Below are positions 1 through 64,000 of a DNA stretch of 64,000 nucleotides, one piece after another. The notes beneath the pieces were generated by a model that saw nothing but the letters and a program-made list of their open reading frames with translations, was not told where the DNA came from and did no database searches. Source of the stretch: Cellvibrio sp. KY-YJ-3 (lineage in GTDB: Bacteria; Pseudomonadota; Gammaproteobacteria; Pseudomonadales; Cellvibrionaceae); the NCBI RefSeq assembly GCF_008806955.1, contig NZ_CP031727.1, forward strand, positions 1,116,001 through 1,180,000, written 5' to 3'. A program made the position numbers and the translations under genes. The first letter of the stretch is position 1; every line of letters starts with the position of its first letter.

Positions 1-393
1 TTTTTCAGTAATGGTGAGCGATACAATTTTAATATTGTCCGCGGCCATTTGCGCCACTAGTGCGGCGGGGTTTTCCGGGCCCACCAAGGTGTCCAGCACT
101 GCGCCAATCAATTGTAATTTTTCACCTTCGCCGGAACGTTCTACCAGCGTATACAAACAATCCTGCGGCACCAGTTGATCGCGCACACTGGCGGAACGCA
201 AGCTGCTGCCAATGATCCCCCAATCACCACCAAACTTATTTAACACCGCTTCAGTATAAAATGCCTGATGGGCGCGATGAAAAGCACCTATTCCCAAATG
301 CACTATGCCGGCGTTGAGTTGGGTGCGGTCGTAGCTTGGTAGCACAACATCTTTAGGGAGTTCAGCGATTGCATGTTTGTTTAAACGATTCAT
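1..393 (-). CDS. Mannitol dehydrogenase-family oxidoreductase, probably D-mannonate (fructuronate) oxidoreductase; partial
   Basis: Only the first 131 residues are visible; the rest runs off the left edge of the window. The N-terminus (MNRLNKHAIAELPKDVV) is followed by HLGIGAFHRAHQAFYT, the glycine-rich NAD-binding start typical of the polyol/hexuronate dehydrogenase family (UxuB, UxaB, mannitol 2-dehydrogenase). Family members reduce fructuronate or tagaturonate to the aldonate with NADH in the cytoplasm. Divergent kdgK and nearby uxaA favour a hexuronate substrate, so UxuB- or UxaB-like is the inference; the sequence seen cannot separate these from mannitol dehydrogenase. No clear Shine-Dalgarno site precedes the ATG. 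Confidence 0.8.
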   Translation of the reverse strand, partial: MNRLNKHAIAELPKDVVLPSYDRTQLNAGIVHLGIGAFHRAHQAFYTEAVLNKFGGDWGIIGSSLRSASVRDQLVPQDCLYTLVERSGEGEKLQLIGAVLDTLVGPENPAALVAQMAADNIKIVSLTITEK

Positions 394-718
394 TATAAAA
401 ATCCAAAGGAGTTAAATACCAAAAATACATTCAAATAAATGACTAACAAGAATAAAAATAGGAATAATATTCGTTGTGGCTGCGTGTTATTTTTTACACG
501 CAAGCGAAAAATTTAAATCAATTAACCATAGCCCTTACACCACTTCAGTTGGTTAAAGTATATCGGCTCACGCGCGACAAAATTCTATTTTTAGCAAGCC
601 AAGAGTGTTATATTTTGTTTTTATTTTGCGCCCACAAAAAAACTCTGTTTGCAGCAAAATACAATTCGTTTTTAAGCCTTACCTATTTAGTCATCTACTA
701 TCAACTGGAACTATTCAA
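394..718. promoter_or_regulatory. Divergent intergenic region between the uxuB-like gene and kdgK
   Basis: This AT-rich stretch of about 325 bases must hold the promoters of both divergent genes. The only clear structure is a 7-bp inverted repeat, TGCGTGT / ACACGCA, at 481-487 and 496-502 around an 8-base T-rich centre. It may be an operator or a small hairpin. No copy of the TGTAAACGTATACA operator found upstream of uxaA is present here. I see no convincing gene in the region. Confidence 0.4.
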
Positions 719-1660
719 ATGGCACACATAGCAGCGATTGGCGAAGTCATGGTGGAGCTGGCTCCATTTCCGACAGCTGACAGCAACGGCCGCGAAATCA
801 TGGCCTTATCGTTTGCGGGCGATACCTATAACACCTCGGTGTACATGGCGCGCCTGGGGTTAAAAACTGATTACGTCACGCAGTTAGGTGAAGACCCCTA
901 CAGCACACAAATTATGCAGCGCATGGCCAACGAAAATATTGGCACCGGCATGATTAAACAACTGCCCGGTCGTTCACCTGGTTTGTACATTATTCGCAAT
1001 ACCCCCGATGGCGAGCGCGAATTCTTTTACTGGCGCAAAGAGGCTCCGGCACGTGAATTATTTGCTTCGCAAGAAGCGGCAGATCAACTCTGCCAAAAAC
1101 TGGTGCACTGCAACTGTGTTTACCTGAGTGGTATTACACTGGCGATTATCGGCGAAAAATCCCGTGAATTTTTGTACAACAGTCTGCATAAGCTGCGTCA
1201 GCAGGATGTGATTGTTGCGTTCGACAGTAACTATCGCCCGCGTTTGTGGCGCGATAAAAGCGAAGCACAGCAAGCCATGTTAGCGATCATGGAATACACC
1301 GATATCGCACTGTTGACGCTGGATGACGAACAACTGCTGTGGGGGGATGATTCGGTTGAAGGCTGCAAACAGCGCTACGCTGCTTACGCACTCAGCGAGT
1401 TGGTATTAAAGCGCGGCGCCGATGATGCAATTATCATTACGCCAAATGAAGAGCTGCGTGTTCCTGTTCCACCGGTGCAGGGCGTGATTGATACCACGGG
1501 TGCAGGGGATACCTTTAATGCCGGTTATTTAGCGGGCCGGTTGATGGGCAAATCACTGACTGATTCCGCCAAGCAGGGTATTCGCTGCGCGGGCATTATT
1601 ATTCGCCATCGCGGTGCAATTATTGATAAGGCTATTTTTGATAAAGAACTTGGCGCATAG
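719..1660 (+). CDS. kdgK: 2-keto-3-deoxygluconate kinase
   Basis: A PfkB/ribokinase-family sugar kinase of 313 residues that phosphorylates KDG to KDPG with ATP in the cytoplasm, ahead of the Entner-Doudoroff aldolase. The N-terminus MAHIAAIGEVMVEL and the C-terminal signature DTTGAGDTFNAGYLAGRL, with the catalytic Asp of GAGD, are diagnostic of the fold. The frame stays open far upstream (to 605), but the kinase starts naturally at the ATG at 719; the upstream residues do not resemble protein. It diverges from the uxuB-like gene and shares an island with uxaA, kduI and kduD, all of which deliver KDG. The KDG rather than fructose or gluconate specificity is inferred from this context. Confidence 0.85.
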   Translation: MAHIAAIGEVMVELAPFPTADSNGREIMALSFAGDTYNTSVYMARLGLKTDYVTQLGEDPYSTQIMQRMANENIGTGMIKQLPGRSPGLYIIRNTPDGEREFFYWRKEAPARELFASQEAADQLCQKLVHCNCVYLSGITLAIIGEKSREFLYNSLHKLRQQDVIVAFDSNYRPRLWRDKSEAQQAMLAIMEYTDIALLTLDDEQLLWGDDSVEGCKQRYAAYALSELVLKRGADDAIIITPNEELRVPVPPVQGVIDTTGAGDTFNAGYLAGRLMGKSLTDSAKQGIRCAGIIIRHRGAIIDKAIFDKELGA

Positions 1661-1719
1661 GCCTTGTTAGTATTGCGCGGGATTCTCCCGCGCAATACAC
1701 ATAAAAATTTTAGTTTTTT

Positions 1720-2115
1720 TTACTGCTGGCAGCGCAACATTTTATTGCCGCGCTTGCACAATTGAATTGCCAAGCCCCAGGGGTCGCGCATCATCACCAA
1801 ATGCGAGCCATCTTTAATGTGGACTTCTTCCGCAAAACTCGCGCCTACCGCTTCCAATGCCGCACGTTTTTCTACCGGGTTTTCGCACACAAATGCCAAA
1901 TGTATTAGTAGTGGATTCATATTGGCGTAGTCGGGTACTTGATCGGGCGGGTTGTTGTAAATCTCCAACATGACATCGCCGCTTTCATCGCCTAAAAAAT
2001 GGGTGTTAGCACCGCCATCCTGTTTGCGCACAATGGTTAAACCCATGTGCTGTACATACCACGCCGCCATAGCGATTGGGTCTTTTACGTTTAAGGCAAA
2101 ATGTTCAATTTTCAT
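1720..2115 (-). CDS. VOC-fold (glyoxalase/bleomycin resistance-like) protein
   Basis: A small protein of 131 residues, starting at MKIEHFALNVKDPIAMAAWYV. The pattern HFALNV...D...A..WY at the start and MRDPWGLAIQLCKR near the end is the paired beta-alpha-beta-beta-beta signature of the vicinal oxygen chelate superfamily, which usually binds a divalent metal. His5, with later acidic residues, could be a ligand. Family members act as lyases, isomerases or dioxygenases, so the reaction cannot be named. The ATG at 2115 gives a normal VOC start; the frame extends upstream to 2208 with unlikely sequence. It lies downstream of pntB in the same direction and may be cotranscribed. Confidence 0.75.
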   Translation of the reverse strand: MKIEHFALNVKDPIAMAAWYVQHMGLTIVRKQDGGANTHFLGDESGDVMLEIYNNPPDQVPDYANMNPLLIHLAFVCENPVEKRAALEAVGASFAEEVHIKDGSHLVMMRDPWGLAIQLCKRGNKMLRCQQ

Positions 2116-2231
2116 AAGCGATTCGTTTAACAACCTGCTTGCCAAGGTGCGCACTGTAAACAGCCCACACTGAAAAAAAGGAGTAGAAAAAAGAGTGCCC
2201 AAGGGCACTCAACAAGGGACTACTCATGAGG

Positions 2232-3638
2232 TCATACAATATTCTTAACGATTGTCTCCACCATTTTTTTGGCATCGCCAAATAACATCATGGTGTTGTC
2301 GCGGTGGAACAATTCGTTTTCTACACCGGAGTAACCCGATGCCATGGAGCGTTTCACAAATAATACGGTGCGCGCTTTTTCCACTTCCAATATCGGCATA
2401 CCAAAAATCGGGCTTTGTGGATTGGTTTTTGCGGCCGGGTTGGTGACATCGTTAGCGCCAATTACAAAAGCGACATCGGCGGTTTGGAATTCATTATTGA
2501 TATCGTCCAACTCAAATACTTCGTCGTAAGGCACGTTAGCTTCTGCGAGCAATACGTTCATATGTCCCGGCATGCGGCCAGCCACAGGGTGAATGGCGTA
2601 GCTGATTTTTACCCCGGCTTTTTTCAACTCTTCACACATTTCACGCAGCGCATGTTGCGCCTGTGCTACCGCCATGCCGTAACCGGGCACAATAATGACC
2701 GAGCCAGCGTTTTTCATAATAAACGCCGCGTCTTCCGCGCTGCCACGTTTTACCGGGCGCTCTTCACCACCATCGCCACCGGCAGCCGCAGTGGTGTCCG
2801 CCCCAAAACCGCCAAGAATCACGTTAAAAAACGAGCGATTCATGCCTTTGCACATGATATAGGAGAGGATGGCACCTGACGAGCCGACTAGTGCACCAGT
2901 TACAATCAGTGCATCGTTGTGCAGGGTAAAACCAATACCGGCAGCGGCCCAACCCGAATAAGAATTGAGCATCGAAACCACTACCGGCATATCAGCGCCG
3001 CCAATAGGAATTATCAGCAATACCCCAATCACAAACGCCAATGCGGTCATGCCCCAGAATACCCAAGGCGATTGATCGACACAGAAATAACCGATCAAAG
3101 CGAGTATCGCCGCGCCGAGAATGGCATTAATAAAATGTTGGCCGCGAAAGACAATCGGCTTGCCCGATACCAAACCTTGCAGCTTGGTAAATGCAATCAC
3201 CGAACCGGAAAAAGTAATTGCACCAATTACCACTCCCAGCCCCATTTCAATTTTGCTGGCGATAAAAATCTCACCGGTTGCGTTCACAATGCCAAAGGCT
3301 TCGGGGTTGCTAAATGCGGCACCCGCCACCAATACGGCGGCCATGCCCACCAGGCTGTGAAAGGCGGCGACCAATTGTGGCATGGCAGTCATGGCGATAT
3401 TGCGCGCAATAAAAATCCCAATCACGGCGCCTATGGCGAGCGCAATTACAATCCAACCGTAGGAGGTTACTGCCGGGCTTAAAACCGTGGTGACTACGGC
3501 GATCAGCATGCCCAACATGCCAAAGAAATTGCCCTTGCGCGAGGTTTCCGGTGATGACAAACCGCGCAGCGCCATAATGAATAAAACGGCGGCAACCAAA
3601 TAAGCGAGCGACGTTAAACTTTCATTCACATTGCCCAT
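2232..3638 (-). CDS. pntB: NAD(P) transhydrogenase subunit beta
   Basis: The beta subunit (468 residues) of proton-translocating transhydrogenase, which uses the proton gradient to reduce NADP+ with NADH. Multiple membrane helices fill roughly residues 1-270 (domain II). The soluble NADP(H)-binding domain III follows a linker near GGDGGEERPVKRGSAEDA and carries the GYGMAVAQAQ nucleotide loop. The ATG at 3638 has a purine-rich GGGGAG site and lies two bases after the stop of the preceding subunit gene, so translation is probably coupled. NADPH from this enzyme could feed the reductive hexuronate steps encoded nearby; that link is inferred. Confidence 0.95.
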   Translation of the reverse strand: MGNVNESLTSLAYLVAAVLFIMALRGLSSPETSRKGNFFGMLGMLIAVVTTVLSPAVTSYGWIVIALAIGAVIGIFIARNIAMTAMPQLVAAFHSLVGMAAVLVAGAAFSNPEAFGIVNATGEIFIASKIEMGLGVVIGAITFSGSVIAFTKLQGLVSGKPIVFRGQHFINAILGAAILALIGYFCVDQSPWVFWGMTALAFVIGVLLIIPIGGADMPVVVSMLNSYSGWAAAGIGFTLHNDALIVTGALVGSSGAILSYIMCKGMNRSFFNVILGGFGADTTAAAGGDGGEERPVKRGSAEDAAFIMKNAGSVIIVPGYGMAVAQAQHALREMCEELKKAGVKISYAIHPVAGRMPGHMNVLLAEANVPYDEVFELDDINNEFQTADVAFVIGANDVTNPAAKTNPQSPIFGMPILEVEKARTVLFVKRSMASGYSGVENELFHRDNTMMLFGDAKKMVETIVKNIV

Positions 3639-3640
3639 GA

Positions 3641-3940
3641 TTATTTCTCCCCTACTTTATTTTTCTTTTTATACATGGCAAGCATGCGATGGGTAACAGT
3701 AAAACCACCAAAAATATTAATGGCGGCGAGCACCATGGCGCAAAAGCCAAGCACCTTGGATAGGCTCATGCCTTCCGGGCCGACAGCAATTAATGCGCCC
3801 ACAATAATCACACTGGAAATAGCGTTAGTTACCGCCATCAGTGGTGTATGCAGCGCGGGCGTTACGCTCCACACCACGTAGTAACCCACAAAAATGGCCA
3901 AAACAAAAATAGAAAGTTGCGAAACAAAATTGGCTTCCAT
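3641..3940 (-). CDS. pntAB: NAD(P) transhydrogenase subunit alpha, part 2 (membrane segment)
   Basis: A 99-residue membrane protein with about three or four hydrophobic helices, corresponding to the C-terminal membrane part of the single PntA chain of Escherichia coli. The segment GPEGMSLSKVLGFCAMVLAAINIFGG is family-typical (key residues shown in part by NIFGGFTVTHRML). A clean GGAG ribosome site precedes the ATG. It sits 12 bases after pntAA and 2 bases before pntB. The split into three genes is known from other bacteria such as Rhodospirillum, so it is an ancestral-type arrangement and not a frameshift. Confidence 0.93.
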   Translation of the reverse strand: MEANFVSQLSIFVLAIFVGYYVVWSVTPALHTPLMAVTNAISSVIIVGALIAVGPEGMSLSKVLGFCAMVLAAINIFGGFTVTHRMLAMYKKKNKVGEK

Positions 3941-3952
3941 GATGATCTCCCG

Positions 3953-5125
3953 TTAAGCAGCGCTAGCTGGTTTGAAGTTGGGGTGAACAATTTTGTTATC
4001 GCGTGTGAGCACGGTCGCCGCGATAATTTCGTCCTGCCAATTCACATTGAACTGTTTGTCAGCATCAATCATGGGTGTTACAAAATTCAAAATATTTTTG
4101 GCGTACAGCGCGCTGGCATCGGCGGATAAACGGCTGGGAATATTAAATAAGCCGATAATGGTCACGCCGTTTACCTCAATCACTTCACCGGGTTTGGTGA
4201 GTGTGCAATTGCCGCCTTGCTCTGCTGCCAGGTCGACAATCACCGAGCCGGGGCGCATGGAGTGCACCATCTCATCGTTAATCAAGGTGGGGGCTTTGCG
4301 GCCAGGAATTAACGCGGTGCAAATGGCGATATCTTGTTTCTTTAAGGTTTCAGCAACGAGTTCGGCCTGGCGACGTTTGTAGTCGTCGCTCATTTCTTTG
4401 GCGTAACCACCGGCGGTTTCAGCGTTTTTCACTTCATCGCTGTCCACCATCACAAATTTTCCGCCCAGACTTTCCACCTGCTCTTTGGAGGCGGCGCGCA
4501 CGTCGGTGGCCGACACGATCGCACCCAAGCGTTTGGCGGTGGCGATGGCTTGCAAGCCAGCCACACCGGCGCCGAGCACCATGACGCGCGCAGGAGCTAT
4601 AGTTCCTGCGGCGGTCATCATCATTGGCATGGCGCGGTCGTACACATTAATCGCTTCCAAAACCGCGCGATAACCGGCGAGGTTGGATTGTGAACTCAGC
4701 ACATCCATGGATTGCGCGCGGGTAATACGCGGCACAAATTCGAGTGTGAGTGCGGTGATGCCAGCATCGGCATATTGCTGAATGGCAGCGGGATCGGAAT
4801 AGGGGGAAAGCATGGCGATTAATAACGCGCCGCGTTTGATTAGCGCGAGCTCATTGATTGCACCCTCACCTGCTAGCTTTTCATCCCCAAGCAAAGGGCG
4901 CTGCACTTTTAATACTATGTCTGCACTGCCAAGCAATTCAGCGAGGTTATCGCTAATGGTTGCACCTGCCTCGATATAAGACTCATTGCTGATGCGACTA
5001 TTAATGCCGGCATCTTTTTCAACACTGACGCTAAAACCCAGAGCGATAAATTTTTTAACGGTATCAGGTGTGGCGGCAACACGTCGCTCATGCGCACGTC
5101 GCTCTTTGGTGATGGCTATTTTCAT
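3953..5125 (-). CDS. pntAA: NAD(P) transhydrogenase subunit alpha, part 1 (NAD-binding)
   Basis: The soluble NAD(H)-binding domain I, 390 residues, related to alanine dehydrogenase. It begins MKIAITKERRAHERRVAATP, the usual family start; the reading frame is open to 5170, but the extra 15 residues do not fit. The Rossmann loop VMVLGAGVAGLQAIATAKRL and the following ATDVR contact NAD. The chain ends after the soluble domain, at VHPNFKPASAA, confirming the three-subunit form. It is the first gene of pntAA-pntAB-pntB on the minus strand, with 190 bases between it and uxaA upstream. Confidence 0.95.
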   Translation of the reverse strand: MKIAITKERRAHERRVAATPDTVKKFIALGFSVSVEKDAGINSRISNESYIEAGATISDNLAELLGSADIVLKVQRPLLGDEKLAGEGAINELALIKRGALLIAMLSPYSDPAAIQQYADAGITALTLEFVPRITRAQSMDVLSSQSNLAGYRAVLEAINVYDRAMPMMMTAAGTIAPARVMVLGAGVAGLQAIATAKRLGAIVSATDVRAASKEQVESLGGKFVMVDSDEVKNAETAGGYAKEMSDDYKRRQAELVAETLKKQDIAICTALIPGRKAPTLINDEMVHSMRPGSVIVDLAAEQGGNCTLTKPGEVIEVNGVTIIGLFNIPSRLSADASALYAKNILNFVTPMIDADKQFNVNWQDEIIAATVLTRDNKIVHPNFKPASAA

Positions 5126-5285
5126 GGTTGTCGTCTCGTTGGTGATGGCAAATGTTTGGCAGTGCCGCACCCGACGCCGAGGCGCCGTGCGAGCCTGTCT
5201 GTTATTAAAGCCTGAGAAGGCGCCGTCATTTGCTTTCTAATGGTCTAGCGGCCGGATGTTTCCGGTTATTGTTTTTTTGTTTTTG

Positions 5286-5308
5286 CTCCCCTTCTTTGAA
5301 AAGGGGAG
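5286..5308. repeat. Hairpin just downstream of uxaA
   Basis: CTCCCCTT (5286-5293) and AAGGGGAG (5301-5308) form an 8-bp stem with a 7-base loop, starting 8 bases beyond the uxaA stop. In the minus direction it is followed by an A-rich tract, not a T-run, so it is not a classical intrinsic terminator. It could protect the uxaA mRNA 3' end or slow polymerase between uxaA and pntAA. Confidence 0.45.
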
Positions 5309-5315
5309 AGGGGAT

Positions 5316-6836
5316 TTAAACCACAGCGCCAATTTTCCACGGGATAAATTCGTTATCGCCGTAGCCGAGCAATTCACTTTTGGTTTTTTTGCCAGAGGCA
5401 ACCGCTAAAATTTCTTCAAAAATTTCCTGACCGGATTGCTCCAGGGTGAGTTCGCCATCCACCACCTTGCCACAGTTCAAATCCATGTCTTCATTCATGT
5501 GTTCATAGATTTTGCTGTTGGTCGCAAGTTTGATGCTGGGTGCGGGTTTACAACCAAAAGCCGAACCGCGCCCGGTGGTGAAACACAAAATTTGTGCGCC
5601 CGAGGCAACCTGGCCGGTGGCCGACACCGGGTCGTAACCCGGGCTGTCCATAAACACAAAACCTTTGGTGGTAATGTCTTCGCCGTAGAGGAATACATCA
5701 GTCAAATTGGTGGAGCCACTTTTGGCTTGGGCGCCGAGGGATTTTTCAATAATAGTGGTGAGGCCACCCGCTTTATTGCCGGGTGATGGGTTGTTGTTTA
5801 ATTCAAAGTCATTGCGTGCGGTGTAGTCTTTCCACCACTCAATGCGATCCAATAATTTTTGCGCGATGGCGGGCGATTGCGCGCGACGCGTCAATAAATG
5901 TTCGGCGCCAAAAATTTCCGGGGTCTCGGACAAAATCACTGTGCCGCCGTGGCGCACCAGAATATCGCCGGCAATGCCCAGCGCCGGGTTGGCTGTTACG
6001 CCGGAGAGTGCGTCGGAGCCGCCGCACTGCAAGCCAATCACCAATTCGCTGGCCGGTACGGTTTCGCGCTGGCATTCATTCACCAGCGGCAACATGGCAC
6101 GCAGGGTTTCTATGCCCTTTTCAATCGCCAGGCGAGTGCCGCCGACATCCTGAATGGTAAATGCGGTAAAGGTTTTGGAGTCGGCCAGGCCGCACTCTTC
6201 CATCACGCGCTGGATCTGCATGGTTTCGCAGCCCAAGCCAACCATCATCACCCCGCCAAAATTGGGGTGGCGCGCGTAGCCATTAAACGTGCGACGCAGG
6301 GTTTCGTAGCCTTCACCGTCCGAGCGCATACCGCAGCCGCTGTCGTGGGTCATGGCGACTACGCCATCGATATTGGGGAAATTATTGAGCTCACCGGAGA
6401 AGGTGAAATGTTGGGCGATGGCTTTGGCCACGGTCGCCGAGCAGTTGACGGTGGTGAGTATGCCCACGTAATTGCGGGTGCCGACTTTGCCGTTAATGCG
6501 TTTGTAACCCTCAAAGGTAGCGCGTTGATCGACAGGCACAAATTCGGTGGTTTTGGCTTCTTTGCTGAAGCCATAATCTTTTTCCCAGTCGCCCATGGCG
6601 CAGTTGTGCACATGCACATGCTCGCCTGCCGCTATGTCCTGGCTGGCAAACCCAATGGTCTGGCCGTATTTAAGAATGGGTTCGCCCTTGCTGATAGCGC
6701 GGATGGCTACCTTGTGCATGGCGGGGATGTCGCTGCGCAGGGTGACATCCTTTTCTACAAACAACACACCAGCGGGCAGCGCTACCTTGCAGATTCCGAC
6801 GTTATCACTGTCATGCAACACAATAATGCTATTCAC
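5316..6836 (-). CDS. uxaA: Altronate dehydratase
   Basis: A 506-residue UxaA-family dehydratase that converts D-altronate to 2-keto-3-deoxygluconate in the galacturonate pathway, normally needing Fe2+ or Mn2+. The N-terminal SAF-like domain (about residues 1-95) is followed by the catalytic UxaA domains with conserved stretches such as RNYVGILTTVNCSATVA, MTHDSGCGM and GLQCGGSDALSGVTANPA. The C-terminal GRGSAFGCKPAPSIKLATNS is also family-typical. I place the start at the GTG at 6834-6836, because AGAGAG lies at the right distance upstream and the protein then begins like its homologues; the frame stays open to 6920. Its product is the substrate of KdgK. Confidence 0.93.
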   Translation of the reverse strand: MNSIIVLHDSDNVGICKVALPAGVLFVEKDVTLRSDIPAMHKVAIRAISKGEPILKYGQTIGFASQDIAAGEHVHVHNCAMGDWEKDYGFSKEAKTTEFVPVDQRATFEGYKRINGKVGTRNYVGILTTVNCSATVAKAIAQHFTFSGELNNFPNIDGVVAMTHDSGCGMRSDGEGYETLRRTFNGYARHPNFGGVMMVGLGCETMQIQRVMEECGLADSKTFTAFTIQDVGGTRLAIEKGIETLRAMLPLVNECQRETVPASELVIGLQCGGSDALSGVTANPALGIAGDILVRHGGTVILSETPEIFGAEHLLTRRAQSPAIAQKLLDRIEWWKDYTARNDFELNNNPSPGNKAGGLTTIIEKSLGAQAKSGSTNLTDVFLYGEDITTKGFVFMDSPGYDPVSATGQVASGAQILCFTTGRGSAFGCKPAPSIKLATNSKIYEHMNEDMDLNCGKVVDGELTLEQSGQEIFEEILAVASGKKTKSELLGYGDNEFIPWKIGAVV

Positions 6837-6968
6837 GCTGATTTCTCTCTTGATGATTGAGCGGTATAAGAAGTGTAGTTCGCTTGTAAAACTTCGGCGG
6901 CTTGCACCCGGCAAAACCATCCCTTTCCTATAAAAGGCTGATTCGTGCCCGATGAAAAATCTGGCCCG

Positions 6969-6993
6969 AAAAAAAAGGCGCCTTGCGGCGCCT
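6969..6993 (-). terminator. Intrinsic terminator in the leader of uxaA (possible attenuator)
   Basis: On the minus strand, AGGCGCC (from 6993) pairs with GGCGCCT (to 6976) around the loop GCAA, and eight T residues follow (A-run at 6969-6976 on the plus strand). No minus-strand gene lies upstream before the divergent GH28 gene. The structure would therefore stop transcripts that start in the divergent promoter region and run towards uxaA. It could be an attenuator, the end of a small RNA, or a guard against read-through, with the uxaA promoter placed below 6969. Confidence 0.75.
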
Positions 6994-7237
6994 CAAAATC
7001 GGCAATGGTATTCGGTCAATACCGGGATCTAATCTACCCCTCAAAAAATGCATCGGCAACAGCCCCAAAACCCTGAAAACCCCCTATGTAACCGTTCTCA
7101 TTGTGGCTGCGGGGAGCTTTTAGCCTGTTACACAAAATGGGGTCAAATTATAAGTGATGAATATTTTGAATTATTTTATAAATTAGGATAAGTATTCTTT
7201 TCTGAATTAAGATTATTTTTTAAATTATTTTTATCGA

Positions 7238-7293
7238 TTGTTATGTGTATACGTTTACAAATCAATTGCGGATTAAATGTAAACGTATACATT
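7238..7293. promoter_or_regulatory. Paired LacI-family-like operators overlapping possible divergent promoters
   Basis: TGTATACGTTTACA (7246-7259) and its exact reverse complement TGTAAACGTATACA (7278-7291) lie with centres 32 bases apart, about three helical turns. Each is a pseudo-palindrome with a central CG, the style of LacI/GalR-family operators. Between them AATCAATTGCGG (7260-7271) could supply back-to-back -35 boxes: TTGATT on the minus strand and TTGCGG on the plus strand. Weak -10 candidates stand 16 bases away on each side, at 7238-7243 (TAACAA on the minus strand) and 7288-7293 (TACATT). Each operator would then fill a promoter spacer, fitting joint repression of uxaA and the polygalacturonase gene. 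The operators are clear; the promoter boxes are tentative. Confidence 0.65.
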
Positions 7294-7504
7294 ACGTAAT
7301 GTGGGAAAAAAATACTCAAATTATGCTTTTTGGGGAATTTTTAAGGGGTGCGGGTTGCTTTTATTCAACCTGACATACAGAATGTTTTTCACTCGATATG
7401 AGGATGTGTATCTTCTTTGCCCTTGGCGGCTAACAACACCGAACAGAAGAGCGCGTTCCATCGCCAGCTTATAAATAGATGCCCTGCAGCGCAGGCTTAT
7501 ATAG

Positions 7505-9022
7505 ATGCTGGTGACGACCTATAAAAAGCTACAGCAGTGGCAGACAACACGAGAGCAACCACCAGTGACTGACTATTGCCTTCAACAGCCTACTCGTCGC
7601 ACCTTTCTTGGCTTGACCCTTGCGGGCCTCGCCGGGTCGGCAACATTAACCAGCCTATCGGCTTGCAGTCGCCAAACTGCGCCTGCCGCTTTCTCCATCG
7701 ATGCCTGGCGCAAGGCCGAAGCCATTCGCGCGCAGGTTGTTGCCCCGGTATTTCCCGAGCGCAGCTTTGATGTGCGCGACTTTGGCGCCAAAGCCGATGG
7801 CAAACACAACAATACCCAGGCCTTTGCAGCCGCTATCAAAGCCTGCCATGACGCTGGCGGCGGCAAAGTTGTTGTTGCCGGGGGTGATTACCTGAGCGGC
7901 CCGATTCACCTGTTATCCAACATTAACCTGCATGTGGCCGAAGGCGCGCGCATTCTGTTTATCACTGACCCCAGCGCCTATTTACCTGCGGTATTTACCC
8001 GCTGGGAAGGCATGGAGTTAATGGGGTATTCGCCGCTCATTTATGCCTATGGCCAAACCAATATTGCGATTACCGGCAAGGGTGTGCTGGATGGCCAAGC
8101 TAACCGCACTACTTGGTGGCCCTGGAAAGGTGGCGCCTGGAAAGGCGGTACCGACTGGAGCATGCCCGGAGTTCCCACCCAGGATGCTGCACGCGATAAG
8201 TTGATGCAGGACATGGAAAACGGCGTGCCCGTTGCCGAGCGCATGTATGCCGATGGTGCTTATTTGCGCCCGCCTTTTATCCAACCCTACGCCTGTAAAA
8301 ATGTATTGATTGAAGGTGTAACCATCACCAATGCGCCCTTCTGGTTACTCAACCCGGTGCTCTGTGAAAACGTCACAGTGGATGGCGTGAATTGCATTAG
8401 TCACGGCCCCAACTCGGACGGCTGCGACCCGGAATCCTGCAAAAATGTCGTGATCAAAAACTGCTTGTTTGATACCGGTGATGATTGCATCGCCATTAAA
8501 TCCGGCCGCAATGCCGATGGCCGTCGCTTGAACACGCCCACCGAAAATATTGTGATCAGCCACTGCAAAATGCGTGAAGGTCACGGCGGTGTGGTGATTG
8601 GCAGTGAAATTTCTGGCGGTGTGCGCAATGTATTTGTCGAGCACTGTGAAATGAGCAGCCCGAATCTGGATCGCGGCATTCGCATTAAAACCAATTCCGT
8701 GCGCGGCGGCGTAATCGAAAACTTTTTTATCCGCGACATCACCATCGGTGAAGTTACTACCGCAATTGTTATCGACTTCGATTATGAAGAAGGTGATGCC
8801 GGTAAATTCACACCCACCGTGCGCAATATCGACATCCGCGATTTGCACTGCGAGAACGCCAAACATGTGTTCCAGGTGCGTGGTTACAAACGCTCGCCCA
8901 TTCAAAATTTGCATCTTACTAACTGCCATTTCAAACAGGTGGGTGATATTGGCATTTTGGAGCAGCTGGAAAACTTCTCTGCGGTGAACGTCACTATTAA
9001 AGGTGCAGAATTTAAGGTGTGA
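7505..9022 (+). CDS. Glycoside hydrolase family 28 polygalacturonase, Tat-type lipoprotein
   Basis: A 505-residue GH28 enzyme hydrolysing alpha-1,4-galacturonosyl bonds of pectin. The right-handed beta-helix carries all the hallmark residues: NSD with Asp305, GDD with Asp326 and Asp327, GHG with His360, and RIK at 393-395. The N-terminus has a twin-arginine motif, TRRTFLGL, a hydrophobic stretch and the lipobox LSAC, so the protein should be exported folded and lipid-anchored at the cell surface or periplasm. The ATG at 7505 has a weak AGG site; a GTG at 7565 would give a shorter, more usual Tat n-region and remains possible. It faces uxaA across shared operators and precedes a TonB-dependent receptor gene. 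Confidence 0.93.
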   Translation: MLVTTYKKLQQWQTTREQPPVTDYCLQQPTRRTFLGLTLAGLAGSATLTSLSACSRQTAPAAFSIDAWRKAEAIRAQVVAPVFPERSFDVRDFGAKADGKHNNTQAFAAAIKACHDAGGGKVVVAGGDYLSGPIHLLSNINLHVAEGARILFITDPSAYLPAVFTRWEGMELMGYSPLIYAYGQTNIAITGKGVLDGQANRTTWWPWKGGAWKGGTDWSMPGVPTQDAARDKLMQDMENGVPVAERMYADGAYLRPPFIQPYACKNVLIEGVTITNAPFWLLNPVLCENVTVDGVNCISHGPNSDGCDPESCKNVVIKNCLFDTGDDCIAIKSGRNADGRRLNTPTENIVISHCKMREGHGGVVIGSEISGGVRNVFVEHCEMSSPNLDRGIRIKTNSVRGGVIENFFIRDITIGEVTTAIVIDFDYEEGDAGKFTPTVRNIDIRDLHCENAKHVFQVRGYKRSPIQNLHLTNCHFKQVGDIGILEQLENFSAVNVTIKGAEFKV

Positions 9023-9085
9023 TCAGTAATTGGTGGCGAATAGATATTTTTTAAATAACCCGAAACTGCACATAACAATTTAATT

Positions 9086-9118
9086 GGTCTTTTTAAGTAT
9101 TAATAAATTTGAAAGACC
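9086..9118. repeat. Hairpin 1 upstream of the first TonB receptor gene
   Basis: GGTCTTT (9086-9092) pairs with AAAGACC (9112-9118), enclosing an AT-rich 19-base loop. It lies between the GH28 stop and the receptor start and abuts hairpin 2 with one base between. There is no T-run after it, so it does not look like a terminator for the GH28 gene. Confidence 0.5.
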
Positions 9119-9119
9119 A

Positions 9120-9150
9120 GCTATCTGCCAAGCTTGAATTGGCAGATAGC
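9120..9150. repeat. Hairpin 2 upstream of the first TonB receptor gene
   Basis: A perfect 12-bp stem, GCTATCTGCCAA (9120-9131) with TTGGCAGATAGC (9139-9150), around a 7-base loop. Neither side has a terminator-like T-run. It ends 150 bases before the receptor start codon, and could be a leader RNA element, a processing site or a large operator. Confidence 0.65.
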
Positions 9151-9217
9151 AAAACGGTTCCAAATATAAGCAGATGTCGCGCTTGTAGGCGTAAAGTTCT
9201 GTGATGTTTGTGAAAAC

Positions 9218-9250
9218 TGCCAACACTGCAATTAGCAATCGATGTTGGCA
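9218..9250. repeat. Hairpin 3 upstream of the first TonB receptor gene
   Basis: TGCCAACA (9218-9225) pairs with TGTTGGCA (9243-9250); a smaller TGC/GCA stem can form inside. Hairpins 2 and 3 share the arms CTGCCAA and TTGGCA. It ends 50 bases before the ATG at 9301, so it would lie in the 5' untranslated region if transcription begins upstream. Confidence 0.5.
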
Positions 9251-9300
9251 ATGCTCGCTAGCTCAATGTATTTAATCACAATAAAAGATGGGGAATAGCT

Positions 9301-12009
9301 ATGAGAAAATTTACACTCAATCCAATCGTGTTAGCCATGGCGGTCAGCGCCATGCCTGCCGCTACTTTCGCACAAGAACTGGAAGAGGTTCTTGTTACTG
9401 GTAGCTATGCACAGAGCTTGAAAAATGCGCTGAATGTAAAGCGTGAATCAACCGGTATTGTTGATTCGGTTTTTGCTGAAGATGTGGGCAAATTTCCAGA
9501 TCAAAACCTTGCTGAATCACTGGGTCGTATCCCTGGTGTAGCGATTGAACAAGACGACGGTGAAGGTCGTTCTATTACTGTGCGTGGTCTGGGCGATGCG
9601 TACACCATGGTTACCGTAAACGGTATGCCTTCGCAGTCACTTGCTGCCGGTTCAGGCGGCGTGCGCACCAGTCGTGCGTTCGACTTTAACGTATTTGCTT
9701 CTGAATTATTTAGCCGTTTGGATGTGTACAAATCCACCTCTGGTGAACTGGAAGATGGTTCTCTCGGTGCAACCGTAGGTTTACGTACTGCACGCCCATT
9801 TGACTATGACGAGTTTGCAGCGGCGGCAAACGTAGAAGCGGGTTATTACGACGGTTCGGGCAGTGTAAAGCCACGCTTGTCTGGTTTGGTTAGTGTTAGT
9901 AACGACACTATGGGCTTTTTGGCGTCAGTAGCCTACTCCCAGAAAGAAGCGCCATTGACGGGTGCAGAGTCTGGTCGGTGGAACGCCCAATCTGGTTCCA
10001 ACAGATTAATTTGCCCTGCTGGTGTGTGCGGCGATGATGCCACTTTGGTGCGCTCATCTTGGCACCCGCGTATTGCGCGTTATGCGGATAAAACGAATGA
10101 TCAGGATCGTTTGGGTGTTACTTCCAGTTTCCAATGGCAAATTGCCGATGAAACTTTGCTAAGCATTGATGGCCTTTACTCTAAAATCGACGTGACTCGC
10201 GATGAGCCATTTATGCAGGCCATTTCCTTGGCGCGCAATGACGCAACTGGTATGCGCCAGATGAGTGTTGTTGACTATGTGGTTGATTCCAACATGACCT
10301 TGGTATCTGCCGAAGTGACAGATGCTGACTTCCGTTCGGAAGCATTCCGTGCTGACTGGAGCTCTGAGTTTAACCAGCTGTCTCTGGATCTGAAGCATGA
10401 ATTCTCGGATAAATTCCGCATGAATGTGCTTGCTGGTATGACCGAATCGCAGTTAGATAACCGCGAAGTGACAGTTATCTATGAACACTTCAGCAGTAAC
10501 GATTCACGTGATTACGTCACCTATGCTGACTCCAGCGATAGCTTCAGCTGGGACTATTCGAATATGAAGTCACCGGTTCTCAGCTATAGCTTCGATACTA
10601 CCAATCCAGCTAACTGGGAATTCTCCGAGTATCGTGATCGTATCTATGATGCGACCTCGGATACCGATATGGCGCGTATCGATTTTGCTTATGATTTGGC
10701 GGATGGTTACACCGCGAAATTTGGTGCAACCCAAAAATCTTACGGCTATCAAATCACTGAATCACGCGCCGACAGAACTTTTGCACAGGCAGATGTAGCT
10801 AATGGCGGCGCCAATGATGGTAATGCATGCGGCATCACTGCAGCCGTAGATGCTAGCGATGGCTATTTACAAACTGCTGGCGGCCAATCTTTCTTCTATC
10901 CTAACTTTAATCGTAGAACTGAATTTCAGGATTCAGGTTGCTGGGCTTATGCACCACAGGCAGGGAATACCCGCGATGTAGAAGAAGAAGTATTTGGTTA
11001 CTTTGCGCAAATTGACGTTGATACTGAGCTATTTGGTAACCGCTTCCGCGGTAATATTGGTGTACGTGAAGCTGAAACAGATTTGCGTGCAGAAGGTATT
11101 ACGGTTGTTGATGGTGTAGTGACGCCAGTGGTTGTTAAACATAGCTACAGCGATACTTTGCCGTCCTTGTCTTTGGCTTACAACCTGACTGAAGATCTGG
11201 TATTGCGCGGTGCTGCAGCGAAAGTATTGGCGCGTCCTGAATTGACCGACTTGAACCCAGGCGGCTCTATTACAATTTTTGGTGATCCAAAAGTAAGTTA
11301 CGGTAACCCTCTGATCGAACCATTCCGTGCTGACTCTTTCGATTTGGGCTTGGAGTGGTACTACTCTGATAACGCGCTGGCTGGTGTCACCCTGTTCCAA
11401 AAAGATGTTGAGTCATTCCCGACATCAGAAACAACAGATGTGCCATGGTCGCAACTTGGTTTGCCGGATAGTTTGCTGGGGGCGCAAGTGGATACCCTGC
11501 GTAACGAAACCTTTGAGGTTAGCCGCAAAATTAATGGCGGCGGCGGTAACATCCAAGGTGCAGAGTTTGGTTGGCAGCAACAACTGTCATTCTTGCCGGG
11601 TCCAGATTGGGTGCGCGGTTTTGGTTTCCAAGCTAACTACACCTTGGTTGACGAAGCTGAGTTGGATAGCGGCTCACCAATGAGAAACGTATCAAAAGAC
11701 TCTTACAATTTTACCCTTTACTGGGAAGGTGAGAAGTTCCAGGCGCGTATCAGCAATTCTTATCGTGGCGAGTACTACAGCAATACCGCATCAGGCGCGA
11801 GCGAGTGGCAAACTCGTGTAGTGGATGACAGTAACTACGTAGGTGTTTCTGCTAGTTACGATGTAACTGATCAACTGAAAATTACCTTCAAAGGCGTAAA
11901 CATTACGGACGAGTCCAAACATGAATACGAAACTGAAGGCGTTGCACGTTTAGTACTTGACCACTCTGCAGGTGCAAGCTACTTCGTTGGTGCAAGCTAC
12001 AAGTTTTAA
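9301..12009 (+). CDS. TonB-dependent receptor (pectic oligosaccharide uptake, inferred)
   Basis: A 902-residue outer-membrane receptor. A signal peptide (MRKFTLNPIVLAMAVSAMPA to TFAQ) is followed by LEEVLVTGSYAQSLKNAL, a TonB-box-like start. The plug domain (about 45-165) carries GKFPDQNLAESLGRIPGVAI and ITVRGLG, the pattern of the large sugar-type receptors of Xanthomonas, Caulobacter and Cellvibrio. The rest is a 22-strand-type barrel ending in an aromatic C-terminal residue (GASYKF), as required for outer-membrane insertion. It stands between the GH28 gene and the DUF4861-GH105 gene and just upstream of kduI and kduD, so galacturonide import is the likely role; the ligand itself is inferred. 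Confidence 0.92.
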   Translation: MRKFTLNPIVLAMAVSAMPAATFAQELEEVLVTGSYAQSLKNALNVKRESTGIVDSVFAEDVGKFPDQNLAESLGRIPGVAIEQDDGEGRSITVRGLGDAYTMVTVNGMPSQSLAAGSGGVRTSRAFDFNVFASELFSRLDVYKSTSGELEDGSLGATVGLRTARPFDYDEFAAAANVEAGYYDGSGSVKPRLSGLVSVSNDTMGFLASVAYSQKEAPLTGAESGRWNAQSGSNRLICPAGVCGDDATLVRSSWHPRIARYADKTNDQDRLGVTSSFQWQIADETLLSIDGLYSKIDVTRDEPFMQAISLARNDATGMRQMSVVDYVVDSNMTLVSAEVTDADFRSEAFRADWSSEFNQLSLDLKHEFSDKFRMNVLAGMTESQLDNREVTVIYEHFSSNDSRDYVTYADSSDSFSWDYSNMKSPVLSYSFDTTNPANWEFSEYRDRIYDATSDTDMARIDFAYDLADGYTAKFGATQKSYGYQITESRADRTFAQADVANGGANDGNACGITAAVDASDGYLQTAGGQSFFYPNFNRRTEFQDSGCWAYAPQAGNTRDVEEEVFGYFAQIDVDTELFGNRFRGNIGVREAETDLRAEGITVVDGVVTPVVVKHSYSDTLPSLSLAYNLTEDLVLRGAAAKVLARPELTDLNPGGSITIFGDPKVSYGNPLIEPFRADSFDLGLEWYYSDNALAGVTLFQKDVESFPTSETTDVPWSQLGLPDSLLGAQVDTLRNETFEVSRKINGGGGNIQGAEFGWQQQLSFLPGPDWVRGFGFQANYTLVDEAELDSGSPMRNVSKDSYNFTLYWEGEKFQARISNSYRGEYYSNTASGASEWQTRVVDDSNYVGVSASYDVTDQLKITFKGVNITDESKHEYETEGVARLVLDHSAGASYFVGASYKF

Positions 12010-12031
12010 TTAATCATCGATGCAGTACCAC

Positions 12032-12057
12032 AGGGATGCCAGGCAACTGGCATCCCT
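12032..12057 (+). terminator. Strong hairpin after the first TonB receptor gene
   Basis: AGGGATGCCAG (12032-12042) and CTGGCATCCCT (12047-12057) form an 11-bp perfect stem capped by a GCAA tetraloop, 23 bases after the receptor stop. Only a short ATTTA tail follows, so termination may be partial. It would lower expression of the next gene or stabilise the receptor mRNA. Confidence 0.65.
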
Positions 12058-12114
12058 ATTTAGTTATCGGCGGTAGGATTTTTTATCGCGGATAATCAAA
12101 TAAAACGATTGAAT

Positions 12115-12135
12115 TCGTGATGTAAAAAATCACGA
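12115..12135. repeat. Inverted repeat before the DUF4861-GH105 gene
   Basis: TCGTGAT (12115-12121) and ATCACGA (12129-12135) form a 7-bp stem with an A-rich loop. It lies immediately before the first ATG of the next frame (12140), which would place that ATG next to a hairpin; this favours the GTG at 12164, which has its own ribosome site. Confidence 0.4.
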
Positions 12136-12163
12136 CTTAATGACGCGACAAGAGGTGAACCAC

Positions 12164-14692
12164 GTGAGTTTATTGTTAAACAGCCACCCGTTCCGCAAAA
12201 GCCTATTGAGTAAAACAATGGTGGGCGGATTTATCCTGGCAGCAATCAGCGGATGCTCCCCGGAACAAGCCAGCGAACAACAAACCAGTGCTGCAGCACC
12301 TGTGCAAGACAAGGCAGCGCAATATCAAGTAGCGACTGCAGAAATTAGTAACGCCAATGATTTTGCCTTGGCGCAAGAGCCAATTTATTTTTCATTTTAT
12401 GATTTGGGTATCGATGCCAGCGACGCCGCAAAACTGGCGGTGCTGATGGGCGATCAACCCCAAGTCTCACAAACCGTCGATACCGATGGTGATGGCGCGC
12501 TGGACAGCTTGTTATTAGCGGCCGATTTTGCGCCCGCCGAGCGCAAAAATTTTATTATTTCCACCGATCCTGCCATTGCCAAACCCGCGCTGAAAAAACA
12601 AACCCAGGCGGAAATTTCCATCAAAGAAGGTGGTGAGTGGAATGGTAAAGTTTACGAAGGCGGCACCTTTAAAAATGTGGATAGCGTAAATCCACCGCCA
12701 CAATATACCGACCACTCCTATTGGATTCGCTACGAAGGTCCTGGCATAGAATCGGACAAAGTGGCTTATAGGGTGTATCTGGATTGGCGCAACGGGTTTG
12801 ATATTTTTGGTAAAAAAGTTAACGACGTGGTGTTGCAAAAGGTCGGCCTGGATGGCTACGACTCCTACCATGAAAATGCCGACTGGGGTGTGGATGTATT
12901 AAAAGTTGGCAAGTCACTCGGCATGGGTGGTTTTGGTTTTTGGAACGGAAAAAATGTGGAGCTGGTATCACAAACCGACAGCCGCTCCGCCACCATCACT
13001 AATAATGGCGATATTTATTCCGGTTTTAAAATTAATTACAACGGCTGGCAAGTTAACAATCAAAAACTTGATATGACCGCGCATTTTGCGATGACTGCTG
13101 GCAGCCGTTTGGTGAAAGTCAACCTGAGTAAAACCGAGCGTTTGCCGAATATGGCAATAGGTTTGGTGAAACACCCGGGCACTAGCTTATTGCAAGGTAA
13201 TGAGCATGTCAGCGGTTACGCCTGGACTTACGTTGCCAGTTGGGGCAAACAAAGTTTAAGCGGTGCCGATGATCATTTGGGCATGGCAATTATTTTCCGT
13301 CGCGATGATCGCGCGGAACAAACACAAGACGAAACCTCTTATGTCTCCGTGATGAAAGATAAAGGTGGCCAATTGGAATATTACTTCCTCGCCGCTTGGG
13401 AGCATGAGCTGGACGGCGTAAAAACCGAAGCCGATTTTAAAGCCTATCTGGATCGCGAAGTATTGCGTTTAACCAAAGAACCGCGTGTGCGTTTTGAATC
13501 TGCACTTAGCGCCGAGGCCAAAAAAGTCCCGTTGACTGCGGAGACTGCTTTGAAATGGACTAAAGCCTTGGCCGACTCCGAACTGGAACGTAAAACCCTG
13601 AATTATCACTATCAAGGTTGGGATGAAAATCGTCGTCGCCCCGCCAAATTTGAATACGATATTGCGGGCTTGCAAATTATGGCGCTGCAAGCGCTGAATG
13701 AAGTTAGCCCCGATACACGCTATGCCGAGGCTGCCGAAAAAGTCACCGGCAGTTTTGTAGCAGACGATGGCAAGATCCACACCTTCGAGCCGGATTTATT
13801 CAGCATCGACTTAACCAAACCAGGCGATGTGTTAATCCTGTTAGAGCAGCGCACCGGCGCGGAAAAATATCGCAAAGCGGTAGATTTTTTGCGTGAAAAT
13901 TTAAAGCGTCACCCGCGCACCAGTGGTGGCGCTTTTTGGCATCGTGTTACCTACCCGAATCAATTATGGTTGGATGGCGTATACATGGGCATGCCCTTCC
14001 TCGCACAATATGCGGCGACCTATGAAACCGGCGAACAACAACACGAAAGTTTTAAAGAAGCGGTGCATGAATTTGTGATTGCCCGCGAGCAGCTGCGCAA
14101 CCCGGAAACCGGTTTGTATTACCATGCGTGGGACGAATCCAAACAAGCGGATTGGGCCAATAAAGAAACGGGTCAAGCATCTCAATACTGGCTGCGCGGT
14201 TTGGGCTGGTACGCCATGGCGCTGGTGGATGTGCTGGATTATTTGCCGGAATCAGAAACAGAATTGCGTAAAACCCTGATTGATATTACGCAAGAATTGG
14301 CTGCTGACCTGTTACGCTATCAGGATGCAGAGACCGGCACCTGGTGGCAAATTCTGGATAAACCCGGTGCCATCGCCAACTATCGCGAATCCAGCGGCAG
14401 TGCGATGTTCACTTATTTTTACGCTAAAGCTCTTAATAAAGGTTATTTGCCCGAGTCCTATCGCGCGGCGACAATGAAAGCCTATGAAGGTTTGATCAAT
14501 GAATTTGTAACCCTGCACAAAGATGGCAAGATCAGCATGACCGATCAATGTCTGGTAGCAGGTTTAGGTTTTGGTCGCGACGGCAGTTACGATTACTATA
14601 TGACAGAGCGTATTTTTGCCAACGATGCCAAGGGCAATGGCCCATTTATTTTTGCCGGCGTCGAAATCTATAAATTACTTAAAAAACAATAA
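12164..14692 (+). CDS. DUF4861-GH105 fusion lipoprotein, probable unsaturated rhamnogalacturonyl/galacturonyl hydrolase
   Basis: A protein of 842 residues with two parts. After a lipoprotein signal (hydrophobic stretch to the lipobox AAISGC), residues of about 45-440 resemble DUF4861, with conserved stretches such as SYWIRYEGPGIESDKVAYRV. From about 455 to the end is an alpha/alpha-barrel like GH88/GH105 (YteR/YesR), seen in WHRVTYPNQLWLDGVYMGMP and YWLRGLGWYAMALVDVLDYL. Such enzymes hydrate and remove the unsaturated uronate left by pectate or rhamnogalacturonan lyases, yielding the KduI substrate. I prefer the GTG at 12164, which has AGAGG 8 bases upstream; an in-frame ATG at 12140 lacks one. 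The DUF4861 part may be a substrate-binding or second catalytic module; its activity is not known to me. Confidence 0.8.
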   Translation: MSLLLNSHPFRKSLLSKTMVGGFILAAISGCSPEQASEQQTSAAAPVQDKAAQYQVATAEISNANDFALAQEPIYFSFYDLGIDASDAAKLAVLMGDQPQVSQTVDTDGDGALDSLLLAADFAPAERKNFIISTDPAIAKPALKKQTQAEISIKEGGEWNGKVYEGGTFKNVDSVNPPPQYTDHSYWIRYEGPGIESDKVAYRVYLDWRNGFDIFGKKVNDVVLQKVGLDGYDSYHENADWGVDVLKVGKSLGMGGFGFWNGKNVELVSQTDSRSATITNNGDIYSGFKINYNGWQVNNQKLDMTAHFAMTAGSRLVKVNLSKTERLPNMAIGLVKHPGTSLLQGNEHVSGYAWTYVASWGKQSLSGADDHLGMAIIFRRDDRAEQTQDETSYVSVMKDKGGQLEYYFLAAWEHELDGVKTEADFKAYLDREVLRLTKEPRVRFESALSAEAKKVPLTAETALKWTKALADSELERKTLNYHYQGWDENRRRPAKFEYDIAGLQIMALQALNEVSPDTRYAEAAEKVTGSFVADDGKIHTFEPDLFSIDLTKPGDVLILLEQRTGAEKYRKAVDFLRENLKRHPRTSGGAFWHRVTYPNQLWLDGVYMGMPFLAQYAATYETGEQQHESFKEAVHEFVIAREQLRNPETGLYYHAWDESKQADWANKETGQASQYWLRGLGWYAMALVDVLDYLPESETELRKTLIDITQELAADLLRYQDAETGTWWQILDKPGAIANYRESSGSAMFTYFYAKALNKGYLPESYRAATMKAYEGLINEFVTLHKDGKISMTDQCLVAGLGFGRDGSYDYYMTERIFANDAKGNGPFIFAGVEIYKLLKKQ

Positions 14693-14698
14693 TTATCC

Positions 14699-14733
14699 GC
14701 GTTTGCCTGCATGTTATTAATGCAGGTAAACGC
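14699..14733 (+). repeat. Long hairpin between the GH105 gene and kduI
   Basis: GCGTTTGCCTGCAT (14699-14712) pairs with ATGCAGGTAAACGC (14720-14733), 14 bp with one G-U pair, around a 7-base loop. It begins 6 bases after the GH105 stop. The tail ATTGCTT is not a strong T-run, so the element may be a weak terminator or an mRNA stabiliser separating the lipoprotein gene from kduI-kduD. Confidence 0.6.
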
Positions 14734-14810
14734 ATTGCTTCTATAGAGTGGATTACCATCAACCTGTGTTGCGCCCAAGGCGCAGCAGCTGAGAGACAGA
14801 AGGTTTTATT

Positions 14811-15650
14811 ATGAAAGTATTAGAGGAACGTTTTGCAGTCCACCTGGATGACTACAAACATTACGACACTGAAAAGCTGCGTAAACATTTTTTAGTGGAG
14901 AATATTTTTACCGCCGACCAAGTGGAATTTACCTACACCCACTACGAGCGTTTGATGGTGGGCGGTGTTATGCCGGTGACTAAACCGGTGGTGCTGGAAA
15001 CCTACGATCAGCTCAAAATGGATTTCTTTTTGGCGCGCCGTGAGTTGGGTGCCATTAATATCGGTGGCAGCGGTAAAGTGTCGGTAGACGGCGAAGTCTA
15101 TGAAATTGGTACCAAAGAAGCGCTGTACATTGGTCGCGGTGCAAAAGACGTTATTTTTAGTAGCGATGACACAAATAATCCTGCCAAGTTTTATTTGAAT
15201 TCAACTCCCGCACACCAAACTTATCCTACTAAAAAAGTGAATAAGGAAAATAGCAAGGTTTTGCATATGGGCGCCGGTGATACTTGTAACGAGCGCGACA
15301 TTTATCAGCTGATGATTAATACCGTACTCGATACCTGCCAATTGCAAATGGGTATGACCGAATTAAAACCCGGCAGCATTTGGAACACTATGCCAATGCA
15401 CACACACAGCCGTCGGATGGAAGCCTATTTTTATTTCAACATTCCAGATACTCACGCGGTATGCCATTTTATGGGCCCAGCGGAAGAGACCCGTCATATT
15501 TGGGTTGGCAATGAACAAGCGGTAGTATCACCACCTTGGTCTATGCACTCTGGTGTGGGTACCGCAAATTACACCTTTATTTGGGGCATGGCCGGTGAAA
15601 ATATGGATTACACCGATATGGATTTCCATAAGCCCAGTGAATTGAAATAA
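14811..15650 (+). CDS. kduI: 5-keto 4-deoxyuronate isomerase
   Basis: KduI (279 residues) isomerises 5-keto-4-deoxyuronate to 2,5-diketo-3-deoxygluconate, the first cytoplasmic step for unsaturated galacturonate released from pectin. It is a two-cupin protein; NTMPMHTHSRRMEAYFYF contains the metal-binding His-x-His and Glu, and IGRGAKDVIFSS lies in the first half. Its length matches the family. AGAAGG precedes the ATG. It is followed 17 bases later by kduD, so the two form an operon ending at a clear terminator. Confidence is high from the diagnostic metal-binding motif and the neighbour. Confidence 0.96.
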   Translation: MKVLEERFAVHLDDYKHYDTEKLRKHFLVENIFTADQVEFTYTHYERLMVGGVMPVTKPVVLETYDQLKMDFFLARRELGAINIGGSGKVSVDGEVYEIGTKEALYIGRGAKDVIFSSDDTNNPAKFYLNSTPAHQTYPTKKVNKENSKVLHMGAGDTCNERDIYQLMINTVLDTCQLQMGMTELKPGSIWNTMPMHTHSRRMEAYFYFNIPDTHAVCHFMGPAEETRHIWVGNEQAVVSPPWSMHSGVGTANYTFIWGMAGENMDYTDMDFHKPSELK

Positions 15651-15667
15651 TTTTTTGAGAGAAAAAC

Positions 15668-16462
15668 ATGAACCATCCATTATTTGATTTAACCGGCAAA
15701 ATCGCGGTAGTCACTGGCGCAACCCACGGTTTGGGTATGGCCATGGCGAGCGGCTTGGCAAGTGCCGGCGCCACCTTGATTATTAACGGTAATTCCTCGC
15801 AGGAAAAAATCGACAACGCGGTTAATGAATATCGCGCTAAAGGTTTTAACGCATTTGGTTACAAATTTAACGTAACCAATGAGGATGAAGTGATTGCTGC
15901 TGTTGATCAAATCGAAGCTGACCACGGCCCGATTGATATTTTGATTAACAACGCCGGTATCATCAAACGTACACCGCTGTTGGAAATGACACTGGAAGAC
16001 TTTGAAGAAGTCATCAAAATCGATTTGACCGGTGTATTTACTATGACCCGCCCTGTTGCGCGCAAAATGGTTGAGCGTCGCCAAGGTAAAATTATTAACA
16101 TCTGTTCGATGATGAGTGAACTCGGCCGCAATTCGGTAGGCGCCTACGCCGCTGCCAAAGGCGGATTAAAAATGCTCACCAAAAATATGGCCACCGAATG
16201 GGCGAAATATAACGTGCAGGTAAATGGCATCGGCCCCGGTTATTTTGCTACCAGCCAAACCGAACCGATTCGCGTTGATGGTAATCCGTTTAACGACTTT
16301 ATTATCAGCCGCACACCCGCGGGCAAATGGGGTGACCCGGATGACCTGCAAGGCGCGACCATTTTCCTCGCTTCCAAAGCGAGCGATTTTGTCACCGGTC
16401 AAATCGTTTATGTAGACGGCGGTATCCTCGCTACTATTGGCAAGCCGAGTAACGAAGCTTAA
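15668..16462 (+). CDS. kduD: 2-keto-3-deoxy-D-gluconate 5-dehydrogenase
   Basis: A short-chain dehydrogenase of 264 residues that reduces 2,5-diketo-3-deoxygluconate to KDG with NADH. The cofactor loop VVTGATHGLGMAMA, the NNAG motif (INNAGIIKR) and the catalytic Tyr-x-x-x-Lys in YAAAK are all present, with a Ser about 14 residues before the Tyr. The C-terminal IVYVDGGILATIG matches KduD. GAGAG lies before the ATG. It is 17 bases downstream of kduI and completes the branch from unsaturated uronates to KDG, which KdgK (at 719-1660) then phosphorylates. Confidence 0.95.
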   Translation: MNHPLFDLTGKIAVVTGATHGLGMAMASGLASAGATLIINGNSSQEKIDNAVNEYRAKGFNAFGYKFNVTNEDEVIAAVDQIEADHGPIDILINNAGIIKRTPLLEMTLEDFEEVIKIDLTGVFTMTRPVARKMVERRQGKIINICSMMSELGRNSVGAYAAAKGGLKMLTKNMATEWAKYNVQVNGIGPGYFATSQTEPIRVDGNPFNDFIISRTPAGKWGDPDDLQGATIFLASKASDFVTGQIVYVDGGILATIGKPSNEA

Positions 16463-16473
16463 CTCTTTTAACA

Positions 16474-16507
16474 AAACCAGAATGAATTACCCCTTTCATT
16501 CTGGTTT
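16474..16507. terminator. Bidirectional hairpin after kduD
   Basis: AAACCAGAATGAA (16474-16486) and TTCATTCTGGTTT (16495-16507) form a 13-bp perfect stem with an 8-base loop. T residues at the 3' arm on both strands make it usable in either direction. It begins 12 bases after the kduD stop. Confidence 0.75.
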
Positions 16508-16515
16508 CTCCCGCA

Positions 16516-16547
16516 ACAGCCGCCCCACAAGGGTGGCTGTTTTTTTA
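16516..16547 (+). terminator. Intrinsic terminator of the kduI-kduD operon
   Basis: ACAGCCGCCC (16516-16525) pairs with GGGTGGCTGT (16531-16540), with one G-U pair and the loop CACAA, and is followed by seven further T residues (16541-16547). This is a textbook plus-strand terminator and closes region 1. The convergent minus-strand gene ends at 16572. Confidence 0.9.
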
Positions 16548-16571
16548 TGGACATTTTTTAAATAGTTGTGA

Positions 16572-17444
16572 TTAAACCAGTGCCGCTTCAAACAATGCCA
16601 ACAACCGGCTCCAGGCGCGTTCGGCCTGCTCCTGGTGGTAAACGCGGGAATCGGGCGGGCACCAGCCGTGTAACGCACCGGCGTAGACTTCCACTTCGGC
16701 TTTTACTTTTGCATCGGCGAAACTTTTGCGTAACACATTTTTTGCTTCGACATCGCGCTGGTCGTCGTTTTCGGCGATGGCAATCAGGAATTGCGCATTG
16801 GTTTTCGGGATTAATAAATGCGGGCTGTCGGGCGAGTCACTAACTAAACCACCACCGTGGAAACTGGCGACGGCGCCGATGCGCTGCGGAATTGTTGCGG
16901 CGGTGCGAAAGGCGATAGCGCCGCTCATGCAATAACCCATAGTGCCGATTTTTTTGCTGCTATCAACAGCGGCTTGTTGATCGAGAAAACCGACAAAGGC
17001 TTTTGCATCTATCACATGGGTTGCAGGGCTGAGCGTTTTGGCGAGGGCGGTTACGGCGGTGCGCGTGGCTTCATCGGCATAGGAGGCACCTTCGCCAACC
17101 ACCGGGGCTTTTTGGCTGCGATAAAATGGATTCACCACCAACACCGCATACCCGGCTTGGGCGAGGCGTTTGCCCATTAATTCAAACGCGGGGCGCAGGC
17201 CGAGAATATCCGGCCAAAGAATTACAGCAGGGTGTTTGCCGCTGGCCGGGTGCACAAAATAACAATCAGCGCTGCCGTCCGGCGTGGTTACATTAACAGT
17301 GGCTTCGGTCACGCTCATGGCGTTGGCGCTAATGGGGAAATACATCGCCAAACTGGCGCCCACCAAGCCTGCTACAAATTGGCGACGGTTGAGCTGGTTT
17401 TGCGCGTAGCGTTCATTGTCTTCTTGCGTCAGATCATCACACAT
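16572..17444 (-). CDS. Tat-exported dienelactone hydrolase-family protein
   Basis: A 290-residue alpha/beta-hydrolase. The N-terminus contains LNRRQFVAGLVGASLAMYF, a twin-arginine signal ending around SANA, so it is exported folded. The DLH-type nucleophile is a cysteine in GYCMSGAIAF, with the acid in AENDDQRD and His in LHGWCPP. Dienelactone hydrolases open lactone rings; the substrate here is unknown. AGGAGG sits at ideal distance before the ATG. It is the last gene of the six-gene minus-strand operon, 27 bases after the cytochrome b gene, and the periplasmic location is unusual for this family. Confidence 0.85.
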   Translation of the reverse strand: MCDDLTQEDNERYAQNQLNRRQFVAGLVGASLAMYFPISANAMSVTEATVNVTTPDGSADCYFVHPASGKHPAVILWPDILGLRPAFELMGKRLAQAGYAVLVVNPFYRSQKAPVVGEGASYADEATRTAVTALAKTLSPATHVIDAKAFVGFLDQQAAVDSSKKIGTMGYCMSGAIAFRTAATIPQRIGAVASFHGGGLVSDSPDSPHLLIPKTNAQFLIAIAENDDQRDVEAKNVLRKSFADAKVKAEVEVYAGALHGWCPPDSRVYHQEQAERAWSRLLALFEAALV

Positions 17445-17471
17445 GATTAGCCTCCTGTTGCAGCCGTGAAA

Positions 17472-18134
17472 TTACATGATCAACCAAACCAGTGTAGCGG
17501 CAAAAACGATTCCGATAATTAAATGCATTCTGCTCGCCCCTTGAATGGGTTCAGCGATGTGTGCTTTGCCGTGTACCATAGCGGCAGTTAAATTTTGGCG
17601 GCGCCATAACAAATAATAAATTACCGCAAGCAAATGCAATGCGATAAAACCCAGCAAGATATTAAAGGTAATTTCATGCCAGTCCGCCATTAAACGGCTG
17701 GTTTTGAAACTGAGGTAATCGGCAAAAGGGCCACCATCAAAACCGTCGACATCGATAGAAAATAAACCCAGGCCAATTTGGAGCAACAATAAAAATAGTA
17801 ATGCGAGCGCGCTATAACCACCGAGTGGATTATGCCCGGCCGATGGTGGCACATCGCGCTGTGTTAAATTTTTAAAGTACTGAAATGCTGCTGCCGGTGT
17901 TTGTAAAAAATAATTGAAGCGTGCGCTGCTGCTGCCAAAAAATCCCCAGTAACAGCGAAATAACACCACGCCGAGCAGCGCGTAGGCGCAGTAACTGTGA
18001 TACACAATTTCGTGATTTTCCGCCGTCCACCAACAGGCGGCGACCAGCAATACAATCGACCAGTGACAAATGCGCACTGGCCAATCCCACAAGGTTTTTT
18101 TGCTCAGTGTTAATTCAACTGCAGGCATGGTCAT
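17472..18134 (-). CDS. Cytochrome b561-type membrane protein
   Basis: About 220 residues with four or five membrane helices and histidines placed for heme b: WPVRICHWSIVLLVAACWW, a His in EIVYHSYCAYALLG, and two more in MADWHEITFNILLGFIALHL. The family passes electrons between the quinone pool and periplasmic cytochromes, or anchors dehydrogenases. The ATG at 18134 gives MTMPAVELTLS; a TTG six bases upstream is in frame but less likely. It starts 6 bases after the class II cytochrome c gene, which suggests the two exchange electrons. Confidence 0.87.
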   Translation of the reverse strand: MTMPAVELTLSKKTLWDWPVRICHWSIVLLVAACWWTAENHEIVYHSYCAYALLGVVLFRCYWGFFGSSSARFNYFLQTPAAAFQYFKNLTQRDVPPSAGHNPLGGYSALALLFLLLLQIGLGLFSIDVDGFDGGPFADYLSFKTSRLMADWHEITFNILLGFIALHLLAVIYYLLWRRQNLTAAMVHGKAHIAEPIQGASRMHLIIGIVFAATLVWLIM

Positions 18135-18140
18135 AGGCAA

Positions 18141-18632
18141 TTAATCCACACGGAAACTGTCGTGACAGGACGAGCAGTTATCGCGCAGGGTGCCTAATTT
18201 TTTCTGCAGCGCCGATTTATCACCACTGCTTGCCAGTGAGACCAAGGCTTTGGATTCCACCATTAATTCGTTACTAAGTGCATCAAACTTTTCTTTGTTT
18301 TCCCAAATATAAGCGCGTGCGTCGGTTTCCAAACCGGATTCCGGGCCGCTGCCCGCCGGAAACCATGTGGGTAATTTTTCGGCGAGCACCGACAATTTAG
18401 TGGCGGCACTGGTGATGGCGGCGCTATCGGGATTGCCACTTTTTAATTCATCGCGCAGGGTTTTCATTGCCGCGCCCATGTCTTTAAATCCTTCCTGCCG
18501 CGCGTCGATTATGTCTTGCTGGGCGTAAGCGGGTAGCTGTAAAAAAAGCAATGCGCTTAATGCGGCGGTTTTTACTTTCAATGGTGTTATGCAGGAAGTT
18601 GTTAATAATTTTTTGCAGATTGTAAGCATCAT
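18141..18632 (-). CDS. Class II c-type cytochrome (cytochrome c'/c-556-like)
   Basis: A secreted cytochrome of 163 residues. A signal peptide ends near LPAYAQ; the mature part is a predicted four-helix bundle, and the single heme site CSSCH lies 10 residues from the C-terminus (CSSCHDSFRVD), as in class II cytochromes. A Met near the start of the mature chain (FKDMGAAMKTL) could be the sixth ligand, as in c-556. Its ATG overlaps the TGA of the upstream ankyrin gene by 4 bases (ATGA), so translation is coupled. It probably shuttles electrons to the adjacent membrane cytochrome b. Confidence 0.9.
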   Translation of the reverse strand: MMLTICKKLLTTSCITPLKVKTAALSALLFLQLPAYAQQDIIDARQEGFKDMGAAMKTLRDELKSGNPDSAAITSAATKLSVLAEKLPTWFPAGSGPESGLETDARAYIWENKEKFDALSNELMVESKALVSLASSGDKSALQKKLGTLRDNCSSCHDSFRVD

Positions 18633-19978
18633 AGTTTTACCTGTGGCGATAACTGAAAAGCGGTGGCGAATTCGGGTTTTGCTCGGAAATCTTCAAGCTG
18701 GGCGATAGCCAGTGGCGTCTTGCCGCTGCTGTCCGCCAGATCAATCGGTGCGCCCTTTTGTGCGAGCACTAGCAACATCGCGCTGATTTGTTCCACCGTC
18801 ATCGGCATATAAAAACTGTAACCCAGCAGTAAATGCAATGCGGTTTCGCCGCGCTTGTTGGTGGCTTTTACGTCGGGCGCCAAGGACAGTGCCAAGGATA
18901 ATGCGCTGGCGTTACTGCGCACGGCGGCCAGTACCAGACTGGTGCCGTCCTGCGCGCGGAAATGCACATCGGCACCGGCGGCAACCAGGGCGCGCATGAT
19001 CGCGGTATCGCCCAGCTCCGCCGCCAACAGCAGCGGGGATTGAGGGTAGGTTACGTAGGGACGGCTGGTGAAGTTCACTTCATAGCGCCACACCACCGCC
19101 GAGGTACCGGTGAGTGCATTGGGATTGGCGCCCTTGGCGAGCAGCGCGTTTACTAACGGCAATTGGCGATGACGCACCGCCGCATGCAGTAATTGGTTGC
19201 CGTTGCGATCAATGGCATTGAGGTCCACACCGCGCTGCACAAGCTGTTCTGCCACCACAAATTGCTGTTGGTAGATGGCCATTTGCACCAGGGTGGTTCC
19301 GTCGGGCGCGACGTAATCAGCATTGGCGCCCGCTTCCAGCAAGGCCAGCGCGGTGTCTGGTGTCTTGCTGGTCAGTGCAAAAAACAGTGGGGTAAAACCT
19401 TTGGCGGTGGTGCGGTTGATCTCTGCACCCTGGTTGAGCAGCAGTTGTACGCTTGCCAATTGACCCTTGGCCGCCGCCCACATCAGCGGGGTTTGGCCGC
19501 TGTCATCGGCGGTATCCACTGGCGCGCCCAACTCCAGCAAGCGCTTTACCATGGCGACGCTGGAATTACCGGCGCAGAGTGCCAGCGGCGAAATACCGGT
19601 GCTGGTGGTGCGTTTAACATCGGCGCCAGAGTCTAACAAGGCGGCGACAATTGCCGGGTCGCCACGTTGGCAGGCAACTACCAGTGGGCTGAAACTTTGC
19701 GGCTGGGCATCACCCAGATCAGCCTTGGCGCCCTTGGCCAAGAGCAGCGCAACCAGCGCCGGGTTTTGCGTCTCCACCGCCCATGCCAGTGGCAATGAAC
19801 CATCGGCACGCGGTTTATTTAGCTTGGCACCCTGTTTAAGCGCTTGCGTTACCTTGGCCGTGTCGCCCGCGTGGATGGCGCGCATCAAGGCGTCATCGGC
19901 CGGGTCGGCCTGTGCACTCATTGACATAGTGGCCGAGCAGAGCGCGGCCGCTAAGGCCAGCAGAGGGATTAACTTCAC
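18629..19978 (-). CDS. Periplasmic ankyrin-repeat protein
   Basis: 449 residues: a signal peptide (MKLIPLLALAAALCSATMSM to AQA) followed by around ten ankyrin repeats with the usual G-xx-PL-x-x-A pattern, for example GFTPLFFALTSKTPDTALALL and GQTPLMWAAAKGQLASVQLL. Ankyrin arrays bind proteins; an exported one probably scaffolds or chaperones the cytochromes or the DUF1552/DUF1592 partners encoded beside it. The start is the GTG at 19978 with AGGAG five bases upstream; an ATG two bases away is out of frame. It follows the DUF1552 gene by 21 bases and overlaps the cytochrome gene by 4. Confidence 0.88.
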   Translation of the reverse strand: MKLIPLLALAAALCSATMSMSAQADPADDALMRAIHAGDTAKVTQALKQGAKLNKPRADGSLPLAWAVETQNPALVALLLAKGAKADLGDAQPQSFSPLVVACQRGDPAIVAALLDSGADVKRTTSTGISPLALCAGNSSVAMVKRLLELGAPVDTADDSGQTPLMWAAAKGQLASVQLLLNQGAEINRTTAKGFTPLFFALTSKTPDTALALLEAGANADYVAPDGTTLVQMAIYQQQFVVAEQLVQRGVDLNAIDRNGNQLLHAAVRHRQLPLVNALLAKGANPNALTGTSAVVWRYEVNFTSRPYVTYPQSPLLLAAELGDTAIMRALVAAGADVHFRAQDGTSLVLAAVRSNASALSLALSLAPDVKATNKRGETALHLLLGYSFYMPMTVEQISAMLLVLAQKGAPIDLADSSGKTPLAIAQLEDFRAKPEFATAFQLSPQVKL

Positions 19979-19999
19979 ATAAACTCCTGATTCGTATTG

Positions 20000-21355
20000 C
20001 TAGGCATAGAGCGCTTGCAGCGGCCCGGTGCTGTCGCCAAAACTTTCTGCGGGCACACCCATTTCGTGCATGAGCGACAACATCAGGTTGCTCATGGGTG
20101 TGTCTTTGGGTTGTTGTATGTGCCGCCCGCCGCGCAGGCCGCCGCCGGCGACGAGTGCGGGTAAATCCATATTGTCGTGCACATTGGGTTCACCCAGACT
20201 CGCGCCGCCAAAGACGATGGTGCTGTCGAGCAGGGTTTGCGCGCCGTCGGCGGTATTGCCCAAACGGTCGAGCAGATAGCCAAACTGCGCCATGTGGTAC
20301 TGGTTAATTTTGACCAGCTTGGCGATTTTGGCTTCATCGCCACCGTGATGGCTGAGGCTGTGATGGGAATCGGGTACACCGATTTCGGCGTAGGAACGGT
20401 TGCTCAGTTCGCGCCCCAGCATAAAGGTGCTCATGCGTGTCATATCGCTTTGCAGTGCCAGCACTTGCAGGTCGATCATGATGCGCACGTGCTCTTCAAA
20501 ATTCTGCGGGATGCCCGCAGGCAAGGTCAGCTGGCTGGTATCCACCTCATTGGTTTGGCGGCTGGCTTTTTGGATGCGCTGCTCCACGGTGCGGATGGAG
20601 TCCAAATACTCCTCCAACTTGCGGCGATCATTCATGCCCAAGCGCGGCGACAGGCGCGCGGCATCCTCCAAGACAAAATCGAGAATACTGGCTTTGGTGG
20701 CGAGCTGGGCTTGGCGACTTTTCTCGTCTAACGCGCGGGTATCGCCAAACAGTCGCTCAAACACATCGCCCGGTTTTACCGTGACCGGCATAGGCGCGGT
20801 GGGGCTGCGCCAGGACAAGGTATTGGTGTAAGTGCAGCTGTAACCCACATCGCAACTGCCGAGCAAGCTGGGCGGTTCAATGCCCAATTCCAGCGAGGCG
20901 AGCTGGGTGTGTTGGCCAACGTGGTTGGCGATGACCTGATCCATGGAGATGCCGCAGTAAATGTCGGCGCCCTCGGTGCGTTTGGGGTGCGCGCCGGTGA
21001 GATAGGCGCCGCAACTGCGACCGTGGCTGCCGGGGCCATCGCCCAGCGCATTGGCGTTGTAGTGCGCCAAGCCAGTGATCACCGCAAACTTATCGCGGTG
21101 GCGTGCAATGGGCTCCAGAATCGGTGTTATCGCATAGTTGTTGCCCGCCAGTGCCGGGGTAAATTCGGGCATACGCAAGCCGTTGGGCATGTAAAACACG
21201 CTCAGTTTTTTTGGGCGATTTTCCAACACCGTGTTGGCCAGCGCCGAGGGAATCAGCGATTCCATCACCGGCAAACTGATGGCGGCGCCCAAACCGCGCA
21301 GCAAACTGCGGCGCGATAACAAGGCGTTAGTGAACTGCGGCGGTCGTTTTTTCAT
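20000..21355 (-). CDS. DUF1552 protein, Tat-exported
   Basis: 451 residues. LLSRRSLLRGLGAAISLPVM is a twin-arginine signal. The body matches DUF1552, a family distantly similar to the DUF1501/sulfatase-alkaline phosphatase fold, with stretches such as LSVFYMPNGLRMPEF, GSHGRSCGAYLTGAHP and DSTIVFGGASLGEPNVHD. No activity is established for the family as far as I know. DUF1552 genes are usually paired with DUF1592 cytochrome genes, notably in Planctomycetes, and here the reading frame overlaps the upstream DUF1592 gene by 29 bases. Tat export suggests that it folds, perhaps with a metal, before crossing the membrane. Confidence 0.9.
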   Translation of the reverse strand: MKKRPPQFTNALLSRRSLLRGLGAAISLPVMESLIPSALANTVLENRPKKLSVFYMPNGLRMPEFTPALAGNNYAITPILEPIARHRDKFAVITGLAHYNANALGDGPGSHGRSCGAYLTGAHPKRTEGADIYCGISMDQVIANHVGQHTQLASLELGIEPPSLLGSCDVGYSCTYTNTLSWRSPTAPMPVTVKPGDVFERLFGDTRALDEKSRQAQLATKASILDFVLEDAARLSPRLGMNDRRKLEEYLDSIRTVEQRIQKASRQTNEVDTSQLTLPAGIPQNFEEHVRIMIDLQVLALQSDMTRMSTFMLGRELSNRSYAEIGVPDSHHSLSHHGGDEAKIAKLVKINQYHMAQFGYLLDRLGNTADGAQTLLDSTIVFGGASLGEPNVHDNMDLPALVAGGGLRGGRHIQQPKDTPMSNLMLSLMHEMGVPAESFGDSTGPLQALYA

Positions 21356-23768
21356 GGGCTGGCACCATTCGGTAGTTGAAGGGTTCGCTGGTTAAGATCC
21401 CCAGAATAATCTCGTGCATGGGGTAATTGTTGGCGCGGGCGGCGCGAATAATCTGGCGCACCTTGGGCTGGTCGTTGGCTTCCAAACCCCGGCCCAACGC
21501 GTAAATCATCAAGCGTTCGGTAAAGGCACCGGCAAATTGCTCACGGCTGTCCATCAACACATCCTGCAGGCCGTACAGGCCCTCAAAGGCGCGACCATCG
21601 GGCATGGCGGTGGTGACATCAATCGGGCGACCGGCGTCCAGTTCACGCAGGCGGCCAATCGCATCGTATTTCTCCAGCGACAGGCCAATCGGGTCCATGC
21701 GCACATGGCAGGAGTGGCACGCCGGGTCTTTGCTGTGCTGCGCCAACTGTTCGCGCGCATTAAGTGCCTTGCCGCTGGTGGATTCCGCTTTCAGTGCAGG
21801 CACATCCGGCGGCGCGGGCGGCGGTGGCGCGGCGAGTAAATTGGCCAGTACCCACTGCCCGCGGCGCACTACCGAGGTGTGGTTGGCGTAGGAGGTCACG
21901 GTGAGAATACTGGCCTGCCCCAAGAGCCCGCCGCGCATGGAATCCGGCGCCAATTGCACCCGGCGCAGCTCCGGGCCTTTTACCCCGGCGATGCCGTAAT
22001 GTGCTGCCAACCGCTCGTTGAGGAAGGTGTAATCGCTTTTGAGGAAGTCGAGAATGCTGGCGTTGTTGCGCACAATCGAACTGAAAAAGAGTTCGCTCTC
22101 GCGCTTCATGGCAGCGCGCAAGGGCACATCAAAATCGGGGAATTCCTTCACGTCGGGGCGATGGAATTCCAGGTTGCGCAAGTACAACCACTGCCCGGCA
22201 AAGTTCTGCTCCAGCGCCAGTGCGCGGTCATCCGTCAACATGCGCGCCACCTGCTGTTGTAGCGCTTTTGGCTCGCGCAACTTGCCTTTTTCGGCGAGGC
22301 TCAATAACTCCTCATCGGGCAGGCTGCTCCATAAAAACAGCGCCAGCCGCGCGGCGTATTCCATATCGCTAATGCGATGCACAGTGCCGGGCGCGGCATC
22401 CACCGGGTCGCTTTCATGGAGGAACAAAAAGCTGGGCGAGACCAGTATCGCCTGAATCGCCGCCGCTATGCCCTGTTCAAAACCGCTATTGCTCTGGGTT
22501 TGGGCTTGGCGATAGACCTTCATCAAGCGTTCAATATCATTGGCCTCCACCGGGCGACGATAAGCCTGACGCGCCAGCTTGCCGAGGATCTTCTGCGCGC
22601 AATAGTTTTCGGTAAAAGGCCAAATGCCGGGCGTGCAGCTGAAGATTTTGGCGCGGCTGGGCGTCGCACCGGGGCCAGTAACCGCGTAGGGGCCAGCGAC
22701 ATTGATCTCCAATACATCGCGCGGGAAGTTGTGTTGGGCGTAGCGCGACGACATGTAATAGGACGGCACCTGAGTGCTGCCCACACGCGCGCCATCCACT
22801 ACAAAATCCAACGTCAGGTCGGTGGGCGGCGCACTGGGCAGCGGCACTTCCTCGGTGGTATTGCGCAGGATTTGCACCCGCTCATCCAGCGCCAGGTGTT
22901 TGCGGAAAGTCAGGCCAATATGGTGCGTGCCCGCCGTCAGTGGCACACGCAGGCTGACACGATTGTCTTCCAGTCGATCCACCTCGTTGTTGGTATTGGC
23001 ATTGAGATAACCGCTAATTTCGTACTCGCCGTCGTGTGGCGCGTAATACGCAAATACCCCGCCGCCGCGTGAATCCAGCGGCAAATAGTGGCTCATGCGC
23101 TCGTCGTAAGAGGGCACGCCCTGATTGAGAATCGAACCGTCTTTGGGTAATTGATAAGTGGTGGTATAGGGTTGATCCGAGCCCAGCCCGACGGCCAAGC
23201 GGCTCACTTTGCCCGCCACCGCGAGGTAGCGATCCATCAGCACCGGCGAGACCGACAGCACATCGGCGATATTGTCAAAACCATAACCCGAGTCATCGGC
23301 GGGCAGGGCCTCACTCAGATCCTGATCGACCTGCAACAGGTCGCGCACCGCGTTGCTGTATTCATTGCGATTCAAGCGGCGCAAAGTCGCGCGCCCGGGG
23401 TTGGGGTTGGCAGCGGCATAACCATCGAGCGAGCCCTGCAGCCAATCGATAAAACCGTGCAATTCTTCATGGCCGGGTTTGGGGCGGCTCGCGGGCGGCA
23501 TTTCACCGCGCTGGGTCACGCGCAACACGCTCTCCCAATCGGCCAGATTCATACCCTTACTCACATCGTCCAGCGCCACATCGGAGAGCGTCCAGTTGCC
23601 CGCCATGCGTTCATCGTTATGACAGCGGGCGCAATGTTTTTCCAGAAAGGCTTCGGCATCGCCGCTGCTGTGCGGGCCATTGGCGAGCGCAACACTGCTG
23701 CCGCCAGCACTTAACAGCAGGGCGACGCCGAGGCGCAACAAAGAGGGTGGAATGGGCATCATAGGCAT
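21327..23768 (-). CDS. Exported cytochrome c protein of the DUF1587/DUF1595/DUF1592/DUF1588/DUF1585 family
   Basis: 813 residues with a signal peptide ending near ALANG. Order of domains: an N-terminal heme site HCARCHND; DUF1587 (RLNRNEYSNAVRDLL) at about 125-190; a beta-rich middle region (about 200-370) with a carbohydrate-binding look (YYAPHDGEYEISGYLN); DUF1595 (about 390-455); DUF1592 (about 465-595, YAARLALFLWSSLPDEEL); DUF1588 with the second heme-type motif CHSCH; and DUF1585 to the end. Two CxxCH sites imply a diheme cytochrome. It is the first gene of the six-gene operon. The family is widespread but uncharacterised to my knowledge; oxidation of a periplasmic substrate is inferred. 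Confidence 0.9.
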   Translation of the reverse strand: MPMMPIPPSLLRLGVALLLSAGGSSVALANGPHSSGDAEAFLEKHCARCHNDERMAGNWTLSDVALDDVSKGMNLADWESVLRVTQRGEMPPASRPKPGHEELHGFIDWLQGSLDGYAAANPNPGRATLRRLNRNEYSNAVRDLLQVDQDLSEALPADDSGYGFDNIADVLSVSPVLMDRYLAVAGKVSRLAVGLGSDQPYTTTYQLPKDGSILNQGVPSYDERMSHYLPLDSRGGGVFAYYAPHDGEYEISGYLNANTNNEVDRLEDNRVSLRVPLTAGTHHIGLTFRKHLALDERVQILRNTTEEVPLPSAPPTDLTLDFVVDGARVGSTQVPSYYMSSRYAQHNFPRDVLEINVAGPYAVTGPGATPSRAKIFSCTPGIWPFTENYCAQKILGKLARQAYRRPVEANDIERLMKVYRQAQTQSNSGFEQGIAAAIQAILVSPSFLFLHESDPVDAAPGTVHRISDMEYAARLALFLWSSLPDEELLSLAEKGKLREPKALQQQVARMLTDDRALALEQNFAGQWLYLRNLEFHRPDVKEFPDFDVPLRAAMKRESELFFSSIVRNNASILDFLKSDYTFLNERLAAHYGIAGVKGPELRRVQLAPDSMRGGLLGQASILTVTSYANHTSVVRRGQWVLANLLAAPPPPAPPDVPALKAESTSGKALNAREQLAQHSKDPACHSCHVRMDPIGLSLEKYDAIGRLRELDAGRPIDVTTAMPDGRAFEGLYGLQDVLMDSREQFAGAFTERLMIYALGRGLEANDQPKVRQIIRAARANNYPMHEIILGILTSEPFNYRMVPAHEKTTAAVH

Positions 23769-23956
23769 GTAACTACTGGTGTTGGATTGGGCGACAAAGG
23801 TATCGCCAGAGAAATAGCAAAACCCAGTCCAATTTCATGACCAGTTAGTCAGTATTTTTGTTAATTTATGTTTTTATTCTTATTTTTCAATTGGTTGTAG
23901 AGGTTTATTTATTAGCCTGTTGCGCAGGTGGCGATGACGAAAGCTTGGTAACGAGT

Positions 23957-24040
23957 GCACGGCGGGCGGGCAGTGGTGCAGGGGTTGAACCAAATCTGGG
24001 CACCACAGGCCGCCGTGTGATCCCTAATTTACCCGGATCA
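23957..24040. other. Nested inverted-repeat element, possible structured RNA
   Basis: An outer stem CACGGCGG (23958-23965) / CCGCCGTG (24010-24017), extended by a G-U pair, encloses an inner stem GTGGTGC (23973-23979) / GCACCAC (24000-24006), and a small GGTT/AACC hairpin can form inside. Directly after comes TGATCC (24018-24023) / GGATCA (24035-24040). This much ordered pairing in a 500-base gap is unlikely by chance. It does not match any riboswitch, tRNA or integron attC pattern that I know. It could be a leader or small RNA, or a mobile palindromic repeat. Confidence 0.5.
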
Positions 24041-24120
24041 GACGTTTAGGACAGTGTTTGAGCAAACCATCATAAAAAGTAAAGTTGATTCGCTAAAAAC
24101 CGGCAAAATGCTACCTTTAT

Positions 24121-24157
24121 AAGGCGTGCGCCTTCAGCGCAACCACCGCTGGCACGC
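24121..24157. promoter_or_regulatory. Palindrome and hairpin in the GH3 upstream region
   Basis: AAGGCG (24121-24126) and CGCCTT (24129-24134) form a perfect palindrome with a two-base centre. An alternative hairpin, GCGTGC (24124-24129) with GCACGC (24152-24157) plus the inner CAGCG/CGCTG, uses the same bases. The two pairings exclude each other. The element lies 110 bases before the GH3 start codon; it may be an operator or a leader structure. Confidence 0.4.
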
Positions 24158-24268
24158 GTAAACACTGGTTTTCGCATGGATGAATATTATTTTAATTAAC
24201 AGCGACATCCCCCTGGCGCGAACAATCCGTTATCTCTTTTCTGGTTCGTTGAATAGGTCATACCCACT

Positions 24269-26854
24269 ATGAACAATAACTTCGCTCTTCGTGCACTCTT
24301 GCCCGGTGCGCTGTTGCTCTCGCTGCTCGCGGGTTGCGACGCCAAAAAAACGGAAGCTCCCCCTGCCCCTACCGAAGCGCCTGCTACAACGGCCGCCAAG
24401 GTTGAATGGCCGGCGATTGCCAGCGCTGTCAAAAAAGACCCGGCGGTAGAGGCGCGTATCGATGATTTGCTGGCGCGCATGACCCTGGAAGAAAAAATCG
24501 GCCAGCTGGTGCAGCCTGAAATCAAATTCCTCACCCCGGAGGATGTAAAACAGTATCACGTGGGTTCAGTGCTCAACGGCGGTGGCAGCACCCCCGGCAG
24601 CAACAAATACGCGCCTCTGGAAGACTGGGTCAAACTGGCCGACAGTTATTACAACGCCTCGGTAGACACATCCAATGGTCGCATTGGCATTCCGATCATG
24701 TGGGGCACCGACGCCGTACACGGTTTGGGCAACGTGATTGGCGCGACGCTGTTCCCGCACAACATCGCGCTGGGTGCGACCAATAACCCCGAATTATTGA
24801 AAGAGATCGGCCGTGTGACCGCCGTGGAAATCGCGGTGACCGGTCTGGACTGGGACTTCTCACCCACCGTTGCCGTTGCGCGCGACGATCGCTGGGGCCG
24901 CACCTATGAAAGCTGGTCCGAAGACCCGCAAATCGTGGGCGCCTTTGCCGGCAAAATGGTGGAGGGTTTGCAAGGTGAAGGCGATACCGAAAACTTCCTC
25001 ACCAATAACCACGTAATCGCCACTGCCAAGCACTTTATTGGCGACGGCGGCACCCTGAACGGGGTGGATCGCGGGCCAACCCAAGGCGATGAAAAAGAAC
25101 TGCGCGATATTCACGGTGCCGGTTATTTCAGTGCGCTGGAGTCCGGTGTGCAGGCGGTAATGGCCTCCTTCACCAGCTGGGACGGCACCCGTATGCACGG
25201 CCATAAATACCTGCTGACTGACGTGCTCAAAGGCCAAATGGGCTTTGATGGCTTGGTGGTCGGCGATTGGAGCGGTCACAGCTTTATCCCCGGTTGTACG
25301 GCGGTGGATTGCCCTGAATCGCTGATGGCCGGTCTGGATATTTACATGGTGCCTGAGCCTAACTGGAAAGACTTGTACAACAATTTGGTGGCGCAGGCCA
25401 AATCCGGCGAGATTACCGCCGAGCGTTTGGACGATGCGGTACGCCGTATCCTGCGGGTGAAAATCCGCGCCGGCCTGTTTGAAAAAGGCGCGCCCTCTAC
25501 TCGCCCACTGGCTGGCAAAAAAGAATTGTTAGGCGCACCTGAGCACCGCGCAGTCGCCCGTCAGGCAGTACGCGAATCGCTGGTGATGCTAAAAAACAAA
25601 AACAAACTGCTGCCCTTGGCGCGCAACCAGAAAGTATTGGTCGCGGGCGATGGCGCGGACAACATCGGTAAACAAAGCGGCGGTTGGTCAGTCACCTGGC
25701 AGGGTACGGGTAACGTCAATTCCGACTTCCCCGGTGGCACCTCCATCTACGCCGGTATCAATGAAGTTGTCAGCGCCGCTGGCGGCACTGCCACCCTGAG
25801 TGTGGACGGTTCCTTTAGCGAGAAGCCCGATGTGGCGATTGTGGTATTTGGTGAAGACCCCTACGCCGAAATGCAGGGCGATGTGGGCATGCTCGCCTAC
25901 AAACCACGCAACCCCGCCGATTGGGAGCTGCTGAAAAAACTCCGCAGCGAAGGTATCCCGGTGGTATCGCTGTTTATCACCGGTCGCCCACTCTGGATAA
26001 ACCGTGAACTGAATGCCTCGGACGCGTTTGTCGCCATCTGGCAGCCAGGTACTGAAGGCGCCGGTGTGGCCGATGTGATCTTTAAAAATGCCGAAGGTGA
26101 AATCAACCACGATATGAAAGGTCGCCTCAGCTTCTCTTGGCCAAAACACCCGGATCAAACCCCGCTTAACAAAGGCGATGCCAATTACGACCCCTTGTTT
26201 GCCTATGGCTACGGCATGAGTTACGCCGATGAAAACACCCTGGGTGACAACTTGCCGGAAGACGGCCCCAAAGCCGCCGAAGCCATGGATGTGATGGAGC
26301 TATTTAACCGTCGCCCGATGGACCCATGGCAGCTGGAAATTATCGGCTTCCAGAATGATCAGATGCCAATGAACAGCAACACCGTGAAAGCCTCATCGCT
26401 GATGATTCAAGCCGTGGATCGTGAAGTACAGGAAGATGCGCGCCGTGTAGTCTGGAACGGTGCCGGTCAGGGGCAGGTGGCGCTGTCGGTGGGTAACCGT
26501 CAGGACTTTATCAATTACTACAACAGCGATTCTGCGCTGGTATTTGATATCAAAGTAGACGCCGCACCGAGCGCCACCAGCTTCCTGCGTTTGGGCTGTG
26601 GCTCCTACTGTGCGTCCGACATCGACCTGACTGAAAAACTCAAAGGTTTTGCCGGTCAGGGTTGGCAGACAGTGACAGTACCCTTTAGCTGTTACCCCAA
26701 TGCCGGCGCGAACTTTGGTATCGCCCAGCCGCCAGAAGAGTATTGGACCCAAGTCCTCGCCCCCTTCTCGCTGGTTACCGCTGGCACTTTGGATATTACC
26801 TTCACCAAAGTCAGCGTGGTAAAAGGCGCCGGTAAAGACGTCACCTGCCCCTGA
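24269..26854 (+). CDS. Glycoside hydrolase family 3 beta-glucosidase (exo-beta-glucanase-like), lipoprotein
   Basis: 861 residues. The signal peptide ends in the lipobox LLAGC, followed by a Pro/Ala/Thr-rich linker, so it should be lipid-anchored. The GH3 N-terminal barrel (about 60-415) includes MTLEEKIGQLVQPE, the KHFIGDGGT loop and the nucleophile Asp333 in GLVVGDWSGH. The GH3 C-terminal domain spans about 440-660, and a beta-sandwich module like that of ExoP-type exo-glucosidases fills about 690-855. It is expected to release glucose from cello- or mixed-linkage beta-glucan oligosaccharides; in Cellvibrio such enzymes are the Cel3 group. It converges on a TonB-dependent receptor gene across a shared terminator. 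Confidence 0.93.
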   Translation: MNNNFALRALLPGALLLSLLAGCDAKKTEAPPAPTEAPATTAAKVEWPAIASAVKKDPAVEARIDDLLARMTLEEKIGQLVQPEIKFLTPEDVKQYHVGSVLNGGGSTPGSNKYAPLEDWVKLADSYYNASVDTSNGRIGIPIMWGTDAVHGLGNVIGATLFPHNIALGATNNPELLKEIGRVTAVEIAVTGLDWDFSPTVAVARDDRWGRTYESWSEDPQIVGAFAGKMVEGLQGEGDTENFLTNNHVIATAKHFIGDGGTLNGVDRGPTQGDEKELRDIHGAGYFSALESGVQAVMASFTSWDGTRMHGHKYLLTDVLKGQMGFDGLVVGDWSGHSFIPGCTAVDCPESLMAGLDIYMVPEPNWKDLYNNLVAQAKSGEITAERLDDAVRRILRVKIRAGLFEKGAPSTRPLAGKKELLGAPEHRAVARQAVRESLVMLKNKNKLLPLARNQKVLVAGDGADNIGKQSGGWSVTWQGTGNVNSDFPGGTSIYAGINEVVSAAGGTATLSVDGSFSEKPDVAIVVFGEDPYAEMQGDVGMLAYKPRNPADWELLKKLRSEGIPVVSLFITGRPLWINRELNASDAFVAIWQPGTEGAGVADVIFKNAEGEINHDMKGRLSFSWPKHPDQTPLNKGDANYDPLFAYGYGMSYADENTLGDNLPEDGPKAAEAMDVMELFNRRPMDPWQLEIIGFQNDQMPMNSNTVKASSLMIQAVDREVQEDARRVVWNGAGQGQVALSVGNRQDFINYYNSDSALVFDIKVDAAPSATSFLRLGCGSYCASDIDLTEKLKGFAGQGWQTVTVPFSCYPNAGANFGIAQPPEEYWTQVLAPFSLVTAGTLDITFTKVSVVKGAGKDVTCP

Positions 26855-26877
26855 TAACTGCTGATTCCTAGCCAATA

Positions 26878-26911
26878 AAAAACCCCCGCATGGGAACATG
26901 CGGGGGTTTTT
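26878..26911. terminator. Bidirectional terminator between the GH3 and TonB receptor genes
   Basis: AAAAACCCCCGCATG (26878-26892) and CATGCGGGGGTTTTT (26897-26911) form a 15-bp perfect stem with a GGAA loop; T-runs flank it on both strands. It serves the GH3 gene from the left and the convergent receptor gene from the right. Confidence 0.95.
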
Positions 26912-26937
26912 GTTTTGCGGGGTTTTAACTGAGAGGC

Positions 26938-29673
26938 TTAGAAGCTTGCTCTCACGCCCAGTGCGTAGCGGCCTACACCTTCGCCGACGTAGAACATGTG
27001 GTTCTGTTCGCGGCCGTGGATGCGGGCGCCTTCTTCGGTGACGTTGATGCCTTCGAGGAAGATGCTGACGTTGTCGCTCAGGTCGTAGCTCATGGAGATA
27101 TCGATTTGTGAGTAGTCCTCCACTACGACCGGCTCGTTACTGGTACTGGTGTAGAAGTACTGGAAACCACGCACAAATGAATCGCGCCAGTTGTAGGCAA
27201 TACGAATCTGGAAGGGACCATTTTCATAGAAACCTACCAGGTTGGCGGAATCGCTCACACCAACCACGGCATCGGCTTTGGGGATCTCGCCAAGCGGGGT
27301 GTCAAAGTCATATTCCGGGTCAGCAAATACGAAGGTCGCATTGGCGATCACACCAAAACCGGTATCGCCGAAGATATGCTGGCCACCCACTTCAACACCG
27401 CTGACTTTTTTGGTATCCAGGTTGCGTGGACGACGCATTTCGTAAATCACATCCTGACCGGTAGCAGGGTCGATTACGCCGGTGATGGTTTCAGGCACAC
27501 CTTCAGTTACCACAAAATTGTCGATGGATTTGGTGAAACCGCCGATGGAGACATAATCAAAATCATTGATGTACCACTCCGCCGACAGGTCGAAGTTATC
27601 CGACATAAAGGGTTCGAGGTTGGGGTTACCGGCACTGCCTACGCCGGTCTGGCCTTCACGCACATCACCCAGGGTACGTGCAGAGCGCATATCGTTCAGC
27701 TCGGGGCGAGTAATGGTGCGCGAGGCGCCAAAACGCAGCACAACATCATCCAACAGGTCGTATTTCAACGACAGGTTAGGCAGGAATACATCGTAGCCAT
27801 CGCCATCGGTGAAGGGCACGCTGTCGCCATACACGCGGGTGTAAGACTCACCGGCCACTGGGGGTGGGGTCAGCGATACCAGGGTTTGCTCCAGCGACGT
27901 TGAGTCGATGGCGGTGTCCTCATAGCGGGTGCCAGCAACTACGGTCAGGTCGCGGCCATTCAGGTCGAAGGACTTGGTCGCCTCCAGATACACCGCCGTG
28001 GTCTGCTCGTTGATTTCCGACCAGTTAGGCTGGCGAATCAGGGTGGAGTTGGTGGCATCTTTTTGTGCGGCAGTGGCACCGGCGTCTTGCTGGGCGTAAG
28101 CGGTCCAGTCGTTGAATGCCAGCGGATCAAACGCGAAGTAAGCCAAATCACCCATAATCGCATGGTTCATGGTTTTTACCGCGTAACCGGCGTTCTGGGC
28201 ATCGGCCACAGAGCGATAGAGGCTGGTCGCCGGGTCGCTGCCTACCAGGTTGTACTTGCCTTGCAATACCCCGCCCGCTTTAGCCATGTACTGCTCGATG
28301 GTCTTGGTCTGGTCGGTAAACATCAGGCCGGCTTTCACCGTCAGGCTATCGCTCGCAAAGGTGTAATCCACACGGGATTGGTCGATCTCATCGGTGCGTG
28401 GGTCAGAGTAACCGTCGTATTGCCAGATACGTGCATTGGCAAGGGAGATATCGGTATTGTCGTAATAGTGGCTGGCTACGTCGTCACGAATTTCAAAGGT
28501 AAACGACAGTGGTGATGCCTGAACGTCAGAGCGGCTGATGTTGGCTTGTTTATCCGGCTGCGCTTCCGCTTTGGATTGGCTGTAGGCAATCAACAAGCTG
28601 GATGAATCGTTGATATTCCAATCCACTTCCAGGCCAGTGCTCAAACCGGTTTCCTGAGTGACCGGGTTGTTTACAAAAAAATCCAAACCGGCGTTGGTCA
28701 CCGTGCGGTTGACGATGGTGGCGTTTTCATCAATTTCATACTGCTCGTTATTGCCATAGCCGTACCAGGCGGCACTTTCATACTCCATGCCTTCTTGCTG
28801 CAGGTCGGAATATTGCGCATCCAAAGTGATAGCGAGGTTATCGGCTGGTTTGTACTCAAATACCAGGCTGCCGTTCAAGCGCTCGCGCTCAAATTCCTGG
28901 CGCTTGATTGCGGTCTGGGTGGGGTAGAAATCCACGTTTTGCGGATTGCCCTGGGCATCAGGCAGAACCAAATAAGAGCCGGTTGTGGCCGGGCGACGTG
29001 AACGCCAGTCCCAGCGGCGCTGCTCTACCGAATCGGTCTGGTACTGACGCTCCTGAAAACTCACCGCTGCCAGCACACCAAAATTGTCATTAAACGTGGT
29101 GCTCGCCAAGGCGGAAACTGACGGGGTGATGTCATCGATATTGGTTTCATTCAGGCCTTTTACCGAACCGGCAAACTTGGTGCCCAGGTCCAAAGGCTTG
29201 GCAGTTTTTACATTAATCGTGGCGCCGATGCCGCCGGATTGGGTGGTGGCAGTAGAGGTTTTATATACCTCTACACCACTTACCATTTCTGCGGCGACAG
29301 TATCAAAGTTAAAACCGCGGCTGGCGTTGGCGTTGGGCATCTGGCGGCCGTTCAACAACACGGTATTGAACTGTGGGCCAAGGCCGCGCACGGTCACCTG
29401 ACGGCCTTCACCGCCGCTGCGGTCAATCGACACACCGGTAATGCGCTGCAGCGATTCGGCAAGGTTGGTATCGGGGAACTTGCCTATGTCTTCCGAGCTA
29501 ATCGCATCCACCACGCCGGTGGAATCGCGCTTGGTATCCAGCGCACTTTTTAAGCTCGCTTTGTAGCCGGTGACCACAATTTCTTCCAACGCCTGATCTT
29601 GCGCCTGCGCGCTGGCCGCTATGGCAAGGCTCAGCAAGCTAACTGAAAAGAGTGGATTGGTGTATTTATTCAT
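26938..29673 (-). CDS. TonB-dependent receptor
   Basis: 911 residues. The signal peptide (MNKYTNPLFSVSLLSLAIAA to SAQAQ) precedes LEEIVVTGYKASLKSALD, a plug with GKFPDTNLAESLQRITGVSI and VTVRGLGPQFNTVLLNGR, and a long barrel ending ALGVRASF. It belongs to the same sugar-type class as the receptors at 9301 and 32358. Upstream lies a promoter with TTGACC and TAGTAT boxes and two palindromes, one in its spacer, so repressor control is likely. Next to a GH3 glucosidase and a halogenase-sapC pair, it probably imports an oligosaccharide; the ligand is not evident from the sequence. Confidence 0.92.
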   Translation of the reverse strand: MNKYTNPLFSVSLLSLAIAASAQAQDQALEEIVVTGYKASLKSALDTKRDSTGVVDAISSEDIGKFPDTNLAESLQRITGVSIDRSGGEGRQVTVRGLGPQFNTVLLNGRQMPNANASRGFNFDTVAAEMVSGVEVYKTSTATTQSGGIGATINVKTAKPLDLGTKFAGSVKGLNETNIDDITPSVSALASTTFNDNFGVLAAVSFQERQYQTDSVEQRRWDWRSRRPATTGSYLVLPDAQGNPQNVDFYPTQTAIKRQEFERERLNGSLVFEYKPADNLAITLDAQYSDLQQEGMEYESAAWYGYGNNEQYEIDENATIVNRTVTNAGLDFFVNNPVTQETGLSTGLEVDWNINDSSSLLIAYSQSKAEAQPDKQANISRSDVQASPLSFTFEIRDDVASHYYDNTDISLANARIWQYDGYSDPRTDEIDQSRVDYTFASDSLTVKAGLMFTDQTKTIEQYMAKAGGVLQGKYNLVGSDPATSLYRSVADAQNAGYAVKTMNHAIMGDLAYFAFDPLAFNDWTAYAQQDAGATAAQKDATNSTLIRQPNWSEINEQTTAVYLEATKSFDLNGRDLTVVAGTRYEDTAIDSTSLEQTLVSLTPPPVAGESYTRVYGDSVPFTDGDGYDVFLPNLSLKYDLLDDVVLRFGASRTITRPELNDMRSARTLGDVREGQTGVGSAGNPNLEPFMSDNFDLSAEWYINDFDYVSIGGFTKSIDNFVVTEGVPETITGVIDPATGQDVIYEMRRPRNLDTKKVSGVEVGGQHIFGDTGFGVIANATFVFADPEYDFDTPLGEIPKADAVVGVSDSANLVGFYENGPFQIRIAYNWRDSFVRGFQYFYTSTSNEPVVVEDYSQIDISMSYDLSDNVSIFLEGINVTEEGARIHGREQNHMFYVGEGVGRYALGVRASF

Positions 29674-29683
29674 AGAGTTCCCC

Positions 29684-29712
29684 GTGTTGTTTTATTGTGA
29701 GCATGACAACAC
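29684..29712 (-). repeat. Leader hairpin next to the ribosome site of the receptor gene at 26938-29673
   Basis: On the minus strand GTGTTGT (from 29712) pairs with ACAACAC (to 29684) across a 15-base loop. GGGGA and the ATG follow directly, so the hairpin would sit beside the ribosome binding site and could affect translation initiation. Confidence 0.4.
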
Positions 29713-29757
29713 CGACATCCACCGAGGCATTATTCTGGCATCTGATATATGTGGTGT

Positions 29758-29813
29758 ACTTGTATACATGTGTTATGGTTGTAAATACTATTACTTGTAT
29801 GCAAGTGGGTCAA
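29758..29813 (-). promoter_or_regulatory. Promoter and two operator-like palindromes of the receptor gene at 26938-29673
   Basis: On the minus strand TTGACC (29813-29808) and TAGTAT (29790-29785) are 17 bases apart, a good sigma-70-type promoter. The 17-base spacer contains the palindrome ACTTGCATACAAGT (29793-29806). A second copy, ACATGTATACAAGT (29758-29771), begins 13 bases past the -10 box, near the expected start of transcription. The spacing gives sites about 35 bases apart on the helix. This is a classic repressor layout. The TTGTATACAA-like core resembles GntR-family sites, but the regulator is not in the window. Confidence 0.7.
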
Positions 29814-29835
29814 TAGACAAGCGCGGGCGACACAT

Positions 29836-29870
29836 AAAAAAATCCCCGCGTGAAAACCACGCGGGGATTT
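29836..29870 (-). terminator. Terminator after the halogenase-like gene
   Basis: AAATCCCCGCGTG (29840-29852) pairs with CACGCGGGGATTT (29858-29870), 13 bp with a 5-base loop. On the minus strand a run of seven T residues follows the stem (A-run at 29836-29842). It lies 28 bases beyond the halogenase stop and insulates the next receptor promoter. Confidence 0.93.
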
Positions 29871-29898
29871 AGCTAAATTGCGGATTAAACACCAGAGT

Positions 29899-31413
29899 CT
29901 AAGCGCTGTTTGCCGCGCAATACTGGGCAATAAATGCTTGATGTGATGGCATTTTTTCAACTGACTGTAAAATATTTTGTTTCATGCCGCTGAAAAAATG
30001 TTGCAGCTCGCGCTCGCTCATCAATTGAGCGATGTGATGATAGTGTTCGGGCATTAACCGTTGACCGAGCATGACCTGGGTCCAGGAATCGATACGGAAT
30101 AATTCGCCGTCGGCTTGATAAGCGTGGCCGGTTTTTTTGAACAATTCCATGCGGTGCGCGAGGGTGTCGGGAATGTCCATGTTTTTGCACTGGCGCCAAA
30201 ATGGGCTGTCATCGCGCTCGGTAGTTTTGTAATGCAAAATAATAAAGTCGCGAATTTTTTCTACTTCTTCACGCGACTGTTCATTAAATTCCTGCACCAA
30301 CGTTGGCTCTATACCATTGAAGGGAAAAAAACGCATAAACCGCGTGATACCCATCATCACCAAATGAATACTGGTGGATTCCAGCGGTTCCAAAAAGCCG
30401 CTGGCTAAACCCAGGGCGATAACATTTTTGTTCCAGCTTTTGCGACGACGACCCGTGCGGAATTTAATCACGCGGGGCTCGGTAAGTGTTTTACCTTCCA
30501 GATTATTTAACAAGTGCGCGCGCGCCTGCTCGTCGTTCATGTAGCGACTGCAATACACCAAACCATTACCGACGCGGTGCTGTAACGGAATGCGCCACTG
30601 CCAGCCCGAGGCGTGCGCCATGGAACGAGTGTAGGCCGGTGGTGGGCCTACAGCCTCGGTTTGCACTGCTTGCGCACTATCGCAGGGGAGCCAGTGCGAC
30701 CAATCGTCGTAACCGGTGTGCAGAGTTTTTTCAATTAATAAACCGATAAAACCCGAGCAGTCGATAAAAAAATCACCTTCGATCACTTGCCCTGATTGCA
30801 AACGCACCGCCTGCACAAAACCGCTGTGCGGATCTTGCACCACCTGTTCTATTTTCCCTTCGATACGCTGCGCACCATTTTTTTCGCTCAGTGCACGCAA
30901 AAAAATCGCATAGCGCGAAGCATCCAAATGGTAGGCGTAATTAATATCAACATTATTGCCGGTAATAAATTTATTGGCTTTGGCGGCTTGCAGTTCTAAA
31001 CAAAAATCGCTGAATTCAAATGGCAAACCCAATTCACGTGCGCGCAGCCAAAAATGATGAAAGTCGCCCAGCCAGGTTTCTTTGCCGGTTTTGCCAAAGG
31101 AGTGGATATAGTTGTCGCCATCGCGGCCCCAGTTTTCAAAACGGATGCCCAATTTAAATGTGGCGCTGGTGGCGCGCATAAATTCCTGTTCATCGATACC
31201 CAGTAATTTGTGGAATACCCGCATGGGGGGAATGGTTGCTTCGCCAACCCCGACGGTGCCAATCTCGTCGGACTCCACTAGTTGGATGGAAAATAAATCG
31301 CCGAATTTTTTTGCCAGTGCCGCAGCGGCCATCCAACCAGCGGTGCCGCCGCCGACAATAACTACGCGTTTAACTGGTTGTTGGCTGCCGGTGTTTTGAG
31401 CTGCTGTATTCAT
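29899..31413 (-). CDS. Flavin-dependent tryptophan halogenase-family protein
   Basis: 504 residues. The FAD loop VVIVGGGTAGWMAAAALAKK opens the chain, and the class signature W-x-W-x-I-P is intact in GWQWRIPLQ. GVGEATIPP and the Lys in FKLGIRFENW, aligned to the catalytic lysine of PrnA, are also present, so the active site looks functional. Known members chlorinate or brominate tryptophan or indole using reduced FAD; members next to sugar receptors have no settled role. AAGAGG stands 8 bases before the ATG at 31413, which decides the start over an in-frame ATG at 31434 without one. It follows the sapC-like gene by 30 bases, and they are probably cotranscribed. Confidence 0.88.
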   Translation of the reverse strand: MNTAAQNTGSQQPVKRVVIVGGGTAGWMAAAALAKKFGDLFSIQLVESDEIGTVGVGEATIPPMRVFHKLLGIDEQEFMRATSATFKLGIRFENWGRDGDNYIHSFGKTGKETWLGDFHHFWLRARELGLPFEFSDFCLELQAAKANKFITGNNVDINYAYHLDASRYAIFLRALSEKNGAQRIEGKIEQVVQDPHSGFVQAVRLQSGQVIEGDFFIDCSGFIGLLIEKTLHTGYDDWSHWLPCDSAQAVQTEAVGPPPAYTRSMAHASGWQWRIPLQHRVGNGLVYCSRYMNDEQARAHLLNNLEGKTLTEPRVIKFRTGRRRKSWNKNVIALGLASGFLEPLESTSIHLVMMGITRFMRFFPFNGIEPTLVQEFNEQSREEVEKIRDFIILHYKTTERDDSPFWRQCKNMDIPDTLAHRMELFKKTGHAYQADGELFRIDSWTQVMLGQRLMPEHYHHIAQLMSERELQHFFSGMKQNILQSVEKMPSHQAFIAQYCAANSA

Positions 31414-31443
31414 CTGCCAAACCTCTTGCGCCATTGCGAATAA

Positions 31444-32169
31444 TCAGGCGCGTGCATTTTTTAATTGAATCAAACGTTGCACATTGCCCAATGACTCTAT
31501 TGCCAAATAGGCGCAACGCAAAAATCCGCTGCGGTGCAGGCGCAATAAATCATCGCCCTGTAGCTGGGCTAATTTTTCTGCGCTGATGGTGTAATTGCCT
31601 TGCAAACGATATTGCTCACGTTCATTGATTTCAATTTCCAGAGTCACTGGCTCAATTAAATCCAGCGCGCTAAAAGCCTCGAACATGGCGTCGCTAATTT
31701 GCATGCCTTCATAAATACGCTGCAATAATTGATTAATACGTTCCAGATAGGGACTCATGCCACCGTATTCCAAAAATACTGCTTTGCCTTCGCTGTCATT
31801 GACGCGCGGGTGTTCCACATCCAGATGCACCACCGGTGCTCGCTCCGGGCCGCCATCCGCACTTTGGTCCTGAAAGCCAATCAGAAATGGGCCGCGTTCA
31901 ATAACTGCCGGAATGTAATTGGCTTTCCATCCGCTGAATTCATCCAGAAATAAATTTTCGTCGGGTTTTAGCCCAAGCAAGACGACAGACTGGAATTTCC
32001 CGCTGCGCTCGTCTTTGCGAAATAAGATAGGGTACTCGCGCTGCACATCGCCAAACTCGGTGGGAAACGTTAGTGTGCTGCCGACGTTATCGCCAAAGCG
32101 TGCAGAGTGTTGGGTAATCACTTTAAGGTCTTTGTGGGTGATATTGTTGAGTAATACGTGTTTGGCCAT
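31444..32169 (-). CDS. SapC-family protein
   Basis: 241 residues without a signal peptide. The pattern YPILFRKDERSGKFQSVVLLG, then FLIGFQDQ and the acidic MSPYLERINQLLQRIYEGMQ, matches the SapC family, first named from a Campylobacter surface-array locus, whose biochemical role is unclear. In Caulobacter, Xanthomonas and Alteromonas relatives sapC-like genes sit beside TonB-dependent receptors and tryptophan-halogenase-like genes, exactly as here. It starts 188 bases below the next receptor gene, beyond that gene's terminator, so it should have its own promoter in 32170-32284. Confidence 0.85.
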   Translation of the reverse strand: MAKHVLLNNITHKDLKVITQHSARFGDNVGSTLTFPTEFGDVQREYPILFRKDERSGKFQSVVLLGLKPDENLFLDEFSGWKANYIPAVIERGPFLIGFQDQSADGGPERAPVVHLDVEHPRVNDSEGKAVFLEYGGMSPYLERINQLLQRIYEGMQISDAMFEAFSALDLIEPVTLEIEINEREQYRLQGNYTISAEKLAQLQGDDLLRLHRSGFLRCAYLAIESLGNVQRLIQLKNARA

Positions 32170-32284
32170 GACTGCTCCGAATAGCGCGCTGTCGTTTATC
32201 GAATTATTGTGTCGTTTTTAAAAACATTATTTTTTTAAAAATTAATAGCTTGTTAAAGCGTGAGTGTCGGATGAAACACCATAG

Positions 32285-32317
32285 AAAAAAAGACCGCTAC
32301 AAGAGCGGTCTTTTTTT
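32285..32317. terminator. Bidirectional terminator after the 1005-residue receptor gene
   Basis: GACCGCT (32292-32298) pairs with AGCGGTC (32304-32310) around ACAAG, flanked by seven A residues (32285-32291) and seven T residues (32311-32317) that extend the stem and make it work in both directions. It ends the minus-strand receptor transcript 40 bases after its stop. Confidence 0.95.
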
Positions 32318-32357
32318 GGTGGAGCGGTTAATAACGACTGATTAACTCAAAGAGCCA

Positions 32358-35300
32358 TTAGAAGTTATAACGCGCACCAATTTGATAACGAGCACCCAAG
32401 TCTTCAAGGTACCACAATTGACTTTCTGAACGGCCGTAGTGACGAATATTTTCTTCAGTCAGGTTCAGGCCTTCAAAGAACACGGTCAATTGTTCGTTAA
32501 CATTGTAGCTAACGTTGAGGTCAATTTGAGAATAGGCCTCTACGTACAGCGGGTTCTTGGAGTTGCCGCGGTTAGTTTGGTTGAGGTAGCTGTCGCGCCA
32601 GTTGTAAGCAAGACGTGCCTGGAACGCATCGTTTTCATAGATACCGACTATGTTCGCGGTGTCGCTCAGACCGGTCAATGCAAACTGCGATACGCTTGGG
32701 TCGGTTTCATCGCTAAAACCAATGTCGCCGCGTACCACGGTGTAGTTCGCTTGCACACCAAAACCTGTTTCGCCAAAGAAGTGCTGTACAGCAAATTCAG
32801 CGCCGTAGATTTTGGCTTGTTTGTTGTTAACCGGAGTAGCGGTACGGAATACCATTTCCGGATCGCCAGCAACCGGGATCAGGTCGTAGGCGGTAGCAAC
32901 ATCAATCTGGAATTGCGATGAGTTGACGTAATCATTCGCGCCACCGGGGAATGCGGTTGGATTATCCAATACGGCCATCATCACAAACAGCGATGTGTCA
33001 TCTACCGGGATATTACGCGAAATCAAGGCTTCAGCAGCAGCTTCAGCACGTGGACCGTTGGTTTGATCCAATACGCCAAAGTGATTTTTATCAATTTGCT
33101 CGGTGCCCACAAAATTATCTACACGCTTCTCAAAGAAACCCACAGACGCATAGCTGGAGTCATCGTAGTACCACTCCAAGGAAACGTCGAAGTTGTTCGA
33201 TTCCAGCGGAACCAGTTCCGGGTTGCCTTCGTTAGCGGTTGGGCGTGAACCTAAATAGGTTGAGCCGATAGTGCCGTAGTTGCTGACCGACGCTTGCAGG
33301 TCACCAAAACCGGCGCGGGCGATAGTTTTGCTGTAAGACGCACGCGCTTTCAGGTCTTCACGCAGGGCTATGTCAAAGTCCACACTTGGCAACAGATGGT
33401 CATAGCTGGTCTTGCCTGACAAAACAGTAACGTTGGTCTCTCTCACGGTTTGGAAGTCGTTGTTGTCTTGCCATAGCAAATAGCGCGGCAACAGTGAATC
33501 GGAACTGGAGAATACATCGGTTGTTTCATAGCGGAAACCGGTCAAATAATTGGTTTCCATGCCTGCCAGTTCACCTTTTACCGCGACCTGGAAGTAGAAG
33601 GCATCAGTGTCTTCTTCCACGGTGTTGTTTTGTGAGAGGTTAGGGTTGTAGGCCACGACATAACCATTGGCGCTAGTACCGTATTCATCTACACCCCATT
33701 GTGCCAGAGCACGTGCATCACCTTTGAAGCCAATTTGTGATGATGCCGAGGTGTTGTAGTCATCGTATTCACCGGCGAGGTTGAAATCTTGAATCAGGTC
33801 GGCGGGAATTTCACCCGGGTTAGCAATACCCCAGTCGCCCAAGCCCATGTAGCGGTCGGATGCCTGTTGTACGGTTTCCATCGCGCGCGATTCAACACCA
33901 AAGTCAAAGCGGCCATCTTCAAATTCAAAGCTACCGTCGATTTTCACCTGGGTGATATCGGTGGTTTGGGCGGCGTAGAAAATACGGGCAACTTGCGAGC
34001 CCATATCACCGGCGTCAAGCACGCCGTTGTTGTTGCCGCGCGCGCTGTCGTCTACAACGAATTGGAAGGTAGGCAGGTCACCGCTGAAGTTAACCACTTG
34101 TGAGGTCAATACCGGTGCACCCATACTGAAAGCGATTTCGCCAGCTTTGCCTGGGCCGGTTGGCAAGCTTTCCATCGTGGAATCGTGAGCATCCAGAGCC
34201 AGGGTAAAGCTGTCGTTCACTTGCCATTCAACGTTAAAGCCCAGTGATTCGAGTTCGTTGGTTTGTTCGCGATATTGCTGCTCGAAACCGTGGTCTTTGC
34301 CGCTCACGTTTTCAGAAATGAGCACCGGCGAGGCAACTGCCGAGTTATCAAACTCCAAACGATCTACCGAGTTGCCGTTGGCAAACCAAATAGTCGCTTC
34401 ACCGCGCTGCTCGGAGATATGGTTCTCGGCGTAGGTGTAATCCACGGTGGTGGTCAGGTTTTCTTGCGGTCTGAATTGCAGGGTCAGCTGGGCATTGGTG
34501 CGCTCGCGCTGTGAATCAGAGTAGGCGTAGCGAATATCGTTAGGACGTGCGTACAACTGGCCTTGTTCCGGCTCATTGGTGATCTGTGCACCTGGCGCAA
34601 AGGAGTAGAGGTTGTTGGTGCCCCAGCGACCAATGTTCCAGTCGTTGACCGTTGCGTTGGAGTTGCCGAAGTCGCGATTTTGTTGGCTGGCGGTGAGCGA
34701 TACACCAAACATATCGCTGTCATCTGCCCAGCTCACAATGCCTGAAATTTCAGGGGTTACATCATCGCCGGTGCGGTTGGTGGAATCCATTACTGCCTTG
34801 CCGCCAATACTGGCTTTAAAACCACCCTTGTCGAGTGGGCGTGCAGTTTTAATGTTTACCGTTGCACCTATACCACCGGTAGCGATGTTGGCTTTGCTGG
34901 TTTTGTAAACTTCTACCGCGCTCACACTTTCAGAGGCGAGGTTGGCGAAGTCAAAGGCGCGGGTTGCACCGCCGCGAGTACCACCAGCACCGCTGCCGCC
35001 ACCGTAAGCATTGGCGGCAGGCATCATCCGGCCATTCAAGGTGATCATGTTGTTATCGCCACCGAAGCCGCGCACTGTCACTTCCGAACCTTCACCGTTC
35101 ACACGGCTGATAGATACACCAGTAATACGTTGCAATGATTCAGCGAGGTTGGTGTCGGGGAACTTACCCATATCTTCAGAGTTAATGGCATCAACCACAC
35201 CCGCTGAATTGCGTTTGGTGTCAGCAGATGCCTCAAGGCTGGCACGGATACCCGTTACCATTACTTCTTCGAGATTGTCGTCTTGCGCTACTGCGTAGCT

Positions 35301-35375
35301 ACCAAAGCCACCGAGCATGGTGGAGGCGATCGCAGTGGCAATGATTTTTTTGTTAAACCGTGCTTTTGTGTTCAT
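32358..35375 (-). CDS. TonB-dependent receptor, large sugar-type
   Basis: 1005 residues. The signal peptide (MNTKARFNKKIIATAIASTM to YAVAQ) is followed by LEEVMVTGIRASLEASAD, a plug with GKFPDTNLAESLQRITGVSI and VTVRGFGGDNNMITLNGRMM, and a barrel ending QIGARYNF. A Gly-rich stretch, GGGSGAGGTRGGATRAFDFAN, interrupts the plug. It is the largest of three related receptors in the window. Its upstream region shares an operator-like motif with the receptor at 26938 and has a leader that can fold in two ways. The imported ligand is unknown; plant cell-wall oligosaccharide is the inference. Confidence 0.92.
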   Translation of the reverse strand: MNTKARFNKKIIATAIASTMLGGFGSYAVAQDDNLEEVMVTGIRASLEASADTKRNSAGVVDAINSEDMGKFPDTNLAESLQRITGVSISRVNGEGSEVTVRGFGGDNNMITLNGRMMPAANAYGGGSGAGGTRGGATRAFDFANLASESVSAVEVYKTSKANIATGGIGATVNIKTARPLDKGGFKASIGGKAVMDSTNRTGDDVTPEISGIVSWADDSDMFGVSLTASQQNRDFGNSNATVNDWNIGRWGTNNLYSFAPGAQITNEPEQGQLYARPNDIRYAYSDSQRERTNAQLTLQFRPQENLTTTVDYTYAENHISEQRGEATIWFANGNSVDRLEFDNSAVASPVLISENVSGKDHGFEQQYREQTNELESLGFNVEWQVNDSFTLALDAHDSTMESLPTGPGKAGEIAFSMGAPVLTSQVVNFSGDLPTFQFVVDDSARGNNNGVLDAGDMGSQVARIFYAAQTTDITQVKIDGSFEFEDGRFDFGVESRAMETVQQASDRYMGLGDWGIANPGEIPADLIQDFNLAGEYDDYNTSASSQIGFKGDARALAQWGVDEYGTSANGYVVAYNPNLSQNNTVEEDTDAFYFQVAVKGELAGMETNYLTGFRYETTDVFSSSDSLLPRYLLWQDNNDFQTVRETNVTVLSGKTSYDHLLPSVDFDIALREDLKARASYSKTIARAGFGDLQASVSNYGTIGSTYLGSRPTANEGNPELVPLESNNFDVSLEWYYDDSSYASVGFFEKRVDNFVGTEQIDKNHFGVLDQTNGPRAEAAAEALISRNIPVDDTSLFVMMAVLDNPTAFPGGANDYVNSSQFQIDVATAYDLIPVAGDPEMVFRTATPVNNKQAKIYGAEFAVQHFFGETGFGVQANYTVVRGDIGFSDETDPSVSQFALTGLSDTANIVGIYENDAFQARLAYNWRDSYLNQTNRGNSKNPLYVEAYSQIDLNVSYNVNEQLTVFFEGLNLTEENIRHYGRSESQLWYLEDLGARYQIGARYNF

Positions 35376-35488
35376 GGAGTACAGCTCCTGGGAATTGTTA
35401 TCGATTATGAAAGCCCGAGGATGTAGTCAGCTTTGGCCTTTCCCGTGCCGACGGGGTTGGCCAGAAGCTCTGGTTGGCAACTCATCCT
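35376..35488 (-). promoter_or_regulatory. Structured leader of the 1005-residue receptor gene
   Basis: Read on the minus strand, AGGATG (35488-35483) can pair with CATCCT (35423-35418), closing a domain. Inside, either CCAGA/TCTGG (hairpin at 35461-35473) or a longer stem can form: GGCC plus CCCGT with ACGGG plus GGCC, 35434-35463. They share bases 35461-35463, so they exclude each other. Nearer the ATG, the ribosome site GGAG (35388-35385) can pair with CTCC (35379-35376). Such alternatives suggest a riboswitch-like or thermosensor-like control, but no known class matches. Confidence 0.45.
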
Positions 35489-35555
35489 TTTCTCGTGAAT
35501 AGCCCTTCTGCAGATGATGAGCCAAGGGTAGCTGGCGACATCAAGTCACTAGAAT

Positions 35556-35569
35556 GGTTGGATACAAGT
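35556..35569 (-). promoter_or_regulatory. Operator-like motif shared with the receptor promoter at 29.8 kb
   Basis: On the minus strand ACTTGTATCCAACC matches the reverse strand of the site at 29793-29806 (ACTTGTATGCAAGT) at 11 of 14 positions, including the entire ACTTGTAT half. It also lies within GATAC-AA-GTATC (35561-35572), a second palindrome. The position, 180 bases before the receptor start codon and upstream of the structured leader, suits a promoter-proximal regulator site. Confidence 0.5.
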
Positions 35570-35666
35570 ATCATATGTTCAATATGACAACAAGATAAAA
35601 TGACGTCAGAAGTTAAGAAAAGTGAGGATCTGTTACGGGAATACCCAGCGCGGAAAATTATGGGAG

Positions 35667-35700
35667 AAAAAATGCGCGCGTGTAAAAAAGAGACACGCGC
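35667..35700 (-). terminator. Terminator of prlC-yheV
   Basis: On the minus strand GCGCGTGT (35700-35693) pairs with ACACGCGC (35683-35676), loop of 9 bases, then GCA and a run of six T residues (A-run at 35667-35672). It begins 8 bases after the yheV stop. Confidence 0.85.
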
Positions 35701-35707
35701 CAAAAAA

Positions 35708-35962
35708 TTATTTATCAGATTTATCTGCAGGGAATGGCAGGATGTTTACCACTTGTACTTCACTTTTTTCATCATCGGTTTGATTAACCCGCGTCTCCAA
35801 TTCGCGCGTTGCAAATTTAAAACGCATTTCATCCTTGAAACCGCAGGCGACACATTCGCGATAGTCTTTACCCTCTTCGCTGTACACCACGAGCTTATCC
35901 ATTTCCGAACAGCGCGGGCACACGGCGCCCGCTACAAAACGGCGTTTGCTGCTGTAAGCCAT
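35708..35962 (-). CDS. yheV: YheV-family zinc-ribbon protein
   Basis: 84 residues. Two cysteine pairs, CPRC (near residue 15) and CVAC (near residue 37), form a small zinc ribbon, and RRFVAGAVCPRC with GFKDEMRF is typical of the gammaproteobacterial YheV (DUF2387) family. Its function is unknown; zinc ribbons of this size usually bind RNA or protein. Its ATG overlaps the TAA of prlC by one base, so it is translationally coupled, the same pairing as in Escherichia coli and Pseudomonas. A terminator follows. Confidence 0.9.
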   Translation of the reverse strand: MAYSSKRRFVAGAVCPRCSEMDKLVVYSEEGKDYRECVACGFKDEMRFKFATRELETRVNQTDDEKSEVQVVNILPFPADKSDK

Positions 35963-38034
35963 TAAGCTGCCTCCCCTGGAATATTGCTGGGTGTAATGCC
36001 CGAGTGACGCAACAGCGCCGCTATTTCGGGTTCACGCCCGCGGAATTGTTTGAACAACTCCATCGGCGCTTTGCTGCCACCTTGCTGCAAAATTTCTTGC
36101 AGAAAACTGGCGCCGGTTTGCGCATTAAAAATGCCCTCCTCTTCAAAACGCGAGTAGGCATCGGCCGACAACACTTCAGCCCATTTATAGCTGTAATAGC
36201 CCGCCGCATAACCACCGGCAAAAATATGGCTGAAACTATTTTCAAAGCGATTAAACGCCGGCGGTTTGATCACCGCGACTTGATCGCGCACCTGGTTTAA
36301 CACCTCCTGCGCCGATTGCGGTGCGGCCGGGTTGTATTCGGCGTGCAAGCGGAAATCGAATAGCGAAAATTCGATCTGGCGAATCATTTGCAAACCGGAT
36401 TGGAAATTTTTGGCGGCGAGCATTTTATCCAGCAAGGCTTGTGGCAGTGGTTCACCGGTTTCATAGTGGCCGGAAATTAATGGAATCGCCTCCGGTTCCC
36501 AGCACCAGTTCTCCATAAATTGGCTTGGTAATTCCACCGCATCCCAGACCACACCATTAATGCCACTCACTGCCGCCACATCAATTTGGGTAAGCATGTG
36601 ATGTAAACCGTGGCCGAATTCATGGAACAGGGTGGTGACTTCATCGTGTGTAAGTAGCGACGGTTTGCTGCCGACCGGCGGTGTAAAGTTGCAGGTTAAA
36701 AACGCCACCGGCAATTGCACACCGGTTGCGGTTTTGCGCCGCACGCGGCAATCGGCCATCCAGGCGCCGCCGCGTTTTTTGTCGCGCGCAAACATATCCA
36801 AATAAAAACTCGCCACTTGTGTGCCATTTTTTTCGATGTGATAAAAACGCACGTCCGGATGATAAGTATCAAATTCGGAAACTTGTTTTACCTCGATGCC
36901 AAACAAACGTTTGACGATTTCAAACATACCGGCGATTACTTTTTCCGCCGGAAAATAAGGGCGCAATTCTTCTTGCGATACGGCGTATTTTTCCACGCGC
37001 AATTTTTCGCTGTAATAAGTGGTATCCCAGGCCTGTAAATCAGCACAGCCCTGCGCGGCGGCAAAAGCGCGCAACTCGGCGTAATCGCGCTCGGCAAAAG
37101 GTTTGGATTTTTGCCCGAGTTCATTTAGAAACTGGATCACCTGTTCAGTGGATTGTGCCATTTTGCTCGCCAGTGAACGCTCCGCATAATTTGCAAATCC
37201 GAGCAGTTGCGCCAGTTCGTGGCGCAGCGCCAGAGTCTCGGCAATTAGCGCGCTGTTGTCCCATTCAGCGGCAGAGGAGCCATCGGCTTTTTGGCCAGCA
37301 GCGGAGGCGCGGGTGACATAGGCGGTATAAATTTCTTCGCGCAATGCGCGATTGTCCGCATACATAATCACCGCGTAGTAGGACGGAAAATCGAGCGTGA
37401 TCACATAACCGCTGAGATTTTTTTGCGCGGCGGTTTGCGCCGCTTGGGCGAGTGCGGAGTCAGGTAATCCAGCGAGCGCGTCGGCATTATCAAATTGTTT
37501 AAACCAGGCTTGGGTTGCATCCAAGACGTTGTTGGAAAATTGCGTGGAAAGTTCCGACAGGCGTTTTTGGATCTCGCCAAAACGTTTTTTATCCGCTGCA
37601 TTTAACGCCACACCACCCAGGCGAAAATCGCGCAGGGCGTTATTGATTGTCTGCTGCTGCGCCTGAGGCAACTGCGCAAATTCTTTGCTGTCCGCCAGCT
37701 GTTGGTAGGCGTTATAGAGTGCTTCGTTTTGGCTGAACTCGGTGGAGTATTCGGTGAGCAGCGCCACGCTCTCGGTATAGGCCGCACGCAGTTCATCGCT
37801 ATTGGCAACCGAATTTAAATGGCTGACCGGCGCCCAGGCCTGGTCCAATTTATCGCCTTGTTCTTCCAACGGTGCGACCAAAGTATCCCAACTCGGGCTG
37901 GGTAAATCAGCGAGCAATTGCGCCAGTTGCGCGCGCCCTTGCGCAATCAATTCGCTAATCGCCGGGGTGACGTGGTTCGCTTTGATGGCGCTGAAGGGCG
38001 GCAAGCGGTGGGAAGCTAACAGGGGATTGGTCAT
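35962..38034 (-). CDS. prlC: Oligopeptidase A
   Basis: A cytoplasmic M3-family zinc metallopeptidase of 690 residues that degrades short peptides, including cleaved signal peptides. The zinc site is His471-Glu472-Phe-Gly-His475 in LFHEFGHGLHHM, with the third ligand Glu further on in the family-typical ELPSQFMENWCWE. I chose the ATG at 38034, giving MTNPLLASHRLPPF with GGAG upstream; the frame is open to 38112 but those residues are not family-like. It overlaps yheV by one base and diverges from the carbonic anhydrase-like gene over 82 bases. Confidence 0.96.
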   Translation of the reverse strand: MTNPLLASHRLPPFSAIKANHVTPAISELIAQGRAQLAQLLADLPSPSWDTLVAPLEEQGDKLDQAWAPVSHLNSVANSDELRAAYTESVALLTEYSTEFSQNEALYNAYQQLADSKEFAQLPQAQQQTINNALRDFRLGGVALNAADKKRFGEIQKRLSELSTQFSNNVLDATQAWFKQFDNADALAGLPDSALAQAAQTAAQKNLSGYVITLDFPSYYAVIMYADNRALREEIYTAYVTRASAAGQKADGSSAAEWDNSALIAETLALRHELAQLLGFANYAERSLASKMAQSTEQVIQFLNELGQKSKPFAERDYAELRAFAAAQGCADLQAWDTTYYSEKLRVEKYAVSQEELRPYFPAEKVIAGMFEIVKRLFGIEVKQVSEFDTYHPDVRFYHIEKNGTQVASFYLDMFARDKKRGGAWMADCRVRRKTATGVQLPVAFLTCNFTPPVGSKPSLLTHDEVTTLFHEFGHGLHHMLTQIDVAAVSGINGVVWDAVELPSQFMENWCWEPEAIPLISGHYETGEPLPQALLDKMLAAKNFQSGLQMIRQIEFSLFDFRLHAEYNPAAPQSAQEVLNQVRDQVAVIKPPAFNRFENSFSHIFAGGYAAGYYSYKWAEVLSADAYSRFEEEGIFNAQTGASFLQEILQQGGSKAPMELFKQFRGREPEIAALLRHSGITPSNIPGEAA

Positions 38035-38116
38035 GCACTGGCTCCGTGAGGCAAATTCGGGCGGGGTTTGGCGTATCATACACCCATTAAAGATGAGCAT
38101 TTTCAGGAGCATAACT

Positions 38117-38653
38117 ATGGGCGCAATAAGAAGATTCCAAGGTCATCGACCGCAATTAGGGGCGCGGGTATTGGTGGATGAATCTGCCGTGGTGATTGGC
38201 GATGTGGTGTTGGGCGATGACTCTTCCGTCTGGCCCTGTGTGGTGATTCGCGGCGATATGCACAAAATCCGCATCGGCCAGCGCACCAGTGTGCAGGACG
38301 GCTCGGTGCTGCACATCACCCACGCCAGTGATTACAACCCCGCCGGTCATCCGCTCATCATTGGCGATGATGTGACCGTGGGCCATTCGGTGTGTTTACA
38401 CGGTTGCACGATTGGCAATCGCGTACTGATCGGCATAGGTTCGACTATCCTTGATGGAGCGGTAGTGGAAGATGAGGTGGTGATCGGCGCTGGTTCACTG
38501 GTGCCGCCGGGCAAACGCCTTGAGTCAGGTTTTATGTATATGGGCACCCCGGTCAAACAGATTCGCCCGTTGAAAGAAACGGAAAAAAGCTTTTTCCTCT
38601 ACTCTGCCAATAACTACGTAAAGCTCAAAAATACTTATCTCAGCGAAAGCTAA
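38117..38653 (+). CDS. Gamma carbonic anhydrase-family protein (YrdA-like)
   Basis: 178 residues forming a left-handed beta-helix of hexapeptide repeats. The pattern VVIGDVVLGDDSSVWPCVVIRGD and later VTVGHSVCLHGCTIGNRVLIGIG, with three His residues (HITH, GHSVCLHG) placed as the metal ligands, is the gamma carbonic anhydrase signature. Members may hydrate CO2 or act on other substrates. CAGGAG lies 7 bases before the ATG; the open frame further upstream belongs to the antisense of prlC. It is followed 12 bases later by a diguanylate cyclase gene in the same direction. Confidence 0.9.
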   Translation: MGAIRRFQGHRPQLGARVLVDESAVVIGDVVLGDDSSVWPCVVIRGDMHKIRIGQRTSVQDGSVLHITHASDYNPAGHPLIIGDDVTVGHSVCLHGCTIGNRVLIGIGSTILDGAVVEDEVVIGAGSLVPPGKRLESGFMYMGTPVKQIRPLKETEKSFFLYSANNYVKLKNTYLSES

Positions 38654-38665
38654 TTGCAGGTATTT

Positions 38666-40492
38666 ATGTCTGGGTTGTTGAAGGCGGCCGCGAGTGGGCT
38701 GTTGCTGCTGGCGCTTAGCGCCACCCTCAGCGCGCAGGAGGCGCCGCCGCAAGTTCCGGCGCCTGTACCACTGCAGGTGGTGCAGGATCATCGCTTGGCG
38801 CCCTTTGCCTTTCGCGACCAGCAGGGCAATGCCCAGGGTTTGATTATCGATATCTGGCGGTTGATCGCCGCCAAACAACAGGTGCCGCTGCAGGTAGAGC
38901 TGATGGATTGGCCGGATACCATCAGCCGCGTGCAAAACACGCCGGGGCTCATCCACGGTGGTTTATTGCTATCGCCCGAGCGGCGCAAAACCCTCGCTTT
39001 TTCCGCGCCGTTGTTTGAGCTGCGCACAGCGATTTTTATCCACACCAAGAAACTCGCGGGCGCTATTGATATTGGCGACCTGCAAGCTATGCCGCTGGGT
39101 GTGGTGGCGGGCGCCTATGAACAAGAGTATCTGCACAGCCACTACGAGACCCAGCCACTGAAGCTTTATCAAAACAATGAGCTGCTGGTGCAAGCGGCGA
39201 TTGCAGGCGAAGTGGACGCTTTTGTCGCTGATTATCCGGTGGGCATGTACTACCTGGATCGCTACACAACACCCGATAAATTCCGCGTGCTGACGGTGCT
39301 CTACCGGCGCTCGCTCCACGCTGCGGTAGCGCGCGACAACACCGCGCTATTGGCGAAGATCAATACTGCGATTGGCGCTATCAGCGCGGATGAAATGACC
39401 GCACTGCAACAAAAGTGGGTCAATCACAAAGAAGTGCGGGTGTTCAATTGGAGCGCATTGCTGCTGGTGGCGCTAGTGTTGATCGCTCTCACGGCGGCGG
39501 GCTTGCTGTTGCAGACCCGCAGCCTCAATCGCAAAGTTAGCCGCCAGCGGGCGCAACTGCGCGAGCACGAACAGCAAATGGCCCTGCTCACTGACAACAT
39601 GACCGACTGGGTGTGGAAAATAGACGCCCGCAATCGCTATTGCTACCTCAGCCCTTCCGTGCACAAATTGCTAGGCTACCAGCCACAGGAGCTGCTCGGC
39701 CAACCCATGGAGGTTGTGTTGCATGCCAGCGAACGGGAGCGTGCGCTGGCCGAGTTCCAACATGTCATGCGCAACGCCAAACGCTATGGCACCACCGGTG
39801 TGCGCGATTCCGTGGCCCGCTATGGCCTGCAACATAAAAACGGTGAGTTGGTGTGGACTGAAGCGGCGGTGCGTATGTTTTTTAATGCCGAGGGCGAGTT
39901 TGCGGGTGCCCAGGGCAGCTCGCGCGATATTCGCGAGCGCAAAGAGGCTGAGGACATTATCCGCCAGAGCGTCTCTACCGATGCCCTGACCCGCCTGCCT
40001 AATCGCCGCCAGCTGAATGAGCAGCTGCAAAAGGCTATGGCGGCCTGTGGTCGCCATCACCAGTATGCGGCGCTGGTGTTTATCGATATCGACAACTTCC
40101 GCTACATCAACGACAACTATGGCCACGATCAGGGCGATTTGCTGCTGCAGGAAATTGCCCAGCGGCTGTTGACCCATTTGCGCCCGGGCGACAGTTTGGC
40201 GCGTTTTGGCGGCGATGAATTTGTGCTGGTGGTGGAGCAGTTGGGGCAGGATGCTGGCACCGCCGAGCGTTTGGCGCAGGAGTTTGGCGAGCAGTTATTG
40301 GCATTGTTTACGCGGGATTTTGTGCTGATCAACCAGCGCTGCAAAGTCAGCACCAGTATTGGCATAGCGCTATTTAATGGCGAAGAGCGCAGCGCCAGCA
40401 CCCTGTTAAAATTTGCCGACAGCGCCATGAATCAGGCCAAAGCGGCCGGGCGCAATCGCTGCGTTATTCACTCCACTCACACCAAGGGATAA
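38666..40492 (+). CDS. Diguanylate cyclase with periplasmic solute-binding sensor, PAS and GGDEF domains
   Basis: 608 residues. After a signal peptide, residues of about 35-250 form a bacterial solute-binding (SBP_bac_3-like) sensor, followed by one membrane helix (near 255-280, NWSALLLVALVLIALTAAGL), a short coiled linker, a PAS domain (about 305-425) and GGDEF. The active site GGDEF is at 515-519 and the inhibitory I-site RPGD at 506-509, with the standard five-residue gap, so it should make c-di-GMP and be product-inhibited. No EAL domain follows. A periplasmic ligand, perhaps an amino acid, would set the signal. The ATG at 38666 has AGGT; a TTG at 38654 is less likely. Confidence 0.92.
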   Translation: MSGLLKAAASGLLLLALSATLSAQEAPPQVPAPVPLQVVQDHRLAPFAFRDQQGNAQGLIIDIWRLIAAKQQVPLQVELMDWPDTISRVQNTPGLIHGGLLLSPERRKTLAFSAPLFELRTAIFIHTKKLAGAIDIGDLQAMPLGVVAGAYEQEYLHSHYETQPLKLYQNNELLVQAAIAGEVDAFVADYPVGMYYLDRYTTPDKFRVLTVLYRRSLHAAVARDNTALLAKINTAIGAISADEMTALQQKWVNHKEVRVFNWSALLLVALVLIALTAAGLLLQTRSLNRKVSRQRAQLREHEQQMALLTDNMTDWVWKIDARNRYCYLSPSVHKLLGYQPQELLGQPMEVVLHASERERALAEFQHVMRNAKRYGTTGVRDSVARYGLQHKNGELVWTEAAVRMFFNAEGEFAGAQGSSRDIRERKEAEDIIRQSVSTDALTRLPNRRQLNEQLQKAMAACGRHHQYAALVFIDIDNFRYINDNYGHDQGDLLLQEIAQRLLTHLRPGDSLARFGGDEFVLVVEQLGQDAGTAERLAQEFGEQLLALFTRDFVLINQRCKVSTSIGIALFNGEERSASTLLKFADSAMNQAKAAGRNRCVIHSTHTKG

Positions 40493-40494
40493 TT

Positions 40495-41184
40495 ATGTCT
40501 GTTAGGGTTTATCAGCTGCCGGTGTTGCAGCCTAAGGGCGCATCGTTTGGCGTCAATAAAATTATCTGCATTGGCCGCAATTACGCCGAACACGCGCGGG
40601 AAATGGGCCACGACCCGGAGCGGGAACCGCCATTTTTCTTTTTCAAACCGCAGAGTGCGCTGGCGCAAAACCATAGGGATTTTATCTACCCGCATTTTTC
40701 GCAACAGGTTGAACACGAGCTGGAATTGGTTATTGCGATTGGCAAATCCGGCGCGCAGATTGCGGCTGCCGATGCCGCCGATTATGTATTTGGTGTTGCC
40801 GTCGGTTTGGATATGACCTGTCGCGACCGCCAAAAAGAAGCCAAACAACTGGGCCGCCCCTGGGAGCTGGCCAAGGGTTTTGACGGCTCGGCGCCTTGTA
40901 CGGCCATCTTACCCATCACCTTCAGCGAGCTTTCGCAGTTCGGCGATTTGGTGCTAACGCGCAATGGCAAAGAAGTGCAGCGCGGCAATTGGCGCAGCAT
41001 GGTGTGGTCGGTGCCGGAATTGATTGTGGAGGTGTCGCGCTATATAAAACTGGATGCCGGCGATTTGATTTTTACCGGCACCCCCGCCGGTGTGGGGCCG
41101 GTGCAACCGGGCGACGAACTGGTCGCCCGGCTGGAGGGGTTTCCCGAAGAACTTAGGCTGCGGGTGGTTGCCGCCCAAGCCTAG
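40495..41184 (+). CDS. Fumarylacetoacetate hydrolase-family protein (YcgM-like)
   Basis: 229 residues. IICIGRNYAEHAREMGHD starts the fold, and FKPQSAL, the acidic metal ligands in EHELELVIAIG, and FTGTPAGVGPVQPGDEL are the FAH-family hallmarks. Close relatives such as YcgM/FAHD1 hydrolyse acylpyruvates or decarboxylate oxaloacetate with Mg2+. It starts two bases after the diguanylate cyclase stop, suggesting one transcript. Its TAG overlaps the convergent pirin-like gene's stop by 3 bases within CTAG. Confidence 0.92.
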   Translation: MSVRVYQLPVLQPKGASFGVNKIICIGRNYAEHAREMGHDPEREPPFFFFKPQSALAQNHRDFIYPHFSQQVEHELELVIAIGKSGAQIAAADAADYVFGVAVGLDMTCRDRQKEAKQLGRPWELAKGFDGSAPCTAILPITFSELSQFGDLVLTRNGKEVQRGNWRSMVWSVPELIVEVSRYIKLDAGDLIFTGTPAGVGPVQPGDELVARLEGFPEELRLRVVAAQA

Positions 41185-41873
41185 GGTAAATCAAACACCA
41201 GCGCTTCTACCGCCGTGGCTTGCGCCTGCATCAGCAAGTTGTCGATACGGTTAAGTTTGGCGCCGTCGCCAGCGCTCACCAATTCGCCTTCAATCAACAG
41301 CTCGCCTTTAATCACATGCACATAGTAGTTGCGCTGGCGCAGCGCGGGTAATTGCGCCGCGCCCTTTGCGTCCAGCCGCAATTGATACACCCGGGCATCC
41401 TGTTTGATCACCAAACTGCCCGCTTCACCGTCCGGGCTGACCGCCAGGGTTAAACCGGGCGTGCTGCCAAATGCCTTTTGCTGGTAGCCGGGCGCTTCGC
41501 CGTGCACATTGGGTTCAATCCAGATCTGCAAAAAGTGCAGGGGTTTGCTGTCTGACGGATTAAATTCGCTGTGGCGAATTCCGCTGCCCGCCGACATCAA
41601 CTGGAATTCACCGGGCGGTAGCGTGGCGACGTTGCCCTCGCTGTCTTTGTGGGCGATTTCACCCTCCAATACATAACTGATGATTTCCATGTCGCGGTGA
41701 CCGTGAGTCGCAAAACCGGCACCGGGCGTGACGCGGTCGTCGTTGATGACGCGCAGGGCGGAAAACCCCATATGGCGCTCATCGTAATAACTGCCGAATG
41801 AAAACGTGTGTTTGCTATCCAGCCAGCCGAAGTTGGCACCACCGCGTTCATGGCTGCGTCGAATACTGATCAT
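41181..41873 (-). CDS. Pirin-family protein (bicupin)
   Basis: 230 residues. The N-terminal cupin shows the pirin metal motif HGHRDMEIISYVLEGEIAHKD and SAGSGIRHSEFN, with three His and one Glu available for Fe. The C-terminal half is a degenerate cupin. Bacterial pirins of this length (YhhW type) have quercetin 2,3-dioxygenase activity in vitro or act as regulators; the role here is open. GAGG precedes the ATG. Its last codon overlaps the convergent FAH-family gene, leaving no room for a terminator between them. Confidence 0.92.
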   Translation of the reverse strand: MISIRRSHERGGANFGWLDSKHTFSFGSYYDERHMGFSALRVINDDRVTPGAGFATHGHRDMEIISYVLEGEIAHKDSEGNVATLPPGEFQLMSAGSGIRHSEFNPSDSKPLHFLQIWIEPNVHGEAPGYQQKAFGSTPGLTLAVSPDGEAGSLVIKQDARVYQLRLDAKGAAQLPALRQRNYYVHVIKGELLIEGELVSAGDGAKLNRIDNLLMQAQATAVEALVFDLP

Positions 41874-41892
41874 AGGTCACCTCATTTTTCTT

Positions 41893-41914
41893 GCAGCGCC
41901 CCCATTGGCGCTGC
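41893..41914. repeat. Hairpin upstream of the pirin-like gene
   Basis: GCAGCGCC (41893-41900) and GGCGCTGC (41907-41914) form an 8-bp GC-rich stem between the doxX-like and pirin-like genes. The minus-strand tail AAGAAAAATGAG is not T-rich, so its role as a terminator is doubtful; it lies only 20 bases before the pirin start codon. Confidence 0.4.
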
Positions 41915-41963
41915 GAGTTTCTTGCTGTTTCTTACAGAAATACTGTTGTAGCGATTATTGCGC

Positions 41964-42398
41964 TCAGTGTTTAGCGAGCAGGCGGTCAACACTGGCGCGG
42001 CCGCCGCCGGAAATCAGCAGCGAAACTGCACCGGCCAGGAGTGCCAAGCCAAATTCGTAGCCGTTGTTACTCATAAACAGACCGTTGCTGAAGTGCACGG
42101 TAAAAATGGCCACCAGCATGGTCACCGCTAATACCAGCGCGGCAGGGCGAGTGAGCAGACCCAAAATCAGCGCCAGGCCGCCAAAAAACTCCGCCGAACC
42201 AGACAGTGCGGCCATCAACACACCGGGGCCCAGGCCGATGGATTCCATCCACTGGCCGGTGCCTTGCAGGCCGTAGCCGCCAAACCAGCCAAACAGTTTT
42301 TGCGCACCATGGGCGGCAAAAATAATGCCCAGTGGCAAGCGCAGTGCGAGCGCGGAAAACGAGTTATTGGTAGCGAGAACTTTGTTGATTGCAGTCAT
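41964..42398 (-). CDS. DoxX-family membrane protein
   Basis: 144 residues with four membrane helices. LALRLPLGIIFAAHGAQKLFG and GSAEFFGGLALILGLLTRPAAL are typical DoxX stretches. Family members are small inner-membrane proteins linked to oxidative stress or thiosulfate oxidation in a few cases; here no role can be assigned. GGAG stands at good distance before the ATG. It lies upstream of the pirin-like gene in the same direction, a pairing often seen in proteobacteria, which may point to a shared redox-stress role. Confidence 0.9.
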   Translation of the reverse strand: MTAINKVLATNNSFSALALRLPLGIIFAAHGAQKLFGWFGGYGLQGTGQWMESIGLGPGVLMAALSGSAEFFGGLALILGLLTRPAALVLAVTMLVAIFTVHFSNGLFMSNNGYEFGLALLAGAVSLLISGGGRASVDRLLAKH

Positions 42399-42566
42399 GG
42401 TGAACTCCGGGTAATTGGCTAAAGAACATTAAGGGGTGAGGTGCTGCAGAAGTTCTGTCATCGCCTCAGTTGTAACCAGAATAAGGCCTAATAATTAGAT
42501 TAAAAATAGCTAAAAATTGCTTATTTTTATCGAATTTTTAGATTTTTTTGGTGTGGTCAACCCTGG

Positions 42567-42989
42567 TTAGAGCAGTTGCAGGCTCAGCCAGATCACCAAG
42601 GTATAGCGCAGCGCTTTACCGACGGCCACCAGTGCAACAAACAAGGGGAATTGCACCCGCATCACGCCGGCCAGCAAAGTGAGCGGATCACCGACTATGG
42701 GCAGCCAGGCAAATAGCAGGGAGTAAATGCCGTAGCGTTGAAACTGCTGCTGGGCGCGCTGCAGCTGTGCAGGGGAAACCGGAAACCATTTTTTGTGTTG
42801 GAAATGCAAGCACTGTCGCCCCAGATACCAATTGATGCAGGAGCCCAGTGTATTGCCGAGTGTGGCGACCAGCCCGAGCAACAGTGGTGAGTAGCCCTGA
42901 TGCAACAGTGACACCAGCAGCGCTTCGGAGGAGAGGGGAAAAAATGTCGCGGCGATCAGGGCGGTAAAAAATAAGCTGGCATATACCAT
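42567..42989 (-). CDS. YqaA-family membrane protein (VTT/DedA-like)
   Basis: 140 residues, mostly hydrophobic, with FFPLSSEALLVSLL, LVATLGNTLGSCINWYLGR and AWLPIVGDPLTLLAGVMR. The paired half-helix with G-x-x-x-G and the Pro-x-x-GDPLT loop match YqaA, a small relative of DedA-type lipid-handling membrane proteins. Function is not established. It begins 24 bases after the stop of the solute-binding protein gene, so it may be the last gene of the aroE transcript. Confidence 0.88.
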   Translation of the reverse strand: MVYASLFFTALIAATFFPLSSEALLVSLLHQGYSPLLLGLVATLGNTLGSCINWYLGRQCLHFQHKKWFPVSPAQLQRAQQQFQRYGIYSLLFAWLPIVGDPLTLLAGVMRVQFPLFVALVAVGKALRYTLVIWLSLQLL

Positions 42990-43013
42990 GACAGTACCGC
43001 AGTCATTAAAGAA

Positions 43014-43976
43014 TTAAGGATTGGTTTTATTGGTAATCTGCAATATAAGGCGCTGCGGATCGCGCAGCATTTCATAGCCGTATTTGAAGTTGGGCATGCT
43101 GAAAAATAATTCATCAAACGAGCCATCTGCTTGCGCCAGGCGCAGCCCGCGCTCAATGCGGTCGGCGAGTGCGTGATTATCTTTATTGACAAAAAAACAG
43201 TAGCTCACCGGGCGATCATACTTGAGCAGCAAACGAGGTTCCTGCATCAATCCCAGTGAAGCAAAGGCAATTAAATCACTTTCAATTTCATGCAGCCCGC
43301 GCGAAAAAAAATCAAATCTGTGTTTGGCGAGCATTTTAAACAGGCCGCCATAATTGGCACCGTACACCAGCGTAAAACCGTTGTCTTTCATAATGATGCC
43401 ATCGGTCCAATAGGGACCGGTGCCCGTTTTAAAGCGCCGTAGCTGCGCGAGGCTTGTTACTTTGGAAAATTGTGCTTGTTTGTCTTTGTGAATTAACAGG
43501 GCGCGATAGTTGTTCAGATTTTTTAATAAATCCACCTCGACAACACGCAATTTTTCCGCTCGCTCGCGGGTGACCGATGCCCACATAGCGTCAATGCCCA
43601 CGCCCGCCATCAACATCGTTCGGTCGCGCTCTATGCCACCGCTGTGTTGGTGAAAACCCAATTCAAAATCGCCATCGCTCGCGCGGGTTTTTTCCAGTGC
43701 CAAGCGCAACAGGTTTACGTAGTAAAAATAGGGTTCATGGGGCGCGGCTTTACCGCTGCCGGGCACTACCACTTTCAGCGGAGTTGTGCGGGCTTGGTTA
43801 TGCCCTTCGGTTTTTGGCTCCGCGTGCGCTGCTTGAGTGAAGAAAAAAATTGCGCTCAATAGCAGCGACACACACAACTGTGCACTCTGCGGCACAGGCA
43901 GGAAAACCCAGCGGTGTGTGCATAGGCGATTGATCTTTCGCATAACACTCTGGGCTCCCGCTGTTGTTTGCTGCAT
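43014..43976 (-). CDS. Periplasmic solute-binding-like protein
   Basis: 320 residues. A long basic N-terminus is followed by a signal peptide (CVSLLLSAIFFFTQAAHAEP). The rest resembles SBP_bac_3-type binding proteins: TPLKVVVPGSGKAAPHEPYF, MLAKHRFDFFSRGLHEIE and FFVNKDNHALADRIERGL. No transporter genes are adjacent, so it may be an orphan binding protein or the remnant of a sensor. A second ATG at 43943 lies 11 bases after GGGAG and could be the true start. It begins four bases after the aroE stop and precedes a yqaA-like gene. Confidence 0.78.
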   Translation of the reverse strand: MQQTTAGAQSVMRKINRLCTHRWVFLPVPQSAQLCVSLLLSAIFFFTQAAHAEPKTEGHNQARTTPLKVVVPGSGKAAPHEPYFYYVNLLRLALEKTRASDGDFELGFHQHSGGIERDRTMLMAGVGIDAMWASVTRERAEKLRVVEVDLLKNLNNYRALLIHKDKQAQFSKVTSLAQLRRFKTGTGPYWTDGIIMKDNGFTLVYGANYGGLFKMLAKHRFDFFSRGLHEIESDLIAFASLGLMQEPRLLLKYDRPVSYCFFVNKDNHALADRIERGLRLAQADGSFDELFFSMPNFKYGYEMLRDPQRLILQITNKTNP

Positions 43977-43980
43977 TGAT

Positions 43981-44811
43981 TTATTTTTTCTCTGCCAACT
44001 GGCGGCGCATCGCCGTAATTACCGGTACAACTTCCGGGCGAATTTGTCGCCACAAATAAAAGGCTTCTGCGGCTTGGCCGATCAGCATGCCCAAACCATC
44101 GGCAATTTGCACCGCACCGTGGGTTTTGGCCCAGGTTAAAAAAACAGTTGGCTCGGCGCCGTACATCATGTCGTAACAACAAGCGTTGGCAGCGAGCAGG
44201 TCATCTGGTAATGGCGGCAATTCACCTTGCATACTGGCGGAGGTGCCGTTAATTACAATATCAAAGTGATCACCGTGTAATTGAGCAAAACTTTTTGCGC
44301 AAATGTCACCCAGGTCGAGGAAATTTTTTGCCAGCGTTTCGGCTTTTTCCACTGTGCGATTAGCAATGACTACTTGCGCCGGTTTTTCTTCCAGCAGCGG
44401 CTGCAAAATACCGCGCACGGCACCGCCCGCCCCGAGAATTAATACACGTTTGCCTTCCAGTTCCCAGCCGAGGTTGTGCATATCGTGAATCATGCCAATG
44501 CCGTCGGTATTATCGCCAAGAATAGTGCCATCGCTCAAACGCGCTAGCGTATTTACAGCGCCGGCACGCTCCGCGCGCGCGGTACGTTTTTGCGCAAAGG
44601 CAAAGGCGTTTAATTTGAAGGGCACCGTTATGTTTAAACCTTTGCCGCCCTGCGCAAAAAATTCTTGCGCCGCGCTTTCAAATTCGCCTTCGTTGACAAG
44701 TTGTTTGTTGTAGTGCATATCCTGCCCGGTTTGTTCGGCAAACTGGCGATGGATATTCGGTGACTTGCTGTGATTAATCGGGTTGCCGAATACGGCGTAT
44801 AAATCGGTCAT
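43981..44811 (-). CDS. aroE: Shikimate dehydrogenase
   Basis: 276 residues; reduces 3-dehydroshikimate to shikimate with NADPH in aromatic amino acid synthesis. The substrate loop VFGNPINHSKSP and the Lys in NITVPFKLNAF are intact, followed by the Rossmann loop ILGAGGAVRGIL and NADP-specific ANRTVEKA. It is the fourth gene in the run lysM-dprA-tsaC-hemF-aroE, a conserved gammaproteobacterial neighbourhood, 46 bases after hemF. Confidence 0.96.
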   Translation of the reverse strand: MTDLYAVFGNPINHSKSPNIHRQFAEQTGQDMHYNKQLVNEGEFESAAQEFFAQGGKGLNITVPFKLNAFAFAQKRTARAERAGAVNTLARLSDGTILGDNTDGIGMIHDMHNLGWELEGKRVLILGAGGAVRGILQPLLEEKPAQVVIANRTVEKAETLAKNFLDLGDICAKSFAQLHGDHFDIVINGTSASMQGELPPLPDDLLAANACCYDMMYGAEPTVFLTWAKTHGAVQIADGLGMLIGQAAEAFYLWRQIRPEVVPVITAMRRQLAEKK

Positions 44812-44857
44812 GAGTTATCCACTAAATAGTCGCAATGTGATTGACGGTAAATTATTT

Positions 44858-45802
<945 letters not shown>

Positions 45803-45876
45803 CTAGTATAGGCGAGCCTAAAAAGGTCGCCATTCTACGCGGAGCAGTTGCAAAGGGGGGAAATCGCTTACAAAAG

Positions 45877-46446
45877 CTAACTGGGGCGAACAATATCACC
45901 GGTCAATAAATCGCGAATCTCGGAGGGATTTTTGCGTTTGCCAACAGCGCCAGCGGTGATTGCGGCTAATTGGTTGCCAAAGTAGCGGCGCACCTGGTGA
46001 ATGTCCCGTGCCGGCTCGCGGCCTTGCGGGTTGCAGGAGGTGGAGACTATCGGTCCGCCAAAGGCGCGCGACAGGCCAGCGGCAACCGGGTGGTCGGTGA
46101 CACGCAGGGCGACACTGGTGAAGTTGCCGCTGATCCAGTAGGGAATCAACCCATTCGCAGGTACTAACCAGGTGATAGGGCCGGGCCAGCTATTTTTTAG
46201 GCGCTGGCGCTGCAGGTCGTCCAAATGATCGAGAAACGGGGCAAACATCTGGAAGCTTGCCGCGACCAGGATCAACCCTTTTTGCACGGGACGTTCTTTG
46301 AGTGCGAGTAATTCGGTCACCGCCAATTCATCGAACGGATTGCAGCCCAAACCCCATACGGCTTCTGTCGGGTAGGCGACTACACCGCCAAAGCGCATTT
46401 GACGGGCGGCGTATTGAACGCGGGGATGAATTGACCAATCGAGCAT
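45877..46446 (-). CDS. tsaC: Threonylcarbamoyl-AMP synthase
   Basis: 189 residues of the YrdC/Sua5 fold; it makes threonylcarbamoyl-AMP from threonine, bicarbonate and ATP for the t6A modification of ANN-decoding tRNAs. VVAYPTEAVWGLGCNP, the Lys/Arg of LKERPVQKGLILVA and IVSTSCNPQGREPA are the conserved pieces. The ATG at 46446 with AGGT upstream gives the family's usual short start; the frame stays open to 46527. It lies between dprA and hemF. Confidence 0.94.
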   Translation of the reverse strand: MLDWSIHPRVQYAARQMRFGGVVAYPTEAVWGLGCNPFDELAVTELLALKERPVQKGLILVAASFQMFAPFLDHLDDLQRQRLKNSWPGPITWLVPANGLIPYWISGNFTSVALRVTDHPVAAGLSRAFGGPIVSTSCNPQGREPARDIHQVRRYFGNQLAAITAGAVGKRKNPSEIRDLLTGDIVRPS

Positions 46447-46549
46447 AAGTATTACCTGTGGGCTGACTAAAAACGGGCTGCGGGTGCAGTCTGGCGCGAA
46501 TCTACCCCAGCCATCGTCCAAGCTCAACCCGCAGGCAGGTTATAGCGAT

Positions 46550-47737
46550 TCAGCAGCGCTGGTAAGACGCGCCAACCTGTTGCACCAAACCTTTGATTTC
46601 AAGGCCAATCAGCGCCGCCGACAAGCCGCCCACGTCCTGCCCTATACGCTCGGCAAGCAGATCCAGCGGCAGCGGATCGTAACCCAAAGCGTGCAGCAAT
46701 TGCTGTTCTTGCTCGCTGAGTGAGGGCGATTCCGTCGGGGTATTTTTTTCATTCGATGGGGACTTGGTGTTGCGGGTGGGTGGAGCGGCGAAAAGCTCTT
46801 CCTGCTGCAGGTTATCGCGCAGCTCCTGACGCTTGTAGCTGATTAAACCGGAAAGTTGATCGACTATGTCTTGCGCGGTTTCCACCAGGGTTGCGCCCTG
46901 GCGGATGAGTTGATGACAGCCCCGCGCCAGCGGGTTGTGGATGGAGCCGGGAATCGCAAACACCTCACGGTTGTGTTGCAGTGCGTAGGATGCGGTGATT
47001 AATGAGCCGCTTTGCACCGCCGCCTCAACCACCAAGGTGCCGCCACTGAGGCCACTGATAATACGGTTGCGCTGGGGAAAATGACTGGCGTGGGATGAAG
47101 TACCCAGCGGGAATTCGCTGACCAGCGCGCCACCGCCATCGACAATCGCCTGTGCTAATTGATGGTGGCGCGATGGATAAACCCGGTCTATGCCGGTGCC
47201 CATCACCGCAATGGTAATACCACCTGCTGATAGTGCGCCGCGATGAGCAGCGGCATCTATACCCAAAGCCAAACCGCTGGTGATCGCCAAGCCGCAACCG
47301 GCCAGATACGCCGCAAAGCGCTCAGCATTTTCATTGCCGCCCCCGCTTGGGCTGCGGCTGCCCACTATCGCCAGCTGCGGCAAACTCAGGCAATCCGGGT
47401 TGCCGCGCACAAACAGCAGTGGCGGTGGTTTGGGGATTTCACGCAACAGGCGCGGGTAGCGCGGGTCATCAAATAGTAGGCAATGCAGTGAAGGCTGTTG
47501 CTCCAGATAAATCATATCTGCCGCCAACAGGCGGGCTAAATGACTCTGCTGCGGGTTGGCCTGAAAGTCGGCAAGTGCCTCAATGGCCAGCGGCTTGAGG
47601 TAGGGCGCGAGGCTGCGAGCCGGAAGGCTCAGTAGTTCCTGAGGGCTGGTAAATTGCTCCATTAACTGCCAGTAGCTGGCGGTTCCGGTATCGGGTAGGC
47701 GTAAAAGGAGTAAATGGGCGGCGAGAGGGGAAAGCAT
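46550..47737 (-). CDS. dprA: DNA processing protein DprA
   Basis: 395 residues; loads RecA on incoming single-stranded DNA during natural transformation. The Rossmann-like domain begins LAIVGSRSPSGGG and continues through GLALGIDAAAHRGAL, GTGIDRVYPSRHHQLA, FPLGTSSHASHFPQRNRIISGL and EAAVQSGSLITASYALQHNREV, all diagnostic. A winged-helix DML1-like C-terminal domain (about 325-395) and an N-terminal helical part are present. GAGG precedes the ATG. It is 54 bases downstream of the lysM gene. Confidence 0.96.
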   Translation of the reverse strand: MLSPLAAHLLLLRLPDTGTASYWQLMEQFTSPQELLSLPARSLAPYLKPLAIEALADFQANPQQSHLARLLAADMIYLEQQPSLHCLLFDDPRYPRLLREIPKPPPLLFVRGNPDCLSLPQLAIVGSRSPSGGGNENAERFAAYLAGCGLAITSGLALGIDAAAHRGALSAGGITIAVMGTGIDRVYPSRHHQLAQAIVDGGGALVSEFPLGTSSHASHFPQRNRIISGLSGGTLVVEAAVQSGSLITASYALQHNREVFAIPGSIHNPLARGCHQLIRQGATLVETAQDIVDQLSGLISYKRQELRDNLQQEELFAAPPTRNTKSPSNEKNTPTESPSLSEQEQQLLHALGYDPLPLDLLAERIGQDVGGLSAALIGLEIKGLVQQVGASYQRC

Positions 47738-47791
47738 TACATCATCCTTGAGCTATGCTGCCCACTGGGGGGCAGCTCTATATATTACAGA

Positions 47792-48829
47792 TTAGGGGTT
47801 GCGCACTTTATCCCTGACAGACAGTGGGCGGTCAGATTCCAATACCAATGCAAAACTCATTTTTTCAAAGGTGCGGAATACCATCAGCAAGCCGGCACGT
47901 TCATCGGGCAATGTAACTTTGCCGCCGCGCACCCGGTCACTCACTACTTCGCCCGCTTTAAAAATGGCCATTACATTGCCAATTTGCAAGCCTTCGCGCT
48001 CACCCTTGTTGATCATAACCACGTTGAACTTGCCCACTTGGGTTACACCGCCTTCAACGGCAATAATTTGGGCTTCAATTTCTGCGTCGGGCGCGCTCGG
48101 AAAGAAAATAGAGTCGACTGAGCGGTCTTCGCTAGGCAACAGGTTGTCGCCGGGGCGAACTTCTTCGTAGGTGCGCACTACATCCAGCGTCGCTATATCG
48201 CCGGTCATTTTATTGACTGCTACTGTGCCTATACCTTGGGCATAAACACCTAGGACTTCTTTGGTGACTGGATCTTTGAAGAGCTGGCCTTTGCGATATA
48301 CACCGTAATTGGTGTAGTTGGCATCGAATTGGCCGCGTGCGTAGGCGCGATCACCGGCACCTACAATCAGGTGTTGTTGCTGACCTGCGAGCATATAAGG
48401 TGAGGCTTCCAGCACGCCGGGCTCAACAATTCGGCTGCGCGAGAGGAAGGCATCAATCTTATCGAGTGGAATAGCGCTGATGGCTTCATCCATCTGCTGA
48501 ACGCGGATGCTGGGGCTCAATTTGGTTGCGCCGCCGGGAACCATTTTCATGGTGCGTTCCAGCGTCAAACGCGGTTGGCCATCCAGGTAAATCAACTTGA
48601 TCAGGTCACCCGGGAAAATCAGGTGGGGGTTTTCAATCTGTGGATTAACGTGCCAAATCTCGGGCCACATCCAGGGGCTGTTTAAAAAGGTGCCGGAAAT
48701 ATCCCAGAGGGTATCGCCTTTTTTGACCGTGTATTCGTCGGGGTGACCAGTCTTAAGCAGGGCGTCATCAGCCCAGGAGAAGAAGCTGATCAAAGAGGCG
48801 GCCGCAACGGCCAGTAATATTTTTTTCAT
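47792..48829 (-). CDS. LysM-domain exported protein
   Basis: 345 residues. The signal peptide (MKKILLAVAAASLISFFSWA) is followed by one LysM domain, YTVKKGDTLWDISGTFLNSP, which binds peptidoglycan. The remaining 260 residues are a mixed domain of unknown role, with stretches such as IVEPGVLEASPYMLAGQQQHLIVGAGDRAYARG. The gene is regularly found between dprA and def in gammaproteobacteria. AGGA stands before the ATG; def diverges across 154 bases. Confidence 0.93.
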   Translation of the reverse strand: MKKILLAVAAASLISFFSWADDALLKTGHPDEYTVKKGDTLWDISGTFLNSPWMWPEIWHVNPQIENPHLIFPGDLIKLIYLDGQPRLTLERTMKMVPGGATKLSPSIRVQQMDEAISAIPLDKIDAFLSRSRIVEPGVLEASPYMLAGQQQHLIVGAGDRAYARGQFDANYTNYGVYRKGQLFKDPVTKEVLGVYAQGIGTVAVNKMTGDIATLDVVRTYEEVRPGDNLLPSEDRSVDSIFFPSAPDAEIEAQIIAVEGGVTQVGKFNVVMINKGEREGLQIGNVMAIFKAGEVVSDRVRGGKVTLPDERAGLLMVFRTFEKMSFALVLESDRPLSVRDKVRNP

Positions 48830-48983
48830 AGAAACCGATCCTGTTTTATTCGGTCCTGAGGCAGATAGACGTATAATAATAAGTTAAAGTCCATGCTGTT
48901 TCCGTGTGCACCGCATAAATCCTGTGCGATCATCATGTTAGCAGCGGTTATTACCTTTTTACTAGAAGTTTGTCACAAACACT

Positions 48984-49493
48984 ATGGCCTTGTTACCTAT
49001 CCTTGAATTTCCCGACCCACGGCTGCGCACTGTCGCCAAACCCGTCACAGAAGTGGATGATAAAATCCGTCAATTGGTCGACGATATGTTCGAAACCATG
49101 TACGACGCGCCCGGCATTGGTCTTGCTGCATCGCAGGTGAATGTGCACAAGCGTGTTGTGGTTATAGACGTGAGTGAAGACAAATCCCAGCCGCTGGTAT
49201 TTATCAACCCCGAGATTGAGGTGCTTGATCCGGAGTTGAGTGAATACGACGAGGGCTGTTTGTCGGTGCCCGGTTTCTATGAAACTGTGGTGCGCCCCAA
49301 TCATATCCGTGTCAAGGCGCTGGATCGCGACGGCAAACCTTTTGAGATAACCCCTGAGGGGTTGCTTGCAGTCTGTATCCAGCACGAGCTGGATCACCTC
49401 AATGGTAAGCTGTTTGTGGATCACATCTCGCCCTTCAAGCGCACCCGCATTCGCGCCAAGCTGGAGAAAAAACACAAGGCTGAGGCGCGCTAA
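48984..49493 (+). CDS. def: Peptide deformylase
   Basis: 169 residues; removes the formyl group from nascent proteins. All three motifs are present: [16 protein letters not shown] (metal Cys) and QHELDHLNG (metal His pair with catalytic Glu). No Shine-Dalgarno site is obvious. Unlike the closely coupled def-fmt arrangement of many relatives, a clear terminator lies between this gene and fmt. Confidence 0.97.
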
Positions 49494-49508
49494 GCGTGCG
49501 CAGCAGAT

Positions 49509-49532
49509 AAAGGCGCTACGGGCGCCTTTTTT
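49509..49532 (+). terminator. Terminator between def and fmt
   Basis: AAAGGCGC (49509-49516) pairs with GCGCCTTT (49522-49529) around TACGG, followed by further T residues to 49532. It is a normal intrinsic terminator, so def transcription should end here at least in part and fmt may have its own promoter in 49533-49575. Confidence 0.88.
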
Positions 49533-49581
49533 ATTTTCTATCGTTATCGATTTAAACGCTTTGTAATTCGACAGGTTATTC

Positions 49582-50553
49582 ATGAGCCAAGGTTTACGCA
49601 TTATCTTCGCAGGCACGCCCGAGTTTGCCGCCGAGCATTTAAAAGCCCTGCTGGGCAGTCGCCATCAGGTGATTGCGGTCTATTCCCAGCCGGATCGCCC
49701 GGCCGGGCGCGGCAAAAAACTCAGCGCTAGTCCAGTGAAGGAAGTTGCACTCGCACACGATATTCCCGTCTACCAACCGCTCAATTTTAAAAGCCCCGAG
49801 GCGGTTGAAGCGCTGGCCGCGCTGAATGCCGATTTGATGGTGGTAGTTGCCTACGGATTAATCCTGCCCCAGGCGGTGCTCGCTGCTCCGCGCCTCGGCT
49901 GTATTAATGTGCACGCTTCGATCCTGCCACGCTGGCGCGGCGCCGCGCCCATCCAGCGGGCCATCGAAGCGGGTGATACGCAAACCGGCGTGACCATTAT
50001 GCAAATGGATGTGGGGCTGGATACAGGCGATATGCTGATTAAGGCTTATTGTCCAATTTTGGCTGAAGATACCGGCGGCAGCCTGCACGATAGGCTCATC
50101 ACCCTTGGTGCCCCGGCGCTTATTGAGGCGCTCGATTTGATTGAGTCCGGAGCCATTAAGCCGGAAAAACAGGACGACAGTTTGAGCAACTACGCGCCCA
50201 AACTCAGCAAAGAGGAGGCGGCGCTCAACTGGCAATTGTCCGCCGTTGAGCTTGCGCGCAAGGTGCGCGCCTTTAATCCCTTCCCCGTGGCGCACACCAA
50301 ACCCGCAGGTGCGGGCGACGATCAACGTATGCGTGTTTGGGCCGCTAAAGCGTCCAATACTAACGCCAATGCCGCACCCGGCAGCATCACCCAGATCAAC
50401 CCCGAAGGATTATGGATCGCCTGTAAGGAGGGGCAACTTGTGCTCGAAATGCTGCAATTGCCGGGGAAGAAAGCCATGAGTGTCGGTGAGATACTGCGCG
50501 GCCATCCCGATTTGTTTAGCCTTGGCCAACAATTGGAGCAGCCAGCATGTTAA
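49582..50553 (+). CDS. fmt: Methionyl-tRNA formyltransferase
   Basis: 323 residues; formylates initiator methionyl-tRNA with 10-formyl-THF. [15 protein letters not shown] opens the chain, [14 protein letters not shown] and the catalytic region [20 protein letters not shown], then [13 protein letters not shown], all match the family; the C-terminal OB-like domain follows from about 205. The stop overlaps rsmB by 7 bases, so the two are translated together. Confidence 0.97.
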
Positions 50554-51848
50554 GTGTGCGCGCTGCGGCGGCGCAGGTAATTGCCCAGATACTGCAGGCC
50601 AAAGGTTCACTTTCCAGCCTGTTACCCGCCATTTCCACAAAAATACCCGACAATGACCGCGCATTGCTGCAAGAACTGTGTTTTGGCACCTGCCGATTTT
50701 ATCCGCAACTGCAGGCCTATACCGAATGCCTGCTGGACAAACCCCTGCGCGCCAAAGACAGTGATGTGCAGGCTCTGCTGCTGCTCGGCCTCTACCAACT
50801 GCTGCACACACGCATCCCCGACCACGCCGCGATTGGTGAAACGGTGGAAGTCACACGCCATATCAAAAAGCCCTGGGCAACCAACCTGGTCAATGGCGTG
50901 TTGCGCAGCTTCCAGCGCGATAGCGGTAGAATTAATGAATTTCTTGCTGAAAATCGCGCTTTTCAAAGCAATCATCCAGCCTGGATGGAGGCTATGCTGA
51001 GCAAATGTTGGCCCGCGCAATTTGCGCAGTTGATCGCCGCCAACAACCAGCACCCGCCGTTTAGCTTGCGCTTGAATACCCATAAGATCAGCCGTGACAA
51101 CTATTTAGAGTTGCTACGTGAGATTAACATCAGCGCCAAACCCGCCCAGTACAGTCCCTACGGCATCACCCTGGAGCAGGCCTGCGACCCGCGCAAACTG
51201 CCATACTTTGCTGAAGGCTGGTTGAGTGTGCAGGACGAAGCAGCGCAATTGAGCGGCGATTTGCTTGAATTGTCGCCCAATTTGCGGGTATTGGATGCCT
51301 GCAGTGCTCCCGGTGGCAAAACCGGGCACTTGCTGGAGCTGGAGCCGAGCCTGCACCTGACCGCCCTCGATGCCGATGAGCGGCGCCTGACTCGCGTGCG
51401 CGAAAATCTGGCGCGCCTGGGAGTGAGCGCCGAGGTTGTCTGCGGCGATGGCACCACACCTAATGATTGGTGGGATGGCGAACTTTTCGATCGCATCCTG
51501 CTCGACGCCCCCTGCTCCGCCACCGGTATTGTGCGCCGCCACCCCGACATCAAAGTGCTGCGCACCCCGGAGGAGCTGGATAAACTCGGGGAACTGCAGG
51601 CCCAGCTGCTGAAAAGCCTCTGGTCACTGCTCAAACCGGGCGGCATTTTGCTCTACGCCACCTGTTCGGTGATGCCCAAGGAAAATACCCGTGTGATTGA
51701 AGCATTTATTGCGCGCCAACAAGACGCAATCTGCGACGAGCTGATGGTCGAGTGGGGGCTAAGTCAGCCCTGCGGCAGGCAACTGCTGCCGCAATTGGAT
51801 GGTCACGATGGTTTTTACTACGCGCGCCTGCGCAAGGCAGATAAATAA
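50547..51848 (+). CDS. rsmB: 16S rRNA m5C967 methyltransferase
   Basis: 433 residues. The N-terminal NusB-like RNA-binding domain (about 1-140) is followed by a Rossmann methyltransferase with [18 protein letters not shown], the catalytic [15 protein letters not shown] and a second Cys in [11 protein letters not shown], as in m5C RNA methyltransferases. The start overlaps fmt, and trkA follows after 83 bases, the usual def-fmt-rsmB-trkA order. Confidence 0.97.
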
Positions 51849-51931
51849 CTGGATACCCTAGGCAGCTCGCGGCAAAAGTGCGCAGCGAAGGCTAGACTTG
51901 GCGACAAATTGAGGCAGGTAACAGGCACTTT

Positions 51932-53317
51932 ATGAAAATTATTATTCTTGGCGCCGGGCAAGTTGGCGGCAGTTTGGCGGAACACCTGGCGAGCGAAGCC
52001 AACGACATCACCGTGGTGGATACCGACGAGGCGCGACTGCGCGAACTGCGCGACCGGCTCGATATCAGCGTGATCACCGGCGAAGCCTCGCACCCCGACA
52101 TACTCGAACAGGCGGGGTTGGGTGATGCCGATATGCTGGTGGCCGTAACCAGTGACGACGAAATCAATATGATCGCCTGTACGGTTGCCGAACACCTGTT
52201 CCACACGCCCACCAAGATTGCGCGGGTGCGCGCTACCTCCTACCTCACCCAGCAAAAGCTGTTTGATTCGGGCGCCATTCCCATCGATGTATTGATCAGC
52301 CCCGAGCAGTTGGTATCCGAGTATATTTTCCGCCTGATTGAGCAGCCCGGCGCCCTGCAGGTGCTCGACTTTGCCGAGGGCAAGGTGCAATTGGTGGCGG
52401 TTAAGGCTTATCACGGCGGGCCGTTGGTCGGACAAGAGCTGCGCTTTTTGCGCGAACACATGCCCTCGGTGGATACCCGGGTTGCCGCCATTTACCGGCG
52501 CAATCGCGCCATAATGCCCACCGGTACCACGGTGATCGAAGCCGATGACGAAGTGTTTTTTATCGCCGCCAAAGCCGATATTCGCGCAGTGATGAGCGAA
52601 TTGCGCCGCCTTGAACTGGCCTATAAGCGCATCACTATTGCGGGCGGCGGCAATATTGGCCTGCGCCTCGCCAGAATGCTCGAAGGCCGCTACAACGTAC
52701 GGGTTATCGAGTACAACAAAATGCGCTGCATCCGTCTCTCGGAACAGCTGGAGCGGGCGATTGTGATTCAGGGCAGCGCCTCGGACAAAGACCTGCTAAT
52801 GGAGGAGAGCATCGAAGATACCGATGTATTCCTCGCACTCACCAACGACGATGAAGCCAACATCATGTCCTCCATGCTCGCCAAACGCCTTGGCGCACGC
52901 AAGGTGATGACACTGATCAATAACCCCGCCTATGTGGATGTGGTACAAGGTGGCGATATCGACATTGCCATCTCGCCGCAAACCACCACTATCGGCAGCC
53001 TGCTCACCCACGTGCGTCGCGGCGATATAGTGAACGTTCACTCACTGCGCCGCGGGGCGGCTGAGGCGATTGAAATTATCGCCCACGGCGACGCCAAGTC
53101 ATCCAAGGTGGTCGGCAAGGCGCTGGAAGATATAGATCTGCCCGAAGGTGCCAACATAGGTGCGATTGTGCGCCAAGGGCCGGACGGCGACGAAGTGGTT
53201 ATCGCCCACGACGATGTGGTGGTGCAATCCGGCGACCACGTCATAGTGTTTCTGTTGCAAAAGAAACATATTCGCGATGTAGAAAAACTCTTTCAGGTGG
53301 GTTTCAGTTTCTTTTAA
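51932..53317 (+). CDS. trkA: Trk potassium uptake regulator TrkA
   Basis: 461 residues in two repeats, each a Rossmann RCK domain with a TrkA-C domain. The NAD-binding loops are [17 protein letters not shown] at the start and [17 protein letters not shown] at about residue 235. It gates the TrkH/TrkG channel at the inner membrane; no such channel gene is in the window. It ends 42 bases before lpd. Confidence 0.97.
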
Positions 53318-53359
53318 GCTCGCCCTCTTACCTATTTCCCTCGTCCAAAGGAGCAGCAC

Positions 53360-54781
53360 ATGACCGCCATTAAAACCCAACTCGTTGTACTCGGCAGCGG
53401 CCCCGGCGGTTATTCCGCCGCCTTCCGTGCCGCTGACCTCGGCCTGGAAGTCACCCTAGTCGAGCGCTATTCCAGCCTCGGCGGGGTGTGTTTGAACGTC
53501 GGCTGTATTCCCTCCAAGGCACTGCTGCATGTCGCTGAGGTGATGAACGAATCGCACCATGTCAGCAACCTCGGCCTGACCATGGGCCCGGTAAGTTATG
53601 ACCTGGACAAGGTGCGCGCCTATAAGGATTCGGTAGTCAGCAAGCTGGTGTCCGGGGTGGGTGCCATGGCCAAAGGCCGCAAGGTGCGGGTGGTAGAAGG
53701 TTATGGCAGTTTTACCGGCGCCAATCAATTACAAGTGGTCAAGGGCGATGAAACTACCCTGATCGACTTCGATCACGCCATTATCGCCGCCGGTTCGCGC
53801 AGCGTAAAACTGCCCTTTATCCCCGAAGATCCCCGCATTTTTGACTCAACTGGAGCCCTCGAGCTGCGTTCGGTTCCGCCGCGCTTGCTGGTGATTGGCG
53901 GCGGCATTATTGGTTTGGAAATGGCCACAGTATACGAAGCCCTGGGCAGTAAAGTGACGGTCGTAGAGTTTGCCGACCAACTGGTGCCCGCCGCCGACAA
54001 AGACCTGATTGCGGTCTATAACAAATACACCAGCGGCAAATTTGAAGTGCTGCTGTCCACCAAAGTGGAAGCCGTAACCGCTAAGCCTGAGGCGATTGAA
54101 GTAGCCTTTAGCGGCGCCAATGCCCCCGCCGAACCCCGTCAGTTTGACGGCGTATTGGTCGCCGTCGGCCGGGTGCCTAACGGTAAATTGATCGGCGCGG
54201 AGAAAGCCGGGGTCAATGTGGATGAGCGCGGGTTTATCGCCGTCAACCAATACCTGCAAACCAATGTGCCGCACATTTATGCGATTGGCGACATCATCGG
54301 CCAACCCATGCTTGCGCACAAAGCCACCCACGAAGGCCATGCCGCCGCCGAAGGTGTTGCCGGTCATCCACACGCCTTTGACCCTATGGCGATTCCCTCC
54401 ATCGCCTACACCAACCCGGAAATCGCCTGGGTCGGCCTGACCGAAAAAGAAGCCAAACAACAGGGGCTGGACTACAAAACCGCCGTTTTCCCTTGGGGCG
54501 CCAGCGGCCGCGCCATAGCTGCCGACCGCAGCGAAGGCAAAACTAAGTTGATTTACGACGCCAAAACCGATCGCCTGCTGGGTGCCGGTTTGGTTGGTGT
54601 GCACGCCGGTGAACTGTTGGGTGAACTGACCCTGGCGCTGGAGTTTGGCGCGAGCGTGGAAGATATCGCCCTCACCATCCACGCCCATCCGACTCTACAC
54701 GAGTCCGTCGGTTTGGCGGCGGAATTGGGTGCAGGCACGATTACGGATTTGCCTAATCCCAAGGCGACACTGAAAAAGTAA
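53360..54781 (+). CDS. lpd: Dihydrolipoamide dehydrogenase
   Basis: 473 residues; the FAD-dependent E3 subunit shared by 2-oxoacid dehydrogenases and the glycine cleavage system. GSGPGGYSAAFRAADLG binds FAD, GGVCLNVGCIPSKALL holds the redox-active cysteine pair, VIGGGIIGLEMATVYEALG binds NAD, and the C-terminal HAHPTLHES holds the active-site His-Glu pair. AAGGAG stands 7 bases before the ATG. No E1 or E2 gene is nearby, so it may be a stand-alone copy. A terminator follows. Confidence 0.96.
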   Translation: MTAIKTQLVVLGSGPGGYSAAFRAADLGLEVTLVERYSSLGGVCLNVGCIPSKALLHVAEVMNESHHVSNLGLTMGPVSYDLDKVRAYKDSVVSKLVSGVGAMAKGRKVRVVEGYGSFTGANQLQVVKGDETTLIDFDHAIIAAGSRSVKLPFIPEDPRIFDSTGALELRSVPPRLLVIGGGIIGLEMATVYEALGSKVTVVEFADQLVPAADKDLIAVYNKYTSGKFEVLLSTKVEAVTAKPEAIEVAFSGANAPAEPRQFDGVLVAVGRVPNGKLIGAEKAGVNVDERGFIAVNQYLQTNVPHIYAIGDIIGQPMLAHKATHEGHAAAEGVAGHPHAFDPMAIPSIAYTNPEIAWVGLTEKEAKQQGLDYKTAVFPWGASGRAIAADRSEGKTKLIYDAKTDRLLGAGLVGVHAGELLGELTLALEFGASVEDIALTIHAHPTLHESVGLAAELGAGTITDLPNPKATLKK

Positions 54782-54800
54782 ATCGGTTGTCTGAGCAACA

Positions 54801-54834
54801 AAAAGGCCGATCAGAGCAATCTGATCGGCCTTTT
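54801..54834. terminator. Bidirectional terminator between lpd and ridA
   Basis: AAAAGGCCGATCAG (54801-54814) and CTGATCGGCCTTTT (54821-54834) form a 14-bp perfect stem with a 6-base loop and T-runs on both strands. It serves lpd and the convergent spoT-ridA transcript. Confidence 0.95.
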
Positions 54835-54854
54835 TATTAAACGGCTGTGATGAG

Positions 54855-55238
54855 TTAGATCACCATAATCCCATCTGCTTCAATCAGTGAAGCACGTGGT
54901 AATTGGTTGATGCCGATAGCGGCTCGCGCCGGGTAGGGTGGTTGGAAATACTGGCCCATGACTTCATTCACGATTGGGAAGTTGGCCAAGTCGGTGAGGT
55001 AGATGTTGAGTTTGACTATGTCTTTCAAACTGCCATCGGCGGCTTCACACACGGCAGCGAGGTTTTTGAAAACCTGATGGGCTTGGGCAGCAAAATCGCC
55101 ATCCACCAATTGCATGGTTTTCGGGTCGAGCGGAATTTGGCCGGAGAGGTAAACGGTGTTGTTGACTTTCACCGCCTGTGAATAAGTACCTATAGCGGCG
55201 GGAGCGTTATCGCTGTGGATAATGGCTTTGTTGGTCAT
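54855..55238 (-). CDS. ridA: RidA-family enamine/imine deaminase
   Basis: 127 residues of the YjgF/RidA trimer-forming family, which hydrolyses reactive 2-aminoacrylate-type enamines from PLP enzymes. [17 protein letters not shown], the Arg in [19 protein letters not shown] that anchors the substrate carboxylate, and its length all fit. It is the last gene of gmk-rpoZ-spoT-ridA, 24 bases after spoT, and ends at a shared terminator. Confidence 0.94.
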
Positions 55239-55261
55239 GGGGAAACCTTAATGGTGAGTGA

Positions 55262-57376
55262 TTAATTTTTAGAGCGATTCACGCGAATCACAAAACTCAG
55301 GGTGCGGATGCGGCGCATGATGTTGGCGAGATGGATGCGGTTATGTACGCCGATACACAGGTGGATCACGCTGTTGTGAGCGTCGCGCTCGTGCACGTTG
55401 ATGTGCTCAATGCTTGCGCCCTGTTCGGTGATGCGGGTGGCGAGGGTGGCGATAATGCCGCGCTCGCTTTCCACTTCCACGCGCACGTCCACCAAAAACT
55501 CACCGCTGACGGTAGCAGCCCAGTTAACCTGGCTGATTTTATCGGGGTAATTGCGAATCTCGGCGATATTGCGGCAAGTGTCCTGGTGAATCACCAAGCC
55601 TTTACCGGAGCTGACATGGCCGATAATCGGGTCGCCGGGAATCGGGCGACAGCAGCGCGCGAAGCTGATCATCATGCCTTCGGCGGAATCGATGGTAATC
55701 GCCGAGTTAGCAGAGCCGGAGCGCGGCTTGAGTTCGGCATCCGGCTGCAGCAATTTCACCAGCGAATAAACCACTTTGTTGCCCAGGCCTATCTCTTCAT
55801 AGAGTTTATCCATGGACTCCAGTTGCGCGCCGCTCAGCAGTTTTTGCTGCAGCTCCTCGGGCAAATGTTCCAGGTCCAACTGGATTTCGCTCAGGGCGCG
55901 GCTGAGCATGCGTTTGCCCAAGCTGACCGATTGATGATGGCGCTGGTGTTTGAGGTAGTGACGAATCGCTGAACGCGCCTTGGCTGACACTGCAAAATTG
56001 AGCCAGCTGGGATTCGGCTGCGCGCCTTGAGCGGTGATAATCGCCACCTTTTGCCCAGATTGCAGCGGCTGCGACAGTGGCGCCATGCGGTCATTAATGC
56101 GGCAGGCAACGCAGGTATTGCCGACATCGGTATGCACGGCGTAGGCAAAATCGACCGGTGTTGCGCCGGTGGGCAGCTCGACAATTTTGCCTTTGGGAGT
56201 AAATACATAGACCTCGTCGGGAAAGAGGTCGATTTTCACGTTCTCGATGAATTCGAGGGAGTTGCCGGCATTTTTCTGCATTTCCAGCAAACCCTGCACC
56301 CATTGGCGCGCGCGGTTGTGGCTGGCGTTGACGGGTTCGTCACTATTGGATTTGTACAGGAAATGGGCGGCGATACCGCTGTTGGCCATTTCGTCCATTT
56401 CCTTGGTGCGGATTTGTACTTCGATCGGCACCCCGTGCATGCCTACCAGCACAGTATGTAGCGACTGGTAACCATTGGTTTTGGGGATGGCAATGTAATC
56501 CTTGAACTCACTGGTCACCGGCTTGTAAAGGTTGTGCACCACGCCCAGCACGCGGTAGCAGGTGTCTACCGAGTCCACCACTATGCGGAAGGCGTAGACA
56601 TCCATAATCTCTTTAAAGAATTTTTTCTTTTGACGCATCTTTTCGTAGATGCTGAATAAGTGTTTTTCCCGGCCAATCACAATGGCGTTGATACTTTCTT
56701 TTTGCAGGCGTTTTTCAAACGAGGTCTGGATTTGTTCGACTAATTCTTTGCGGTTGCCGCGCGCGGTTTTGAGCGCCGCTTGCAAACGGGTGGCGCGCAG
56801 CGGATACATACAATAGAAGCTGCGATCTTCCAGCTCCAGGCGCACCTCATTCATACCCAAACGGTGGGCAATAGGGGCGTAAATTTCCAGGGTTTCTTTG
56901 GCAATGCGGCGCTTTTTGTCGGGCGGCATAGCGCCCAGGGTACGCATGTTGTGCAAACGGTCAGCGAGCTTGACCAGTATCACGCGCAGGTCATTGGCCA
57001 TGGCCAAGGCCATCTTTTGAAAGTTTTCGGCTTGTTTTTCGGCGTGGGATTCAAATTCGATCTGGGTCAGCTTGGATACGCCGTCCACCAAATCCGCCAC
57101 CGCATCGCCAAATTGGCCGGAGATTGCTTTTTTACTGATGCCGGTATCTTCAATCACGTCGTGCAGCATGGCCGCCATCAGGCTCTGATGATCCATGTGC
57201 ATGGTCGCCAAAATGTCAGCAACCGCGAGAGGGTGTGTTATGTAAGCTTCGCCACTGCGACGTTTTTGGCCGTCGTGGGCTTGTTCGGCATAGAAGTAGG
57301 CGCGCTTCACCAAATTGATTTGGGAAGGTTCCAGATAAGACGATAGCCGGTGGCTTAAAGCCTCTATGGTTTGCAC
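55262..57376 (-). CDS. spoT: Bifunctional (p)ppGpp synthetase/hydrolase
   Basis: 704 residues. The HD hydrolase domain (about 40-190) is intact, with AMLHDVIEDTG, so it can degrade ppGpp. The synthetase domain follows, with KDYIAIPKTNGYQSLHT, then a TGS domain (VYVFTPKGKIVELPTGATP), a Cys-rich FARCCRPIPGDPI helical region and a C-terminal ACT domain (about 625-700). It starts at GTG with GGAG upstream and MQTIEALSHRL; relatives of this length are SpoT and not RelA. It lies after rpoZ, the order conserved in gammaproteobacteria. Confidence 0.97.
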   Translation of the reverse strand: MQTIEALSHRLSSYLEPSQINLVKRAYFYAEQAHDGQKRRSGEAYITHPLAVADILATMHMDHQSLMAAMLHDVIEDTGISKKAISGQFGDAVADLVDGVSKLTQIEFESHAEKQAENFQKMALAMANDLRVILVKLADRLHNMRTLGAMPPDKKRRIAKETLEIYAPIAHRLGMNEVRLELEDRSFYCMYPLRATRLQAALKTARGNRKELVEQIQTSFEKRLQKESINAIVIGREKHLFSIYEKMRQKKKFFKEIMDVYAFRIVVDSVDTCYRVLGVVHNLYKPVTSEFKDYIAIPKTNGYQSLHTVLVGMHGVPIEVQIRTKEMDEMANSGIAAHFLYKSNSDEPVNASHNRARQWVQGLLEMQKNAGNSLEFIENVKIDLFPDEVYVFTPKGKIVELPTGATPVDFAYAVHTDVGNTCVACRINDRMAPLSQPLQSGQKVAIITAQGAQPNPSWLNFAVSAKARSAIRHYLKHQRHHQSVSLGKRMLSRALSEIQLDLEHLPEELQQKLLSGAQLESMDKLYEEIGLGNKVVYSLVKLLQPDAELKPRSGSANSAITIDSAEGMMISFARCCRPIPGDPIIGHVSSGKGLVIHQDTCRNIAEIRNYPDKISQVNWAATVSGEFLVDVRVEVESERGIIATLATRITEQGASIEHINVHERDAHNSVIHLCIGVHNRIHLANIMRRIRTLSFVIRVNRSKN

Positions 57377-57436
57377 GCCCTTCTCCAGACAGAATTGCCG
57401 CTATGGAGTATAGCGGCGACTGGCATGATCAAAATC

Positions 57437-57688
57437 TTAGATATCGTTCTCGTACACGCGCTCGGGTTTTGGCTGTGGCAGCGTGTCTTTCTCCAGCAGA
57501 ATGCTGGCATCGATAAAACCTTCTTCAATTTCGCGCAGGGCGATAACGGTAGGTTTATCGTTTTCGGGTGCTACGTGTGGCTCTTTACCACCGATTGCCA
57601 ATTGACGCGCGCGCTTGCTGCCAACCATAACCAGTTCAAACCGGTTATCAACGTGATCCAAACAATCTTCAACGGTAATACGTGCCAT
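57437..57688 (-). CDS. rpoZ: RNA polymerase omega subunit
   Basis: 83 residues. [20 protein letters not shown] and [14 protein letters not shown] are nearly invariant in the family; the acidic C-terminal tail is typical. Omega helps assemble beta-prime and forms part of one ppGpp site, which suits its position between gmk (GTP pool) and spoT. Confidence 0.97.
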
Positions 57689-57821
57689 AACTTTGTGTGC
57701 TCTACTTGGTGTGATCTATAGGCGCTTGGGGTGGACAGGCAGCTGGGCTGCAGTCCGGTCGGCTATTATGCGTCAGCGGTGGCACCTGTGCCAACCGCAC
57801 TGGGCACATTTAAACCAATAA

Positions 57822-58451
<630 letters not shown>

Positions 58452-58499
58452 TTATAAAAAGGTGGGGCGAAAAAATGATTAGGGTTATGGAGGGAAATT

Positions 58500-58559
58500 A
58501 TGGCACAGCCAGCGGCAACTCACAGCTGCCAAGCGATTCGCTGCACACCGCAGAGGTGA
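58500..58559 (+). CDS. Very short open frame with a strong ribosome site (possible leader peptide)
   Basis: ATG at 58500, 19 codons (MAQPAATHSCQAIRCTPQR) and TGA at 58557-58559. GGAGGG stands 5-6 bases before the ATG, the strongest Shine-Dalgarno site in this stretch. Nothing else supports translation; it could be a leader peptide, a microprotein or chance. It lies between divergent gmk and the small gene at 58639. Confidence 0.25.
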   Translation: MAQPAATHSCQAIRCTPQR

Positions 58560-58638
58560 AAGCGCGTTGTAACAGGCATAAATCCCGCAACAACTGTGGC
58601 ATAGTAATCCACTCTACCACCCATCGCACAGGCGCCCC

Positions 58639-58860
58639 ATGTTACGTCAACTGCTTTCCATCACCCAAACTGCCGAACGCCTGCGTGTGCGCCCTGAATA
58701 TGTGCGTGAGCTGGTTGCCAAGAAGCGGCTTGAGTTTATTCACGGTGAACAGTTGGATGCGGCGCAGGTAGAACAGCTTGCCAAGCTGATGGAAAAATTG
58801 CGCAAAAATGGCATAGCCACATTGGTAGAAATTTGCGCGCAGGATGACAAGCCGGAGTAA
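58639..58860 (+). CDS. Small helix-turn-helix-like protein, unknown function
   Basis: 73 residues: MLRQLLSITQTAERLRVRPE, then YVRELVAKKRLEFIHGEQLDAA. The spacing of a helix, a short turn and a second basic helix followed by a beta-hairpin resembles excisionase or MerR-type small DNA-binding folds (HTH_17), followed by an amphipathic helix (AQVEQLAKLMEKLRKN) that could dimerise. This is a weak inference from pattern only. The ribosome site is poor (AGGCG). Codon use matches its neighbours. No phage gene lies nearby, so an excisionase role is unlikely. Confidence 0.5.
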   Translation: MLRQLLSITQTAERLRVRPEYVRELVAKKRLEFIHGEQLDAAQVEQLAKLMEKLRKNGIATLVEICAQDDKPE

Positions 58861-59082
58861 CGCAAAAAATAGTGAATAAAGTCGATGCCTAATTGCACTT
58901 TGAGCGGCATTGCAAAAGTCTTTCAAGAAACAACGTCATAGTGGCTGTTCTGCCGCAACTCATCCCCTGAAAAAATAATCGCTCCCTGTCGATTTCCCTG
59001 GGGCCCGTTCGACTAGAAAGGAGCGCTCCTTTCTGATTAAACGGAGCGTTACTCTCTATCTTCCCAACTCAGGAGTTTCGCT

Positions 59083-59742
59083 ATGCCTCTGCAACTTTTT
59101 GCCCATCCTTTTTCTTCCTATTGTCAGAAGGTACTGATTGCGCTCTACGAGAACGAGTTGCCATTTCAATTCCGCTTGTTGGGCCCGGATGAACCTGAGA
59201 CGGGGGCGCAGTTTCAGGCCTTGTGGCCGATACGGAGAATGCCGGTGTTGCTGGATAACCGCAGGACGGTGGTTGAGTCGAGCATTATCATCGAGTACTT
59301 GGGACTGTATCATCCGGGTATGGTGCGGTTGCTGCCCGGAACGGTAGACGCGGCGCTGGAGGTGCGAATGATGGATCGTTTTTTCGACAATTATGTGATG
59401 ACACCGATGCAGAAGTTTGTATTCGACAGTCTGCGGCCGGTGGATAAGCGCGATGCTTACGGCGTAGAAGAGGCGCGGGTATTGCTGGAGCGCGCTTATG
59501 CTTGGTTGGATGAGACCTTGGCTGGGCGTACCTGGGCGGCAGGGGAAGCGTTCAGTTTGGCGGATTGTGCGGCGGCTCCGGCATTGTTTTATGCCGATTG
59601 GGTTCACCCCATTGCCGAATCATTCGCGCGGGTACGGGCTTATCGGCAGCGTTTGCTGGCGCGGCCGTCAGTCGCTCGGGTGGTTGACGAAGCGCGGCCG
59701 TATCGGGGTTTGTTTCCGTTGGGCGCGCCGGATCGCGACTGA
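59083..59742 (+). CDS. Glutathione S-transferase-family protein
   Basis: 219 residues. A thioredoxin-fold N-terminal half (MPLQLFAHPFSSYCQKVLIA, then RRMPVLLDNRRTVVESSII with the cis-Pro and the glutathione-binding ES pair) is followed by an all-helical C-terminal half (AGEAFSLADCAAAPALFY). Members conjugate or reduce electrophiles; the substrate is unknown. It has several rare-looking GGG/CGG-rich runs compared with its neighbours, a mild hint of different origin. It converges with the TRAP binding-protein gene, with 33 bases between the stops and no clear terminator. Confidence 0.92.
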   Translation: MPLQLFAHPFSSYCQKVLIALYENELPFQFRLLGPDEPETGAQFQALWPIRRMPVLLDNRRTVVESSIIIEYLGLYHPGMVRLLPGTVDAALEVRMMDRFFDNYVMTPMQKFVFDSLRPVDKRDAYGVEEARVLLERAYAWLDETLAGRTWAAGEAFSLADCAAAPALFYADWVHPIAESFARVRAYRQRLLARPSVARVVDEARPYRGLFPLGAPDRD

Positions 59743-59775
59743 TCCGGTGCTAGCTCGAAAAGAATATCGTCAGGT

Positions 59776-60927
59776 TTACTGCCGCTGTTGTTCGCGCACC
59801 TGATAATAGGTTTGCTCGGAAATTTTTTGATAATCCGCCGAGTCATCCATAAAGGCTTTGTAGGATTCGTAAACCTTTTTGAATTGGGGATCTTTTGCTG
59901 CCTGCTGCGCGTAAACCTCTTGGGAAATTTCGTAAAAGCGTGTTAAAACTTCATCGGGCAATTTGCGAATTTCCACGCCCTGCTGCTCCACCAATTCTTT
60001 TAAGGCGCGGCTGTTGTTGGCGGTGTAGCTGTCAAACATGTCCTGGCTCATGGCGCGCGCGGCGTAAGTGACAATCGCCTGCAAATCTTTGGGTAAATTT
60101 TCAAATGCGGTTTTGTTGATGATTAATTCCATCGACGGGCCCGGTTCATGCCAGCCCGGATAGTAATAATATTTGGCGATCTGCTGGAACCCGAAGGCTA
60201 AATCATTTTCTGGCCCCACCCATTCGGCTGCATCAATTACACCGGTTTGCAAGGCGGTATAAAGTTCGCCGCCGGGAATATTGACTGCCGTGCCGCCTGC
60301 TAAATTAAAAACTTCGCCTGCTAAACCGGGAATACGCATTTTTAAGCCGCGCAAATCTTTCACCGAATTAATTTCGCGATTAAACCAACCGGCCATTTGT
60401 ACACCGGTATTGCCTGCCGGGAATGGAATTAAATTGAAGGGTGCGTAAAGTTCACGCCACAATTCCAAACCACCGCCGTGGTTGATCCAGCCATACAATT
60501 CTTGTGCATTCATACCAAAGGGCACAGAGGTAAAAAATTGTGCGGCGGGCACTTTGCCGCGCCAGAAATAACTGCCTGAGTGGCCCATCTCCACACTGCC
60601 GGATGAGACCGCATCAAACACGCCCATCGCGGGTACTAATTCGTTGGCGCCATAGACATGGATTTGCAAACGCCCGCCCGACATTTCATTAATCACGCGC
60701 GCTACATTTTCCGCGCCCACGCCCAAACCAGGGGTATTTTTCGGCCAGGAGGTGACCATTTTCCAGTGGTAGGTTTGTGTTGATACCGAATCGGAAGCGG
60801 GGTTGTTATGTGTTGTAAGTATTTGGGGTTTGGTTTTTTCCAGCACCAGTGCAGCAAAAACAGCCGCCAATGCGGCGACTAATACAACGATAACCAAGGG
60901 GTACCAATTTATTGTTTTGGTGTTCAT
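59776..60927 (-). CDS. TRAP transporter solute-binding protein, DctP family
   Basis: 383 residues. An uncleaved-looking N-terminal hydrophobic segment (WYPLVIVVLVAALAAVFAAL) is followed by a TRAP-type periplasmic binding protein: VTSWPKNTPGLGVGAENVAR, GAAQFFTSVPFGMNAQE-like and TGVIDAAEWVGPENDLAFGF. The conserved Arg that binds substrate carboxylates should be in LKMRIPGLAG. This mature sequence resembles the subfamily for 2-oxoacids/monocarboxylates, but the substrate is inferred. No DctQ or DctM membrane subunit is adjacent, so it is an orphan. The ATG at 60927 replaces a TTG in frame at 60960. Confidence 0.88.
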   Translation of the reverse strand: MNTKTINWYPLVIVVLVAALAAVFAALVLEKTKPQILTTHNNPASDSVSTQTYHWKMVTSWPKNTPGLGVGAENVARVINEMSGGRLQIHVYGANELVPAMGVFDAVSSGSVEMGHSGSYFWRGKVPAAQFFTSVPFGMNAQELYGWINHGGGLELWRELYAPFNLIPFPAGNTGVQMAGWFNREINSVKDLRGLKMRIPGLAGEVFNLAGGTAVNIPGGELYTALQTGVIDAAEWVGPENDLAFGFQQIAKYYYYPGWHEPGPSMELIINKTAFENLPKDLQAIVTYAARAMSQDMFDSYTANNSRALKELVEQQGVEIRKLPDEVLTRFYEISQEVYAQQAAKDPQFKKVYESYKAFMDDSADYQKISEQTYYQVREQQRQ

Positions 60928-60986
60928 AGCCTTTGTCTTATCCGTGATTGAACAATACAAAATAAATCATTATTTATTATCAACTC

Positions 60987-61013
60987 GCAGGGCGCTTTTG
61001 GGGAGCGCCCTGC
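60987..61013 (-). terminator. GC-rich hairpin downstream of uvrD
   Basis: GCAGGGCGCT (60987-60996) pairs with AGCGCCCTGC (61004-61013), a 10-bp perfect stem with a 7-base loop, 18 bases after the uvrD stop. The minus-strand tail is AT-rich, without a solid T-run, so termination may be incomplete. Confidence 0.55.
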
Positions 61014-61031
61014 CGGTTTTATGTGGCCTGC

Positions 61032-63254
61032 TTATAGCCCCGTCAACTTCGCGTATTGCATCACCAGACGCTTGATGCCGGTATCGGCGAATTTAATTTG
61101 AATCACGGCGTTGGGGCCCGAGCCTTCAAATTGCAAAATAACACCTTCGCCAAACATGGGGTGAGTCACGCGCTGACCGAGGCGAAAACCGGTGTCTTCG
61201 CCAGTGTCATACATGGGTTGGCGATTGGACGGTTGGGTAAGTGGGCGTTTAACGCTCACCGGGCGGGTAACTGCGGTTTTTAAACGCACTTCTTCGATAC
61301 AATCTTCAGGAATTTCTTTCACAAAACGGGACACCGCGTTAAAGGTTTCATTGCCGTACAAGCGACGGGTTTCAGCGTAACTAATAAATAACTTTTCCAT
61401 AGCGCGAGTGATGCCCACGTAACACAGACGTCGCTCTTCTTCCAATCGATCCGGGTCGTCCGCCGACATTTTATGCGGGAACAAACCCTCTTCCACACCG
61501 GCTAAAAACACCAGTGGAAATTCCAGCCCCTTGGCCGAGTGCAGGGTCATTAATTGCACTGCATCTTCAAATTCATCGGCTTGGGTTTCACCGGCATCGA
61601 GTGCCGCTGTATCTAAAAATTGTTGCAGGGGTGAGAGCTCTTCATTCTCTTCTTCCGCATCAAAGGCGCGGCAGGCGGTAATTAATTCCTGCAAGTTTTC
61701 GCCGCGCGCCTGGCCTTTTTCGCCTTTTTCATTTTGATGGAATAGCAACAAACCGGTGTCTTCTATCACCATTTTGGCGATTAAATCCAAGCCCGGCGTA
61801 TCGCCGTGAATATCAATTTCGTTGGCATCCTGCGCGAGTTTGTTAATCAAACTTAAAAAGGATTGCAGCGCATTGCCCGCGCGTGCGGTGAGGACTTTAT
61901 TGGCGAGCATCTGCTCTGCAGCTGTCCACAAAGAGCAGCCTTGTTCGCGTGCAAACAGGCGAATATCGTCCACGGTTTTTCCGCCAATACCACGCGTCGG
62001 GGTATTAATCACCCGTTCAAAACCGGCGTCATCGTGGCGGTTGCTAATCAAGCGCATGTACGCAATTGCATTTTTAATTTCGAGGCGATCATAAAAGCGC
62101 TGGCCGCCGTAAATGCGATAGGGAATTGCCTCGCGCAATAAAGCTTCTTCCAATACCCGCGACTGGGCGTTGGAGCGGTACAAAATCGCGATAGTTTTTT
62201 TCGCGTGGCCTTTGCGCGCCCAATCCTGAATCCGCTCGACAATAAAACGCGCTTCGTCCTGTTCGTTGTAGGCGGCGTAGAGCGAAATGGGATCGCCTTT
62301 GTCGCCGTCCGTCCACAGCTCTTTACCGAGGCGGCCGTAGTTGTGTTTGATCACCGCGTTGGCGGCTTTGAGAATATTGCCGGTGGAACGGTAATTTTGC
62401 TCGAGGCGATAAATGTGGGTGTCGGCAAAATCCTGCGAGAAGCGCTGGATATTTTCGATTTTTGCGCCGCGCCAACCGTAAATGGATTGATCGTCATCGC
62501 CCACCGCGGTCACGCGCGATTCTTTGCCCGCCAGCATACGGAGCCAGGCGTATTGCACTGAGTTGGTGTCCTGGAATTCGTCCACCAAAATAAACGGGAA
62601 GCGTTGGCGATAGTGTTCAAGGATGTGCGGTTTGTTGAGCCAGAGTTCGTGGGCGCGCAGCAGGATTTCGGCAAAATCTACCATGCCACCGCGCTGGCAA
62701 TCCTCTTCGTAGGCGCGATAAATTTGCAGCATAGTGCGCACAAAAGGGTCGGTGGTTTCCTGTATGTGGCGGGAGCGCAGGCCTTCGTCTTTTTGCGCGT
62801 TGATATACCACTGCGCCTGTTTGTGCGGCCATTTGTTTTCGTCGATATTGAGCACTTGGTAAATGCGCTTGATCAGACGCAACTGGTCGTCGCTGTCCAG
62901 GATCTGGAAATTCTGTGGCAGGTCAGCGTCCTGCCAATGGGCTTTGAGCAGGCGATGGGCCAGCCCGTGGAAAGTGCCCACCCACATGGCGCGGCTGTTG
63001 ATGTATTGATTGTTCTGATTGAACAGTTCATCCAACCGGCTGCGCATTTCGCGCGCAGCTTTGTTGGTAAAGGTCACCGCCATGATCGAATAGGGCGACA
63101 TCTGCTCCACCTGAATCAACCAGGCAATACGGTGCACCAGCACGCGGGTTTTACCGCTGCCCGCACCAGCGAGGATCAGCTGGTTGGTTGCTGGCGCCGA
63201 TACGGCTTCGCGCTGTTCGTTGTTGAGTTGATCGAGGAGGAGGGAAACGTCCAT
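61032..63254 (-). CDS. uvrD: DNA helicase II
   Basis: 740 residues, a superfamily 1A 3'-5' helicase acting in nucleotide excision and mismatch repair. MDVSLLLDQLNNEQREAV and the Walker A LILAGAGSGKTRVLVHR begin it almost as in Escherichia coli UvrD; VDEFQDTN (motif II), VGDDDQSIYGWRGA (motif III) and VQLMTLHSAKGLEFP (motif V) follow. The C-terminal tudor-like end, GQRVTHPMFGEGVILQFEGS, separates UvrD from Rep. I chose the ATG at 63254, which gives this start; an upstream in-frame ATG at 63275 adds seven non-family residues. Confidence 0.96.
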   Translation of the reverse strand: MDVSLLLDQLNNEQREAVSAPATNQLILAGAGSGKTRVLVHRIAWLIQVEQMSPYSIMAVTFTNKAAREMRSRLDELFNQNNQYINSRAMWVGTFHGLAHRLLKAHWQDADLPQNFQILDSDDQLRLIKRIYQVLNIDENKWPHKQAQWYINAQKDEGLRSRHIQETTDPFVRTMLQIYRAYEEDCQRGGMVDFAEILLRAHELWLNKPHILEHYRQRFPFILVDEFQDTNSVQYAWLRMLAGKESRVTAVGDDDQSIYGWRGAKIENIQRFSQDFADTHIYRLEQNYRSTGNILKAANAVIKHNYGRLGKELWTDGDKGDPISLYAAYNEQDEARFIVERIQDWARKGHAKKTIAILYRSNAQSRVLEEALLREAIPYRIYGGQRFYDRLEIKNAIAYMRLISNRHDDAGFERVINTPTRGIGGKTVDDIRLFAREQGCSLWTAAEQMLANKVLTARAGNALQSFLSLINKLAQDANEIDIHGDTPGLDLIAKMVIEDTGLLLFHQNEKGEKGQARGENLQELITACRAFDAEEENEELSPLQQFLDTAALDAGETQADEFEDAVQLMTLHSAKGLEFPLVFLAGVEEGLFPHKMSADDPDRLEEERRLCYVGITRAMEKLFISYAETRRLYGNETFNAVSRFVKEIPEDCIEEVRLKTAVTRPVSVKRPLTQPSNRQPMYDTGEDTGFRLGQRVTHPMFGEGVILQFEGSGPNAVIQIKFADTGIKRLVMQYAKLTGL

Positions 63255-63362
63255 AACCTGAGCCAGTAAATGCATGAATGCGGGGATTTTACTGGCTAGA
63301 TATACATATGACTATCTTTGTTTTAATCCAGTGCGCAGGTTTCCGTGATTGCGCCGGCTAGC

Positions 63363-63761
63363 TTACTTGTTATTCACGTTTTTGGCGCGTACTAACCATA
63401 CGGTCACGAGTGCGGCCAAGAGTAGCATTATGGGCAGGGATTCAGGCTGGCGCTCGTCACGGCTATGGGGTTGGGCGACGTAAAAACCGGGGTTTGCCGC
63501 CGGTGCCGCGGGGGTAGTCGCTGTAGCAATACTGGCGGCGGCGACCACGGCGGCATCTAAGTAGCCGTCATTGTTTGCGACAGCTACTGTGTGGGGTTGT
63601 ATGGAAAAACAATCAACTCGGGTGTCTGTATCAGGGGTGGCCAAACAATCCGCATAGGCGGCGTAGCTGTGGGTCGAGATCAAGGCCGCAAGGCTAAATA
63701 GCAAACCCAAGGCTGTGCGGGCGGCAACTACAAAAGCCATATTGTGATACTGGTGAGCCAT
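63363..63761 (-). CDS. Small exported protein with C-terminal membrane anchor, unknown function
   Basis: 132 residues, not recognised. A signal peptide (AFVVAARTALGLLFSLAALI to YAAYA) is followed by a Cys-containing segment (CLATPDTDTRVDCFS), an Ala/Thr/Pro-rich stretch (AASIATATTPAAPAANP) and a terminal hydrophobic helix with a basic end (LPIMLLLAALVTVWLVRAKNV). That tail resembles C-terminal sorting signals or a simple anchor. AGGA stands 7 bases before the ATG at 63761; the frame runs up to 63827 without a ribosome site. It stands alone between uvrD and the window edge. Confidence 0.6.
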   Translation of the reverse strand: MAHQYHNMAFVVAARTALGLLFSLAALISTHSYAAYADCLATPDTDTRVDCFSIQPHTVAVANNDGYLDAAVVAAASIATATTPAAPAANPGFYVAQPHSRDERQPESLPIMLLLAALVTVWLVRAKNVNNK

Positions 63762-63820
63762 GTCCGTTTTCCTGCTGGTGCGGTGGTATTTGTGAATGTA
63801 GCAGCTAAAAAGAGTGATGC

Positions 63821-63840
63821 AAGTCACGTTTTCGTGGCTT
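63821..63840. repeat. Small hairpin near the right edge
   Basis: AAGTCACG (63821-63828) pairs with CGTGGCTT (63833-63840) with one G-U pair and a TTTT loop, upstream of the small exported protein gene. The remaining bases to 64000 show no gene; the last ATG at 63998 has no ribosome site. Confidence 0.3.
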
Positions 63841-64000
63841 GGTGAGCATGGATTTTAGGTTAAATGTGAATTTAGGCGCCAAGTTGTTGATTTTGTTGAA
63901 ACACTTGCGCCCTGACAAAAAACATCCTTATCGCCAGCTATAAGCAAATAAATGCAAATAAAAAAACGATCCAGCAATCAGGTCGTACCGACTATTGATG

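What the first reader, a model, noticed from the sequence alone, without database searches (positions are those of the whole stretch)
16572..23768. Six-gene, fully exported redox operon with two DUF families of unknown activity
Seen: a DUF1592-type diheme cytochrome, Tat-exported DUF1552 protein, periplasmic ankyrin scaffold, class II cytochrome c, membrane cytochrome b561 and Tat-exported dienelactone-hydrolase-like enzyme, all on one strand with overlaps of 29 and 4 bases and gaps of 6-27 bases. Known: DUF1592 and DUF1552 genes pair up often, mainly in Planctomycetes, without an assigned reaction. Inference: electrons from a periplasmic oxidation pass DUF1592 hemes, then cytochrome c and cytochrome b to the quinone pool, while the lactonase opens an oxidised sugar lactone. 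It sits between two polysaccharide islands.
Basis: partly seen in the sequence, partly recalled or inferred. Interest (0 to 1): 0.75.

Follow-up and report, generated by a model that had tools for sequence, protein, structure and literature searches.

The report
Exported heme-protein operon, unknown reaction
This is a real set of six neighbouring genes for exported or membrane electron-carrying proteins; its three-gene core recurs in distant bacteria, and it points to a possible overlooked partner of a known but unexplained cellulose-degradation protein.

Summary
The six-gene minus-strand operon is real at the stated coordinates, with the stated overlaps and gaps. Its core is a trio: a diheme DUF1592-type protein (CAZy "X132" type), DUF1552 (HXXSHH) and a secreted ankyrin protein. 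In 80 public loci, DUF1592 lies beside DUF1552 in 78 and an ankyrin gene beside the pair in 64. Among nine close orthologous loci, cytochrome c' occurs in 9, b561 in 8, the hydrolase in 3. Flanking polysaccharide genes are not conserved. New here: a moderate-confidence DUF1552 model resembles the alkaline-phosphatase/sulfatase fold, with an invariant His at the catalytic formylglycine position and the usual metal ligands missing. DUF1592 has no PDB fold match at E<=1e-3. The host genome has two paralogous pairs, one with an orthologue of Cellvibrio Cbp2D, a cellulose-growth protein of unknown mechanism. In the genus, 56 of 59 DUF1552 matches pair with DUF1592; term searches in three Cbp2D/X132 papers found no mention of DUF1552. 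Reaction and direction of electron flow remain unproven; the lactonase story is unsupported.

The parts
21327..23768 (-). DUF1587/1595/1592/1588/1585 (PSD3-PSD5-PSD4-PSCyt3-PSD2; X132-type) diheme c-type cytochrome, Sec-type N-terminus, 813 aa; CxxCH at residues 46-50 and 684-688, MPP at 90-92
   Evidence: conserved columns; model pLDDT 88.6, pTM 0.89; no PDB fold match at E<=1e-3
20000..21355 (-). DUF1552 / HXXSHH protein with twin-arginine motif, 451 aa; model resembles the alkaline-phosphatase/sulfatase fold, with invariant H111 at the nucleophile position
   Evidence: model pLDDT 69.8
18629..19978 (-). secreted ankyrin-repeat protein, 449 aa, GTG start; core third member of the unit
   Evidence: an ankyrin gene beside the pair in 64 of 80 public loci; one ankyrin-DUF1592 single ORF L103:16712-21136
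18141..18632 (-). class II cytochrome c (cytochrome c'), CSSCH near C-terminus, 163 aa
   Evidence: nearest solved chain cytochrome c' 1cpq E 1.1e-14; CxxCH in 10 of 10 homologues
17472..18140 (-). membrane cytochrome b561 (Ni_hydr_CYTB family), 222 aa; first ATG at 18134
   Evidence: five His (H26, H48, H103, H155, H169) conserved in 9 of 9 homologues; no solved relative by sequence
16572..17444 (-). Tat-type dienelactone-hydrolase-family protein, 290 aa; optional member
   Evidence: present in 3 of 9 close orthologous loci
16515..16541 (.). terminator-like hairpin (11 pairs, T tail on +) between the convergent KduD-like gene and the operon
   Evidence: consensus scan only (19 such sites in the region, 11.8 expected, sd 3.8)
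23769..24268 (.). 500-base divergent intergenic region between the operon and a GH3 gene; presumed promoter region
   Evidence: coordinates; one promoter-like match inside (23890-23863, minus), but promoter-like matches over the region are not above chance (3 found, 4.9 expected)

Best explanation
The operon encodes a self-contained periplasmic oxidoreductase module. Its core is a complex of the diheme DUF1592 protein, the Tat-exported DUF1552 protein and the ankyrin protein. DUF1552 is a re-purposed sulfatase-fold protein in which the nucleophile has been replaced by an invariant His (H111); with D139, H337 and H393 (joined in this subtype by H331/H332 and H336) it probably holds a metal and forms the active site, and the DUF1592 hemes carry its electrons. 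In this lineage cytochrome c' and membrane b561 have been added to link the module to the quinone pool. I favour oxidation of a small carbohydrate-derived substrate, electrons leaving through the hemes to cytochrome c'/b561. Shown by sequence: gene set, pairing, conservation, absence of the sulfatase catalytic residues. Supported by a model only: fold class of DUF1552. Inferred: metal site, physical complex, electron path and direction, substrate.
For: Near-obligate pairing: 78 of 80 public loci, same strand, 4-base overlap in 38 of 78; 56 of 59 DUF1552 matches in 21 genomes of the genus paired with DUF1592, and the same 3 genomes lack both. Ankyrin gene within 500 bases of the pair in 64 of 80 loci, against 10 ankyrin matches in the rest of the flanks; the host genome has only two frames with Ank_2 matches. 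Both hemes conserved (H678, C684, C687, H688 at 1.00 and C46, C49, H50 at 0.96-0.98 of 82 rows). Fold: 7 of 7 Foldseek hits at E<=1e-3 belong to the alkaline-phosphatase superfamily. H111, D139, T306 and H393 in 103 of 103 DUF1552 rows, both host paralogues included; H111+D139+H337+H393 together in 101 of 103. Carbohydrate link: host paralogues carry CBM2+YceI+cytochrome and 4xCBM26+glucose/sorbosone-dehydrogenase domains; a PQQ-type dehydrogenase gene in 21 of 80 loci. Cytochrome c' and b561 recur in orthologues.
Against: I found no reported activity for a DUF1592 or DUF1552 protein in the papers searched. The DUF1552 model is of moderate confidence (pLDDT 69.8; segments 101-108 and 332-334, close to the proposed site, below 50), its PDB matches have low TM-scores (0.31-0.40 for the seven hits at E<=1e-3) and large rmsd, and no atomic distances could be measured, so neither fold nor metal site is proven. 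Profile similarity to sulfatases is weak to moderate (2.5-67%). H331, H332 and H336 are not all kept in the host paralogues. Cytochromes c' are often high-spin gas-binding proteins (recalled), not plain carriers. Cytochrome c'/b561 are absent near most trio loci, so the link to quinone is lineage-specific. The PQQ count has no genome-wide control. Ankyrin profile matches show repeats, not orthology.
Confidence: 0.45

Rival explanations
1. The same module works in the other direction: quinol electrons pass b561, cytochrome c' and the DUF1592 hemes to DUF1552, which activates O2 or peroxide, or to another oxidative enzyme in the manner proposed for Cbp2D and LPMOs.
For: The isolated X183 cytochrome of Cbp2D can reduce an LPMO and start cellulose oxidation (PMC8981238, passages); the host paralogue carries YceI/X158 domains, a domain type reported to bind ubiquinone-8 (same passages).
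Against: The window operon proteins carry no CBM or YceI domain, and no LPMO domain appeared in the 26 window proteins scanned with Pfam (the rest of the genome was not searched for LPMOs). T. turnerae X132 relatives were reported as apparently inconsistent with an LPMO-donor role (PMC10916295 passages).
Confidence: 0.25
2. DUF1552 is a true hydrolase or transferase of the alkaline-phosphatase superfamily with a histidine nucleophile; the cytochromes serve a neighbouring redox step.
For: Fold match; His at the nucleophile column in both alignments that cover it.
Against: The Asp/Asn metal ligands of the superfamily are absent: the region of DDxG reads mostly YxPNG, and [ST]D[NHQ]G occurs in 1 of 103 rows against 14 of 16 sulfatases; it would not explain the near-obligate pairing with a diheme protein.
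Confidence: 0.1
3. DUF1552 is a non-catalytic, Tat-exported assembly or anchoring factor for the cytochrome, and DUF1592 itself is the enzyme at its C-terminal heme.
For: R672, H678, C684, C687, H688, D692 and P693 of DUF1592 are at 1.00 of 82 rows; enzymes turned into pseudo-enzymes are common (recalled).
Against: Invariant H111, D139, T306 and H393 in 103 of 103 DUF1552 rows suggest a functional site rather than a scaffold.
Confidence: 0.12
4. The six genes are neighbours without a common function.
For: DLH and the flanking polysaccharide genes are indeed not conserved neighbours.
Against: The core and the two cytochromes recur in the same order in unrelated flanks.
Confidence: 0.03

Closest known systems
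Planctomycete-specific cytochromes PSCyt3/PSD with an adjacent unknown gene family, described in freshwater Verrucomicrobia (PMC5615132: passages, and section 13)
   Same: Same PSCyt/PSD domain types; [quoted passage not shown] The library listing counts 'DUF1552' three times in this paper's record, though not in the main text.
Cbp2D / Cbp2E of Cellvibrio japonicus and X132 proteins TERTU_3803 and TERTU_2913 of Teredinibacter turnerae (PMC12542752: abstract, passages, section 22; PMC8981238 and PMC10916295: passages)
   Same: X132 is very probably the same module as DUF1587-to-1588: the host's Cbp2D-like protein matches the solved Cbp2D X183 chain 7b21 at E 5.4e-45 and carries DUF1587/1595/1592/1588 behind it; PMC8981238 marks a DUF1587 in Cbp2D. 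Deletion of cbp2D or cbp2E impairs growth on insoluble cellulose; mechanism open.
   Different: The window protein has no CBM2 or YceI/X158 domain and sits with ankyrin, cytochrome c' and b561; it is a paralogue, not Cbp2D. Term searches of these three papers found no mention of a DUF1552 neighbour.
Sulfatases / alkaline-phosphatase superfamily (PF00884 and relatives)
   Same: Fold by model comparison; register of the C-x-[PSA]-[SAT]-R...TG signature with H111...L-[TS]-[GC].
   Different: Nucleophile and metal ligands not kept; TM-scores 0.31-0.40; profile similarity weak to moderate (67% with 16 sulfatases, 2.5% with 6).
DUF1501 (PF07394)
   Same: Profile similarity to DUF1552 of 29% or 90% depending on settings; also found beside other cytochrome-like families (recalled).
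   Different: 0 matches in the host genome.

Membership tests
PSCyt3/PSD (X132) cytochrome | DUF1587, 1595, 1592, 1588, 1585 in order, over curated cut-offs | tested here: met
   all five over cut-off
PSCyt3/PSD (X132) cytochrome | C-terminal CxxCH in DUF1588 | tested here: met
   C684, C687, H688 at 1.00 of 82 rows (82 kept of 107 matches by length 720-900 aa and after leaving out the duplicate locus L057)
Cbp2D | CBM2 plus YceI/X158 plus X183 ahead of X132 | tested here: not met
   one search shows none in the window protein; met by the paralogue at L007:6361-9735
Sulfatase / alkaline-phosphatase superfamily | fold | tested here: inconclusive
   7 of 7 PDB hits at E<=1e-3 are of this superfamily (Foldseek probability 0.99-1.00), but TM-scores are 0.31-0.40 and the model's pLDDT is 69.8
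Sulfatase / alkaline-phosphatase superfamily | Cys (formylglycine)/Ser/Thr nucleophile | tested here: not met
   His at that column in 103 of 103 rows (the column rests on profile alignments of low to moderate probability)
Sulfatase / alkaline-phosphatase superfamily | Asp/Asn metal ligands (DD near first strand; S-D-N-G near last strand) | tested here: not met
   [ST]D[NHQ]G in 1 of 103 DUF1552 rows against 14 of 16 sulfatases; first strand followed mostly by YxPNG
DUF1552 (HXXSHH) | Pfam PF07586 over cut-off and H-x-x-S-H-H motif | tested here: met
   (354.8 bits)
cytochrome c' (class II) | PF01322 with CxxCH near the C-terminus | tested here: met
cytochrome c' (class II) | high-spin five-coordinate heme | not testable with these tools
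   needs spectra
cytochrome b561 (PF01292) | conserved His able to ligate two b hemes (four needed) | tested here: met
   H26, H48, H103, H155, H169 in 9 of 9; which four are ligands was not tested
Dienelactone hydrolase | Cys-His-Asp triad | tested here: inconclusive
   C172 and H259 align with a putative DLH (3f67); Asp seen by eye only; no activity test
LPMO electron donor | reduces an LPMO | not testable with these tools
   bench assay

The most novel reading that the evidence does not exclude
DUF1592 and DUF1552 together form a new class of two-protein heme/metal enzyme: a sulfatase-fold subunit turned into a metal-dependent redox (or oxidative sugar-cleaving) catalyst by a His at the nucleophile position, wired to a heme protein of unprecedented fold. 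The unexplained cellulose-cutting function proposed for Cbp2D in Cellvibrio would then depend on the so far overlooked DUF1552 neighbour, and the window operon would be its soluble, membrane-wired, ankyrin-associated form.
Probability: 0.25. Interest if true: 0.85.

Novelty: new variant of a known kind. Interest (0 to 1): 0.6.

Why it matters
I found no assigned reaction for the DUF1592/DUF1552 families in the papers searched. The evidence here turns them into a testable unit: a recurrent three-gene core, a concrete candidate active site (H111/D139/H337/H393) on a familiar fold, and a genetic handle, because one paralogue sits beside an orthologue of Cbp2D, whose deletion already has a cellulose-growth phenotype in the laboratory species Cellvibrio japonicus. 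The lack of a clear function for X132 proteins studied in pieces would be explained if the DUF1552 partner is needed.

Tried and rejected
Polysaccharide-island context: eleven flanking proteins of the window (UxaA, GH28, GH88, KduI, KduD, GH3, three TonB receptors, halogenase, SapC) were searched beside the operon in 15 related loci that I printed; apart from a TonB-receptor and a partial halogenase match at one end of L138 and a short-chain-dehydrogenase match in L144, none recurred, so context was dropped as evidence.

Sequence search for solved relatives of DUF1552 (profile) and DUF1592 (single sequence): none up to E 1. Foldseek of DUF1592: 0 of 242 matches at E<=1e-3, best 0.19.

Sulfatase comparison: the first set of 17 proteins was mixed with phosphoethanolamine-transferase-like ones and gave 10.9% probability with an alignment that does not cover H111; 6 true sulfatases gave 2.5%, 16 gave 67%, both with H111 on the Cys. 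Three decoy profiles gave 0.07, 0.08 and 3.4%. The link to sulfatases rests mainly on the fold search.

A weak cytochrome-c' match (54 bits, opposite strand, 5.4 kb away) in L082 was not counted as a partner.

NCBIfam hits of the ankyrin protein to Dot/Icm effectors are generic ankyrin matches far below the curated cut-offs and were rejected as identity.

Ankyrin fusion: one single ORF (L103) in a metagenome-assembled genome; a lone case, so weak.

Promoter-like sites in 16440-24300: 3 against 4.9 expected; terminator-like sites 19 against 11.8, several weak minus-strand ones (5-6 pairs) inside the operon, so a single transcript is not shown. Rfam: 0 matches in the window. tRNAs: 0.

Full report
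OBSERVATION. Order of transcription: DUF1592-type protein 23768-21327, DUF1552 21355-20000, ankyrin 19978-18629, cytochrome c' 18632-18141, b561 18140-17472, DLH 17444-16572. The 29-base and 4-base overlaps are exact. The gap before b561 is 6 bases only if its first ATG (18134) is used. A hairpin with a T tail lies at 16515-16541 between the convergent KduD-like gene and the operon; promoter-like matches over the region are not above chance, and some weak terminator-like stems lie inside, so one transcript is plausible but not shown.

A CONSERVED CORE OF THREE. In these 80 loci, DUF1592 lies within 500 bases and on the same strand in 78; the exceptions are L106, cut at the contig edge, and L123, where it is 5.9 kb away. 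The overlap is exactly 4 bases in 38 of 78. An ankyrin gene lies within 500 bases of the pair in 64 of 80: 39 downstream on the same strand, 21 upstream and divergent, 3 upstream same strand, 1 downstream opposite; 10 further ankyrin matches lie elsewhere in the flanks. Of the 16 without one, 4 (L083, L093, L123, L129) have it farther out, and several are cut short at contig ends. The four loci from Planctomycete records (L108, L114, L115, L121) lack it, three of them with a short flank on at least one side; Verrucomicrobial records are mixed (L117 and L122 with; L116, L120 and L124 without). The ankyrin profile was built from matches in these same loci and ankyrin repeats are promiscuous, so orthology of the ankyrin proteins is not proven. 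The host genome has only two frames with Ank_2 matches. One ORF (L103:16712-21136) carries ankyrin repeats and DUF1592 in one frame. A hydrophobic N-terminal stretch is present in 68 of 75 ankyrin homologues (7 of 75 in an internal control stretch), and a twin-arginine motif in 89 of 100 DUF1552, 4 of 84 DUF1592 and 0 of 75 ankyrin homologues.

LINEAGE-SPECIFIC ADDITIONS. In the nine loci with >=69% DUF1552 identity (window, G020, G015, G021, G024, G003, G136, G135, G428; identities), cytochrome c' is present in 9 of 9, b561 in 8 of 9 (absent at the G024 locus) and DLH in 3 of 9 (window, G020, G015). One distant locus (L152, 37%) has both cytochromes but no ankyrin match. Six loci at 55-64% identity (L058-L063) have the trio without either cytochrome within 6 kb. 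Among 144 genomes of the family, a DUF1552 relative at E<=0.001 was found in 62, but the close orthologue (>=69%) in only 8; in the order, 11 of 390 genomes have one at E<=1e-60. So the b/c cytochromes are real partners within one patchy branch, and DLH is an addition seen in one genus. L057 and L140 are the same contig (equal length and place). Flanking polysaccharide genes do not travel with the unit.

PARALOGUES IN THE HOST. The genome has three DUF1552 and three DUF1592 genes, in three pairs. Beside one pair (L007) is a CBM2-YceI protein of 353 aa; the DUF1592 protein of that pair is a CBM2-YceI-cytochrome-DUF1592 protein of 1124 aa that matches the solved Cbp2D X183 chain 7b21 at E 5.4e-45 and X158 chains. 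These are the architecture and close to the sizes reported for Cbp2E (350 aa) and Cbp2D (1,122 aa) of Cellvibrio japonicus (PMC12542752 passages). The other (L008) is a 2275-aa protein with four CBM26, a glucose/sorbosone-dehydrogenase domain, cytochrome domains and DUF1592. In 21 genomes of the genus, 18 have both families and the same 3 have neither; 56 of 59 DUF1552 matches have DUF1592 within 3 kb on the same strand, and 57 of 60 DUF1592 matches (two of them pieces of one gene) have DUF1552. Two of the three unpaired DUF1552 begin at bases 59 and 508 of their contigs, where an upstream partner would be cut off; the third is a short match. Of the 57 paired DUF1592, 30 lie in frames of 900-1300 aa (the Cbp2D size class), 16 below 900 and 11 above 2000.

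WHAT DUF1552 IS. A model from the 15-row alignment has mean pLDDT 69.8 and pTM 0.75. All 7 PDB matches at E<=1e-3 are alkaline-phosphatase superfamily members: steroid sulfatase (1p49, 8eg3), lipoteichoic-acid synthases (4uop, 4uor, 4uoo), a carrageenan sulfatase (9bau); but their TM-scores are only 0.31-0.40 with rmsd of 9.6-18.7. In 103 aligned DUF1552 sequences (400-520 aa, score over 150, plus the two host paralogues; one contig counted twice), H111, D139, T306 and H393 are invariant; H331 (97), H332 (101), H336 (102) and H337 (101) nearly so, although the host paralogues lack H332, and the L008 one also H331 and H336. Profile alignment puts H111 on the catalytic formylglycine Cys of sulfatases (both alignments that cover it): the 16 sulfatases read C-x-[PSA]-[SAT]-R...[LMI]-[TS]-G, and 91 of 103 DUF1552 rows have H111 with L-[TS]-[GC] at 119-121, the same spacing. 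The probability of the profile match is only moderate (67% with 16 sulfatases, 2.5% with 6; three decoys 0.07-3.4%). The usual metal ligands are missing: mostly YxPNG at the first strand, and [ST]D[NHQ]G in 1 of 103 rows against 14 of 16 sulfatases. By its residues it is not a sulfatase, whatever its fold.

WHAT DUF1592 IS. The 68-row model is good (pLDDT 88.6, pTM 0.89): an N-terminal heme region, strands at about 201-365, and a large helical part around the second heme. None of 242 Foldseek matches reaches E 1e-3 (best 0.19). PMC10916295 (passages) likewise says that X132 has no structurally or functionally characterised homologue to the authors' knowledge. C46xxCH50, M90-P-P, H678, C684xxCH688, D692 and P693 are conserved at 0.96-1.00 of 82 rows (82 of 107 matches kept by length 720-900 aa, which favours complete N-termini).

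MECHANISM. Best reading: an exported oxidoreductase whose active site is on DUF1552 and whose hemes are on DUF1592, held together with the ankyrin protein; here wired to the membrane through cytochrome c' and b561. A carbohydrate-derived substrate is favoured because paralogues are fused to cellulose- and starch-binding modules and a sugar-dehydrogenase domain, and because a PQQ-type dehydrogenase gene occurs in 21 of 80 loci (no genome-wide control). A CBM2-bearing DUF1592 protein close to a Cellvibrio one is also listed in a lignocellulose multi-omics table (PMC6004670, one passage). Direction is open: the isolated X183 of Cbp2D can feed electrons to an LPMO (PMC8981238, passages), whereas the T. 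turnerae relatives appeared inconsistent with that role (PMC10916295, passages).

LITERATURE. Library searches found 2 papers with DUF1592, 2 with DUF1552, 0 with both, 0 with HXXSHH, 1 with PSCyt3, 4 with any of DUF1587/1588/1595/1585/PSCyt1, 10 with DUF1501, 2 with DUF1501 and DUF1800 and 9 with Cbp2D. PMC5615132 (section 13 read) already noted that PSCyt3 genes usually lie next to a family of unknown genes, so the pair is not new. Term searches in PMC12542752 (DUF, HXXSHH, operon, adjacent, downstream, neighbor, hypothetical protein), PMC10916295 and PMC8981238 gave no mention of a DUF1552 neighbour; supplements and most subscription papers, including the original 2014 Cbp2D report, were not seen, so absence from print is not established.

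VERDICT. A real and conserved unit of unknown reaction; a new variant (trio plus b/c cytochromes) of a known but unexplained pairing, with a candidate active site and a direct genetic test through Cbp2D.

Noticed in passing
L008:8977-15804 and 7628-8959 (host genome C1 about 4437600-4445800): 2275-aa protein with four CBM26 starch-binding modules, glucose/sorbosone dehydrogenase, Big_2, cytochrome and DUF1592 domains, followed by its own DUF1552 gene.
   Followed up: partly
L007:5276-10996 (host genome C1 about 21275-26995): Cbp2E-like and Cbp2D-like genes followed by a DUF1552 gene and then a GH11 xylanase.
   Followed up: partly
21 of the 80 public loci, e.g. L097:8509-10248: PQQ-type quinoprotein dehydrogenase genes recur 0.1-6.7 kb from the DUF1592/DUF1552 pair; NHL and virginiamycin-lyase-like propellers and glyoxalase-like proteins recur in fewer loci.
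   Followed up: partly
L067, L089, L110, L134: Two DUF1592/DUF1552 units lie close together, some in opposite orientation with ankyrin genes between or beside them.
   Followed up: no
L111 (CAMBTO010000039.1): A trio locus whose metagenome record is titled Klebsiella pneumoniae; the label looks doubtful for this gene set.
   Followed up: no
window 5316-16462: Pectin-type cluster: altronate dehydratase, GH28, TonB receptor, DUF4861-GH88 fusion, KduI-like and KduD-like proteins.
   Followed up: no
window 26938-35375: Two TonB receptors flanking a tryptophan-halogenase-like protein and a SapC-family protein.
   Followed up: no
window 43014-43976: 320-aa ORF with no Pfam match at E 0.001.
   Followed up: no
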